From Candidatus Cloacimonadota bacterium (GTDB lineage: Bacteria; Cloacimonadota; Cloacimonadia; JGIOTU-2), in assembly GCA_030611765.1 (NCBI GenBank), contig JAUWPE010000005.1, positions 1 through 43,041 of the forward strand: a stretch of DNA of 43,041 nucleotides, written 5' to 3'. A program made the position numbers and the translations under genes. The stretch's first letter is position 1, and the number at the start of each line of letters is the position of its first letter. Below, one piece after another: positions 1 to 43,041 of this stretch. The notes under the pieces were generated by a model. It saw only the letters and a program-made list of their open reading frames with translations. It was not told where the DNA came from and did not search any database.

Positions 1-1
1 G

Positions 2-1207
2 CCTGTTGATACTTCAGTTAATATTCCAATAACGGTTGAGAATGGACTCTATTCTGTAAAGTTGGGTGATGTATCTCTTTGTATGGATCCAATTTCATCT
101 TCAATTTTTGACGATAATGACGAAACCTATCTTAGAATATTTGTAGATGGGGAGCAGCTTTCTGACCAACAGATACTACCAACCTGTTATGCTTTTAAAT
201 CTGAAAAATCTGATGATACTCATAAAATTGCCGGTAAACCAGTTTCAGTAACCATACCAGACAACAATGAAGTATTAAAATGGAATGGTTCAGAATGGGA
301 GCCCGGAACAGATGAGGTTGGTGGGCTGACTTTACCTTATTATGCAAATTATAGTGGAAATAATGATGCATTTGAAATAAGAGCAAATGGTTCTGGTGGT
401 CGTGTAGCTACATTTAGAATTGAGAATAGTAGTAATGGTTCTGATGTTCTATTTGCACAAACAGAAGGACTAGGAGAGGCAGGATATTTTAGAATTAATA
501 ATACAAATAGTTCTGCTAATGCAATATATACAAGAACAAACGGAGATGGCTATGCACTTTATGCTAAAACTACAGGTATTAGCAATTGTGCTTATTTCAG
601 AATAGATAATACAAGTAATAATGAAGATGTAGTTAAAGCGATAACCAATGGAACAGGATATGCAGGTTATTTTGAAGTTGATAATGCATCTAATACTCAT
701 TATGCATTATGGGTAGAAACAAATGCAACATCAGGCAAAGCTGGAAAATTTGTTGGTAATGTATATGTAACTGGAGATTTGGATGTAGGTGGTTCTAAAG
801 ATTTTTTAATTGATCATCCTCTTGACCCTGTAAACAAAATTTTAAGGCACAGTTGTATAGAAAGCTCGGAGAGAATAAATATCTATAAAGGCAGAGCAAA
901 ACTTGGAAAAGGTGAAATAAAGATTCAATTACCTGATTACTTTGATGCTTTAAATCATCCCAAAGGCAGGGAGATATTCTTAACTTCTGTTAATGGATGG
1001 TCTCCATTATTTCTAAGTGGTAAAATAAAAAATAATCAATTTATTGTCAAAACAACAAAAGATGGAAATCCTGAACAAGAATTCAGTTGGGTGATATATG
1101 CTGTAAGAAATGATGAATATGCAAAGGAGCATCCATTAATAGTTGAGCAAGAAAAAGGTATACAAAATGGTTTTAAAAAAGGTGAATTATTATATCATAA
1201 AAAATAA
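2..1207 (+). CDS. Exported fibre-like repeat protein, 5'-partial (tandem paralogue 1)
   Basis: The frame is open to the left window edge, so the signal peptide and first ~65 residues lie outside. The TTG at 62 is only the first start-like codon. By comparison with the intact paralogue immediately downstream, the visible part begins inside the N-terminal beta domain that ends in the LPTxYAF motif, a module common ahead of fibre or adhesin stalks in FCB bacteria. The middle (about residues 100-245 from the window edge) consists of ~30-residue imperfect repeats of the type YFRI(D/N)NTxSxxxAIYxxTNGxGYA, probably a beta-helical stalk. The C-terminal part starts at IDHPLDP and is shared with the paralogue, as in many uncharacterised exported proteins. 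No enzyme motif is seen. Two conserved glycines of the paralogue are cysteines here (LCMDP, LPTCYAF). Surface or extracellular role is inferred. Confidence 0.75.
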   Translation, partial: PVDTSVNIPITVENGLYSVKLGDVSLCMDPISSSIFDDNDETYLRIFVDGEQLSDQQILPTCYAFKSEKSDDTHKIAGKPVSVTIPDNNEVLKWNGSEWEPGTDEVGGLTLPYYANYSGNNDAFEIRANGSGGRVATFRIENSSNGSDVLFAQTEGLGEAGYFRINNTNSSANAIYTRTNGDGYALYAKTTGISNCAYFRIDNTSNNEDVVKAITNGTGYAGYFEVDNASNTHYALWVETNATSGKAGKFVGNVYVTGDLDVGGSKDFLIDHPLDPVNKILRHSCIESSERINIYKGRAKLGKGEIKIQLPDYFDALNHPKGREIFLTSVNGWSPLFLSGKIKNNQFIVKTTKDGNPEQEFSWVIYAVRNDEYAKEHPLIVEQEKGIQNGFKKGELLYHKK

Positions 1208-1229
1208 AATGTTTATAAAAAAAATCTAC

Positions 1230-1234
1230 GGAGG
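1230..1234 (+). promoter_or_regulatory. Ribosome binding site that decides the start of the second fibre-like gene
   Basis: GGAGG lies five bases before the ATG at 1239, and that ATG opens directly into a clean signal peptide. The reading frame is open further upstream to 1143, but that extension overlaps the previous gene and has no such site. Confidence 0.7.
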
Positions 1235-1238
1235 AACA

Positions 1239-2624
1239 ATGAAAAAGAAATTAATTAGTATATTAATTTGTTTGTGTCTTGTTTTATTAACTGCTGTAAA
1301 TGTAAACGCACAACTTCCCGGTATTATTAACTTTCAGGCAAAGATTGCTGATAATAATGGTATTCCACTTAATGAACTTCACTCATTCAACTTTTCAATA
1401 ATTGATCAGAATAGTAATATTCTTTGGCCTGTTGATACTTCAGTTAATATTCCAATAACGGTTGAGAATGGACTCTATTCTGTAAAGTTGGGTGATGTAT
1501 CTCTTGGCATGGAACCAATACCATCTTTTATTTTTGATGAGAATGACGAAACCTATCTTAGAATATTTGTAGATGGAGAGCAGCTTTCCGACCAACAGAT
1601 ACTACCAACCGGTTATGCTTTTAAATCTGAAAAGTCTGATGATACGCATAAAATTGCCGGTAATCCAGTTTCTGGAACTCCAGATATTAATGAGATTCTA
1701 AAATGGAATGGTTCTCAATGGGCACCCGGGACAGATGAAGTTGGTGGATTAACTATACCCTACTCATATATTTATTGTGGCAATGATGATGCATTTGAAA
1801 TTACAATTACAGGCAATAGTGATATTGCCCGTTTTGTTATTAATAATCCAAGCAACAATGGGCATGCACTATACTTAAAGACAAATGGTCAACAACAAGC
1901 TCTTTGGATAAAGAACGAAGGTGGTGATGATGCGGTTGCTATATCTAATGATAATATGCATGCTATTGATATTAATAATTATAGCACCCAAGATGCTTTG
2001 GATGTAACACAATATGGTACAGACAATTGTGCTTATTTTAAAATAGATAATACTAGTAATGATGATGATGCAATTTATGCAACAACAAATGGCACAGGAT
2101 ATGCAGGTTATTTTGTTGGTGATGTGCACATTACAGGAACATTAACTGGAGGTAAAGCTTTTTCAAAAATCGACCATCCTCTTGACCCTGAAAACAAATA
2201 TCTGTATCATTCATTTGTAGAATCACCTGATATGATGAATGTTTACAATGGTAATATTATATTGGATTCCAATGGTGATGCAAAAGTTGAACTGCCTGAT
2301 TGGTTTGAGGTACTCAATAAAGATTTCAGATATCAATTAACATGTATTGGTGGTTTTGCACCTGTTTATGTTTCAGAAGAAGTCTCAAATAATATGTTTA
2401 AAATTTCGGGTGGAGATCCTGGAATAAAAATTTCTTGGCAAGTTACAGGTATAAGGCAAGACCCTTTTGCTAATCAACATCGTATTCAGGTAGAGGTTGA
2501 AAAGTCATCAAAAGAAAAAGGACATTATTTACACTATAAAGAATATAATCAACCTATAGAAAATAGTATTGAAGCGGTTAGACATCCTGATATTCTTGAA
2601 GATGATAATTCTGAAAATAATTAG
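1239..2624 (+). CDS. Exported fibre-like repeat protein (tandem paralogue 2)
   Basis: A 461-residue protein with a signal peptide (MKKK, then a hydrophobic stretch ending VNVNAQ). Next comes an N-terminal beta domain of ~130 residues (PGIINFQAKIADNNG, PVDTSVNIPITVENG, LPTGYAF). A central ~140-residue region repeats units like AYFKIDNTSNDDDAIYATTNGTGYAGYF-type phrases. A C-terminal domain begins at IDHPLDPENKYLYHSFVESP. The same domain order occurs in many uncharacterised secreted proteins of FCB bacteria. It sits 31 bases after its paralogue and 17 bases before the next gene, so the three are probably co-transcribed. The 5' portion is almost identical in DNA to its neighbour while the stalk is diverged, which suggests gene conversion. 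Function unknown; an adhesive or surface-fibre role is inference. Confidence 0.8.
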   Translation: MKKKLISILICLCLVLLTAVNVNAQLPGIINFQAKIADNNGIPLNELHSFNFSIIDQNSNILWPVDTSVNIPITVENGLYSVKLGDVSLGMEPIPSFIFDENDETYLRIFVDGEQLSDQQILPTGYAFKSEKSDDTHKIAGNPVSGTPDINEILKWNGSQWAPGTDEVGGLTIPYSYIYCGNDDAFEITITGNSDIARFVINNPSNNGHALYLKTNGQQQALWIKNEGGDDAVAISNDNMHAIDINNYSTQDALDVTQYGTDNCAYFKIDNTSNDDDAIYATTNGTGYAGYFVGDVHITGTLTGGKAFSKIDHPLDPENKYLYHSFVESPDMMNVYNGNIILDSNGDAKVELPDWFEVLNKDFRYQLTCIGGFAPVYVSEEVSNNMFKISGGDPGIKISWQVTGIRQDPFANQHRIQVEVEKSSKEKGHYLHYKEYNQPIENSIEAVRHPDILEDDNSENN

Positions 2625-2641
2625 ATTTAAAAGGAGTTATA

Positions 2642-3598
2642 ATGAGATTAAATAAATTATTGTTTTTTGTATTATTCGGTTTTGTGATATTTTCATTTTC
2701 GGTTCTTTTATCGCAAACAAATAAATCCTATCATAATATATGTTATATATTTTCGGGTGGCGGCGGCACTCGTTTATCAGATAATTACTCACAATTTGAT
2801 GTTAATTGCGAGGACATTTCTGGCTTTAGGTATTCCACCAATTATAAGCAAATAGACGGATTTCTTTCTTGTGATTCTATACCGGTTGATGATACAATTT
2901 TTGTCTTAATTGATGACACAACTGCCTATTATAATACAACTTTTCTTTATCCTTTATCTGTAAGTAACACAGATGTTGATCCTCCGGTTGAAGCATTTGC
3001 ATTTACATTAACTTATAATGATTCAACTTTGTTAAAAGCAACTGGTGTTGAAACAGATGGAACCTTAACAGATGATGGTTGGATCACTATAGTTGACACA
3101 TCTGTTGGTGGTCAAATAATCGTAGCTGCTGCTTCAGTGGGATATTTATCAGGTGAAGGTGTTTTGGTATTTATTGAATTCGATGTTTATTCTCCTTCCA
3201 AAAACGATTCTATTGTAAATCTTCAGGTAACTCAATTTTTATTTAATGAAGGTAATCCAATTGCAAATATTGATAGTGCATTATCAGTATTACATATTAA
3301 GCCCACTCCAGGTATCGACGATCCAGAAAATCCATTTTATCTTTGTTTATATCAAAACTTCCCCAATCCAATTAAAGGAAAATCAACTTTCAAGTTTGGC
3401 TTACCAAAGCCATCTGTTGTAAAATTACAAATATACAACCTGAAAGGTCAGTTAGTAGCAACTCTTATTGATGAAGAAAAACCTAAAGGTTATCACACTA
3501 TTGAATGGAATACAGGTAACTTGAAATCTGGCATCTATTTCTATAAATTATCAACCCCGGATAATACATTTATAAAGAAGATGATCCTCCTACGTTAA
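2642..3598 (+). CDS. Secreted cohesin-like protein with type-IX-like C-terminal sorting domain
   Basis: A 318-residue protein preceded by AAGGAG. The order is: signal peptide (residues 1-24); a short SGGGG...SDNYSQFDV...FRYSTNYKQIDGFL segment resembling the 'gG..s.ny....GF' motif of many FCB exported proteins; a cohesin-like beta-sandwich (about 90-200, with PVEAFAFTLTYNDSTLLKATGV and GVLVFIEFDV); and a linker. The C-terminal ~80 residues start with YQNFPNPIKGKSTFKFGLP, continue with IYNLKGQLVATL and end with SGIYFYKLSTPDNTFIKKMILLR-like residues. That ending is the type A sorting domain (TIGR04183-like) recognised by type IX secretion. The secretion machinery itself is not in this window. 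It probably belongs to the same transcription unit as the two fibre-like genes. Partner or ligand unknown. Confidence 0.82.
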   Translation: MRLNKLLFFVLFGFVIFSFSVLLSQTNKSYHNICYIFSGGGGTRLSDNYSQFDVNCEDISGFRYSTNYKQIDGFLSCDSIPVDDTIFVLIDDTTAYYNTTFLYPLSVSNTDVDPPVEAFAFTLTYNDSTLLKATGVETDGTLTDDGWITIVDTSVGGQIIVAAASVGYLSGEGVLVFIEFDVYSPSKNDSIVNLQVTQFLFNEGNPIANIDSALSVLHIKPTPGIDDPENPFYLCLYQNFPNPIKGKSTFKFGLPKPSVVKLQIYNLKGQLVATLIDEEKPKGYHTIEWNTGNLKSGIYFYKLSTPDNTFIKKMILLR

Positions 3599-3956
3599 AG
3601 CTATAGCGCGCCCCGGCTTCATTGCATTACGCCGTGACAGGCAACGGGAAATTACCTACATGAGCGTTGCTTCTTTGAAGATGATTTCTATGAGATCAAC
3701 TGCTTGATCATCGATTTGCATTCATTAGATTATGGAGAGGGGTTGGGACAAAAACATTATATAAAATAATTGACGATAATATCGAATAGTCAAATTAGTA
3801 AAGCATGTTTAATAGACAGAGAATAGAATATCTTACGATGATAAACTTCATAAATATATTAAAGAAGCCGCATTTTTGTTACTATTTTGATGCTAAATAT
3901 TTGATCTTGGCTGCCATCTTGCCTTATATTTGGTTGTTGCGCAAACACTAAAATAT
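3599..3956 (+). other. Intergenic stretch without a recognisable gene
   Basis: No supported reading frame, RNA or palindrome was found. The first ~70 bases (3599-3665) are clearly richer in G and C than the surroundings (GCGCGCCCCGGC near the start), and short open stretches exist on both strands there. This looks like a remnant of something transferred or decayed, but it matches no family I can name. The rest is AT-rich and nondescript. Confidence 0.4.
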
Positions 3957-4754
3957 ATGGATCATACTTTTCTGCTTAAGCTTCTGCTGAGTTTTATTAT
4001 CGGAGGGATCTGGATAACGTTTGCAACGATCATTGCAGAAAGGTTTGGCTCCAAACTTGGCGGTGTTCTTGCGGGAATTCCCAGCACTGTCATAATCTCT
4101 CTTTTCTTTATCGGCTGGACACAATCTCCGATAATTGCATCCAAAGCAACAACAGTAGTTCCCATTATTATGGGAATCGATGCACTATTTGTGGTTGTGT
4201 ATGCACTACTTAGAAATAGAAATTTTTATATTGCACTTGGCGGAGCTCTCTTATTCTGGGCAGTTTCATCCTACATTCTTGCATTGGTCGGGTTTGATAG
4301 TTTCTTAATTTCCTTGATTGGTTTCGTTGTATTTGTGGTGATTTCATTTTACATCCTGGAAAAGCGGCACTCCTTTCCTTCAGAATCCCCCAAATACACA
4401 AAATATAATGTACTAACCTTACTAATAAGAGGAATTTTGAGCGGTTCGATCATAGCATTTGCCGTGCTTATGGCAAAGATAGCCGGTCCCCTTGTGGGCG
4501 GTATGTTCTCAGCATTTCCTGCGGTGATGATCTCAACAATGATCATTACACATTTTGCACATGGGACAAAATTTTCAATCGCTGTACTCAAAATAATAAT
4601 GGTAAGCGGTCCGGTGAATGTGCTAGCTTATGCAGTTGCAGTGCGATATTTTTATGGGAGCGTGGGGTTGCTATGGGGGACATTGATTTCATTTGTAATT
4701 TCCTTGATAAGTTCGTTTTTGGTCTATCAGTTCGTAAAAAGAAAAATGATATAA
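3957..4754 (+). CDS. Polytopic membrane protein with two homologous halves
   Basis: 265 residues from the ATG at 3957. The frame is open back to a TTG at 3930, but the ATG leads directly into the first membrane helix; neither has a clear ribosome site. Most of the protein is hydrophobic, with roughly eight helices. The phrase ERFGSKLGGVLAGIPSTVIISLFFIG near residues 30-52 is mirrored by AKIAGPLVGGMFSAFPAVMISTMIITH near 180-205. Each half therefore carries a G-G-x5-P-x-x-x-I-S motif, which points to an internal duplication as in many small transporters. It resembles uncharacterised conserved membrane families (DUF3147-type is possible), and no substrate can be named. The gene stands alone on the plus strand between unrelated neighbours. 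Confidence 0.7.
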   Translation: MDHTFLLKLLLSFIIGGIWITFATIIAERFGSKLGGVLAGIPSTVIISLFFIGWTQSPIIASKATTVVPIIMGIDALFVVVYALLRNRNFYIALGGALLFWAVSSYILALVGFDSFLISLIGFVVFVVISFYILEKRHSFPSESPKYTKYNVLTLLIRGILSGSIIAFAVLMAKIAGPLVGGMFSAFPAVMISTMIITHFAHGTKFSIAVLKIIMVSGPVNVLAYAVAVRYFYGSVGLLWGTLISFVISLISSFLVYQFVKRKMI

Positions 4755-4763
4755 CATCAAGAG

Positions 4764-4840
4764 AATCAGGCAAAGAACTTGAATTAATCAGATAAAATAT
4801 CTTGGTGATGGGCAAGTACTTCACCAATAGTATATTTGAA
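4764..4840. repeat. Diverged direct copy of the folC 3' end (copy of 5185-5261)
   Basis: Ungapped alignment of 4764-4840 with 5185-5261 keeps about four bases in five, including AATCAGGCAAAGAA at the left edge. The match spans the stop codon and about 20 bases beyond the stop. The two copies lie 421 bases apart in the same orientation. Confidence 0.8.
4784..4840 (-). pseudogene. folC C-terminal fragment
   Basis: Read on the minus strand, this encodes FKYTIGEVLAHHQDILSD followed by a stop. The real folC product ends YTIGEVLAYHQKSLSD and stop. The frame does not continue upstream of the phenylalanine: a stop appears within ten codons and no more similarity to FolC is visible. It is either the tail of a decayed second folC or a 3' end displaced by an insertion between 4841 and 5184. 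No product is expected. Confidence 0.75.
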
Positions 4841-5184
4841 AACTCGAGTTGAGTTTAGGTTGTAACTCCAAATCAAAAAGGAATGTCATTCCCAATACTG
4901 CCCAACTTGATTGGGTATTGGGAATCCAGAAAAGCAATCAGCTAGATTACCTTTTCCTTGAGAATAACACTCCAAAAACGGTCGCTATTTATAAAAAATA
5001 GATTCTTCGCGGAGTTTATACTGAGCAAAGCGAATGTGCTCAAGAATGACAATGGTTATAATAAAAACTGTGTAGATGCAGATTCATCCTGCGTAGAGGG
5101 TTCATATCATTCTTAATTGAAGGAAGTTACAAAAGTATTATGGGTAAAAATTTCAAAAAGATACTCGATCCAAACTTAAAGGTA
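4841..5184. repeat. Repeat-rich spacer between the two folC tails
   Basis: No gene is seen. At 4888-4925 there is a palindrome with 11-bp arms ATTCCCAATAC / GTATTGGGAAT, flanked by GTC and CCAG as in the widespread 'GTCATTCCC...GGGAATCCAG' dispersed repeats. Around 4999-5055, ATTCTTCGCGGAG...GAGCAAAGCGAA...CAAGAATGACA is a second common dispersed-repeat motif (the 'TTCGCTTTGCTCAGAATGACA' type). The spacer looks like a mosaic of mobile palindromic repeats. Confidence 0.6.
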
Positions 5185-5204
5185 AATCAGGCAAAGAATT
5201 TGAA

Positions 5205-6497
5205 TTAGTCAGAAAGACTCTTTTGATGATAGGCAAGCACTTCCCCGATCGTATATAAAGACCCACTAACGCAGATGAGATCATCCTTATCTGCGATCTT
5301 CTTTGCGTGTTCAAAAGCAGAAATGCTATCTGGAAATTTGTAATATCTTATTCCTGTTTTCTTAACTTCTTTCTCAAGAGTTTCAACCGCAGCAGCTCTG
5401 TGGGACTGGGATTTACTGATAACAATAATATCTGCGATCTCGGAAATTGTGCTCACCATTTTCTTGATATTTTTATCATATAGAATACCGAGAACAACTA
5501 TAAGCCGTTTGTATGTATATATCGATTCGATGTTTTGAACGAGCTGTCTCATTCCTGCAGTATTGTGTGCGCCATCAAGAATGATCGTGGGATTTTTTCC
5601 AATCTGTTGCAAGCGTCCATTCCAGACAACAGAGTGCAGTGCTTTCCTTGTTTTATCCTCATCAAGTTTAAATCCATACATTTTTGAAAGCACAGCGCAA
5701 ATTAGAAGCCCGAGTGCAGAATTTCCAACCTGATGTGCTCCCGCAAGATTGCAGTGTATGTGTGCCCAATTAATATAGTATGATGGAATTGAGATGTCAT
5801 AATAAACCCCATTTTCATCATACTTTTCATACGAAACAGCAACTAATTTCTCATACTCAATTACTGGACAAGCAAGTGATTTTGCTCGTTGCAGAATTGC
5901 CTTTCGTGCTGAAGGACGTGTTGCACCGAGTACAAGCGGTATTCCTGCTTTTAGAATTCCTGCTTTTTCTAGAGCGATCTTCGGAAGAGTTTTGCCCAGT
6001 GATTTTGTGTGATCATATTCAATATTTGTAATGACTGTAATGACTGCGTTCAGAAGCACGCTTGCATCGAGCCGTCCGCCGAGCCCGACTTCCATGATCG
6101 AAAAATCAATGCTTTTTTGATAGAAAAGCTCAAAGGCAATTGCAGTTGAAATCTCAAAATAGGTGGTATCGCATCTTTCGTGGGCTTCTTTTCTCTTGAG
6201 ATACAATTCGAGCAGTTCTTCGGGAATAATTTCTTTCTTATTGATGCGGAAGCGTTCTTTGTAATCAACAAGATGTGGCGATGTATTGAGTCCAACTGAG
6301 AAATCATGAGCATGTAAAATTGACTCGATCGCAGCACAAGTGGAGCCCTTACCGTTCGTTCCGGCAACATGAATTCCCTGTATTTTCTTTTCGGGATTGC
6401 CAATCTCATCGAGGAATTTTTTTATCCTTGTGAGTTCAATTTTCCTGTCTATTGCAGTTTTTGCAAATATTTCTTTTAGAAATTCCGTATAGTTCAT
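5205..6497 (-). CDS. folC: Bifunctional folylpolyglutamate / dihydrofolate synthase
   Basis: 430 residues from the ATG at 6497; a TTG two codons earlier is in frame but less likely. Mur-ligase family enzyme that adds glutamate to dihydropteroate or reduced folates with ATP in the cytoplasm. Visible motifs: P-loop GTNGKGS at about 46-52, SPHLVDYKERFRIN, the metal/omega-loop region EVGLGGRLDA, ITNIEYDHTKSLGKTLPKIALEKAGI, and ILDGAHNTAG near residue 310 in the C-terminal domain. Length is normal for FolC. Whether it has both activities cannot be told from sequence. It is monocistronic here, and a diverged copy of its last ~19 codons lies 420 bases downstream. Confidence 0.92.
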   Translation of the reverse strand: MNYTEFLKEIFAKTAIDRKIELTRIKKFLDEIGNPEKKIQGIHVAGTNGKGSTCAAIESILHAHDFSVGLNTSPHLVDYKERFRINKKEIIPEELLELYLKRKEAHERCDTTYFEISTAIAFELFYQKSIDFSIMEVGLGGRLDASVLLNAVITVITNIEYDHTKSLGKTLPKIALEKAGILKAGIPLVLGATRPSARKAILQRAKSLACPVIEYEKLVAVSYEKYDENGVYYDISIPSYYINWAHIHCNLAGAHQVGNSALGLLICAVLSKMYGFKLDEDKTRKALHSVVWNGRLQQIGKNPTIILDGAHNTAGMRQLVQNIESIYTYKRLIVVLGILYDKNIKKMVSTISEIADIIVISKSQSHRAAAVETLEKEVKKTGIRYYKFPDSISAFEHAKKIADKDDLICVSGSLYTIGEVLAYHQKSLSD

Positions 6498-6574
6498 TTG
6501 CAATTACTTTATAAGGATAAATATCACTTTGCATTTTTTGTTTTGCCATATATACAATCTTACAAAGTTAAATC

Positions 6575-6600
6575 CGTCCCCAAGCAGGGGCTTGGGAACG
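6575..6600. repeat. REP-like palindrome
   Basis: Arms CCCAAGC / GCTTGGG with a three-base loop, continuing as AACGAGG. It shares the TTGGGAACGAGG flank with the palindrome embedded in the adjacent propeller gene (6754-6779). It lies between folC and the end of that gene and could also act as a hairpin at the transcript end. Confidence 0.6.
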
Positions 6601-6630
6601 AGGGGATTATGGCATTCTTTATAATTCATA

Positions 6631-7917
6631 TTATTTCAGATAGATCATTTTATTAAATGTTGTTTCTACATTTTCAGAAACTATCTTGTAAAGATATACA
6701 CCACCGGAAACTATTCTGCCATTCTCATCTTTCCCATCCCAGACTGCTTGAAGCGTTCCCAAACCGGGGTTTGGGAACGAGGTAATGATTTTGGTAAGTT
6801 GTCCCTTAATATTGTAAATACTAATCTGAGTTAATTCGTGATAATTCGCGGTTGCATTATATGAGATTGTGGTCGAGTTCGAGAATGGATTGGGATAATT
6901 GTAGGCAGTAACACTTTCATGGCCTGTTCCCGGATAGTAAAATCCAGCATCTTGCGGATTGACACCTACTGTAAGTATGTGAAGAAGCTCCTCGTTTTCA
7001 GAATAGATATATACTTTCCCATTATTGATCCAGTCAACAGAATCACCAAGATAGAGTTTGCCGTTCTCGTCAAAATGAATGAAGCTCCCCCCGCTTGCCC
7101 ATAACCCGCTTGCGGAATGAACAATTGAAAGATCAATTGAATTATACGCCATGAACCCGAGCCCGAAACCATCACAAAGATATGCAGTGCCGTTTGGATG
7201 GATGGCAATTTTGGTCGGCGAGCCACCGATTTCCATGGTTGTGATTACTTCATGAGTTGTAGTATTTATTATGTAAATTTTTCCCCAAACTGGGGGACTG
7301 CCGTAGCCGTAATTCCCGGTGCAGACTACATGTAATCTTCCCATTGCATCGACCGCACCAAACTGTGGATTGTTCCCCACAGGAATTTGATCGAGCACAG
7401 AATCATTATTCACATCTATGACTGTTACACTTCCTGCTGGCGAACCATAAGAGGAATTCATGACGAATAATTTATCATCACACACAACCATTCCTTCGGG
7501 TGCCGATCCAACTGACAGGGAATTTACAATAGATTTTTCAATGAGATCGACAACATACACAGTATTAGTAAAAAGACCGCTCACATATCCCTTGTTTCCA
7601 TAAGGATGAATGACCATCCAGTAAGGATTTGAGCCGTTCGGGCACTGGATATGATCAAGTGTAGTCTCGGTTTCGAGATCGATGATCTGTATGTTGTGCA
7701 CACCGGAATTGACCACGTATGCTATGCTGTTCTGTATGACAATTTGATTGGCATACTGCCCGAGTTGGAGTATGTGGTTTTCTAAGATTTCTGTGACCGT
7801 ATCATAATGCGAAAGCGTTTCGTCATTGCTGTTCACAATATACACATCATGACCACAAAGAGGTAAAAACAAAACGAGCATACCAAGCAGACTAATAAGA
7901 AGTAGATTTATTTTCAT
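6631..7917 (-). CDS. BtuG-like surface beta-propeller with type-IX-like sorting domain
   Basis: A 428-residue exported protein with AAAGGA before the ATG and a signal peptide (about 1-22, ending LPLCGHD; the cysteine lacks a proper lipobox). Residues ~25-330 are YVTN/YncE-type propeller repeats (HDVYIVNSNDETLSHYD, NTVYVVDLIEKSIVNSLSVGSAPEG, GSVTVIDVNNDSVLDQIPVGNNPQFG, GKIYIINTTTHEVITTMEIGGSPTK). The last ~85 residues are a type A sorting domain (YNYPNPFSNSTTISY, SIYNIKGQLTKI, SGGVYLYKIVS, TFNKMIYLK). It follows btuB and btuD on the same strand. In Bacteroides, BtuG is a cell-surface propeller that captures cobalamin for BtuB. Fold and context therefore suggest the same job here, with anchoring by type IX export instead of a lipid; that role is inference. 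A perfect palindrome is built into its reading frame. Confidence 0.75.
   Translation of the reverse strand: MKINLLLISLLGMLVLFLPLCGHDVYIVNSNDETLSHYDTVTEILENHILQLGQYANQIVIQNSIAYVVNSGVHNIQIIDLETETTLDHIQCPNGSNPYWMVIHPYGNKGYVSGLFTNTVYVVDLIEKSIVNSLSVGSAPEGMVVCDDKLFVMNSSYGSPAGSVTVIDVNNDSVLDQIPVGNNPQFGAVDAMGRLHVVCTGNYGYGSPPVWGKIYIINTTTHEVITTMEIGGSPTKIAIHPNGTAYLCDGFGLGFMAYNSIDLSIVHSASGLWASGGSFIHFDENGKLYLGDSVDWINNGKVYIYSENEELLHILTVGVNPQDAGFYYPGTGHESVTAYNYPNPFSNSTTISYNATANYHELTQISIYNIKGQLTKIITSFPNPGLGTLQAVWDGKDENGRIVSGGVYLYKIVSENVETTFNKMIYLK
6754..6779. repeat. Perfect REP-like palindrome inside a reading frame
   Basis: 26 bases with 11-bp arms CGTTCCCAAAC / GTTTGGGAACG and loop CGGG. It lies in frame within the sorting domain of the propeller gene and is translated as SFPNPGLGT, between IYNIKGQLTKIIT and LQAVWDGKDE. 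Confidence 0.8.
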
Positions 7918-7928
7918 TTTTTTCCTTT

Positions 7929-10046
7929 CTATCTGTAAGATATTATGCAGGATAGTTCATAATTTATTCTAGGCGAGGGAACATTTCTTGAAGTTTCGTA
8001 TTGTACATTAAAGATATTATTTATACGAAAATTTATCGAAGCGTTGATTTTTTTGCCTATTTGAGATGTTAAATGCAAACCTGCATCATAAGTGGTATAA
8101 CCATCAATTACAACGGTATTGCTGAAATTATCATATTGTTTACCAACATTAAGGATCGATGCAAAGAGTTTGAGATTCATAAAAGAGTATGAAACTTTTC
8201 CCTGCACTTTATGGAGCGGTTTATTTGTAAGATATTTATCATAATGATCGGAAGATGTTGTCTTGTTGACAGGGTAGTTTCTTGAACCGTTACATTCAAT
8301 TTCAAAATTCTTAAAAACCTTCCAGTTCAGAGAACCCGAAAAGCCATAGAGTTCTGCATCGGCAAGATTTTTCGGCTTCCACACTCCAAGTGCGCTTCTG
8401 TACCAATAGATGAGATTTTCAATGCGGTTGAAATATGTTTCGCCGGCAAGTATGAATGTGCAAGCCTTCACTTTTGCATTGCTGCTCATGCCATAGGAAC
8501 GTTCAGGACCAAGATCGGGATTTCCCTGCACGCGTGAGTCACCTTTCCAGAAAAGTGAGCTGAATTCCGGCATTGCAAAAGAGTTTCCTCCTGAAATACT
8601 CATCTGAAAAATATCAGATTGTGCTGGATATTCAAGCGTAAGGTGAGATGACAGATAGACATCATCATTGATAAAGTAGTCGGCACGGATGGAAGGAATG
8701 AGTGAAATTTCCTGCTGCCCAAGAGAAAATGGACATGAAGTTTCGTTTGATAGATAGAGGAAAGTTCTATTTTTTTGAGAGATCGAACTTTCAGGATGGA
8801 GATGGTCATCATATTTGTAAGTTTCATATCGCAAACCACAATTTGAGATCGAAAACAGAATAGAACCTTTTGTGTTCAATTTTATTTGAGCTTCAAATGC
8901 AGAAGTTGTATTTGCCGAGTTGTATGCATAAAAGGGATTTTCAGTTTCATTTTCATAATTGCTTTTGTTGAATTGATAAAAGAGAGAACTCGTGAAATCG
9001 TTTTTTCCAAACGGGAGGTGTAATTCATTTTTAATATGTACTCTATCTGCCCTTGCTCGTGCGTTTTCGAACCACACATAATCGGTGGACTGCCCGGGAA
9101 TACCTTTATTGGCTTTATAATAAAGAAATGACAATTCAGAATATGTGTTCTTTTTAAAAGCTATTCGAGATTGAAGAGATAAAGAACCCTCTATAATGTC
9201 ATTATTTGTACGCCTGACCGTTTTTTCTTCCTGTTCATTATAATAGCTGAAATTGTTTTTTGCTGTATGACCATAAAGATTGCATAACACGGAAGAATTT
9301 CCAAAAGCAAAATTATTTTGATAATTTAGTGAATAATTTACCCAATTTCCGGAATGAAAGGTGAGATCATGATTGTGAAGACGTGAGCGGGAATTTTTCA
9401 GTACTATGTTAATAATACCGCCAATTGCAGATTCTCCGGATGTGCTACCTGCATTATGAGAGATAACTTCTACGTGATCAATCAAGTTTATGGGAATTGA
9501 GGTAACTGTGTTTCCAGCTGAATTGTCTGTTTTCATGCCGTCTATAAGATAGACACAATGACGTGGTTCATAAGCATAAAGCTGAAGTTGTTTCTCGCCG
9601 GTTGCACTTTCTTTTAGAAGTAATCCCGGATGAGATGAAACAAATTCCTGTGTGCCAATTTGTCCGAGATTTTCGGGAGTGAGTATTTCAACATCTGTAG
9701 AGGATAATTTGAGCGAAGTTGATTTTTCTGTGCTTACATTCAATCCCTGTATTCTAATGGGGTCAATTGAAAGATAAATAGTATTGTCTTTTGGGTCGTT
9801 AACAGTAAATTCTCTTGTCTCATAACCTTGTGATGATATAATTATTCTACATGGAATTTCGCAGCTACGCAATAAGAACATGCCATTATTATCTGAAAGT
9901 GTAATATGATCGGCATGAGCAATTTTTACTAACGCATACTGTATCGGCTTGCCTGTTTTTCCGCTGAGGACGCGCCCCTGAATATCTGCTAAAACAAGTG
10001 TAGGTAGTATGAAAAGAATAGAAATGACAATAAATAATTTACTCAT
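7929..10046 (-). CDS. btuB: TonB-dependent outer-membrane receptor, probable cobalamin receptor
   Basis: About 705 residues. The chosen ATG at 10046 overlaps the end of btuD by eight bases and opens a clean signal peptide (MSKLFIVISILFILPTLVLA); in-frame ATGs at 10058 and 10067 are alternatives. After the signal comes a carboxypeptidase-regulatory-like beta domain (IQGRVLSGKTGKPIQYALVKI, about 22-95). Next is a plug domain (ENLGQIGTQEFVSSHPGLLLKES, VYLIDGMKT, INLIDHVEVISHNAGSTSGESAIGGIINIVLK), then a ~500-residue beta-barrel ending in the aromatic-rich strand NYELSCIISYR. It imports its ligand across the outer membrane with TonB energy. The cobalamin assignment rests on the neighbouring btuD and propeller genes and on the riboswitch-led btuFC. 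Confidence 0.82.
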   Translation of the reverse strand: MSKLFIVISILFILPTLVLADIQGRVLSGKTGKPIQYALVKIAHADHITLSDNNGMFLLRSCEIPCRIIISSQGYETREFTVNDPKDNTIYLSIDPIRIQGLNVSTEKSTSLKLSSTDVEILTPENLGQIGTQEFVSSHPGLLLKESATGEKQLQLYAYEPRHCVYLIDGMKTDNSAGNTVTSIPINLIDHVEVISHNAGSTSGESAIGGIINIVLKNSRSRLHNHDLTFHSGNWVNYSLNYQNNFAFGNSSVLCNLYGHTAKNNFSYYNEQEEKTVRRTNNDIIEGSLSLQSRIAFKKNTYSELSFLYYKANKGIPGQSTDYVWFENARARADRVHIKNELHLPFGKNDFTSSLFYQFNKSNYENETENPFYAYNSANTTSAFEAQIKLNTKGSILFSISNCGLRYETYKYDDHLHPESSISQKNRTFLYLSNETSCPFSLGQQEISLIPSIRADYFINDDVYLSSHLTLEYPAQSDIFQMSISGGNSFAMPEFSSLFWKGDSRVQGNPDLGPERSYGMSSNAKVKACTFILAGETYFNRIENLIYWYRSALGVWKPKNLADAELYGFSGSLNWKVFKNFEIECNGSRNYPVNKTTSSDHYDKYLTNKPLHKVQGKVSYSFMNLKLFASILNVGKQYDNFSNTVVIDGYTTYDAGLHLTSQIGKKINASINFRINNIFNVQYETSRNVPSPRINYELSCIISYR

Positions 10047-10833
10047 CAGGACTTTCATTTTGAGCATAATTATAAAGTATATTCGGCTTTCCCGTGAATG
10101 GATTTCTTGTAACTTCTATCGGAACGTGAAAGACTTTTTTTAATTCTTCTTTTTTCAGAACATCCTCAGTATTGCCATAAGCAACAATGTGCCCATTATC
10201 CAGAATGAGTATCTTATTACAAAATTCTGCAGCGAGATTGATATTATGAGAAACTGCGAGAATGGTTTTGTTCTGTTCCTTATTTTGTTTTTGCAAGAGT
10301 GAGAAAATTCCTATCTGATGATGAATATCAAGATGGGATGCCGGCTCATCAAAAAGAAGAATATCCGTGTTCTGATTAAGCGCCATGGCGATCATGATAA
10401 GTTGAAACTCTCCACCGCTCAGTTCACTGATATAGCGACCGGAAAGATGATGGATATTGAGTTCATTTAGGATGTTTTCGGTTTGGACAATTTGCTTATT
10501 TGTGTAATTTTGCCAAAAACCGAGATAGGGATATTTTCCCATCAGCACGACATCCCGAACGGTAAAATCGAACTCAAAGTGTGGTTGCTGTACCACAACC
10601 GAAACCTTACGTGCACGTTCAATATCCGAGTAATCAGAAAGCGGAATATTATGAAGGTAAATATCTCCCCGATAGTCACTTATGTAACCACACAGGCACT
10701 TAATGAGAGTTGACTTGCCGGAGCCATTCGGTCCAATCAAACCAACAAAATCATTATTGTTCACAGTGAATGAAATATTATTTAGAACAGGTTTCTCGGA
10801 GTATGAATATTTTAAATTTGAAGTTTTTATCAT
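10039..10833 (-). CDS. btuD: ABC transporter ATPase, probable vitamin B12 import
   Basis: 264 residues; FepC/BtuD-type ATPase that drives the BtuC permease from the cytoplasmic side. Walker A GPNGSGKST at 34-42, Q-loop VVQQPHF near 80-86, signature LSGGE at 138-142, Walker B ILLFDEP at 158-164, D-loop SHLD and switch histidine in AVSHNIN. Its stop overlaps btuB. It starts 62 bases from the divergent rrf2 gene, so its promoter must lie in that short gap, separate from the riboswitch that controls btuF-btuC 2.3 kb away. No good ribosome site precedes the ATG. Iron-chelate ATPases look alike; the B12 assignment comes from the locus. Confidence 0.85.
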   Translation of the reverse strand: MIKTSNLKYSYSEKPVLNNISFTVNNNDFVGLIGPNGSGKSTLIKCLCGYISDYRGDIYLHNIPLSDYSDIERARKVSVVVQQPHFEFDFTVRDVVLMGKYPYLGFWQNYTNKQIVQTENILNELNIHHLSGRYISELSGGEFQLIMIAMALNQNTDILLFDEPASHLDIHHQIGIFSLLQKQNKEQNKTILAVSHNINLAAEFCNKILILDNGHIVAYGNTEDVLKKEELKKVFHVPIEVTRNPFTGKPNILYNYAQNESPDE

Positions 10834-10847
10834 TTTTATTGACGTTC

Positions 10848-10866
10848 ACATACTGGATTTGTATGT
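10848..10866. promoter_or_regulatory. Candidate operator between btuD and rrf2
   Basis: Inverted repeat ACATAC-N7-GTATGT in the 62-base divergent gap. Length and position suit autoregulation by the Rrf2 protein, and the site would also overlap the btuD promoter. No experimentally defined Rrf2 site is matched, so this is inference. Confidence 0.4.
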
Positions 10867-10895
10867 TTTAGTAAAATATGATCATGGAGGTCATA

Positions 10896-11309
10896 ATGAA
10901 AATATCGATTGATACCGACTACTGTTTGCGAGCTCTTCAGGAACTTGCATACCAGGATAGGGAGGCACCTTATTCTATTGTAAAGATAGCAACCAAGAGG
11001 AAAATTCCTAACAAATATCTCGAGAAGCTTTTCAGAAGAATGAGAATAGGCGGGATCGTTAAGTCCGTAAAGGGACGTACAGGTGGCTATATGCTTACCC
11101 GCGATCCTGATAAGATAACTACTAAAGATATCATCAAAGCAGTTGACGGCAGAACTAATATTCATAGCTGTACTGACCGCAAAACCGAAAAGCTCTGCGA
11201 GTTTATTGACGAATGCTCTTTCCAGGATTTCTGGACTGATTTTAATACTCATATTAATAACTTTCTTGAATCCTACACACTTGCTGACTTTCTTGAAAAA
11301 GAAAAATAA
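10896..11309 (+). CDS. Rrf2-family (IscR-like) transcription regulator
   Basis: 137 residues from the ATG at 10896, which follows GGAGG (10886-10890) at ideal spacing; the in-frame ATG at 10878 would put that site inside the gene. The N-terminal winged helix spans about 1-75 (SIVKIATKRKIPNKYLEKLFRRMRIGGIVKSVKGRTGGYML). Three cysteines at 92, 101 and 107 sit where IscR-type proteins hold a [2Fe-2S] cluster; the first gap (eight residues) is longer than IscR's five. It probably senses Fe-S status and controls the desulfurase and scaffold genes that follow after 11 bases. Divergent btuD shares its promoter region. Confidence 0.85.
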   Translation: MKISIDTDYCLRALQELAYQDREAPYSIVKIATKRKIPNKYLEKLFRRMRIGGIVKSVKGRTGGYMLTRDPDKITTKDIIKAVDGRTNIHSCTDRKTEKLCEFIDECSFQDFWTDFNTHINNFLESYTLADFLEKEK

Positions 11310-11320
11310 CTGAGTGTTCG

Positions 11321-12502
11321 ATGAGCGGTAAGGAAGTTTATCTCGACAGCTGTAAAACATCTCGCCTTGCGTCTGAAGTATTACACGCAATGATGCCCTA
11401 TTTGACAGATAAATATTGGTATCCAGGATCATTTACAAGCATTGGAACCGAGATCGCAGAAGTGATCGAACAGGCGCAGGAAACAGTTGCACATTCAATG
11501 AATGCAAAATCGGAAGAGATAACTTTTACTTCCGGCGGAACCGATGCGAATAATATTGCCATTCAGGGCATACTGCAGGCGAATAAAGAAAAGGGAAAGC
11601 ATTTCATTTGCTCAACCGTGTCACATCCATCCGTTCTGGCTATTTTTCAGGGAATGGAAAAGCGAGGATTTGAGGGAACCTATATCTCTGCAAATAAAGA
11701 TGGATATCTCAATCTTGATGAATTAGAAGCTGCGGTCAGACCGGATACCATTCTTGCTGCATTCACGCAGGTAAATCATATTCTTGGCACAATTCAGAAC
11801 TCAAAAGCGATCAGAAATATACTTGATCAATCTGATCATAAGGTATATCTGTTCATGGACTCCTGCGAAGCATATACAAAAATCCCACTCGATGTCGAAG
11901 AACTTGGTATTGACTCACTTTCAATCTCTGTGCATAAATTCAACGGACCAAAAGGGATGGGCATTCTCTATGTCAAAAAAGGAACAGAGATCGTACCTAC
12001 ACAGTTTGGAATTACAAGATTGTATAAACTGAAACCCGGGGCAATCAATGTGCCGGGAATAGTTGGGACTGAGAAAGCTGTCGAGCTGGCATTTACAGAT
12101 TTTGATAAGAAGATAGGGCGATACAGAGAACTTCAGAAATTGCTCTATGACGAGATAATGAAGAGAATTCCTGATGCAGTTCTCAACGGACCACCACTTG
12201 GAGAACGAAGTCCAGCTCATCTGAATGTAACATTCCGCTATATCGAAGGTGAGGCAATAATGATGATGCTTGATTTTGATAATATTCATGTTGAAACCGG
12301 CTCTGCATGCTCATCTCAGAATCTTCAGCCAAATTACATTCTGATGAATACAGGGCGAACTCATGAGGAATCTCATGGCTCTGTACGTTTTACTCTGGAT
12401 AGATTTGTCACAAAAGAGGATATTCTCAAAACTGTTGATGCACTGGAAAAAACAGCAAAAGAACTTCGCCGAAGAAGTCCTCTTGGTAAGAAGGAGCAAT
12501 AA
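11321..12502 (+). CDS. Cysteine desulfurase, NifS/IscS class, divergent
   Basis: 393 residues; fold-type I PLP enzyme that takes sulfur from cysteine and passes a persulfide to a scaffold. Seen: PLP lysine K206 in SVHKFNGPKG, PLP-stacking H102, D180 in FMDSCEAY, and the sulfur-carrying cysteine C330 in GSACSS. The N-terminal phrase DSCKTSR replaces the usual D-N-(A/S)-A-T-T. Two active-site phrases deviate: VNHILGT instead of VNNEIGT, and E183 where IscS has Q183, the residue contacting the PLP ring oxygen. The next gene overlaps its stop by one base, which suggests translational coupling. Regulator upstream and scaffold downstream support a role in Fe-S assembly; altered kinetics are possible. 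Confidence 0.85.
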   Translation: MSGKEVYLDSCKTSRLASEVLHAMMPYLTDKYWYPGSFTSIGTEIAEVIEQAQETVAHSMNAKSEEITFTSGGTDANNIAIQGILQANKEKGKHFICSTVSHPSVLAIFQGMEKRGFEGTYISANKDGYLNLDELEAAVRPDTILAAFTQVNHILGTIQNSKAIRNILDQSDHKVYLFMDSCEAYTKIPLDVEELGIDSLSISVHKFNGPKGMGILYVKKGTEIVPTQFGITRLYKLKPGAINVPGIVGTEKAVELAFTDFDKKIGRYRELQKLLYDEIMKRIPDAVLNGPPLGERSPAHLNVTFRYIEGEAIMMMLDFDNIHVETGSACSSQNLQPNYILMNTGRTHEESHGSVRFTLDRFVTKEDILKTVDALEKTAKELRRRSPLGKKEQ

Positions 12503-13137
12503 TGGCAATAAAATATTCGGAACTAGTGATAAAGCATTTCAAAAATCCACACAATGTAGGAATTATTGATAACCCGGATGCCTCTGCTACAGAGGGAAGT
12601 CCGGCATGCGGAGATCAGCTAACAGTGTATCTCAAGATAAATTCGGAAACGCAGATCATAGAGGATATCAAATTTCAATCCTATGGATGTGCATCCAATA
12701 TCGCCACCGCTTCGATAATTACTGATCTTGCAATGGGTAGAAATATAGAAGCAGCAAAACAGATAACCTGGAAACAGGCAGCTGACGAACTTGGCGGTCT
12801 GCCACCCATAAAAATGCACTGCTCTGTCCTTGCAGTCGATGCGCTTCGTTCAGCGATCAAAAATTGGGAACATAAATATCTCGGTAAAAAAATTGATGAT
12901 AGTCTCAGTAAAAAAAACATTGTAAAAGAACTTCAGAAAGTGATATACGGCAAGGTTGGTGTCGATATCGTGAGCTTGAAACTGCTCAAATATATCGGCA
13001 TTGATGATAAGAAGAATGTTCTGCTTGAAATTGCCATCAAAAAAGACGATCCATTTCTTGATGATGTGAAGCATGAGGTCAATGAACGTATGGAGAAATT
13101 TCCGAAGATAGCTTCAGTTAAGATTTCGCTGGTTTAG
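12502..13137 (+). CDS. IscU/NifU-type Fe-S scaffold fused to a C-terminal Fe-S-assembly-like domain
   Basis: 211 residues with AAGGAG upstream. Residues 1-125 are an IscU domain with the three ligand cysteines C36 (ACGD, with D38), C63 (YGCAS) and C107 (HCSVLA). Residues ~138-211 form a second domain (ELQKVIYGKVGVDIVSLKLLKYIGI ... ERMEKFPKIASVKISLV) resembling MIP18/DUF59-like Fe-S assembly domains. It lacks the CxxC expected in a true NifU C-terminal domain, so this is not classical NifU. It builds [2Fe-2S] or [4Fe-4S] clusters with sulfur from the preceding desulfurase. Its 3' end faces btuC, which is transcribed toward it. Confidence 0.85.
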   Translation: MAIKYSELVIKHFKNPHNVGIIDNPDASATEGSPACGDQLTVYLKINSETQIIEDIKFQSYGCASNIATASIITDLAMGRNIEAAKQITWKQAADELGGLPPIKMHCSVLAVDALRSAIKNWEHKYLGKKIDDSLSKKNIVKELQKVIYGKVGVDIVSLKLLKYIGIDDKKNVLLEIAIKKDDPFLDDVKHEVNERMEKFPKIASVKISLV

Positions 13138-13183
13138 CGAATCTTTGTGCTCATCTACACTCTATAAATATATAAAGAACGAT

Positions 13184-14131
13184 TTATTTTTTTCTTAGTA
13201 AATAAACAAAGAATGGCGCACCGAAAAGGGCGGTCACTACTCCTACAGGAATTTCAATAACCATTACAGAACGTGCAATAGTATCGGACAGCACGAGAAA
13301 ACTCGCACCAAGAAGCGCTGAAAGCGGTAGCATATAACGGTTATCAGATCCGATGAGAAGACGGGCTATGTGAGGAATAATAAGTCCTACAAATCCAATA
13401 ATTCCAACAAAAGATACAATTATGCCAACGAGAAATGAGGTAAGAATGAAAAGGAATTTTCTGGTTTTATACACATTTACTCCGAGCGTTTCTGCCGAAT
13501 AATCCCCTATTGAAAGAATGTTGATCTTTGCTGAGAAAAAGTAAAGGACTATGACTCCAACAATAGAGAGACCTGTAATCATCCAGAGTAAAAAGGACGT
13601 GGACTGTGAAAAAATAAACCCAAGATTTCCCATAAGGATCGAAAATATTTGAGCAAGGTCTTTGTGAAAAATACTCATCAGAAAAGCAATGATGGCAGAG
13701 AAGAACATATTCACGACAACGCCTGCAAGGATGAGCCGGGTTTTATCAATATGGCGATGTTTTTGTGCGATCTTCCATACAAGTATCATTGTCAGAAGCG
13801 CACCTAGGAAACCGAAAAGCGGCATCAAATATATCTTCTTAAGAAGAAGTCCGATAATACTTCCTAATGCAGCACCAGAAGAGATTCCAAGAAGATAAGG
13901 GTCTGCAAGAGGATTGTGTAGCATTCCCTGAAGCACACCGCCACTTATTGCAAGCACAAGACCGGCGACGATGCCAAGAATGATGCGTGGTATTCGTATG
14001 TTGAAAAGGATGTTTCTGCTGCTTTCCGTAAGTGAAAAAAGATTAATGGAACTTCCGCCGATCTGCAAAGAAACAAATATTACGATGAGTAATGCAATAA
14101 ATCCGAAGAGAATGTATAATTTCTTATTCAT
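13184..14131 (-). CDS. btuC: ABC transporter permease, FecCD/BtuC family, probable vitamin B12
   Basis: 315 residues from the ATG at 14131, which lies eight bases inside the end of btuF; an in-frame TTG at 14164 would overlap much further. About ten membrane helices. Family phrases: RIPRIILGIVAGLVLAISGGVLQGMLHNPLADPYLLGISSGAALG near residues 45-90, GDYSAETLGV near 210, and GIIGFVGLIIPHIARLLIG near 250-270, which contains the ATPase-coupling helix. Forms the membrane channel with BtuD. Coupled to btuF, it is led by the cobalamin riboswitch. Confidence 0.88.
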   Translation of the reverse strand: MNKKLYILFGFIALLIVIFVSLQIGGSSINLFSLTESSRNILFNIRIPRIILGIVAGLVLAISGGVLQGMLHNPLADPYLLGISSGAALGSIIGLLLKKIYLMPLFGFLGALLTMILVWKIAQKHRHIDKTRLILAGVVVNMFFSAIIAFLMSIFHKDLAQIFSILMGNLGFIFSQSTSFLLWMITGLSIVGVIVLYFFSAKINILSIGDYSAETLGVNVYKTRKFLFILTSFLVGIIVSFVGIIGFVGLIIPHIARLLIGSDNRYMLPLSALLGASFLVLSDTIARSVMVIEIPVGVVTALFGAPFFVYLLRKK

Positions 14132-14957
14132 TTTGTTGAATAGAAAGTTGTGATAATTTTTCAATTCCTTGAATTATTCTCGGACCAGCTCGAAGAATAA
14201 TATCCGGATCGATATCTTCTGTTGTGAAAACTCTATCGTTTTTAATGGCTGAAATCATACTCCAGCCCAATCGCTCTTTGATGTCTTTCTTGATTACACC
14301 TGGATAGGTTATAAAAATAATATCAGGATTGAGTTCAACAACTCTTTCCGATGAAACAGCGCAGTATTCACGTGGCAGTTCTGGAAAGATATTTATCAGC
14401 CCTGCTTTTTTAATTACATCTCCTACAAAGGAACCGGAAGAAGCGGTCATAAGGGGTTTGTTGTATATCTCGATGTAAATTGTAGGGTTTTCTCTGGGTT
14501 TGGCGATTGCACTAATCGATACTTGCATGTATTGAATCAGGGAATCGGCTTTCTCTTCTTTGTGAAGAAGCTCTCCTAAAGAAAAAATTGTTTCATAGAG
14601 AGCTTTGATAGATGAAGGGTAGAATTGGTGGACGGGGATATTGAGATTCAGCAATTTGTGCTTAAAAATTTCCTGTTCCATACCTGTAAGAAGTACTGCA
14701 TCCGGCTCCAGCACAACTATTTTTTCTATATTCGGAGCACTAAAACTCCCGATAATATTTTTTTGTTGGAGAGTTTGAGGGTAGTCGCATTCCTGAGTAA
14801 TACCGATAATATTATCTTCAGCTCCGAGCTCACAGACTATCTCCGCAAGTTCAGGAGATAGCACCACGATTCGCGGATCAGGAGCGTCAGCTTTTTCAAT
14901 TGGCATACTGCAGCTTATGGTTAGAAGCAGCCCACACAGGATCATCAATTTTTTCAT
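14124..14957 (-). CDS. btuF: Cobalamin-binding periplasmic protein
   Basis: 277 residues. Short signal sequence with a lipobox-like LLTISC ending at C16, so probably a lipoprotein held at the inner membrane. Two-lobed class III binding fold: RIVVLSPELAEIVCELGAEDNIIGIT near 28-55, NIEKIVVLEPDAVLL, a linking helix at about 115-145, then PREYCAVSSERVVELNPDIIFITYPG. It delivers B12 to BtuCD. First gene after the cobalamin riboswitch; the U-tract of the riboswitch terminator ends directly before the ATG, and no Shine-Dalgarno sequence is evident. Confidence 0.88.
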   Translation of the reverse strand: MKKLMILCGLLLTISCSMPIEKADAPDPRIVVLSPELAEIVCELGAEDNIIGITQECDYPQTLQQKNIIGSFSAPNIEKIVVLEPDAVLLTGMEQEIFKHKLLNLNIPVHQFYPSSIKALYETIFSLGELLHKEEKADSLIQYMQVSISAIAKPRENPTIYIEIYNKPLMTASSGSFVGDVIKKAGLINIFPELPREYCAVSSERVVELNPDIIFITYPGVIKKDIKERLGWSMISAIKNDRVFTTEDIDPDIILRAGPRIIQGIEKLSQLSIQQNE

Positions 14958-14958
14958 T

Positions 14959-14990
14959 AAAAAAAACCCAATCTCGGTGGAAAATGGGTT
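14959..14990 (-). terminator. Rho-independent terminator in the btuF leader
   Basis: On the minus strand, AACCCAT pairs with ATTGGGTT across a short loop (TTTCCACCGAG) and is followed by a run of eight T that reaches the ATG of btuF. Its place between riboswitch and gene indicates control by transcription attenuation when B12 is bound. Confidence 0.75.
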
Positions 14991-15036
14991 CTCAATGTAT
15001 GAGAATTATTCTTTCCGCCGAAAAATAATTGTCTAA

Positions 15037-15240
15037 TATATAAGGCAGGTTTCCTGGCTTACAGCCGAACAAGGATGCCTTCCCATTCCCGACCGTGCTC
15101 CGCCAGCTGGCGGATTGGGGATCGGGATCAGTGACGTCTCCTTAGAAAAGATGCTGATTACAGTGGCGGGGACCGCTTCCGATTTTCACGGAATTCCCTA
15201 TTGGTATTGTGCCAATGGCACGCACACAAGCACCTTATAT
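15037..15240 (-). promoter_or_regulatory. Cobalamin riboswitch (RF00174-type)
   Basis: On the minus strand the element starts with a P1 strand ATATAAGG and runs through AATAGGGAATTCCGTGAAAAT, GCGGTCCCCGCCACTG (the B12-box region) and AGCCAGGAAACCTGCC. It closes with CCTTATAT pairing to P1. These are the conserved landmarks of adenosylcobalamin-type riboswitches. It precedes btuF-btuC with a terminator in between. A 16-base palindrome of a dispersed repeat family sits in its peripheral, variable part (15099-15114). Confidence 0.93.
15099..15114. repeat. Palindromic repeat TCCGCCAGCTGGCGGA inside the riboswitch
   Basis: Perfect 16-base palindrome, identical to 19119-19134 inside the fakA gene. 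Here it would form part of a variable peripheral arm between the B12-box region and the terminal AGCCAGGA segment, so the core is not disturbed. Confidence 0.8.
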
Positions 15241-15317
15241 ATTACACACTATGTCAGAGATGTTTAGATAATTGAAAAGCATGTCAAATAAAATGGAAAT
15301 TTATACTAAATCAATAA

Positions 15318-15515
15318 TGAGTCCACTCTAAAAAGTTAAATTTAAGAAATCGAGAAACCGTTGAAACGGTTAATACATTTTTTTGTTTCATTAACCACCA
15401 ACTTAAGTTGGTGGTTAATAGGAAGATAGCTAATTGTAACCGATTTATCGGTTTCCAAATATTTGATGCATTTTCTAACATATTTCTATATTACACACTT
15501 TTTAGAGTAAACTCA
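15318..15515. mobile_element. MITE-like element with 19-bp terminal inverted repeats
   Basis: The left end TGAGTCCACTCTAAAAAGT and the reverse complement of the right end, TGAGTTTACTCTAAAAAGT, differ at two positions. ATAA flanks both sides and could be a 4-bp target duplication. The interior has no gene but three nested hairpins: AACCGT/ACGGTT at 15356-15371, a perfect palindrome with 14-bp arms TTAACCACCAACTT at 15391-15418, and AACCGAT/ATCGGTT at 15438-15453. This accounts for most of the gene-free gap 15241-15581; the remainder is AT-rich with nothing evident. Confidence 0.6.
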
Positions 15516-15581
15516 ATAATTTTTAGTAATTTGGTCGCTCTATCCGTATTTTTTTATATATTCATTATTTTAACCATTTTT

Positions 15582-16016
15582 TCAAAAAAGCATATATAAA
15601 AAAATACACAGAATTGTTAAAAATGAAATTCCTATCGGCACCCAGACCGGAGCAATCCAGGGTTTTGGAATAAGGAAAAGAACATCTATTGTTTTAAGAC
15701 CTTTTGGCCATTTTATTAGAACATAAAGTGAAACATAATAAAACAAATCCCAAAAGGCAAAAGTCCAAAGGAATACGATGATCATATCAAACAAACAATT
15801 TCCAACAAGAATGGATAAAACGATGAGCATAATGATCGTAGCAGCTTCTCGGGTTCTTTCGATAAGTAGATATTTTTTAGGAAATTTCTGTAGGAAATCT
15901 ATGTTTGTATCTTTTTCTTGAAAACCGAGAGTTTTACGCAAATAGACTACAACGACTCCTTCCAAATGAGCCATTGCAATACCAAAAATTGCGAGTAAAA
16001 TAAACTTCAGTAACAT
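15582..16016 (-). CDS. Conserved small membrane protein
   Basis: 144 residues with four predicted membrane segments (about 2-25, 52-72, 76-98, 120-143). Recognisable phrases are HLEGVVVVYLRKTLG after the first helix, ERTREAATIIMLIVLS before the second, FWDLFYYVSLYVLIKWP, and DVLFLIPKPWIAPVWVPIG before the last. The same pattern is known from uncharacterised membrane proteins in several phyla; the conserved E, R and D residues near the helices suggest a functional site, but no reaction is known. It is the last gene of the long minus-strand lipid/envelope run. Confidence 0.7.
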   Translation of the reverse strand: MLLKFILLAIFGIAMAHLEGVVVVYLRKTLGFQEKDTNIDFLQKFPKKYLLIERTREAATIIMLIVLSILVGNCLFDMIIVFLWTFAFWDLFYYVSLYVLIKWPKGLKTIDVLFLIPKPWIAPVWVPIGISFLTILCIFLYMLF

Positions 16017-16103
16017 AATCTTTCAATTCAGAATCTTTTAAGTATGCTAATATCTTTTTCTGTAATTGCCATTTAGCATTTCCTATAAAATTTCTTTTTT
16101 CTA

Positions 16104-16616
16104 TTAAATCTTAAATTTATCTCTATAACTCAAAATATCTCCAAATCTTTCTTTTGGTATATTAATGAATAGTCCTTCTGCTTTAGAAAATATTGTGCCG
16201 TTTTCATCATATATTTTGCTCTTTGTAATAACTTTTCTTCCTTTTATAGAATCAACCCACGCCTCAATAGTAGCAATAGTTTTTAGAGGAATCATTTTTT
16301 TATAATTGATTGTCAATTTTGCAGCAACCACTGTTTGTCCTGCAATCCAGGCGGCAAATCCCATTGCTTCATCAAGCGCTGCTGCTATACTTCCACCGTG
16401 AGCATATCCGGGAGGTCCTTGCGTTGCAGAACCAAAAAATACTTTCGCAAAAAATCTATTATCACTTTCTCGAACAAAGTATCTTATAGTTAGTCTATCT
16501 TCGGAATTATCACCCATCACAAAAGAGCGTCCATCACCATAAGTTGCAGGTAAATTAAACTCTTTCCATTCCGGTTCTCCTTTTAATATTAAAGGATTTA
16601 AAGCATGAGTTTGCAT
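16104..16616 (-). CDS. PaaI-like hotdog thioesterase
   Basis: 170 residues with a single hotdog domain at about 45-155. Signature GPPGYAHGGSIAAALDEAMG (the HGG...D pattern of the PaaI/YiiD class) marks the active-site helix; the ensuing strands include AKLTINYKKMIPL and GRKVITKSKIYDENG. Such enzymes hydrolyse acyl-CoA or related thioesters; the acyl group cannot be predicted. It sits downstream of plsY and fatty-acid kinase genes on the same strand, which fits acyl-thioester turnover. Confidence 0.8.
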   Translation of the reverse strand: MQTHALNPLILKGEPEWKEFNLPATYGDGRSFVMGDNSEDRLTIRYFVRESDNRFFAKVFFGSATQGPPGYAHGGSIAAALDEAMGFAAWIAGQTVVAAKLTINYKKMIPLKTIATIEAWVDSIKGRKVITKSKIYDENGTIFSKAEGLFINIPKERFGDILSYRDKFKI

Positions 16617-16687
16617 TTAATTATTTTAATTTTTCATTTATTACGTTTTATAGTTCTAATCCGCACAAGAAATAAAAAGAATTCTTT

Positions 16688-17278
16688 TCATTTATCTATT
16701 AACACTTTCCGGTCTCTTTTTATAAAAAAGATAATAGCGTTAAGCACTGTGGTAAGCAGAACCAGGTAGATAATAGAATTCACCAGAACCATTTCTTTAT
16801 TGGAAATATATGCAGCCAGAGGGGAAAAGAGAATAAAGAAGACGGGCGTTATTCCCGGTCTGTGTATCAGGAAAGCAATTATTGTTGCTGTAATAAGGCA
16901 TATTAAAAATTCAATAGGAATAAAATAGATCAATATGCCAACAACTGTGCCGGCTCCTTTTCCTCCACGAAAACCATAGTAGATAGGAAAACAATGACCG
17001 ACAATTCCAAAGGAAGCTGCAACAATCGTGTGAACAACATCCAAACCCCAAGCTTGAGCAACCAGAATTATCAGCAGGGTCTTACAAGCATCCAGTAATC
17101 CCACGATAATTCCCACCATAGGACCAACTGTGAGGAACACATTGAATGCTCCTGCATTCTTCACCTTCAGATTTCGAATGTCTTTCCCAGTCATTTTTTT
17201 GGCAAAGATATAACTGAAAGAAATTGAACCGATAAAATAAGCGGCAATCGCTAAAATTATGGTTTTATATATTTCCAC
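16688..17278 (-). CDS. plsY: Acyl-phosphate:glycerol-3-phosphate acyltransferase
   Basis: 196 residues starting at a GTG preceded by GGAAG. Integral inner-membrane enzyme that transfers an acyl chain from acyl-phosphate to glycerol-3-phosphate, the first acylation of phospholipid synthesis. Motifs: FIGSISFSYIFAK near 16-28, DIRNLKVKNAGAFNVF (the glycine/asparagine motif), GLLDACK, and GHCFPIYYGFRGGKGAGT near 95-112. About five helices, usual length. It is 12 bases after a fakB-like gene that follows fakA, so acyl-phosphate made from free fatty acids would be used directly. Confidence 0.92.
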   Translation of the reverse strand: MEIYKTIILAIAAYFIGSISFSYIFAKKMTGKDIRNLKVKNAGAFNVFLTVGPMVGIIVGLLDACKTLLIILVAQAWGLDVVHTIVAASFGIVGHCFPIYYGFRGGKGAGTVVGILIYFIPIEFLICLITATIIAFLIHRPGITPVFFILFSPLAAYISNKEMVLVNSIIYLVLLTTVLNAIIFFIKRDRKVLIDK

Positions 17279-17290
17279 AACACTTCCAGT

Positions 17291-18172
17291 TCATTTTAAA
17301 GAAAACGAAGCTATACAGGCACCGGGACCTGTGTGAACTGCTTCACAAAATCTGGGATGACCGATTATCAACTTCTCAAATTTAAGCTCCCTTTTGATCT
17401 GGGCTTCCATATCTTTAAGTTCGGGGAAATCGTTGTCTTCCATATGCATTATAACTATCTGTTTAACTGTCTCTATTTTATATTTTTGCATTTTCTGTTT
17501 GATGTTTTCTATGATCACCCTGTTTGCAGCTTGTTTTGTTCTTCCTTTCCCGATGGGTAGAAAGCCCAGATCAGCTTCATCGCCCAGAAGTCCTACCACC
17601 GGAATTATTTTAAGAATTGATCCAAGCAGGGATTTAGCTTTGCCAATTCTTCCGCCTCGTTGCAGAAAACCCAGATCCGGCAGACAAAGATAGGTGAATG
17701 TATTTGTCGTAATTTCCGTAATTTTTGCAGTTATCTCCGCAATGTCATCACTTGTTTTCAAAAGATCGATTAATCTAAGCAGAATTGAACCAACACCGGG
17801 AATAACCTGTTTGGTATCAATATTGATGATAGGAATTATATCTTTATATCCTTTTCTTACCTGTTCGCACATTTGAAAAGTGGCAGCAGACATATTGCTT
17901 CCCATCATTACGTGGAAAATAACATCATAATTATCTTTGGCAGCTTCCACGATCTTAATCAAATCACCTTTCAAAAGTGCCTGAGTATGAGCAGTTACTT
18001 TCTCTTTTTTGAATCTTTCTATCAGATAAGCAGCAGTATATTCTTCACTTTCCCGGTATTCTTCATCATTGATTATCACAGGGAATTTCATAAAAGCAAC
18101 ATCTTTGTAGCCGATTTGCTCATTGGCAATACCGAGATTATCTCCTGTAATAACCAGTATTTTTTTCTTCAT
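17291..18172 (-). CDS. DegV-family fatty-acid-binding protein (FakB-like)
   Basis: 293 residues, GGAGAA before the ATG. DegV fold: residues 1-165 hold the nucleotide-like lobe (KKILVITGDNLGI, YTAAYLIERFKKEKVTAHTQ, IFHVMMGSNMSAATFQMC). Residues 170-293 form the lipid-binding lobe with LPDLGFLQRGGRIGKAKSLLGSILKIIPVVG and the terminal HTGPGA motif whose histidine touches the fatty-acid head group in known FakB structures. It presents a bound fatty acid to FakA for phosphorylation. Twelve bases separate it from the fakA-like gene upstream. Fatty-acid preference unknown. Confidence 0.88.
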   Translation of the reverse strand: MKKKILVITGDNLGIANEQIGYKDVAFMKFPVIINDEEYRESEEYTAAYLIERFKKEKVTAHTQALLKGDLIKIVEAAKDNYDVIFHVMMGSNMSAATFQMCEQVRKGYKDIIPIINIDTKQVIPGVGSILLRLIDLLKTSDDIAEITAKITEITTNTFTYLCLPDLGFLQRGGRIGKAKSLLGSILKIIPVVGLLGDEADLGFLPIGKGRTKQAANRVIIENIKQKMQKYKIETVKQIVIMHMEDNDFPELKDMEAQIKRELKFEKLIIGHPRFCEAVHTGPGACIASFSLK

Positions 18173-18184
18173 GATCTTTTCTCC

Positions 18185-19990
18185 CTATTCAAATGTGATA
18201 TAATAATTGTATCTATCCTGTCCTCCAAAGTATGATTCGAAGGTAATATTTTCAAATTTGCTTTGTAATTTGGAAACGATTTTATCTATATTGTTTTCCT
18301 TTTTACCACAATAAATAGTGATCAAGTTTTCCATTCCTGTCAATTTTGAAATTGATCGTTCAATAACGGTTCCCTTTTGCCTATCTGAAAAAACCATCCG
18401 ATTTTGGTAGATAGAAAAAAAATCTCCATTTTTTACATTTACGTTATCTTCTGTAAAATCCCTTGTAGCTCTGGCGATTTTACAAAATTTAATGTTATCC
18501 AAATTTTCTCTGATAGCTTTTGCATTCTGAAGTATATCCTGAATTTCCGAGTAATAATACATTATACTTATCAGCTGAACCACATTTTTGGATTCTATCA
18601 ATTCAATATTACTTTTAGATAATGTGATGGCAGATTTCAAAGCAGGTAATATATCCGAATCATCCGCAGCGGCAATGATATTTTTCGCCCTGGTTTTCAG
18701 AAGTGCATTATGAATCTGATTAACAGAGGGCTTTACTTTTTTATAGCAAAGAATTTCGACAGTGCCCAATCCTTTAAGAATATCGGCAAATCCTGTGCCA
18801 TTCACGATGAGAAGAAGTGCAATATCTTTATTGTAATAAGCCCTATCTTCAGAAATAAGATTATAGTGTTGTTTCTTCATGTCATCTATTTTAGTTGAGG
18901 ATATTTTACCGAGCTCTTCACAAAATTTCAAAAGTGTTTTTGGTTTATTGGTATGAATGTGAATCTTGAAAATATTATTTGAATGAATAATTATCAGACT
19001 GTCTCCCCACTCTTTTAATTTATTTTCAAATTCAGCTTTATCCAGGTTTTCAGATTCCAAAATGAATTCGGTGCAATATCTGTACTTAATATTCGGATTC
19101 CAGGTTTCGGATAGTTCATCCGCCAGCTGGCGGATGATGGTTTCGGCAAGTTTTCCATTATCTTTTTTCTGAAGCAGATTATTCAACATGTTGATAATAT
19201 TGGTTAGATTAATGTTGCTGATATTTTTTAGAGGAACATTTGTAATAAATGTTCTAATAAATCTATTACGTTTCCCATATTTTTTGTGGGAAACAAAAGA
19301 ACGGACGTATTTGCTAATTATCAGGATATTGGCGATTGAGAAAATAGGTTTGATAATACTTTCATTATATTCCAGTTCAAAAGATATCCCTTTGACCAAA
19401 ATTAGAAATCCCATTGCTCCGGAATCGACAACACCTGCTTTTTTCAGTACTGGAAGCATTTCCGGTGTATTTTTTAGAGTCTCTTCCAAGCTGGGAATAA
19501 TTTTTTTTATCAGATATAAAGTATTATTTGAAGAATCGGAACTGAGTTGTTCAAATTTTTGAGAAAGAACCCGCATCATTGTAAGCATTGTACCTTCGGT
19601 AGGATTGATCGTATTCTGATAAGCGGTTTCACAACCTTTTTTCAAAGCTGCCGATAATTTATCATTTGATATTGATTCTGTCCCATCTGTTAATTTGATC
19701 GAGTCAGATATACCCTTGCAAAAAAGTGCTAAAATGCTGCCGGAACAACCCCTGCTGTTTAGTAAAGCTCCTTCTGCAAAACAATCTACATATTCCTGAA
19801 TACTCATCGCTTTAAATGAATGTGGTTTTATACTGTTTAAAGCTCCCCGAACAGTAAGTATCATATTGAGTCCTGTATCACCATCCGGAACAGGAAATAC
19901 ATTTAAATTGTTGATATAGTTCTTTTCTCTTGAAAGAAGATTACAAGAATTATTAAGAATGGAGTTAATGTGTATTGTGTTAATATCCAT
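18185..19990 (-). CDS. fakA: Fatty acid kinase ATPase subunit (FakA-like, DhaL domain)
   Basis: 601 residues, GAGGA before the ATG. The N-terminal DhaL kinase domain (1-200) contains NVFPVPDGDTGLNM with the Mg-binding aspartates D36 and D38, then NSRGCSGSILALF, PTEGTMLTMMR and KAGVVDSGAMGF. The middle domain (~300-375, YCTEFILES then DSLIIIHSNNIFKIHIHTNKP) and a C-terminal domain complete the FakA layout. It phosphorylates FakB-bound fatty acids. SRGCSG replaces the more common SRGNSG. A 20-base perfect palindrome is embedded in frame (IIRQLADEL). It is expressed upstream of fakB and plsY. Confidence 0.88.
   Translation of the reverse strand: MDINTIHINSILNNSCNLLSREKNYINNLNVFPVPDGDTGLNMILTVRGALNSIKPHSFKAMSIQEYVDCFAEGALLNSRGCSGSILALFCKGISDSIKLTDGTESISNDKLSAALKKGCETAYQNTINPTEGTMLTMMRVLSQKFEQLSSDSSNNTLYLIKKIIPSLEETLKNTPEMLPVLKKAGVVDSGAMGFLILVKGISFELEYNESIIKPIFSIANILIISKYVRSFVSHKKYGKRNRFIRTFITNVPLKNISNINLTNIINMLNNLLQKKDNGKLAETIIRQLADELSETWNPNIKYRYCTEFILESENLDKAEFENKLKEWGDSLIIIHSNNIFKIHIHTNKPKTLLKFCEELGKISSTKIDDMKKQHYNLISEDRAYYNKDIALLLIVNGTGFADILKGLGTVEILCYKKVKPSVNQIHNALLKTRAKNIIAAADDSDILPALKSAITLSKSNIELIESKNVVQLISIMYYYSEIQDILQNAKAIRENLDNIKFCKIARATRDFTEDNVNVKNGDFFSIYQNRMVFSDRQKGTVIERSISKLTGMENLITIYCGKKENNIDKIVSKLQSKFENITFESYFGGQDRYNYYITFE
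19117..19136. repeat. 20-base palindrome inside fakA, shared with the B12 riboswitch
   Basis: Perfect palindrome CATCCGCCAGCTGGCGGATG. Its central 16 bases equal the repeat in the riboswitch 4 kb away. It is translated as part of IIRQLADEL, a helical segment of the middle region of FakA. Confidence 0.8.
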
Positions 19991-20036
19991 AAATATTCCT
20001 CAAGCCAATAAGTCTTTTGGCAGAAGACACATAAGG

Positions 20037-21728
20037 TTAAAAGTTGCCATGTTTTAATATTGATATCAACAGCCAGAATCCCATTATTCCTGCTGCAATA
20101 TATCCCACAATTCCAATAATAGGAATTCCTTTCCATAAAGGTGGTATTTTGGAAAGCACAATTAAAGATGAGCCGATAATGAGTGCAGCGAGAACAATTG
20201 CAAAGGCAATTCGGTTGCTGATCTGATCGTGTTTGGCGAGCATTGGTTCCAAACCTTTATGTTTAAATTCGATCTTCAATTTTCCGCTTTTTATCTGCCG
20301 TATAATTTCTCTAATTTCAAAAGGAAAATCCTTGAATAAAAGACGAAATTCCGCCATAGATGAATATAAATCTTTTGCCAATTTAACAGGGTCCAATCGC
20401 TTTTTAAGTAAATTTTTTGCAAAAGGTTCGATGTGTGCTACCATATCAAAATCAGGATCTAATTTTGTTCCGACTCCCTCGATGGTTATCAATGCTTTTG
20501 AAAGAAGATAAATATCTGAAGGCAGTTTCAGTTTGAAATCTATTAACATTCTGATAATTTTATTTATCAATTCTCCAACTTTTATCTCTTTTAATGGAAG
20601 ATACGCATATTGATTCACAAGTTCGGAAATTCGGTATTCTAACAAATCCCGTTTTTCGACATTAAGATTGCCGGAAAGATGAAGAAGCGTTTCTGTTATC
20701 TTTTTTGGTTCTTTATTCACAACTCCTACGATAATATTGCCGAGATAATCCTGATGTTTCGGCAGCAAAGTTCCCATCATTCCGAAATCGAGGAAACAGG
20801 TGATATTATCTTTCAGGATGAGAATATTTCCCGGATGAGGATCAGCGTGGAAAAATCCGTGTTCAAATATTTGTTTCAGAACAAGATCACAACCTTGCCC
20901 TGCAATGAGCAAAGGGTCATTTTCCGCTTCTCGTAAAGCATTCAGGTCTGATACTTTGATGCCGTCGATAAATTCCATTGTCAGTATTTTTTTTGTGGAA
21001 TAATCTCTATAAACTTCAGGGACATAAATTGTCATATCGGCTTGGAAATTCCTTGCGAACCGCTCGATGTGCGAAGCTTCAATATTGAAATCAATTTCCT
21101 TACGGATAGAGCGCTCAAATTCTTTCACCATTTCGACCGGATTTAGTATCTCAATTTCCTTGATGTGTTTCTCCATTAAAAGAGAGAGATGAAACATTAT
21201 TTCCAGGTCTGTTTCGATAATTTTTTGAATTCCGGTTCGTTGCACTTTAACCGCAACTTTTTCTCCACTGAATAATTCAGCTTGATAAACTTGAGCTATG
21301 GAAGCAGAAGCAATCGGGTTTGTATCAATATTTTTGAAAAGCCCTGAAATCGGTTTTCCCAACTCCTGCTCGATCATTTTTTCTGCTTCTTCATTCGGCA
21401 TTGGAGGAACTGAATCCTGAAGTTTTTCAAGTTCCATCAACAGAGGTTCCGGTAAAATATCCGGACGATTACTCATAATTTGACCGAATTTGATAAAGGT
21501 CGGACCAAGTTCCTCCAGAACCATCCTGATTCGTTCCCAACGCGATAAAGAATTCATTTTTTCAAATTTTTTTTTGGGGATGAACTTCTTACCGAGATCG
21601 AGGTATTTTTCTATTTGAGAGCTGGTGATCAAATCACCAAAACCGTGCTTAAAAAGCACGGTTATGATTTCCCGATAGCGGTTTATATGGCGATAGGTAC
21701 GTCCGATCAGTCCGATTTTTCGCATCAT
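20037..21728 (-). CDS. UbiB/ABC1/AarF-family atypical kinase, membrane anchored
   Basis: 563 residues. Protein-kinase-like fold with family-specific features: KxGQ motif FIKFGQ at 79-84, ASASIAQVYQA loop near 140-150 (alanine-rich loop replacing the glycine-rich loop), VAVKVQR with K161, HADPHPGN and LDFGMMG. Two C-terminal membrane helices (about 505-525 and 535-555). ABC1 proteins are ATPases linked to quinone or other isoprenoid lipid handling; in an organism lacking ubiquinone the substrate may be another membrane lipid. Its ATGA overlaps the stop of the phasin-like gene. The next gene, fakA, follows after 46 bases. Confidence 0.88.
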   Translation of the reverse strand: MMRKIGLIGRTYRHINRYREIITVLFKHGFGDLITSSQIEKYLDLGKKFIPKKKFEKMNSLSRWERIRMVLEELGPTFIKFGQIMSNRPDILPEPLLMELEKLQDSVPPMPNEEAEKMIEQELGKPISGLFKNIDTNPIASASIAQVYQAELFSGEKVAVKVQRTGIQKIIETDLEIMFHLSLLMEKHIKEIEILNPVEMVKEFERSIRKEIDFNIEASHIERFARNFQADMTIYVPEVYRDYSTKKILTMEFIDGIKVSDLNALREAENDPLLIAGQGCDLVLKQIFEHGFFHADPHPGNILILKDNITCFLDFGMMGTLLPKHQDYLGNIIVGVVNKEPKKITETLLHLSGNLNVEKRDLLEYRISELVNQYAYLPLKEIKVGELINKIIRMLIDFKLKLPSDIYLLSKALITIEGVGTKLDPDFDMVAHIEPFAKNLLKKRLDPVKLAKDLYSSMAEFRLLFKDFPFEIREIIRQIKSGKLKIEFKHKGLEPMLAKHDQISNRIAFAIVLAALIIGSSLIVLSKIPPLWKGIPIIGIVGYIAAGIMGFWLLISILKHGNF

Positions 21729-22033
21729 TTTTTGTCTTTTTTGGCTCTCAAATTTTCTAGCTTTTTGATCCGTTTTTCCAATCTGTTAAGATCTTCACGG
21801 GTTGGAATATCTAATTTTCCCAAAGCATTTTTCACAAGTTTCTGAACTTGTGCTTCCAAATTCTCTCTTGCTTTTTCAGATTGCTTCAGCAGATCATTAA
21901 CGAATTTTTTTCCTTCTGCGGCAGAAAGTTTGCTTTCTGCCGAGATTTTTTTTCCTAATTCCTCGATTTTGTCTTTGGTCATCGAAGCAATGCCAATTCC
22001 GGTTAACATCGTTTTTTTCAATAGATCAAACAT
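21725..22033 (-). CDS. Phasin-like coiled-coil protein
   Basis: 102 residues with AGGAGG upstream. A short amphipathic start (MFDLLKKTMLTGIGIASM) leads to a highly charged, heptad-like helix through the rest of the protein (EKARENLEAQVQKLV, REDLNRLEKRIKKLENL). It resembles the polyhydroxyalkanoate granule-associated / PhaF-type phasin family, which also exists in bacteria that make no such polymer. The four-base overlap with the UbiB-like kinase gene suggests the two act together; pairing of these two families is common in anaerobes. No catalytic role is expected. Confidence 0.75.
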   Translation of the reverse strand: MFDLLKKTMLTGIGIASMTKDKIEELGKKISAESKLSAAEGKKFVNDLLKQSEKARENLEAQVQKLVKNALGKLDIPTREDLNRLEKRIKKLENLRAKKDKK

Positions 22034-22061
22034 TTTTATCCTCCTGTTTAGTTTGATAATT

Positions 22062-23246
22062 TTAACTTTTAATACTACTCGGGATTTTTTGTAAAGTTTT
22101 TTTTGTTGTTTTAAATACTTTATGACTTGTTCCTTTGATTCCTTTAATTACACTTCCTGAAGTAGATCCTATAAAATCAACAGATCCATCTTTTATTTTA
22201 TTAATCCTTTTCCATGCAAAATTTAGCTGATTTAAAAGTTTTCTGGTTACGCTGGTTGGATCATAAACTTTTAAAAGAGCATAGAGGATAACCGGATTGA
22301 ATAATCTAGGTGAAAATACCAGATAACGACCTTCCCACGAAGTTGGACCGAATTGTCTTTTAAATTTATAAAGTGGTTTGAATCTGTGAAAATATCCCAG
22401 CCGGTTAAACGCTAATTTTAATGCTGTTTTAATAATAAGGCTTTGTCCCGGATCAGTTGTATGCTCGTATGATAAAGGAGCTGTGCCAAGAGTTACCATC
22501 GTGTATCCTTGCTCTTTTAACATACGAAAAGACTCTGTAAACAATAACTGTGGCATTCCATTCGGAGTCTTTTCTTGGCGACGCATTATATCGAAATAGA
22601 TTCCATTTCTTGTATAAACGGGAGTGCAAACCACAAATGCTTCAACTTTGTTATCTAATAGTGCCAGGAAATATTTCCTATCTTTTGGATTATCGAGAGC
22701 AGGCTCACCTATCAGGAAGGAGAACTCTCCCGAACCTTTGAATTTTCGCCAGATAGCGGAAAGTTCTTCCATATCCTTTTCCCATTCAGGTTGTCTTTCT
22801 GTAAGCGGATGATATTCCACAACTGATAATCCTTGCTTTTTCGCTTGGTTTATGTTCTTACGCAAACCTCTGAACTTGCTTCCTTCCAACGAAAATTTTT
22901 CTAAATCAAAGATTGGCTCCTCTCCAATCTTGATCATTCTGAAACCCATCTCTTCAAGAATATTTTTGCAACGCTCTGTAACAGATTGGAAGCAGCAGCG
23001 CCATTTATGCTCTTTGCAGAATTGTTTAAATTCAGTTACGAACTCGCGAATATCAGAAGGATCGCATACCGGATCAGCCGCTGCCATAGCAACTTTTGTA
23101 CAGACGACATAAGCAATTACACCATCGATACCGAAAGTCGAATAAAAGTATGATTTATCGCTGCGCAGGATATTGTATGATTGGGAATGATAACCATATT
23201 TTTTCAGTAATTCAAGCACACGAACGGCTTCATTTTCTTTACTCAT
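22062..23246 (-). CDS. DUF2156 protein (MprF C-terminal-domain-like aminoacyl/acyl transferase)
   Basis: 394 residues, AGGAA before the ATG. Tandem GNAT-like halves as in the cytoplasmic domain of MprF, the lysyl-phosphatidylglycerol synthase (VLELLKKYGYHSQSYNILRSDKSYFYS at the start, then AAADPVCDP, FRGLRKNINQAKKQGLSVVEY, FSFLIGEP and YFDIMRRQEKTPNGMPQLLF). The membrane flippase part of MprF is absent. A basic tail of ~45 residues (352-394) ends the protein. MprF-type domains transfer an amino acid from tRNA to lipid head groups; stand-alone versions are less studied. Its place among lipid genes supports head-group modification, which is inference. Confidence 0.8.
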   Translation of the reverse strand: MSKENEAVRVLELLKKYGYHSQSYNILRSDKSYFYSTFGIDGVIAYVVCTKVAMAAADPVCDPSDIREFVTEFKQFCKEHKWRCCFQSVTERCKNILEEMGFRMIKIGEEPIFDLEKFSLEGSKFRGLRKNINQAKKQGLSVVEYHPLTERQPEWEKDMEELSAIWRKFKGSGEFSFLIGEPALDNPKDRKYFLALLDNKVEAFVVCTPVYTRNGIYFDIMRRQEKTPNGMPQLLFTESFRMLKEQGYTMVTLGTAPLSYEHTTDPGQSLIIKTALKLAFNRLGYFHRFKPLYKFKRQFGPTSWEGRYLVFSPRLFNPVILYALLKVYDPTSVTRKLLNQLNFAWKRINKIKDGSVDFIGSTSGSVIKGIKGTSHKVFKTTKKTLQKIPSSIKS

Positions 23247-23376
23247 TTAAAATTCCTGTCTAATTATCAACCGTTTTAATTTGTTAAAAACAACTTTTCG
23301 ATTCTTAAATTGAAAGACAAACCAAAATAATAATAAGTGATAAATGTTACTCATTTATTTCTAATATTCTTATTTT

Positions 23377-23823
23377 TTAACTCATAATAAAAGCAACTGC
23401 AACTCCAAGAACAGCACCGGCAAGAACTTCCAGAGGAGTATGACCTATTAATTCTTTCAGGTTTCCTTCAAGAAGTGCAAGACTTTCTTTCTTGTGAATA
23501 TTTTCTACAATTTTGTTCAGAACAAATGCTTGTTTGCCAACAGCCCGACGTACACCTGTTGCATCGTACATAACAACAAAAGCCAATACTAAGCTAATAG
23601 CAAAAAAGACAGAATTTATTCCTTCCAATATTCCCACTGACGCAGCAAGGGAAGAAACTGATGCAGAATGGGAACTGGGCATACTACCGGTATCAAGATA
23701 TTTTCTGAAATTCAATTTCTTTTCTTTAAATAAATAAAAAATAACCTTAAATGTTTGTGCGATTACCAAAGAAACAACAACTATATCCAATATTCTGTTT
23801 CCAAAAATTAACCCTTTTTCCAT
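23377..23823 (-). CDS. Divergent PAP2-family membrane protein (DUF212)
   Basis: 148 residues, three to four membrane segments. Carries the DUF212 pattern: YLDTGSMPSSHSASVSSLA near 43-60, VMYDATGVRRAVGKQAFVLN near 85-105, and ELIGHTPLEVLAGAVLG near 122-140. These match the SxxH and phosphate-binding residues of acid-phosphatase/PAP2 enzymes, although the family has no firmly established activity. A lipid-phosphate phosphatase role would suit the neighbours but is inferred. Confidence 0.85.
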   Translation of the reverse strand: MEKGLIFGNRILDIVVVSLVIAQTFKVIFYLFKEKKLNFRKYLDTGSMPSSHSASVSSLAASVGILEGINSVFFAISLVLAFVVMYDATGVRRAVGKQAFVLNKIVENIHKKESLALLEGNLKELIGHTPLEVLAGAVLGVAVAFIMS

Positions 23824-23903
23824 TAATTTCTCCTGTTATAGATAATTTATATAATGTTTAAACTTGATTCAGGATATGACAAGATGACTTCAACGGATAG
23901 AAA

Positions 23904-23948
23904 TTAAAAACTCACCTTTGCTTTAAGATAAATCTCATCATTATCCAT
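23904..23948 (-). pseudogene. Displaced copy of the 3' end of the outer-membrane barrel gene
   Basis: The minus strand reads MDNDEIYLKAKVSF then stop. The intact gene just upstream ends GNDEVYLKAKVCF then stop. The DNA match runs over 23901-23948 against 24041-24088 with about ten differences. The sequence encodes only the last beta-strand of the barrel; no protein is expected. Confidence 0.75.
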
Positions 23949-23957
23949 AATTATTTT

Positions 23958-24037
23958 CGACTCGTAAGCAAAGCGACGAGTCGAGGTAGATTACTTAAGT
24001 TGCTTCGAGTCGTCGTTGCTTCGCTCCTTACGACTCG
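23958..24037. repeat. Palindromic repeat pair between the gene end and its copy
   Basis: Two imperfect inverted-repeat hairpins: CGACTCGTAAG...GACGAGTCG at 23958-23983 and CGAGTCGTCG...TTACGACTCG at 24006-24037. They are also complementary to each other, giving one larger fold. It separates the barrel gene from the displaced 3'-end copy and may also terminate the transcript. Confidence 0.65.
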
Positions 24038-24043
24038 ACGAAA

Positions 24044-25375
24044 TTAGAAACAAACCTTTGCTTTGAGATAGACTTCATCATTACCCTTCAAACTACTGAA
24101 TATATTGTTTCCTTTCCCATCGAGAATGTAAACTCCCAAAATCATTTCAATATTATCATACGGGAAAAAAGATAATTCTGGATTAAGAACTAAACCATAA
24201 TTATTTCTATAATCATCCCAATCGGTTACAGAAACTGCTCCGCCGATCGGAACTATTTTCAGTTCGTCATTAAAGAATTTCTTTTCAATGCGAAAAGTAA
24301 GATAATCATTCAGAGCGTCATTTCCTCTTTCATTAATAAAACCGTGAAGAAATTGAGTATTCAGATATATTCCATTTTTGAAAGTATAATCTCCACCAAT
24401 AACGAATTTGCAATACGGATCATTTTTCAAGGCAATTGATTTTGTTATGGAATCCCCAACTATAGTTTGCATTTCGACTTCATCGGGAATCGTGAGAGCA
24501 GCTTCTCCCCAAATTCCTACATTGAGAAGGCTTCCGGCAAAATCGGCACCGATAATCTGCATTTTTGGATAGATCATCTCTGCTGCCACATCTACAGTTT
24601 CCAATTTGTCGACGGGAATAATAGTTAATTTGTTAAGCAAAGGCAAATCGTCTCTACCATAATAATAACTTGCCGATAAATCATAATCGAATAAATAGGT
24701 GCCGACTTTAAAGCCTGCCTGTGACGATTCCGTCAATTTCTGTTCAGGTAAGATAATTCTATCCGAATAATTCCGAAGCGTCATTCCAGCAGGAAGTTCC
24801 ATCGGTTGTGATAGAGCGGAAGCATAAATGCCCGAAGGTAAAACTGCCGGAGTGAAGATAGGCACATATACTCCTGAAAAAGTGAAATCTTTCCAGTAAT
24901 AAGTTGTCAAAACAGAATTTACACCCGATTGTTCACCAAAATTGAAAACATCTTCCAGATCTTCAGGACAGATATTGCTGGTCGGATTCAATTTGTCGGC
25001 AGTTCCCCATGTAATTATCTGTCGTCCGATCCTGACATCCAAATCTTGTAAGACAAACTGGTATAGATCGAGATATGCTTCCCGAAATTCCAATTCCCAT
25101 TTATAGACTTTATCTTTGTTCTGCAAATCCACTGTTCTAGATATTTCAGAAAAGCCTAATCCTCTTAAACGAACTTCACTGAAAAAATGATACTTGTTAG
25201 AATACGAACCTTGAAATTTGAGCCCTAATTGATTTTCATTCCATGTAAAAGAATTATCATCTGTTAGCATACGGTTATCTGTTTTCAGATAACCATTGAT
25301 ACTGAAATTTTCTTGAGCATAAGAACTGCTGAATATCGCAACTAATATGCTGATGAATACGATTATTTTTTTCAT
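24044..25375 (-). CDS. Outer-membrane beta-barrel protein (DUF1302-like)
   Basis: 443 residues with a signal peptide (1-20, cleavage after YA-Q). Alternating beta-strand pattern throughout and a terminal phenylalanine in YLKAKVCF, as expected for an outer-membrane barrel. The phrase REAYLDLYQFVLQDLDVRIGRQIITWGTADKLNPTS near 95-130 matches the (G/R)RQ..WG.AD signature of DUF1302-type proteins, which commonly travel with RND exporters and LolA-like proteins. It lies downstream of just such genes (RND, patatin, LolA-like). Role as the outer-membrane component of lipid transport is inference. Confidence 0.75.
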   Translation of the reverse strand: MKKIIVFISILVAIFSSSYAQENFSINGYLKTDNRMLTDDNSFTWNENQLGLKFQGSYSNKYHFFSEVRLRGLGFSEISRTVDLQNKDKVYKWELEFREAYLDLYQFVLQDLDVRIGRQIITWGTADKLNPTSNICPEDLEDVFNFGEQSGVNSVLTTYYWKDFTFSGVYVPIFTPAVLPSGIYASALSQPMELPAGMTLRNYSDRIILPEQKLTESSQAGFKVGTYLFDYDLSASYYYGRDDLPLLNKLTIIPVDKLETVDVAAEMIYPKMQIIGADFAGSLLNVGIWGEAALTIPDEVEMQTIVGDSITKSIALKNDPYCKFVIGGDYTFKNGIYLNTQFLHGFINERGNDALNDYLTFRIEKKFFNDELKIVPIGGAVSVTDWDDYRNNYGLVLNPELSFFPYDNIEMILGVYILDGKGNNIFSSLKGNDEVYLKAKVCF

Positions 25376-25677
25376 AAGTAATTCCTTTTATTATTATATG
25401 GAGTAGCCGAGTCTCTCGGCTGAATTCTTTTCTTTACCAAGCCCCTGCTTGGTAACGCAATTTGTTGTGAAACACTGTTTCACATTTTGTAATTATGTTC
25501 CCAAAGAGGGAACAGTTAAATTTGCCCGCCCTGTGTAATTGCTTTGTACCACTTCGTGGATTAAACATGGCAAGCATTTAACGTCCTAAAGCTTTGGGAA
25601 CAAGAATCGGTAATGGTCGGTGTTTCACGATTCAACCATTGCGAAGGTCTTCGACCATTCGCAAGGTTTTGGATAAT
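25376..25677. repeat. Cluster of short palindromes between the barrel and LolA-like genes
   Basis: No gene. Successive palindromes: AGCCGAG/CTCGGCT at 25405-25421; TTACCAAGC/GCTTGGTAA at 25434-25455; TGTGAAACA/TGTTTCACA at 25466-25484; GTTCCC/GGGAAC at 25497-25513; then a 37-base unit at 25634-25670 that shares 16 bases (AAACCTTGCGAATGGT on the minus strand) with 38025-38061. The TTGGGAAC words also recur in the repeats near folC. This looks like a landing zone for several REP-like families. Confidence 0.65.
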
Positions 25678-26424
25678 CTATTTCACTCTTTTCAGATTTC
25701 TTTTAGTGAATATATCATCTGAAAGACCTTTATCCAATTCAATTTTTTCAATGATCATTTTGGTGCTGTGCTGTTTTTTCAGGTCTGTCATTTCCGCTTC
25801 TGAAGCAATCCAATATTTACCATTCTTTTTAATGTTTCGGCTTTCAAATAATTTCCAAAGAAAGGAGTTATTATCATAAAATTCCAATTTTACAGGATAA
25901 AAATTATCTTGCCTTACCCACATTTTCAGTTTGCTGTAACTCTTTTCCACACCCTGTTTGGGAATAAGTTCCAGAATATACAGACTATCAGTTTTTTCCA
26001 GGAGAGTGGCATTATATTCTTCTGCATATTTGCTAGCACTCATATCATCATAACTGAAATCCGTGCCGGCAAAATTATCATTTTTGATATGAGAAGCAAT
26101 TCTTCTTACTTTATGAAATGCCGGAAGATATAGATATTGAACATCGTCGGGAAGTGATAAGAAGCTAACACCTTTCTGGTCTGCCGGTGAAAGAAAGCGA
26201 ACTAAACGCATTTCATCACCTTTCTGATACATCTTCATCTCTCGAATTTTCTCATTTCCGCCTTTGTCCGTTAAGGTCATTTTAAGGGATATTTCCTGAT
26301 CTTGCGGTGCATTCACGACTGCATCTGCATTTTTCAGAATGTCTTCTGCTGTGGGTGTTTGAGCATAAATACTTCCACATACCAAAATCAGAAGCATTGT
26401 AATGGTTATTGCCATTTTTTTCAT
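25678..26424 (-). CDS. LolA-like outer-membrane lipoprotein-sorting protein (PF17131 type)
   Basis: 248 residues, AAGGAG before the ATG, signal peptide 1-21 (cleaved after YA-Q). Periplasmic LolA-like half-barrel: AEDILKNADAVVNAPQD at the start, then KMTLTDKGGNEKIREMKMYQKGDEMRLVRFLSP, PADQKGVSFLSLPDDVQYLYLPAFHKVRRI and FAGTDFSYDDM near 115-125, and a late YPVKLEFYD strand. These phrases are characteristic of the family that accompanies RND/MMPL exporters rather than of true LolA. It presumably shields a hydrophobic ligand between the membranes, with the RND pump upstream and the barrel downstream as partners. Confidence 0.87.
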   Translation of the reverse strand: MKKMAITITMLLILVCGSIYAQTPTAEDILKNADAVVNAPQDQEISLKMTLTDKGGNEKIREMKMYQKGDEMRLVRFLSPADQKGVSFLSLPDDVQYLYLPAFHKVRRIASHIKNDNFAGTDFSYDDMSASKYAEEYNATLLEKTDSLYILELIPKQGVEKSYSKLKMWVRQDNFYPVKLEFYDNNSFLWKLFESRNIKKNGKYWIASEAEMTDLKKQHSTKMIIEKIELDKGLSDDIFTKRNLKRVK

Positions 26425-26490
26425 TTTTGTCTCCTTTGTTTTTTTTATCTTTTTTAAGGGTTTTGCATAATTGGTGAATTTTTATCAACC

Positions 26491-26549
26491 AACCTCATCC
26501 CCTAGCCCCTTCTCCTAAAAAGAGAAGGGGAATTCATTGAGGTGAGGTA
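26491..26549. repeat. Nested palindrome between patatin and LolA-like genes
   Basis: Inner arms CCCCTTCTC / GAGAAGGGG with loop CTAAAAA, outer arms ACCTCA / TGAGGT. The 'CCCCTAGCCCCTTCTCC' phrase is a dispersed repeat seen in many unrelated bacterial genomes. It may double as a transcript-end hairpin for the patatin gene. Confidence 0.6.
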
Positions 26550-26576
26550 AAAAACGCTCCATTTTGCAGAACTCAT

Positions 26577-27518
26577 TTATTTTTCTTTTAAAATTTTTTC
26601 GGCAGCTTCATATCCTTTTTCTATTATTTCTTCTGCTTTATAAAATTCGAACATATTTACGCTACCAACATCCGGTTCGATCAAAACATCAGGTTTGTAT
26701 AATTCGATAGATTGTGTTATCATTTTTTCTTGAGCTATCTTAATCGATTGATTGAATATTTTTTTCATGCTGGGTAGATCTTCTTTCTCTTTGTGTTTGA
26801 TGAAATTCCTTATCCATTTCTTATCGACAATTAAGTCTTCGAGTTTTCTTTGCAGAGTAGGAATAATTTCGAGAGGTTTCTCTAAATTTATTTTATTGTC
26901 ACTCTTTTTATCGCGTTTAATGTCCGACATGTTTTTTGACGACAAAACATTAACTGCAATAATATGATTTGCACCTATTTCACGTGCTACATTAATTGGA
27001 ACAGGACTAACGAGACCGCCGTCAACGAGAATAATATTATTCCAGATTACCGGTTGAAATACAATAGGGATTGAAATACTGGCACGAATTGCTTCTACGA
27101 GATCGCCTTTACTAAAATGGATTTCCTGACCTGTGAGCAGATCGGTTGCTACTGCTGCAAATGGGATTTCCAGTTCTTCAATATTTTTTTTACCTAATAT
27201 TGAGGTTAAAAATTTCTGAACTTTTAAACCTGTAACCAAACCTGATTTTCCAAATCCGGGTGAAAAAAGCTTTGCAGTTGAAGTTAGATCGGTTTTAAGA
27301 GCAATATCCTCAATTTCTTTGATACTTAATCCGCCGGCATAAGCACCTCCGATCAAAGCTCCAATACTCGAACCGGCAATAAAATCAATTTTTACATTCA
27401 TTTCTTCTAAATATTTTATAACGCCGATATGAGATAGCCCTTTTGCGCCACCGCAGCCAAGAACCAAACCCACTTTTTTCTTTTTAAAGTGCTTCATTAA
27501 TTTATCTTTCCATTCCAT
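26577..27518 (-). CDS. Patatin-like phospholipase (RssA/YchK type)
   Basis: 313 residues, GAGGT before the ATG. Serine-aspartate dyad hydrolase: oxyanion-hole GCGGAKGLSHIG at 21-32, nucleophile elbow GSSIG with S51, and DGG with D166. Patatin domain ends near 205; the remaining ~105 residues are helical and charged. No signal peptide, so it acts in the cytoplasm or at the inner membrane on acyl lipids. It lies 10 bases after the RND gene, suggesting its lipolysis is tied to exporter substrates or to membrane lipid recycling feeding FakA/FakB. Confidence 0.88.
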   Translation of the reverse strand: MEWKDKLMKHFKKKKVGLVLGCGGAKGLSHIGVIKYLEEMNVKIDFIAGSSIGALIGGAYAGGLSIKEIEDIALKTDLTSTAKLFSPGFGKSGLVTGLKVQKFLTSILGKKNIEELEIPFAAVATDLLTGQEIHFSKGDLVEAIRASISIPIVFQPVIWNNIILVDGGLVSPVPINVAREIGANHIIAVNVLSSKNMSDIKRDKKSDNKINLEKPLEIIPTLQRKLEDLIVDKKWIRNFIKHKEKEDLPSMKKIFNQSIKIAQEKMITQSIELYKPDVLIEPDVGSVNMFEFYKAEEIIEKGYEAAEKILKEK

Positions 27519-27528
27519 AATTATTACC

Positions 27529-30474
27529 TCATTTTTTATCTTTAAAATTATTCACTTTCTGTTTTATGTTTGCTTTGATATTTATTGCCCGTCTCAACGC
27601 CAAATGTTTCAAGTCTCCAATGAAGGAAGCGTGTGTGATCAAAAGAAGTGAAGGCAAAAATGTTAAGGATGCTGTAGCACTGACTACCATTGTAAGTGCA
27701 ATTAACCAGCCGAATCTTTGCATTGGAACAATACTGCCCAATAATAATGTCAGGAAACCGAGCATTACGGAAAAAGCATTAATTATGATACCTTTACCAG
27801 TTGTTTGGAGTGTGGTTTCAAGAGCGTTTTCTACGCTATTTTTTTTACCGATCTCAAAATGAAAACGATTATTGAAATGGATCGTATAATCGATCCCAAT
27901 TCCAACGGCAACACTCCCGATCATCACGGTAGCCGCATCTAACGGTATTTTGAAAATCCACATAATCGCAAAATTGAAAAGAACAGTAAGAATAATCGGC
28001 AAAATGGAAATCAAGCCCCCAATGAACGATTTGAATTGAATTGCCAGCAAAATAAACACAAGTCCAATCGCAAAAAGAAGACTGTATGTCTGGCTGGAAA
28101 CGATGTTGTTGTCGATGTCTTTATAAATTATCGGCATACCGGTTTGCTGTAAATCGAGAGAGATCGTTGGGTTCTGCTCATCTTTATTTAAGTTATTAAA
28201 TTTTGTATTAGAAAGGAAAATCTGTGTGTCATTAATTTCCCAGACATCACCGATCAGATTCTTTTTAAAATCAGGATTTTGCTGAATATCTTTTGAAAAT
28301 AACGGGGTTATTTCTTTTATCAGGTTATTAACTTTATTCCATTCAATTTCATTCTTGATGATTGTTGAAATGGAAATTGCAGCATAATCCAGCATTTCAG
28401 GATCATCTTCATAATACGAGTAAGGAACAACTTTCTTTAAGTTTGAAACAATCCCCTTTTCAGAATAATCCTCATTTTTCTCAACATATTTCAGGAGAGA
28501 TTTTACCACTTTATTCTGTAAAGATGAAGATTCTATCAGCAGATCACTATCCTCATCATTCATATAATCTACCAATTTAATGGTTAGATTGGAAGTTGGA
28601 ATTTCCTGATCATCTTGAGTTAAATATTTATGCAGAATTTTTTCTAAAGCATCTCGATCTTTTATTTCAAAACCATAATGAGCAGCATCATAAAAAATCT
28701 TATTAGAAATATTTTCCGCTCTTTCCTGATTTATCTCTTCTGTAATGGAATTTGTTTCTGTTAAGTCTATTGTTAAAATATCAGAATTTATATTTTTGGA
28801 GATGAAATCATCAATGCTGTCAATAATATATCTGCCTTTTTTTGTATCAACCGTGCCCAGTTTTGCCTGAATTAATCCTTCATTATTTTGCGAATTGATC
28901 AATTGCGGGAGAATTTCATTTCCCTCTAAAAAGAACCAGAGATTTGCTACTCCTTCGCGGGTTTCCGGAATACAATAACTGTCATTCATCACATCGTTCA
29001 TTTCACAGATCAGATCTGCAATAGATTGTGGACTATGCACATCCGGTAAGTTTTTCAAGTATTTTTCCAATTTTATCATTTCCTTTAATACTGCCGGTTC
29101 CTGCAAATCACCTTTTACTAAGATCTGGATAGGAATGGAACCACCGAGTTTAGATTCCATCATATCTTCCGCCTGACGAATTTCACTGTCCTTCTTAAAA
29201 TAATCCACCATATTTACTTCTCTGTTAATTTTAAAGAGCGAGAAGATTCCAATAGCAACAATAAAAAAACCGATAATCAGAATAGCAATCCTTCTTTTTA
29301 GAATTAATCTGCTTAATCCGGTCATAAAACGATTCATTAAGGTCGGCTCAAGAGATTCTTTCTTTGCTTTGATTTTGGGAGCAGGCATAAATGATAATAG
29401 AGCAGGCAGAAAAGTGATGGCAACAATAAAGGCAAACAAAACCCCGATTGCCGTGAAAACCCCGAACTCTTTGATAATCGTTAAATTGGAAACTAAAAAT
29501 GCCAAAAAACCGATAGATGTTGTTAATCCAGCCAGAAAAATTGGCACACCGACTTCGCTGATAGTATCTTTGATAGCTTCGATTTTATTATCACCTTTGC
29601 GAATATCTTCCATATATTTATTTACGAGATGAATTCCGTAAGCACTGCCGATAGCGAGCAGTAATATGGGTATTCCATCAGAAGCAACTGTTAGTTTGAT
29701 CCCAAATAAAGACATTAATCCCAATCCCCAGGTTGTACTGATGATCACAGTTACAAGTGGCAATATCACTCCTCGCTTGCTGCGGAAACTTATTGCCAAA
29801 GTTATGATCAGCAAAAGAAGAACTATAGGAAGTAATTTGGCAACATCGGAATTAATAACATCTGTCAGATAAATCATCTGGAAGGGGATACCGGCAAAAT
29901 ATAATTTTTCATTTCCTTCTGTGGACAGAACGAATTCTTTCATTTCTCGTCCAACAACAAGCCGGTCTGCATCTTCATTTAATCGGGCAATAACTACTGC
30001 TATAGTTCCATCATCCGAAACGATATTTCCACGATACATTTCTTTGGATAAAGTGTAATTTTTGATCTTTTCCAATTCATCTTTTTCAGAGGGGATATGA
30101 CGTTCATCGAACAGTTTTCCGACTTCCAGTCCATCTTCCATCTTCTTAATATCGATAACATCCGTCAGACTGGTTACATAAGATATTTCCGACATTTCTT
30201 TGAATTTTTGTGTTATTGTGTTTATCCGCTTTAAGGTGTTTGGATTGAATACATCCTCAGTTTCCATCGCAATCATTGCCAGAGAATTACCCCCGAATTT
30301 TTCTCCAACTTCATTGAATAAAACTACATTTGGATCGTCCTGCGGTAAATATTTCAGTATGTCGCTGCTGATTTCCAGTTTTCTTAATTGGAATGCCATA
30401 AATACCGTTATAATGATAGTTCCAATTATAATCGTAACACGATATTTCAGTACCAGTTCTGCGAATTTTCTCAT
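27529..30474 (-). CDS. RND-superfamily exporter with MMPL/SSD-type domains
   Basis: 981 residues, AGGGGA before the ATG. Two repeats, each with one helix, a large periplasmic domain and a five-helix bundle: helix 10-28, periplasmic ~30-205, helices ~210-385 (GSAYGIHLVNKYMED); helix ~393-415, periplasmic ~420-785, helices ~790-960 (GSVAVGIGIDYTIHFNNRFHFE). The second periplasmic part is ~350 residues, about twice the first, and rich in charged residues. Such proteins (HpnN and MmpL types) move lipids or hydrophobic compounds out of the inner membrane using the proton gradient. Partners likely include the LolA-like protein and barrel downstream. Confidence 0.88.
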   Translation of the reverse strand: MRKFAELVLKYRVTIIIGTIIITVFMAFQLRKLEISSDILKYLPQDDPNVVLFNEVGEKFGGNSLAMIAMETEDVFNPNTLKRINTITQKFKEMSEISYVTSLTDVIDIKKMEDGLEVGKLFDERHIPSEKDELEKIKNYTLSKEMYRGNIVSDDGTIAVVIARLNEDADRLVVGREMKEFVLSTEGNEKLYFAGIPFQMIYLTDVINSDVAKLLPIVLLLLIITLAISFRSKRGVILPLVTVIISTTWGLGLMSLFGIKLTVASDGIPILLLAIGSAYGIHLVNKYMEDIRKGDNKIEAIKDTISEVGVPIFLAGLTTSIGFLAFLVSNLTIIKEFGVFTAIGVLFAFIVAITFLPALLSFMPAPKIKAKKESLEPTLMNRFMTGLSRLILKRRIAILIIGFFIVAIGIFSLFKINREVNMVDYFKKDSEIRQAEDMMESKLGGSIPIQILVKGDLQEPAVLKEMIKLEKYLKNLPDVHSPQSIADLICEMNDVMNDSYCIPETREGVANLWFFLEGNEILPQLINSQNNEGLIQAKLGTVDTKKGRYIIDSIDDFISKNINSDILTIDLTETNSITEEINQERAENISNKIFYDAAHYGFEIKDRDALEKILHKYLTQDDQEIPTSNLTIKLVDYMNDEDSDLLIESSSLQNKVVKSLLKYVEKNEDYSEKGIVSNLKKVVPYSYYEDDPEMLDYAAISISTIIKNEIEWNKVNNLIKEITPLFSKDIQQNPDFKKNLIGDVWEINDTQIFLSNTKFNNLNKDEQNPTISLDLQQTGMPIIYKDIDNNIVSSQTYSLLFAIGLVFILLAIQFKSFIGGLISILPIILTVLFNFAIMWIFKIPLDAATVMIGSVAVGIGIDYTIHFNNRFHFEIGKKNSVENALETTLQTTGKGIIINAFSVMLGFLTLLLGSIVPMQRFGWLIALTMVVSATASLTFLPSLLLITHASFIGDLKHLALRRAINIKANIKQKVNNFKDKK

Positions 30475-30551
30475 ATTTTATTTTCCCCTACATATCTTTT
30501 TTTATATTTTTTTGTTTTCGTGAATTTCCTTTTGATTAATATCTTCATCAA

Positions 30552-30980
30552 TTACTGCAATTGATAAAGTTTTGTAATATCAATATCTTCTAAATCATCT
30601 CCCTTGTTGACATGAATCGTTCGTGGGATTGTAAGTCCCGTGAGTGAGTCAAGGTCGCCATAATAACCAACTTTGTCAGTATCCAGATCGAAAATAAAGT
30701 TAGGATTTGCATCATCGATAGCTGCTACATAATGATCTCCTGCACTTACTGCAACCATTGTATAATTTCCATTAGAATTTGTTATCATTCCATTGGAAAG
30801 TGAAAGACCCGTGCTTACGGAATCCCCAGCAGCAAGTAGTATGACATACGCACCTGAAACTGGATCTCCATCATTGCTTACGTTCCCTGAAATAGTTGTA
30901 GTTATCGCTTTCACGATATCTCCACAGCCAGATATTGTGATAACTATCAAAACTGCTAATACATAAAATCTTTTTTTCAT
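30552..30980 (-). CDS. Lipoprotein with a carboxypeptidase-regulatory-like beta domain
   Basis: 142 residues. Signal sequence with lipobox ITISGC, so lipidated at C19. The rest is one beta-sandwich domain of the carboxypeptidase-regulatory type (TISGNVSNDGDPVSGAYVILL, SNGNYTMVAVSAGDHYVAAID). It ends with a short segment DDLEDIDITKLYQL. Such domains bind or brace other envelope proteins. It lies between the START-like gene and the RND gene on the same strand, so it may be an accessory of that export path. No catalytic residues are apparent. Confidence 0.75.
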   Translation of the reverse strand: MKKRFYVLAVLIVITISGCGDIVKAITTTISGNVSNDGDPVSGAYVILLAAGDSVSTGLSLSNGMITNSNGNYTMVAVSAGDHYVAAIDDANPNFIFDLDTDKVGYYGDLDSLTGLTIPRTIHVNKGDDLEDIDITKLYQLQ

Positions 30981-31000
30981 TTTAATTCTCCTTTTTTTGT

Positions 31001-31621
31001 TTATGGTAGCTCTGCTCTATCTTTTATTGCTTTCATATTAATCCTGAGGGGAGACAGATACAATGGAAATTCCATCTCCGGTTTTTTATTGATCAAAAAT
31101 TTTGCAACACCTGTAAAGTTGTCTCTATCAACTTCCTTTGTCCGAAAAAGCACAACACGCTTCCCTTGATTAATCGGAATTAATTTATAACGACCTGTCT
31201 CCCTATTTATTTCGGTATCTATGATAATAAGTTCGGGTTTTTTTAAAATATATTTGGTAGTATATCTAACAGTAGAACCAATAACCATAAATTTAAATTC
31301 TACAGCAGATTCAACTGTAATCTCATTATTGTCTTTCTTTATAATTTTACAATCTTTATGTCCTGGTATAAATTCAGGATAGTTTTCAAAATCGGTTAAC
31401 ACCTTCCATACTTTATCCAACGGTGCATCAATTAGGATAGCCAATGTTATGTATTTAATTTCTCCATTTATTTCTTCAAGATGAATTAATTCACCTTTGT
31501 TTAGTAATATTTTTAAAGTTGATTCATCCAATTCTTGCTCTAATATATTTGCAAAAGTACTATTTGCAACCAAAATAATCAAACTCATAGTTAATATAAT
31601 TGCTGATGTTTTTTTAATCAT
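31001..31621 (-). CDS. Exported START/SRPBCC-domain protein
   Basis: 206 residues with a signal peptide (1-24, ANSTFA-N). Residues ~45-200 are a polyketide-cyclase/START-like helix-grip domain: ITLAILIDAPLDKVWKVLTDFENYPEFIPGHKDCKII at its start, ESAVEFKFMVIGSTVRYTTKYI in the middle, and a long C-terminal helix region. This fold binds lipids or other hydrophobic ligands in a deep cavity; secretion to the periplasm is less usual. Its ATG overlaps the stop of the GtrA gene. It could carry lipid between the membranes in concert with the RND and LolA-like proteins, which is inference. Confidence 0.82.
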   Translation of the reverse strand: MIKKTSAIILTMSLIILVANSTFANILEQELDESTLKILLNKGELIHLEEINGEIKYITLAILIDAPLDKVWKVLTDFENYPEFIPGHKDCKIIKKDNNEITVESAVEFKFMVIGSTVRYTTKYILKKPELIIIDTEINRETGRYKLIPINQGKRVVLFRTKEVDRDNFTGVAKFLINKKPEMEFPLYLSPLRINMKAIKDRAELP

Positions 31622-32031
31622 TATTTATTATCCTCTTTTTTAAATATATACTTCTCATTTGCAAAAAAGCTAAAAATTCCGGAAAAACATAATGCTATAA
31701 CATTACAGATAACGATATGAAAATGAAAAAGTTCATTGATCACAGATAGCAATCCTATTTTTATGACAAGAGAAATTAATAATGCAAAATTATAACCTAG
31801 AAAAAGTCTGAAAAAACTTGATCTATCATTATGAACTCTATGATTCCATATCCAGAAATAGCAGATAATATAGGTTACAGCAATTCCTAATTCATAGGAG
31901 ATTGCCGGAGATAATACATATTTTGTGAAATAGGAATGAAAAAAAAGTGTTGTAAGTATCCATAACACAGATGTGTCGACAATTGCTCCGACAACTCCTC
32001 TTATTGCAAACTTTATGAAATTTCGCAGCAT
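31621..32031 (-). CDS. GtrA-family membrane protein
   Basis: 136 residues with four membrane helices. GtrA signature at the start (FIKFAIRGVVGAIVDTSVLWILTTLF) and the third-helix phrase NVIALCFSGIFSFFANEKYIFK at the end. Members are thought to help flip polyprenyl-phosphate-linked sugars (as in O-antigen glucosylation) or otherwise assist lipid-linked glycan steps. No glycosyltransferase gene is adjacent. Its last base overlaps the START-like gene start. Confidence 0.85.
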   Translation of the reverse strand: MLRNFIKFAIRGVVGAIVDTSVLWILTTLFFHSYFTKYVLSPAISYELGIAVTYIICYFWIWNHRVHNDRSSFFRLFLGYNFALLISLVIKIGLLSVINELFHFHIVICNVIALCFSGIFSFFANEKYIFKKEDNK

Positions 32032-32082
32032 ATTAATTCACTAATTCGGGCATTAGTTTTTCTTTATTGAACATTATGATAT

Positions 32083-33546
32083 TCATTTTTTATCCTTTTT
32101 TTTACAAGGTTCCAAATAGTTCTTCTCCCATATTGGATCAAGAAATTCGGCAAGTTCATCATCGTATTGGATCATTTTGTCGTAATAATCTTGATCATGC
32201 AAACAAATTGCTGCTGAAGGATAACCCGGTTTGGATTCAGTCTTCACGAATAAATCATGCGCTTCTTTGTGATGATCTCGAATAAAGCAAGGTCTTATCT
32301 CGTTTCCCCGAACATCCGGTTGACACATATAGTTATATGATAATTGCCAGTCTCTAACTCCTTTAAATAGGTCAGAAAATAAAGCATCTGTTAATGTTTT
32401 TCCTTGAGAGAAAAGATTATGAATATTATCTTTCCAGAAAGGAACAAAAACGCAAGGATAGATATTCCCATTCCAATCGATATAGAGATAACCTTCGGGG
32501 CGAGCACCGGCAATGCAACCGGAAGAAAAAGTGCCACCATTCCAGAAATCAGCGAAAAATTTTCGTTCTTTTCTAACAATATCTTGTTCCCGAGCCCACA
32601 TTTTTGTTCGTAGTTCCGGTGAAACCTGATGTTCAACTTCCACACCTCTTCCAATCGGCATATATTGGAAAAGCCATTCATAAAGAGCTCCCTGCTCATC
32701 GAAGTAGAATTTGACCATTTCTTTGGAGATAAGAAGTTCTGCATTCTCGGGTGTGGCAGTAACGGCAATGCCGAAAGGAACACCTGCATTGCGCAGATTT
32801 TCAAAGGCAGCAAGAATTCTTTTGTATGTTCCTTTTCCACGTCGTTCATCAGTTTCTTTCTCAAATCCCTCAACCGAGATAGCCATTGTCATATTACCAA
32901 CTTCAGCTAATCGTTTAGCGGTTTTCTCATCAATGAGTGTGCCATTTGTATAAACGAGAAAATATTGCTCCGGGTGACGCCTTGCAATTTCAATAATGTC
33001 AACATCGCCATCATGCCAGATGAATGGCTCACCACCGGAAATAACAGTGAACCAGCTTCCCCACTTTTCATATTTTTCCTTTAAGACTCTTTCAACATCT
33101 TCCGCTGATAAAGAAGGCAATACCTTAGGGACACTTGCAGCGTAGCAATCCTTACATCGCAGGTTGCAATTTCCCCCAGGCGAGATCGTCAGGAAACTGG
33201 GAGGTCTTACGCCGTATTCCTCCTCATATTTTTTTATCTTTTCATTTCTTCCGTTGCTTTTTGTCAGAAATTCTTTTAGAAATAAATTGATTATCCGATC
33301 CCGTACAGCGGGTGAGCTGTTGTCATACGCTTTAAGTGCAGCCCGTACAATATTTGATGTTATATAAAACTTGTCTTCCCGTTGGCGTCGTGGACCGATT
33401 TTGACAGGATCACCTTTATTGATCCACAATTTGAATGCAACCTTTTCAAGCGGTGGAAGAGCTACTTTCCATGCTTTTGTGATCGAACTTAGATTTGCGA
33501 CTTGCTTTGTGATAAATTCGCTGAATTTCATTGTACTCGTTTTCAT
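32083..33546 (-). CDS. Radical SAM enzyme with SPASM-like C-terminal cysteines
   Basis: 487 residues, AAAGGAG before the ATG. An ~115-residue N-terminal helical extension precedes the radical SAM barrel: cluster motif C127-x3-C131-x2-C134 in GGNCNLRCKDC, SAM-binding GGEP at 171-174 and AISVEGF near 223. Four more cysteines (C344, C365 in WNGNIYPCVFVPF, C408, C420) can hold an auxiliary cluster as in SPASM-type enzymes. No peptide substrate gene is nearby, so a peptide-modifying role is not supported. The neighbours are fatty-acid and lipid genes, so lipid modification is possible but unproven. Substrate unknown. Confidence 0.85.
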   Translation of the reverse strand: MKTSTMKFSEFITKQVANLSSITKAWKVALPPLEKVAFKLWINKGDPVKIGPRRQREDKFYITSNIVRAALKAYDNSSPAVRDRIINLFLKEFLTKSNGRNEKIKKYEEEYGVRPPSFLTISPGGNCNLRCKDCYAASVPKVLPSLSAEDVERVLKEKYEKWGSWFTVISGGEPFIWHDGDVDIIEIARRHPEQYFLVYTNGTLIDEKTAKRLAEVGNMTMAISVEGFEKETDERRGKGTYKRILAAFENLRNAGVPFGIAVTATPENAELLISKEMVKFYFDEQGALYEWLFQYMPIGRGVEVEHQVSPELRTKMWAREQDIVRKERKFFADFWNGGTFSSGCIAGARPEGYLYIDWNGNIYPCVFVPFWKDNIHNLFSQGKTLTDALFSDLFKGVRDWQLSYNYMCQPDVRGNEIRPCFIRDHHKEAHDLFVKTESKPGYPSAAICLHDQDYYDKMIQYDDELAEFLDPIWEKNYLEPCKKKDKK

Positions 33547-33589
33547 GATTAACTCCTTTCATGAATTTTTATTATTCTTACTTTGTAAA

Positions 33590-34711
33590 TCATATATGTT
33601 TGATAAAACATCTTCTTCTTTTATGCTGTCTTCGATCAAAAAATTTCCATTGAGCTTGAACTTTGGTGTTGTTTTCCAATTCGATATTTGTTTCTGCTTT
33701 TTCGATTTTATTATCGATAGATATTTGAATTAATTCCTTAAATATAAGCGTATTTACTCCCTTTCCCTGCAAATCGGGACGAACTGCAACCAGGTATAGA
33801 TCGACAAGATTATTATGTTTTAATGCCTTCAGGATATGAATTAAACCAAAAGGTAAGAGTCTTCCATTTGCTTTTTGAAATGCTTTAGAAAGCGAAGGCA
33901 TCGTTATTCCGAAAGCACCAACTTTGCCGGATTCATCGAGGATAATAGATATGTATTTATGCGGAATGGTTCCGATATATTGTTTAATATAGTTTTCAAT
34001 TTGTTTTTCCGTTAGAGGGACAACCCCGTAAAGAGGTTCAAAGGCATCGTTAAGAACTTTGAAAATTTCTTTGGCATAAGGTTTCAGGTCTTTTGAGCTT
34101 TTAGTTTTTAAAACTGTTAATTTGTATTTTTTCTTGACGATGTTGGCGATTCTCTCAATTTTTTCAGGAATTTTCTTCGGCACTTTTACTTCAAATTCAA
34201 TCCAATCAACATCCTTTGAGTATCCGTATTTTTCAAGATGTTTGGAGTAATATGGATAATTATAGATCGTAGCAATTGTTCCAAGTTCTTCAAATCCTTC
34301 TATAAGCATTCCTTCCTGATCGAGGTCTGTGAATCCGAGAGGTCCGTGAACTGCTTCCATTCCGTTTTCTTTTGCCCATTTTTCCACTGTTTCGAGCAGT
34401 GCTTTTGCTACATTTTCATCATCGATAAAATCTATCCAGCCGAAACGAGCATATTTATTTTCCCACTTTTCGATGTAGCGATGATTGATAATACCGACAA
34501 TTCTCCCAACAACTTTTTCGTTTTCATAAGCAAGCCATAGCTTAACATCGCAAAAATCATAAGCAGGGTTTTTCTTTTTATTGAGGATATCAAACTCATC
34601 TTTTTTCAAAGGTGGAATCCAGTATTTATTTCCCTTGTAAAGTTTATAAGGAAACGAGATGAATTGTTTAAGTTCTTTTTTGGCTTTTAATTCTTTAATA
34701 ATAATGTTCAT
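33590..34711 (-). CDS. YghO-type GNAT-fold acyltransferase
   Basis: 373 residues from the ATG at 34711 with AGGTGG at good spacing; this start lies two bases after the fabH stop (a GTG at 34720 would overlap fabH). Typical YghO-like sequence: FISFPYKLYKGNKYWIPPL near 20-38, AYENEKVVGRIVGIINH, GPLGFTDLDQEGMLIEGFEE, a second GNAT part with LYLVAVRPDLQGKGVNTLIF, and the terminal FFDRRQHKRRRCFIK motif. GNAT-fold N-acyltransferases of broadly this type include the bacterial ceramide synthase of Caulobacter; whether this protein is close to it needs a tree. Directly following fabH, it may use a fatty acyl donor. Confidence 0.8.
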   Translation of the reverse strand: MNIIIKELKAKKELKQFISFPYKLYKGNKYWIPPLKKDEFDILNKKKNPAYDFCDVKLWLAYENEKVVGRIVGIINHRYIEKWENKYARFGWIDFIDDENVAKALLETVEKWAKENGMEAVHGPLGFTDLDQEGMLIEGFEELGTIATIYNYPYYSKHLEKYGYSKDVDWIEFEVKVPKKIPEKIERIANIVKKKYKLTVLKTKSSKDLKPYAKEIFKVLNDAFEPLYGVVPLTEKQIENYIKQYIGTIPHKYISIILDESGKVGAFGITMPSLSKAFQKANGRLLPFGLIHILKALKHNNLVDLYLVAVRPDLQGKGVNTLIFKELIQISIDNKIEKAETNIELENNTKVQAQWKFFDRRQHKRRRCFIKHI

Positions 34712-34713
34712 TT

Positions 34714-35709
34714 CTACCACCTAATAACTATTGCACCCCAAGTTAAACCGGCACCAAAAGCAGTTAAAACTACAATATCTCCTTTTTTAATTTTTCCTTG
34801 AGTTATAGCTTCGTCTAAAGCAATGGGAATTGAAGCTGCAGAAGTATTTCCATATTTTTCAAGATTTATCATTATTTTTTCTAATGGTAGATGCAATTTT
34901 TTTGCAACAGCTTTTAAAATTCGAATATTTGCCTGATGGGGTATGAGAAGATCGATATCCTTTCTTGTTAAATCAACTTTATCTAAAGCCTTAATTACAG
35001 AATCAACCATCATCTTATTGGCAAATTTATAAACTTTTTTTCCTTCCATTTTTATAAAGTGTTGTCTTTGTTCGATTGTAATATTTGTAGTAGGTAATCG
35101 TGAACCTCCAGCCGGAATTTTAAGTAAATCAGCACCGGTGCCATCTGAACCAAAATCGAATGAAATTATGTTCTTTCCTTTCAGACCTTTCTTTATAATA
35201 ATTGCTCCTGCTCCATCACCAAATAAAACACAAGTATTTCTATCTTTCCAATCTACCGTCCGTGAAAAGATTTCAGTTCCGATTATCATCGCAGTATCAT
35301 AATTACTGTTTTTCATAAGAGATTCTGCAACAAACAGCGAATAAATCGAACCGGAACAAGCAGCGGATAAATCAAAACAAACAGCGTTTTCCAAACCAAG
35401 TTTATGTTGTGTAATGCAAGCAGTTGAAGGAAAGTAGTGATCAGGAAAATGAGTAGCTAAAATTAATAAATCAATATCTTTGGGATTAATATTTGCATTT
35501 TCTAAAGCTTTTGCTCCTGCTTTAGCTGCTAAATCTGATGCTGCTTCTTTATCGTCAGCTATTCGTCTTTCTTCAATACCTGTTCTTGTCCTGATCCACT
35601 CGTCGGTTGTATCTACTATCTTTTCCAGATCAAAGTTAGTCAGGATTTTTTTAGGAACATAAAAGCCGGTTCCGACTATTCCTATATTGTTAGAATTTTT
35701 TTTATTCAT
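34714..35709 (-). CDS. fabH: 3-oxoacyl-ACP synthase III
   Basis: 331 residues, the usual length. Thiolase-fold condensing enzyme that starts fatty-acid chains by joining acyl-CoA with malonyl-ACP. Catalytic triad all present: C118 in DLSAACSG, H258 in IPHQAN, N288 in YGNTSAAS; TTDEWIRTRTGIEERRI near 34-49 is the classic N-terminal motif. It heads the run of lipid genes after TetR, separated from TetR by 65 bases that hold a two-box motif also found upstream of tetR. A specialised starter-unit role rather than general fatty-acid synthesis is possible because no other fab genes are beside it. Confidence 0.9.
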   Translation of the reverse strand: MNKKNSNNIGIVGTGFYVPKKILTNFDLEKIVDTTDEWIRTRTGIEERRIADDKEAASDLAAKAGAKALENANINPKDIDLLILATHFPDHYFPSTACITQHKLGLENAVCFDLSAACSGSIYSLFVAESLMKNSNYDTAMIIGTEIFSRTVDWKDRNTCVLFGDGAGAIIIKKGLKGKNIISFDFGSDGTGADLLKIPAGGSRLPTTNITIEQRQHFIKMEGKKVYKFANKMMVDSVIKALDKVDLTRKDIDLLIPHQANIRILKAVAKKLHLPLEKIMINLEKYGNTSAASIPIALDEAITQGKIKKGDIVVLTAFGAGLTWGAIVIRW

Positions 35710-35725
35710 TTTTCTCTCACCTCAA

Positions 35726-35754
35726 TATTCGACTACAATGGTTTTATATTCGAG
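35726..35754 (-). promoter_or_regulatory. Candidate TetR operator upstream of fabH
   Basis: Minus strand CTCGAATA-N13-GTCGAATA, boxes 21 bases apart (two helical turns), ending 16 bases before the fabH ATG. The same two boxes with the same spacing occur upstream of the TetR gene. This makes it a likely site for that regulator, overlapping the fabH promoter region. Confidence 0.6.
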
Positions 35755-35774
35755 TTTTTTAATAAAAACATATT

Positions 35775-36353
35775 TCATCTTTTTACGATTCCATTGAAAA
35801 GTATTTCCAGGAGTTTATCGGTATTTGATTCAATTTCAGGAAAAGAAATATTTATCGACCAAGGATATTCCAAGCCCTTTAAAGCAGAGGCAATTGCAAA
35901 AGCTGTTAATTCTATATCGCTAATATCAAATATCCCGTTATCTTCTCCTTCCTGCAAAATTTCCCGAATAGTGAACAGTTCTTCTCTACTGTTTTTTTTC
36001 CGTATATTTTCTATGAAAGCGTAATGTTCCAGATACTCGTCTTTAAGTGCACTATTGATATTAACAAGCTCTTTGAGATATTCCATTTTCTTCAAAATGT
36101 AGATCTTCATTTTCTTTTGTGGAGTATCTTCATTGATTATCGCTTCCCTTATTTTTTCTTTAAGGTATTTATTTTCTTTCTCAACAACTTCTTTAAATAT
36201 ATCTTCTTTGCTTTGGAAATAATGATATAAAGAAGCTTTTCCCATTCGGGCTGCTTTGGCGATTTCATCAACGGTTGTTTTTATTAGACCATATTTTGAA
36301 AATATATTTTGAGCAACCTGTGTGATGATTTTCTTTTTTTCATTTCCTTTCAA
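35775..36353 (-). CDS. TetR-family transcription regulator
   Basis: 192 residues from a TTG preceded by AGGCGG at close spacing; no ATG in frame nearby. N-terminal helix-turn-helix TTVDEIAKAARMGKASLYHYFQSKEDIFKEVV at about 25-56, the standard TetR DNA-binding region; the C-terminal ~135 residues are a helical ligand domain resembling fatty-acid-responsive regulators of this family. It is transcribed in the same direction as fabH. Paired boxes upstream of both genes suggest it controls itself and the lipid/envelope genes downstream, probably with an acyl ligand; the ligand is inferred. Confidence 0.87.
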   Translation of the reverse strand: MKGNEKKKIITQVAQNIFSKYGLIKTTVDEIAKAARMGKASLYHYFQSKEDIFKEVVEKENKYLKEKIREAIINEDTPQKKMKIYILKKMEYLKELVNINSALKDEYLEHYAFIENIRKKNSREELFTIREILQEGEDNGIFDISDIELTAFAIASALKGLEYPWSINISFPEIESNTDKLLEILFNGIVKR

Positions 36354-36368
36354 GCAAACCGCCTATTT

Positions 36369-36397
36369 CTCGAATAATTTAGTTTTATGGTCGAATA
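36369..36397 (+). promoter_or_regulatory. Candidate TetR operator upstream of the tetR gene
   Basis: Plus strand CTCGAATA (36369-36376), 13 bases, GTCGAATA (36390-36397): the same boxes and spacing as before fabH, here 16 bases upstream of the TTG start. The rest of the 237-base gap to the next gene is AT-rich with nothing further evident. Confidence 0.6.
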
Positions 36398-36590
36398 ATT
36401 TTGTATGTGTAATTTGTGTCAATATTATTTTTTATTTTCTTGCATCCCTCCAAAAATTTTGATAAACATAGCAATTCCAGAGAGCGGAATACAGAGAAAG
36501 GCAAATGGAGTTGGAACGATTTTTTAATTTTCAATTTACTTGACTGCTTTAAAGATACAGAGTGATTAATACAAAAACTGGGAGTCATAT

Positions 36591-37313
36591 ATGAAAAATT
36601 ATGTAAAAGTTTTATTTGCACTATTATTTGTGGGATCAGCATTTATGCTTACAAATTGCGATTCACCTCTTTCTGATGAACCGCTCAACGATCCGTCATT
36701 GATCTCACCCACTCTTACGATTGAGCGCACCTATGACAATTCGAAAACCCTTAACGGTGAGGCAATTGCTCATCTTTGGGATAAAAATCTTAATCTCGTG
36801 AGAATTAAAGATGGCGGCGTATATGTGAATGGAACATCCCTTGAATTGTATTATTATATCACAGGTGGACCTTATTATGAAACAACTGGAGACTATCCCA
36901 TTTATAGAGATACTCAGTACACGATCACTGTAAAAATGAGCAATGGAGATGAGTATAATTCTACAGTGAGAACGCAATTACAGGATCTTCATACATTTAA
37001 CATACCTGCAACCTTTAATAATACAGATGATGTGCAGGTAAGCTGGGAGGAAATTATCACGGAACATTCTATGTGGATCAATCTCACTTATGAAGATGAT
37101 ACAGGTGGCGGTTCAACATATATTGAAATTCCCGAGGATAGCGTTGGAACGGGCAGTTATACTATCCCTCACGAAAATTTTGCTGATCTTGTAGGCAAGA
37201 CAGTTCAAGCAAAAATCGTGTCTGAAAAATTTGGCACTGCGAATGAGCATTTTAAAACAACCGCATCAATATCTTCGCAATTTGCTGTTATACAAGAGTG
37301 TCATATTAATTAG
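36591..37313 (+). CDS. Putative exported lipoprotein, unknown function
   Basis: 240 residues, GGGAG before the ATG. Signal sequence ends MLTNCDSPL: cysteine 22 is placed as in lipoproteins, but asparagine at -1 is atypical for a lipobox. The mature part is beta-rich and acidic (TPxLTIERTYD, GGVYVNGTSLELYYYITGG, YTITVKMSNGDEYNSTVRT, TDDVQVSWEEI), suggesting immunoglobulin-like or fibronectin-like sandwich folding. No family recognised. Divergent from the TetR gene and five codons or so before a PAP2 gene, with which it may be co-transcribed. Confidence 0.65.
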   Translation: MKNYVKVLFALLFVGSAFMLTNCDSPLSDEPLNDPSLISPTLTIERTYDNSKTLNGEAIAHLWDKNLNLVRIKDGGVYVNGTSLELYYYITGGPYYETTGDYPIYRDTQYTITVKMSNGDEYNSTVRTQLQDLHTFNIPATFNNTDDVQVSWEEIITEHSMWINLTYEDDTGGGSTYIEIPEDSVGTGSYTIPHENFADLVGKTVQAKIVSEKFGTANEHFKTTASISSQFAVIQECHIN

Positions 37314-37330
37314 TAACGTTGCTCTCATTC

Positions 37331-37936
37331 ATGTTTCATTTTCTCATTCAGGTTGATCAATCTATTTTCCTGTTTTTCAATAATACTTTGTCAAACTCGG
37401 TTTTTGATAAGATATTTCCAATCATTACCGAGCCGAGGAACTGGCTGATCGTTGCCATGATAGCAATGGTCTTTTTCATTATTAAGGAGAAAAAGAAAGC
37501 ACTCGGTGTCATTGCCCTCGTATTAATTGCTGCCGTTCTTTCCGACCTGATCGCATACCGCATCATAAAACCTCTTTTCGGACGGCTCAGACCTTGCCAT
37601 CCGGAATATTTTATCCAAGGCGGAAGATTTCTGGTTGGCATGAAAACATCCTTTTCCTTTCCTTCCAACCATGCGATGAACATGTTTACTGCCGCAACAG
37701 TTCTTTCTTATTTTTATCAAAAATACTCCGGCTACTTTTTTGGATTTGCTGCATTGATAGGGTTTTCACGCATTTATGTTGGCGTTCATTATCCTCTTGA
37801 CATTATCGGAGGAGCGGTATTTGGTATAATTCTTGGGAGCGGAGTGTATTGGGGTTATGTCGGTATAAAAGTGTGTATAAAAAGGAAAGTTATTCCAAAA
37901 GAAAATAACGAAGATCGTGCAGAAGCAGATAGCTGA
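37331..37936 (+). CDS. PAP2-family membrane phosphatase
   Basis: 201 residues from the ATG at 37331; a TTG at 37319 is in frame, and neither has a clear ribosome site. About five to six membrane helices. All three phosphatase motifs are present: KPLFGRLRPC (K-x6-RP), FSFPSNHAMN (PSxH-like) and SRIYVGVHYPLDIIGG (SRx5HxxxD). Such enzymes remove phosphate from phosphatidic acid, phosphatidylglycerol phosphate or undecaprenyl diphosphate at the outer face of the inner membrane; which one cannot be told. Confidence 0.87.
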   Translation: MFHFLIQVDQSIFLFFNNTLSNSVFDKIFPIITEPRNWLIVAMIAMVFFIIKEKKKALGVIALVLIAAVLSDLIAYRIIKPLFGRLRPCHPEYFIQGGRFLVGMKTSFSFPSNHAMNMFTAATVLSYFYQKYSGYFFGFAALIGFSRIYVGVHYPLDIIGGAVFGIILGSGVYWGYVGIKVCIKRKVIPKENNEDRAEADS

Positions 37937-37961
37937 TTTTTAGTTTGATATTTTACAATTA

Positions 37962-37980
37962 TGAGTTTACTCTAAAAAAG
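37962..37980 (+). repeat. Solo end of the MITE-like element
   Basis: TGAGTTTACTCTAAAAAAG matches 17-18 of 19 bases of the terminal repeat of the element at 15318-15515. No partner end is seen within the following 100 bases. It is followed at 37985-38015 by ACCACGAAAGTCACGAAAAT-type sequence, a dispersed repeat common in many bacterial genomes. Confidence 0.6.
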
Positions 37981-38024
37981 CAATCAACCACGAAAGTCAC
38001 GAAAATACACGAAAAAATAAATTT

Positions 38025-38061
38025 AAACCTTGCGAATGGTTGTTAAACATTCGCAATGTTT
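38025..38061. repeat. 37-base imperfect palindrome related to 25634-25670
   Basis: Arms AAACCTTGCGAATGGTT and AACATTCGCAATGTTT. The first 16 bases equal the minus strand of the unit downstream of the LolA-like gene. It abuts the end of the minus-strand gene that follows and could end its transcript. Confidence 0.6.
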
Positions 38062-38072
38062 GGGAACTTAGA

Positions 38073-39353
38073 TCACGTTTTCAGCTTTTTCTTCTTTGCA
38101 GCAGGGAAGAGTATATTGTTGAGGATAAGTCTATATCCAGGTGAGTTTTTATGCAGCTCGAGAAGAGTAGGAGGGTCACCAATCCGGTGCTGATAATCTT
38201 CCGGATCATGCCCGCCGTAAAAAGTGAATGTTCCTCTTCCGAAATTTCCGTGTAGATATTTTACCTCATCTGCACCTTCGACTTCTCCAAGCACAATAAC
38301 GCTATTTTTCACAAATTCTTTGTGAAATGATGTGGTTTGCCCGAGAAAACCGTTCACCACATTTACATGGCACTGTGTGAGCATGGTAGGAACAGGATCA
38401 TACTTTGCGGAAAATTGGAATAGCGTAAAATAGTCCGCCTCAGCACCTCTTATTTGTGCATAATTACTCGCATCTATGCTTGAGAATTCATACTCATAAG
38501 GATTTTTTACTAGAGAAAAATTTTCAAATGCAAAAGTTTTCTCGAAATCGAGCTTTTGCTCAGCTTGGAAGTCCATAGGATCACCGTCAAAAGGCACATC
38601 ACAAATATCAATTCCCTGAGCTGCCTGAGCAATATCATATGTGTCTGTTGCGGCACACATTGCAAAGAGAAATCCCCCATTGCGAACATATTCACGGATC
38701 ATCTGCACAACTGCATGCTTGAGCTGCCAGACCTTGTCGAAACCAAGCTTATGAGCAAGCTCTTCATCGATCTGCTTTATCTCCTTATACCAATCTGTGT
38801 TACGGAATCCAGCATAGAATTTTCCGAACTGTCCGGTGAAATCTTCATGATGGAGATGAAGCCAATCATAATCTTCCAGCTTTCCTTGCAGAACCTCAGT
38901 ATCATATACCGTATCATAGGGAATTTCAGCATAGGTCAATGCAAGTGTGACTGCATCGTCCCATGGCTCCCCAGCAAAACCGTGAAGCTGTCCTGCTTTA
39001 CTGTCAGGCAGTGTATATACTACGATCTTTGGAGCTTTTTCAAGGTGAACGATGTCCATGTTGGATTTTTCAATTGTCTGCTCAATGGCGAGATAATCCA
39101 TTGGAGAAATGTGCTCATAAGAAACACCTCTCAGTCGGCACAGGGCTTCAAGTTCATCAGTTTCGGGTATTAAAAATGAGCCACCCCTGTAATTAAGAAG
39201 CCATTTGCCGTCGTAACCGTTTTCCAGTGTTTTATAAACGATGCCGTATGCTTTGAGGTGGTCGGTTTGCGAAAAATCCATCGGAATGAGAAGATCAGAA
39301 TAAATAAATATTGGAATGAAGATAAAAATAATTAAAATCACTATTTTTTTCAT
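38073..39353 (-). CDS. Exported protein with glutamine-amidotransferase-like fold ('asparagine synthetase B' misnomer)
   Basis: 426 residues with a signal peptide (1-18). It begins LLIPMDFSQTDHLKAYGIVYKTLENGYDGKWLLNYRGGSFL, the pattern of a family found in FCB bacteria and often labelled asparagine synthetase B. None of the asparagine synthetase domains is present: no N-terminal catalytic cysteine and no SGGLDS ATP loop. Instead, DWLHLHHEDFTGQFGKFY and NGGFLFAMCAATDTYDIA suggest a class-I amidotransferase-like fold with a cysteine at the elbow, and GTFTFYGGHDPEDYQHRIGDPP near the end. It starts immediately after the hemW stop (TAAATG). Function unknown; an envelope role is likely from the signal peptide. 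Confidence 0.75.
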   Translation of the reverse strand: MKKIVILIIFIFIPIFIYSDLLIPMDFSQTDHLKAYGIVYKTLENGYDGKWLLNYRGGSFLIPETDELEALCRLRGVSYEHISPMDYLAIEQTIEKSNMDIVHLEKAPKIVVYTLPDSKAGQLHGFAGEPWDDAVTLALTYAEIPYDTVYDTEVLQGKLEDYDWLHLHHEDFTGQFGKFYAGFRNTDWYKEIKQIDEELAHKLGFDKVWQLKHAVVQMIREYVRNGGFLFAMCAATDTYDIAQAAQGIDICDVPFDGDPMDFQAEQKLDFEKTFAFENFSLVKNPYEYEFSSIDASNYAQIRGAEADYFTLFQFSAKYDPVPTMLTQCHVNVVNGFLGQTTSFHKEFVKNSVIVLGEVEGADEVKYLHGNFGRGTFTFYGGHDPEDYQHRIGDPPTLLELHKNSPGYRLILNNILFPAAKKKKLKT

Positions 39354-40475
39354 TTATACAAACTCACTTAAAATTTCATCGGACACAAAGAGTGCTTTTT
39401 TTGTAAGTTTCAAATGATCATTTTCAACTGTCAAATATCCGAGCTTTGAAAACCTGTTTATTATTTCAGAATACACAGCATTTACATCAAAACCAAAGTT
39501 GTTTTTCAGATTGGATAGAGAGACACCTTCGGTAAGACGAAGTCCGAGAAAGATGAGGTCGGATATGTATTCTCTTTCTGAAATAACCTTCTTGCTTTTG
39601 CATACCGATTGATCATTTTGCATGTAGCTGATGTAGCGTTGAACATCTGCAATATTTTCTCTGCGCGTCAAGTCATAAAATGAATGGGCAGAAGCACCGC
39701 ATCCAATATACTCTTTTCCCTTCCAATATGAAATATTATGTTGAGATTCGTAACCCACCTGAGAAAAATTCGATATTTCATATTGAAAATAACCGTTGCT
39801 TTCCAGAAATGAAATCATTTCATAATACATTTTGCTTTGTATTTTTTCGGAGGGGAAGGTGTATTCTTCCTGAGCTTCAAAAAGTGGAGTTCCTTTTTCA
39901 AGGGAAAGGCAATATGAAGAGATATGCTTTGGATTAAGTGAAAACGCTTTTTCAAGACTGGTTTTCCATGTCTCGGTGGTTTGACCGGCAATTCCATACA
40001 TCAAATCGAGGGATATATTTTCAGTGCAATGGTTTCTTACTGCCTCGACTGCGGGATCGACCTCCTTTTCGGAATGCAACCTGCCGAGTATATTTAGTTC
40101 CTTATCATCAAAGGATTGCACTCCGATGCTCACACGATTAATACCGGCAATTGCCCAATTTCGAGCTCCATCTTTTGTAATAGTTGCCGGATTTGCTTCG
40201 ACGGTTACTTCAATATTTGGTGGAGTAGAGAAGGTATCATTGATTGCAGAAAAAAGTGAGAGGAGATGCGGAAAGGACAGAAGCGAAGCTGTTCCTCCGC
40301 CAAGGTAGATAGAGGTTAAAATATTTTTTCTATTTTTGTGTTGTGAGATCTCTTTTATGAGTGAATGTATATAGTTTTCAGCCAGTCTGGCATCATACGG
40401 GATTGAGTAAAAATTACAATAGCTGCACTTTTGGATGCAGAATGGAATATGTATATAGAGAGAAATCTCTTTCAC
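39354..40475 (-). CDS. hemW: Radical SAM heme chaperone HemW
   Basis: 373 residues from a GTG start. Cluster motif C13-x3-C17-x2-C20 followed by N21-F22 (CSYCNFYS), where the cysteine at position 20 plus NF distinguishes HemW from the heme-synthetic HemN. Other family phrases: YLGGGTASLL, EVTVEANPATI, GINRVSIGVQSFDDKELNILGRLH, DLMYGIAGQT, and the C-terminal HemN-C domain (SEREYISDLIFLGLRLTEGVS). It binds and hands on heme to membrane cytochrome proteins. It lies between lepB and the amidotransferase-fold gene, all apparently one transcript. Confidence 0.88.
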   Translation of the reverse strand: MKEISLYIHIPFCIQKCSYCNFYSIPYDARLAENYIHSLIKEISQHKNRKNILTSIYLGGGTASLLSFPHLLSLFSAINDTFSTPPNIEVTVEANPATITKDGARNWAIAGINRVSIGVQSFDDKELNILGRLHSEKEVDPAVEAVRNHCTENISLDLMYGIAGQTTETWKTSLEKAFSLNPKHISSYCLSLEKGTPLFEAQEEYTFPSEKIQSKMYYEMISFLESNGYFQYEISNFSQVGYESQHNISYWKGKEYIGCGASAHSFYDLTRRENIADVQRYISYMQNDQSVCKSKKVISEREYISDLIFLGLRLTEGVSLSNLKNNFGFDVNAVYSEIINRFSKLGYLTVENDHLKLTKKALFVSDEILSEFV

Positions 40476-40505
40476 TAAAAGGAACGAACTTTCGGTTTAA
40501 TTCAG

Positions 40506-41234
40506 TTATTTCGGGATTTTGAGTATCCTGCTCCATCTGATCTTATGATGATCTCCCATTGACCAGTAAAGGATCATTGGAACACCTTTGATATACTCTC
40601 GTTCAAGGAAGCCCCAGTAGCGGGAATCATTGCTGTTATCCCGATTATCGCCCATCACGAAATAGCAACTGTCCGGCACAATGATGGGACCAAAATTATC
40701 CCTGCTTCCCATGAATTCATTATTAATATAGAGCCGACCCTGCTCACGCGGAATGATCCTGAAATCTGCGTGCTGTACGTACTCCTCTTTTATATATTTA
40801 CCATTTATATAAATATTTTTATCAATGATCTGCAAGGTGTCGCGCGGTACACCGATGATACGCTTAATGAAATCTCTTTGTTTATAGAATTTGAAGAAGA
40901 AATTTTTCTTATCCCAGTAGATAGGTCGGATCAGTTTTGCATATCTTTCTTCCGGTTGAGGGTCGTAGGGATCATGAGGGAATTTGAAAATAATGGGTTC
41001 GAACTGATTGGGCTCTCTAAACCGGAACACAAATTTATTTGCAATGAGCTGATCGCCTTTCAGAAAGGTGCTTTCCATTGATTCTGAGGGTATGAGAAAG
41101 GTCTCGATCACAAAGGTTCGTATAATTATCGCTGCAATGCCTGCAAAGATTATAGCTTCGATCCATTCACGCAGTACGGATTTCTTTTTCTTCAAACCTT
41201 TTTTTCCAGTTATATTTTCTTTGGGTTTAGCCAT
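40506..41234 (-). CDS. lepB: Signal peptidase I
   Basis: 242 residues. One N-terminal membrane anchor (about 24-42), then the catalytic domain outside the membrane: serine S52 in PSESMEST, lysine K124 in FIKRIIGVPRD, and MGDNRDNSNDSRYWGF (box E) near 193-208. It cleaves signal peptides of exported proteins, of which this window has many. An insertion between boxes B and D (RFREPNQFEP ... YWDKKNFFFKFYKQRD) is longer than in small Gram-positive enzymes. It sits 23 bases after the acyl-ligase gene. Confidence 0.92.
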   Translation of the reverse strand: MAKPKENITGKKGLKKKKSVLREWIEAIIFAGIAAIIIRTFVIETFLIPSESMESTFLKGDQLIANKFVFRFREPNQFEPIIFKFPHDPYDPQPEERYAKLIRPIYWDKKNFFFKFYKQRDFIKRIIGVPRDTLQIIDKNIYINGKYIKEEYVQHADFRIIPREQGRLYINNEFMGSRDNFGPIIVPDSCYFVMGDNRDNSNDSRYWGFLEREYIKGVPMILYWSMGDHHKIRWSRILKIPK

Positions 41235-41257
41235 TCAGTTCGTCTCCATCTTTTGCA

Positions 41258-42796
41258 TTATGATCTATGTTTTTTACCGTTATCGATGTAATCTCGGCAG
41301 ATCTTCTCTACTTCACGGAAATTAACTTTACCTGATCCCATCATAGGGATATTCTCTATAACGTGGGATTCCTTTGGAATTGCTATTGCAGGAAGTTCCT
41401 TTGCCATGAGTTTTTTAATTTTTTTGAAATCAACCTCTGCAGTGGTTAGCGCCGCCACAATATCAGAGCCCTTTGTGGGATTAGGCACATCGACTACGCA
41501 ACATATTACATTTTCGGGGAGCAATTTATTCAGCACATCTTCGACCTTTACAAGAGAGACCATTTCGCCGCCGATCTTTACGAATCTGCGCAACCGTCCT
41601 CGATGCCAGAGGAATCCGTCTTCATCCATTACGCCCATATCGCCGGTATCATACCAGCCGTTATGAATGCGGAGTGTTGTTTCTTCTATATCGCCGTAGT
41701 AGCCCTTCATAACAAGGTCGCCCTTTACGACGATTTTACCCTCTTTACCGCGAGGAAGCTCTTCATCGGTTTCTCTGTCGAGAATTTTGACCTGAACTCC
41801 CGGAATCGGCTTTCCTATACTGCCGGGCTTATTCGCTTCTTTTGCGTTCACAGAGATCACAGGACTTGTCTCGGTGGTGCCGTAACCTTCAAGAACTTCT
41901 ATGCCATGATGCTTTTTGTATCCTTCACGAAGCTGCTCTGTAAGCTTGTCTGCACCTGCACATGCGATTCTAATTGTTGAGAAGTCGCCGGGTTGAGAAC
42001 GCTTTAAGTAGCCATAGAAGAAAGAAGGAGTGCCTATCATAATGGTAATTTTGTATTTTTTGATTGAATCAATGATATTTTTATAATCAAGCGGATTTGC
42101 ATGTGCGACCATCGCACAGCCAATAGTAATAGGTAACCAGAAATTTGTTGTAAGTCCAAAAACATGGAAAAATGGCAGATTTGCTAAAAAGATATCTTCA
42201 TGTGAAAGTTCAAATACTTCGTTGCATGCATGAAGATTATGAAAAATATTTTTATGGGTGAGCTGTACTGCCTTGGGGTCTTTTTCACTTCCGCTGGTAA
42301 AAAGAATGACTGAGGTCTCGTCCTCATCTCCGTGCTGAACAGATTTCTGTAACATACCTGTTGGAAGTTTGGAACGAAGAGCAGCTTTGAGCTTATCTCC
42401 TGTTGTAATGGATGCCATGATATCCTCAATGAAGACCATGCCGTTCACAAATTCTATTTTAAGTTTTTCAAGGAGTTTTTTACTTGTGATGATCGTTTTA
42501 AAACTGCATTTTTCTTGAGCATATATGCAGTTATTTGCTGCTCCTGTCGAGTAATTTATCATCACAGGTATTTTTCCGCTCATTAATGTTCCTAATATCG
42601 AAAGCATACATCCGGCAGAGGTGGGGATCATTATTCCGATAAATTGTCCGCGGTAGACTGAGAATTTCTTTGCTAATATGAAGGAAGCTATAAGCATTTT
42701 ATCATAAGTAATATCTTTTCCAGTGGCTTGATCGTAGATAGCTATCTTTTTGGAGTATTTTTTCGCTATTGAAATAAACTCTTGTTGTAATTGCAT
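41258..42796 (-). CDS. AMP-forming acyl ligase, Aas-like (acyl-ACP synthetase type)
   Basis: 512 residues, AAGGAG before the ATG. ANL-superfamily adenylating enzyme: P-loop ILFTSGSEKDPKAVQLTHKN near 165-185, GYGTTETSP near 310, YDTGDMG near 390 and GRLRRFVKIGGEMVSL near 405-420, which is the hallmark of the acyl-ACP synthetase half of Aas; the terminal lysine is in GSGKVNF near 495. It activates fatty acids and loads them on ACP or CoA. The acyltransferase half of Aas is missing. Together with FakA/FakB it gives this locus a second route for using free fatty acids. Confidence 0.85.
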   Translation of the reverse strand: MQLQQEFISIAKKYSKKIAIYDQATGKDITYDKMLIASFILAKKFSVYRGQFIGIMIPTSAGCMLSILGTLMSGKIPVMINYSTGAANNCIYAQEKCSFKTIITSKKLLEKLKIEFVNGMVFIEDIMASITTGDKLKAALRSKLPTGMLQKSVQHGDEDETSVILFTSGSEKDPKAVQLTHKNIFHNLHACNEVFELSHEDIFLANLPFFHVFGLTTNFWLPITIGCAMVAHANPLDYKNIIDSIKKYKITIMIGTPSFFYGYLKRSQPGDFSTIRIACAGADKLTEQLREGYKKHHGIEVLEGYGTTETSPVISVNAKEANKPGSIGKPIPGVQVKILDRETDEELPRGKEGKIVVKGDLVMKGYYGDIEETTLRIHNGWYDTGDMGVMDEDGFLWHRGRLRRFVKIGGEMVSLVKVEDVLNKLLPENVICCVVDVPNPTKGSDIVAALTTAEVDFKKIKKLMAKELPAIAIPKESHVIENIPMMGSGKVNFREVEKICRDYIDNGKKHRS

Positions 42797-42972
42797 ATTG
42801 ACTCCTTATGGGCTATTATTTTTTTGCGAAAAGCAACAATCCAATCGAGTATATGCAATGTCAATATTTTCATTTTTTGCATGAAGTTGGCATACCCCCG
42901 AAATTTTTCATATTCATGACACTTTAAGGAAAACTTATTGAATATCATCCGTATAAATAGTAAAAATCTACT

Positions 42973-43031
42973 TCGAATCCTAACCTGTCGGGGCGTAACG
43001 AAGTGAAGACTGAAGCGCAGCGAGGATTCGA
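42973..43031. repeat. Palindromic repeat at the right window edge
   Basis: Arms TCGAATCCT and AGGATTCGA about 40 bases apart; between them, AACGAAGTGAAGACTGAAGCGC is a purine-rich phrase typical of dispersed repeats. The remainder of 42797-43041 is the AT-rich leader of the acyl-ligase gene with nothing else evident. Confidence 0.5.
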
Positions 43032-43041
43032 GGTATTGTTT

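Follow-up and report, generated by a model that had tools for sequence, protein, structure and literature searches.

Two copies of a predicted 25-bp operator link a TetR-family regulator gene to an adjacent lipid operon in a Cloacimonadota bacterium

Why does the same pair of short boxes occur before two neighboring genes, tetR and fabH, of a Candidatus Cloacimonadota bacterium? The earlier note on this DNA, a window of 43,041 nucleotides (the whole stretch analysed here), described the two-box pattern CTCGAATA-N13-GTCGAATA, and we found it exactly as described at 35726-35754 (minus strand) and 36369-36397 (plus strand). Allowing up to two mismatches, the window contains two matches, compared to 0.13 expected from dinucleotide shuffles of the window. 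A search of the genome and its relatives, which that note had proposed as a check, returned, across 2.23 Mb of genome, the exact pattern at these two sites only, and found the site conserved beside tetR in the relatives; with two mismatches, the pattern occurs at six other places in the genome, which corresponds to the background level. The single box TCGAATA shows no enrichment in the window (10 occurrences against 9.1 expected), and the signal therefore resides in the pair of boxes and their spacing. A different near-palindrome, TCGAACAGATTGCAATAATACTCGAATA at G000:C134:28013-28043 (L007, L008), is a two-mismatch match of the same pattern. The best explanation, to which we give a probability of about 0.86, is that the sites are operators of the TetR protein encoded between them, which would repress both its own gene and the fabH operon and be released by a lipophilic ligand.

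Closer inspection of the two sites modifies their description. The distance of 16 bases to the start codon is correct for fabH (ATG, 35709), while that for tetR (TTG, 36353) is 15. Since both genes lie on the minus strand, the matches quoted on opposite strands face opposite ways relative to their genes, and their geometry looked consistent only because the TCGA core reads the same on both strands. The spacers, said to differ, do not simply do so: on the coding strand, both sites carry ATAAAAC in the same register and align as TCGA..ATAAAAC......TCGA. The 25-bp cores, named O1 and O2 in Table 1, share 18 of 25 positions in the same orientation and 16 of 25 in the opposite one, a small difference within the window alone; it is the relatives that settle the orientation. 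O1 and O2 are very probably two copies of one predicted operator for the adjacent TetR-family protein.

Table 1. Predicted operators, promoter-like site and genes of the locus, with positions in the window
Feature	Position	Strand	Remarks
Sigma-70-like promoter TTGACA-N16-AATTAT for tetR, abuts/overlaps O1	36395..36422	-	10/12 matches
Predicted operator O1, 25-bp core TCGACCATAAAACTAAATTATTCGA, upstream of tetR, overlaps tetR promoter	36370..36394	-	window-excluded matrix 34.8 (minus), 18.6 (plus)
tetR, TTG start, 192 aa, TetR_N Pfam domain	35775..36353	-	full-length sequence relation to FadR, QacR
Predicted operator O2, 25-bp core TCGAATATAAAACCATTGTAGTCGA, between tetR and fabH	35729..35753	-	window-excluded matrix 31.3 (minus), 13.6 (plus)
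fabH, beta-ketoacyl-ACP synthase III, first gene after O2	34714..35709	-	TIGR00747 427 bits, cut-off 292
Two-part GNAT acetyltransferase-like protein, 7-base overlap with fabH end	33590..34720	-	
Radical SAM protein, weak SPASM-domain match	32083..33546	-	
GtrA-like membrane protein	31621..32031	-	
Polyketide cyclase / lipid transport domain protein	31001..31621	-	
Carboxypeptidase-regulatory-like domain protein (CpD-like), weak match	30552..30980	-	
MMPL / RND-type lipid exporter	27529..30474	-	
Patatin-like phospholipase (RssA-like)	26577..27518	-	
LolA_like outer membrane lipoprotein-sorting protein	25678..26424	-	same run in relatives; putative member of the transcript
Weakly DUF1302-like protein, after LolA_like in relatives	24044..25375	-	

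Besides the window's own gene, a search of 99 related genomes revealed nine TetR genes at 70-93% identity, and a more distant group at 35-51%. Counting that of the window, there are ten close orthologues (70-100% identity), and each carries a site before tetR and a site directly behind its stop codon. The gene that follows the second site is FabH in the window and in L041 and L042, GNAT in L040 and L043-L046, radical SAM in L039 and MMPL in L047, with ACP in the more distant L049 and an NMO/FabK-like enzyme in L051-L058. Because the site is retained while the neighboring gene is swapped, it bears the mark of the regulator's operator. Searched at zero mismatches, TCGAMYNNWRRACNNNWNTRKTCGA gives 16 matches in the own genome and the 99 relatives, and comparison of the coordinates places all 16 beside a tetR of the same family.

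A scan of named genomes identified 80 homologous tetR loci with 40-89% identity. Their phylum labels, which are those of the record titles (MAG titles can be wrong), include Cloacimonadota, Aminicenantes, Calditrichota, Ignavibacteriae, Zixibacteria, WOR-3, Spirochaetes, Bacillota and Bacteroidota (with the cultured Algoriphagus), among others. Using a score above 14 to call a site (the background maximum being 13.9 in 633 pieces of 240 bp), the site is present before tetR in 65 loci, after tetR in 54, and in at least one of these places in 75 of the 80. The scores do not exceed 7.3 at five other, unrelated TetR loci of the class. Two proposals of the earlier note are supported: this is a regulator site, the adjacent TetR protein, with which the site travels in these 75 loci, very probably being the regulator, and it joins tetR to the fabH-led lipid operon.

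The TetR protein displays a helix-turn-helix of the TetR_N family (PF00440, 54.6 bits against a cut-off of 24), and its AlphaFold2 model (pLDDT 85.7, pTM 0.77) shows an all-helical TetR fold with a ligand-binding domain. Foldseek matches the model to FadR, QacR and KstR2 with a probability of 1.00. Full-length similarity relates the protein to FadR of Bacillus, a TetR-family fatty-acid regulator (PDB 3whb/3whc, 5gp9; 1.6e-19), and to QacR of Staphylococcus aureus (PDB 1jt0; 8.5e-18), with a TM-score of 0.78 to the DNA-bound form of the latter. The likeness to FadR comprises both the fold match and the link with fatty-acid genes, but the proteins are 24% identical over the structural alignment, and assignment to the Bacillus FadR equivalog (NCBIfam NF053878) was rejected at 45.9 bits against a cut-off of 200. 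Moreover, Bacillus FadR controls fatty-acid degradation, whereas the predicted targets here belong to lipid synthesis and export. QacR also differs in this respect, as it controls a drug pump.

The operon after O2 is one of lipid synthesis, modification and transport. The genes from fabH through patatin are separated by short gaps or overlap, while the LolA-like and weakly DUF1302-like genes follow at longer gaps (152 and 302 bp), yet accompany MMPL in relatives, and would extend the transcript. The genes downstream vary among relatives and mostly belong to lipid synthesis or envelope export (FabH, ACP, GNAT, radical SAM, MMPL, LolA-like). The kinship with FadR together with the lipid targets suggests an acyl-type ligand. 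Many relatives carry export pumps but no fatty-acid genes downstream, and the ligand therefore need not be a fatty acid; the Bacteroidales homologues precede efflux genes, which makes a wider class of lipophilic ligands possible. One might accordingly regard the protein as mainly a QacR-like efflux regulator that senses xenobiotic or toxic lipophilic compounds, with FabH and the other lipid genes as passengers of a membrane-repair operon. Both sequence and fold do place QacR with the nearest relatives, and the targets are OEP/HlyD/ABC-2 in Bacteroidales loci and HlyD/RND-type genes in Algoriphagus. However, FadR proteins score at least equally well, and the targets in Cloacimonadota and WOR-3 are FabH, ACP, acyltransferase, NMO/FabK-like and MMPL-LolA genes. 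We hold this alternative to be unlikely.

The MMPL, LolA_like and weakly DUF1302-like genes (window 25678-30474) recur together behind TetR in many phyla, in many of the loci L125-L195, and this recurrent set suggests that lipids may reach the outer membrane by an uncharacterised transport route. The TetR-ABC-MMPL-lipoprotein-sorting operons of Porphyromonas gingivalis (PG1175-81) and Prevotella intermedia, described as strongly induced by iron depletion (PMC10434189), likewise place a TetR gene in front of MMPL and LolA-like genes, an order shared by many of the present loci.

Concerning the mode of action at the two sites, the position of O1 within the promoter region of tetR and of O2 before the adjacent operon, both conserved in the orthologues, is the arrangement of an autoregulated local TetR repressor. 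The promoter scan as a whole yields no more sites than shuffles; several orthologues keep TTGAC(A/G) some 25 bp upstream of the site, and this conservation provides better support for the tetR promoter than the scan. The overlap of O1 with the promoter-like end would fit repression by blocking of RNA polymerase. In front of O2, the promoter scan found no clear promoter, and O2 could therefore be a roadblock on read-through from tetR. The sites would then bind TetR, tetR and fabH would be co-transcribed, and O2, lying between them, would act as a roadblock or attenuator rather than as the operator of a second promoter. This is compatible with the gap of only 65 bp between the two genes, which lie on the same strand, with the start of O2 about 14-21 bp past the tetR stop in most loci, and with the lack of a good promoter-like site before fabH. 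We nevertheless hold it to be improbable, at perhaps one chance in four: a roadblock rarely needs a precise copy of a promoter operator, and a gap kept free over about 65 bp leaves room for a non-standard type of promoter. Looping of the DNA between O1 and O2 was rejected, as their distances of 629-785 bp in 36 loci display no 10-11 bp phasing.

The geometry of the predicted operator emerges from the relatives. Its conserved form is TTCGAMC-N2-ARRAC-N5-TRKTCGAA in a matrix from 42 sites, where G3, A4, C13, T22 and C23 are near-invariant. Across 131 sites, the outer boxes TTCGAMC...GKTCGAA are inverted, with 415 of 780 inverted versus 246 of 780 direct matches outside the TCGA core. The middle box reads purine-A-C, with A12 in 96% and C13 in 87% of the 131 sites, and in 16 sites it takes the form T-N-GAC at positions 9-13, a copy of the outer half-site. 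A 25-bp core with left, middle and right boxes exceeds about 20 bp and holds more than two half-sites, as in pair-of-dimers binding of the QacR type. The orientation along the gene is the same in 108 of 119 sites of the named loci. Unlike most loci, the Bacteroidales/Bacteroidetes loci L155, L159, L161, L165, L168, L181 and L186 have a site after tetR that scores best on the opposite strand.

These data bear on the unit proposed in the earlier note, in which two CTCGAATA/GTCGAATA boxes would form a direct repeat and each would be bound as it stands. The repeat is exact in the window, where the sites match at 4/6 positions in direct versus 2-3/6 in inverted comparison outside TCGA, but the inverted outer boxes of the relatives, the orientation of the site along the gene and the far higher scores of the window sites on the coding strand contradict it. 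We thus reject this geometry, which also overlooked the conserved middle RAC box, as highly improbable. The AATA stretch within the boxes is specific to this genome.

As the first matrix had been seeded with the window sites, a second one was built from 131 sites excluding the window, with scores in bits. Using this matrix, the two window sites rank first with 34.8 and 31.3 on the coding strand, followed by a place scoring 5.3, and 60 simulated windows reach 17.6 at most. The circularity introduced by the first matrix is mostly answered by the control sequences, the unrelated TetR loci and the window-excluded scan. No further site inside the operon scores above 5.3. In the own genome, the pattern with three mismatches gives 44 matches versus 86 for the reversed control, and since there is no excess of weaker sites, the regulon probably consists of tetR and one operon. 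That the two sites are a chance or non-regulatory repeat has nothing in its favor beyond the commonness of a short single box, and genome-wide exclusivity and cross-phylum conservation beside tetR reduce it to a vanishing probability.

In the preferred reading of O1 and O2 as operators of the adjacent protein, TetR would act through O1 on its own promoter and through O2 on that of the fabH-led operon for lipid synthesis and export, repressing both, and would be released by a lipophilic ligand, most likely acyl-CoA, an acyl chain or a membrane-active compound. The operator would be a 25-bp oriented site in which the half-site TCGAMC is followed 8 bp on by a middle RAC box and then by GKTCGA, a half-site in inverted orientation. 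Of these boxes, the middle and the right one form an inverted pair of dimer size (RAC-N7-GTY) with 10 bp between matching positions, about one helical turn, which is the spacing needed by a single TetR dimer. The left half-site lies 8 bp further out and probably accommodates a second dimer, as with QacR, the best-known TetR protein of the pair-of-dimers kind. The QacR operator IR1, CTTATAGACCGATCGATCGGTCTATAAG as printed (PMC9210681), has the half-site TAGACC/GGTCTA, which resembles TCGACC/TAGACC of the present sites. However, the core tetranucleotides are spaced by 21 bp here compared to about 16 bp counted on the printed IR1, and IR1 is palindromic, whereas the present sites have an oriented centre; we would not call the window TetR demonstrably QacR-like in stoichiometry. 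Operators of 22-32 bp, and sites that are not palindromic, have been described for TetR proteins binding DNA as paired dimers (PMC4150764). The present 25-bp site is like those of such CprB-type regulators in being longer than the 15-17 bp of a single dimer, but the box sequences differ.

The genes behind the operator also appear to be mobile. In the closest relative, L039 (G006:C24; locus ~9500-12900), fabH is absent after the operator and its place is taken by an additional radical SAM gene and a GNAT gene that has diverged (31%), so the head of the operon has been exchanged as a module. The proteins of the TetR cassette (window 26577-36353; L040-L046) are mostly 72-89% identical between families that have 60-62% RpoB identity to the window genome; the identities are 80-89% for TetR, 85% for FabH, 79-86% for radical SAM and 88% for MMPL in G059. 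Given this high identity relative to RpoB, and given that the same-genus genome G005 (RpoB 94% identical) has no close TetR, the cassette appears to move between lineages by horizontal transfer.

More tentatively, and with somewhat less than even odds, the loci may represent an undescribed TetR subfamily of many phyla, with an oriented three-half-site operator TCGAMC-N2-ARRAC-N5-TRKTCGA, spread in part by horizontal transfer of the whole cassette and combined with swappable lipid-synthesis or envelope-export genes behind the same operator. No description of this operator was found in the open literature searched (TTCGACC with TetR; TetR with FabH/MMPL/fatty acid; Cloacimonadota with TetR), a scope that leaves out most subscription papers. 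Taken together, the analysis casts an unannotated TetR gene of an uncultured lineage as a regulator whose binding site is predicted and whose target is a single defined operon, and for which close homologues in the cultured Algoriphagus offer a testable counterpart. The site is a marker for finding the targets of this regulator in many phyla, among them operons in which genes for fatty-acid initiation (FabH, ACP) stand together with those for MMPL/LolA-like lipid transport.
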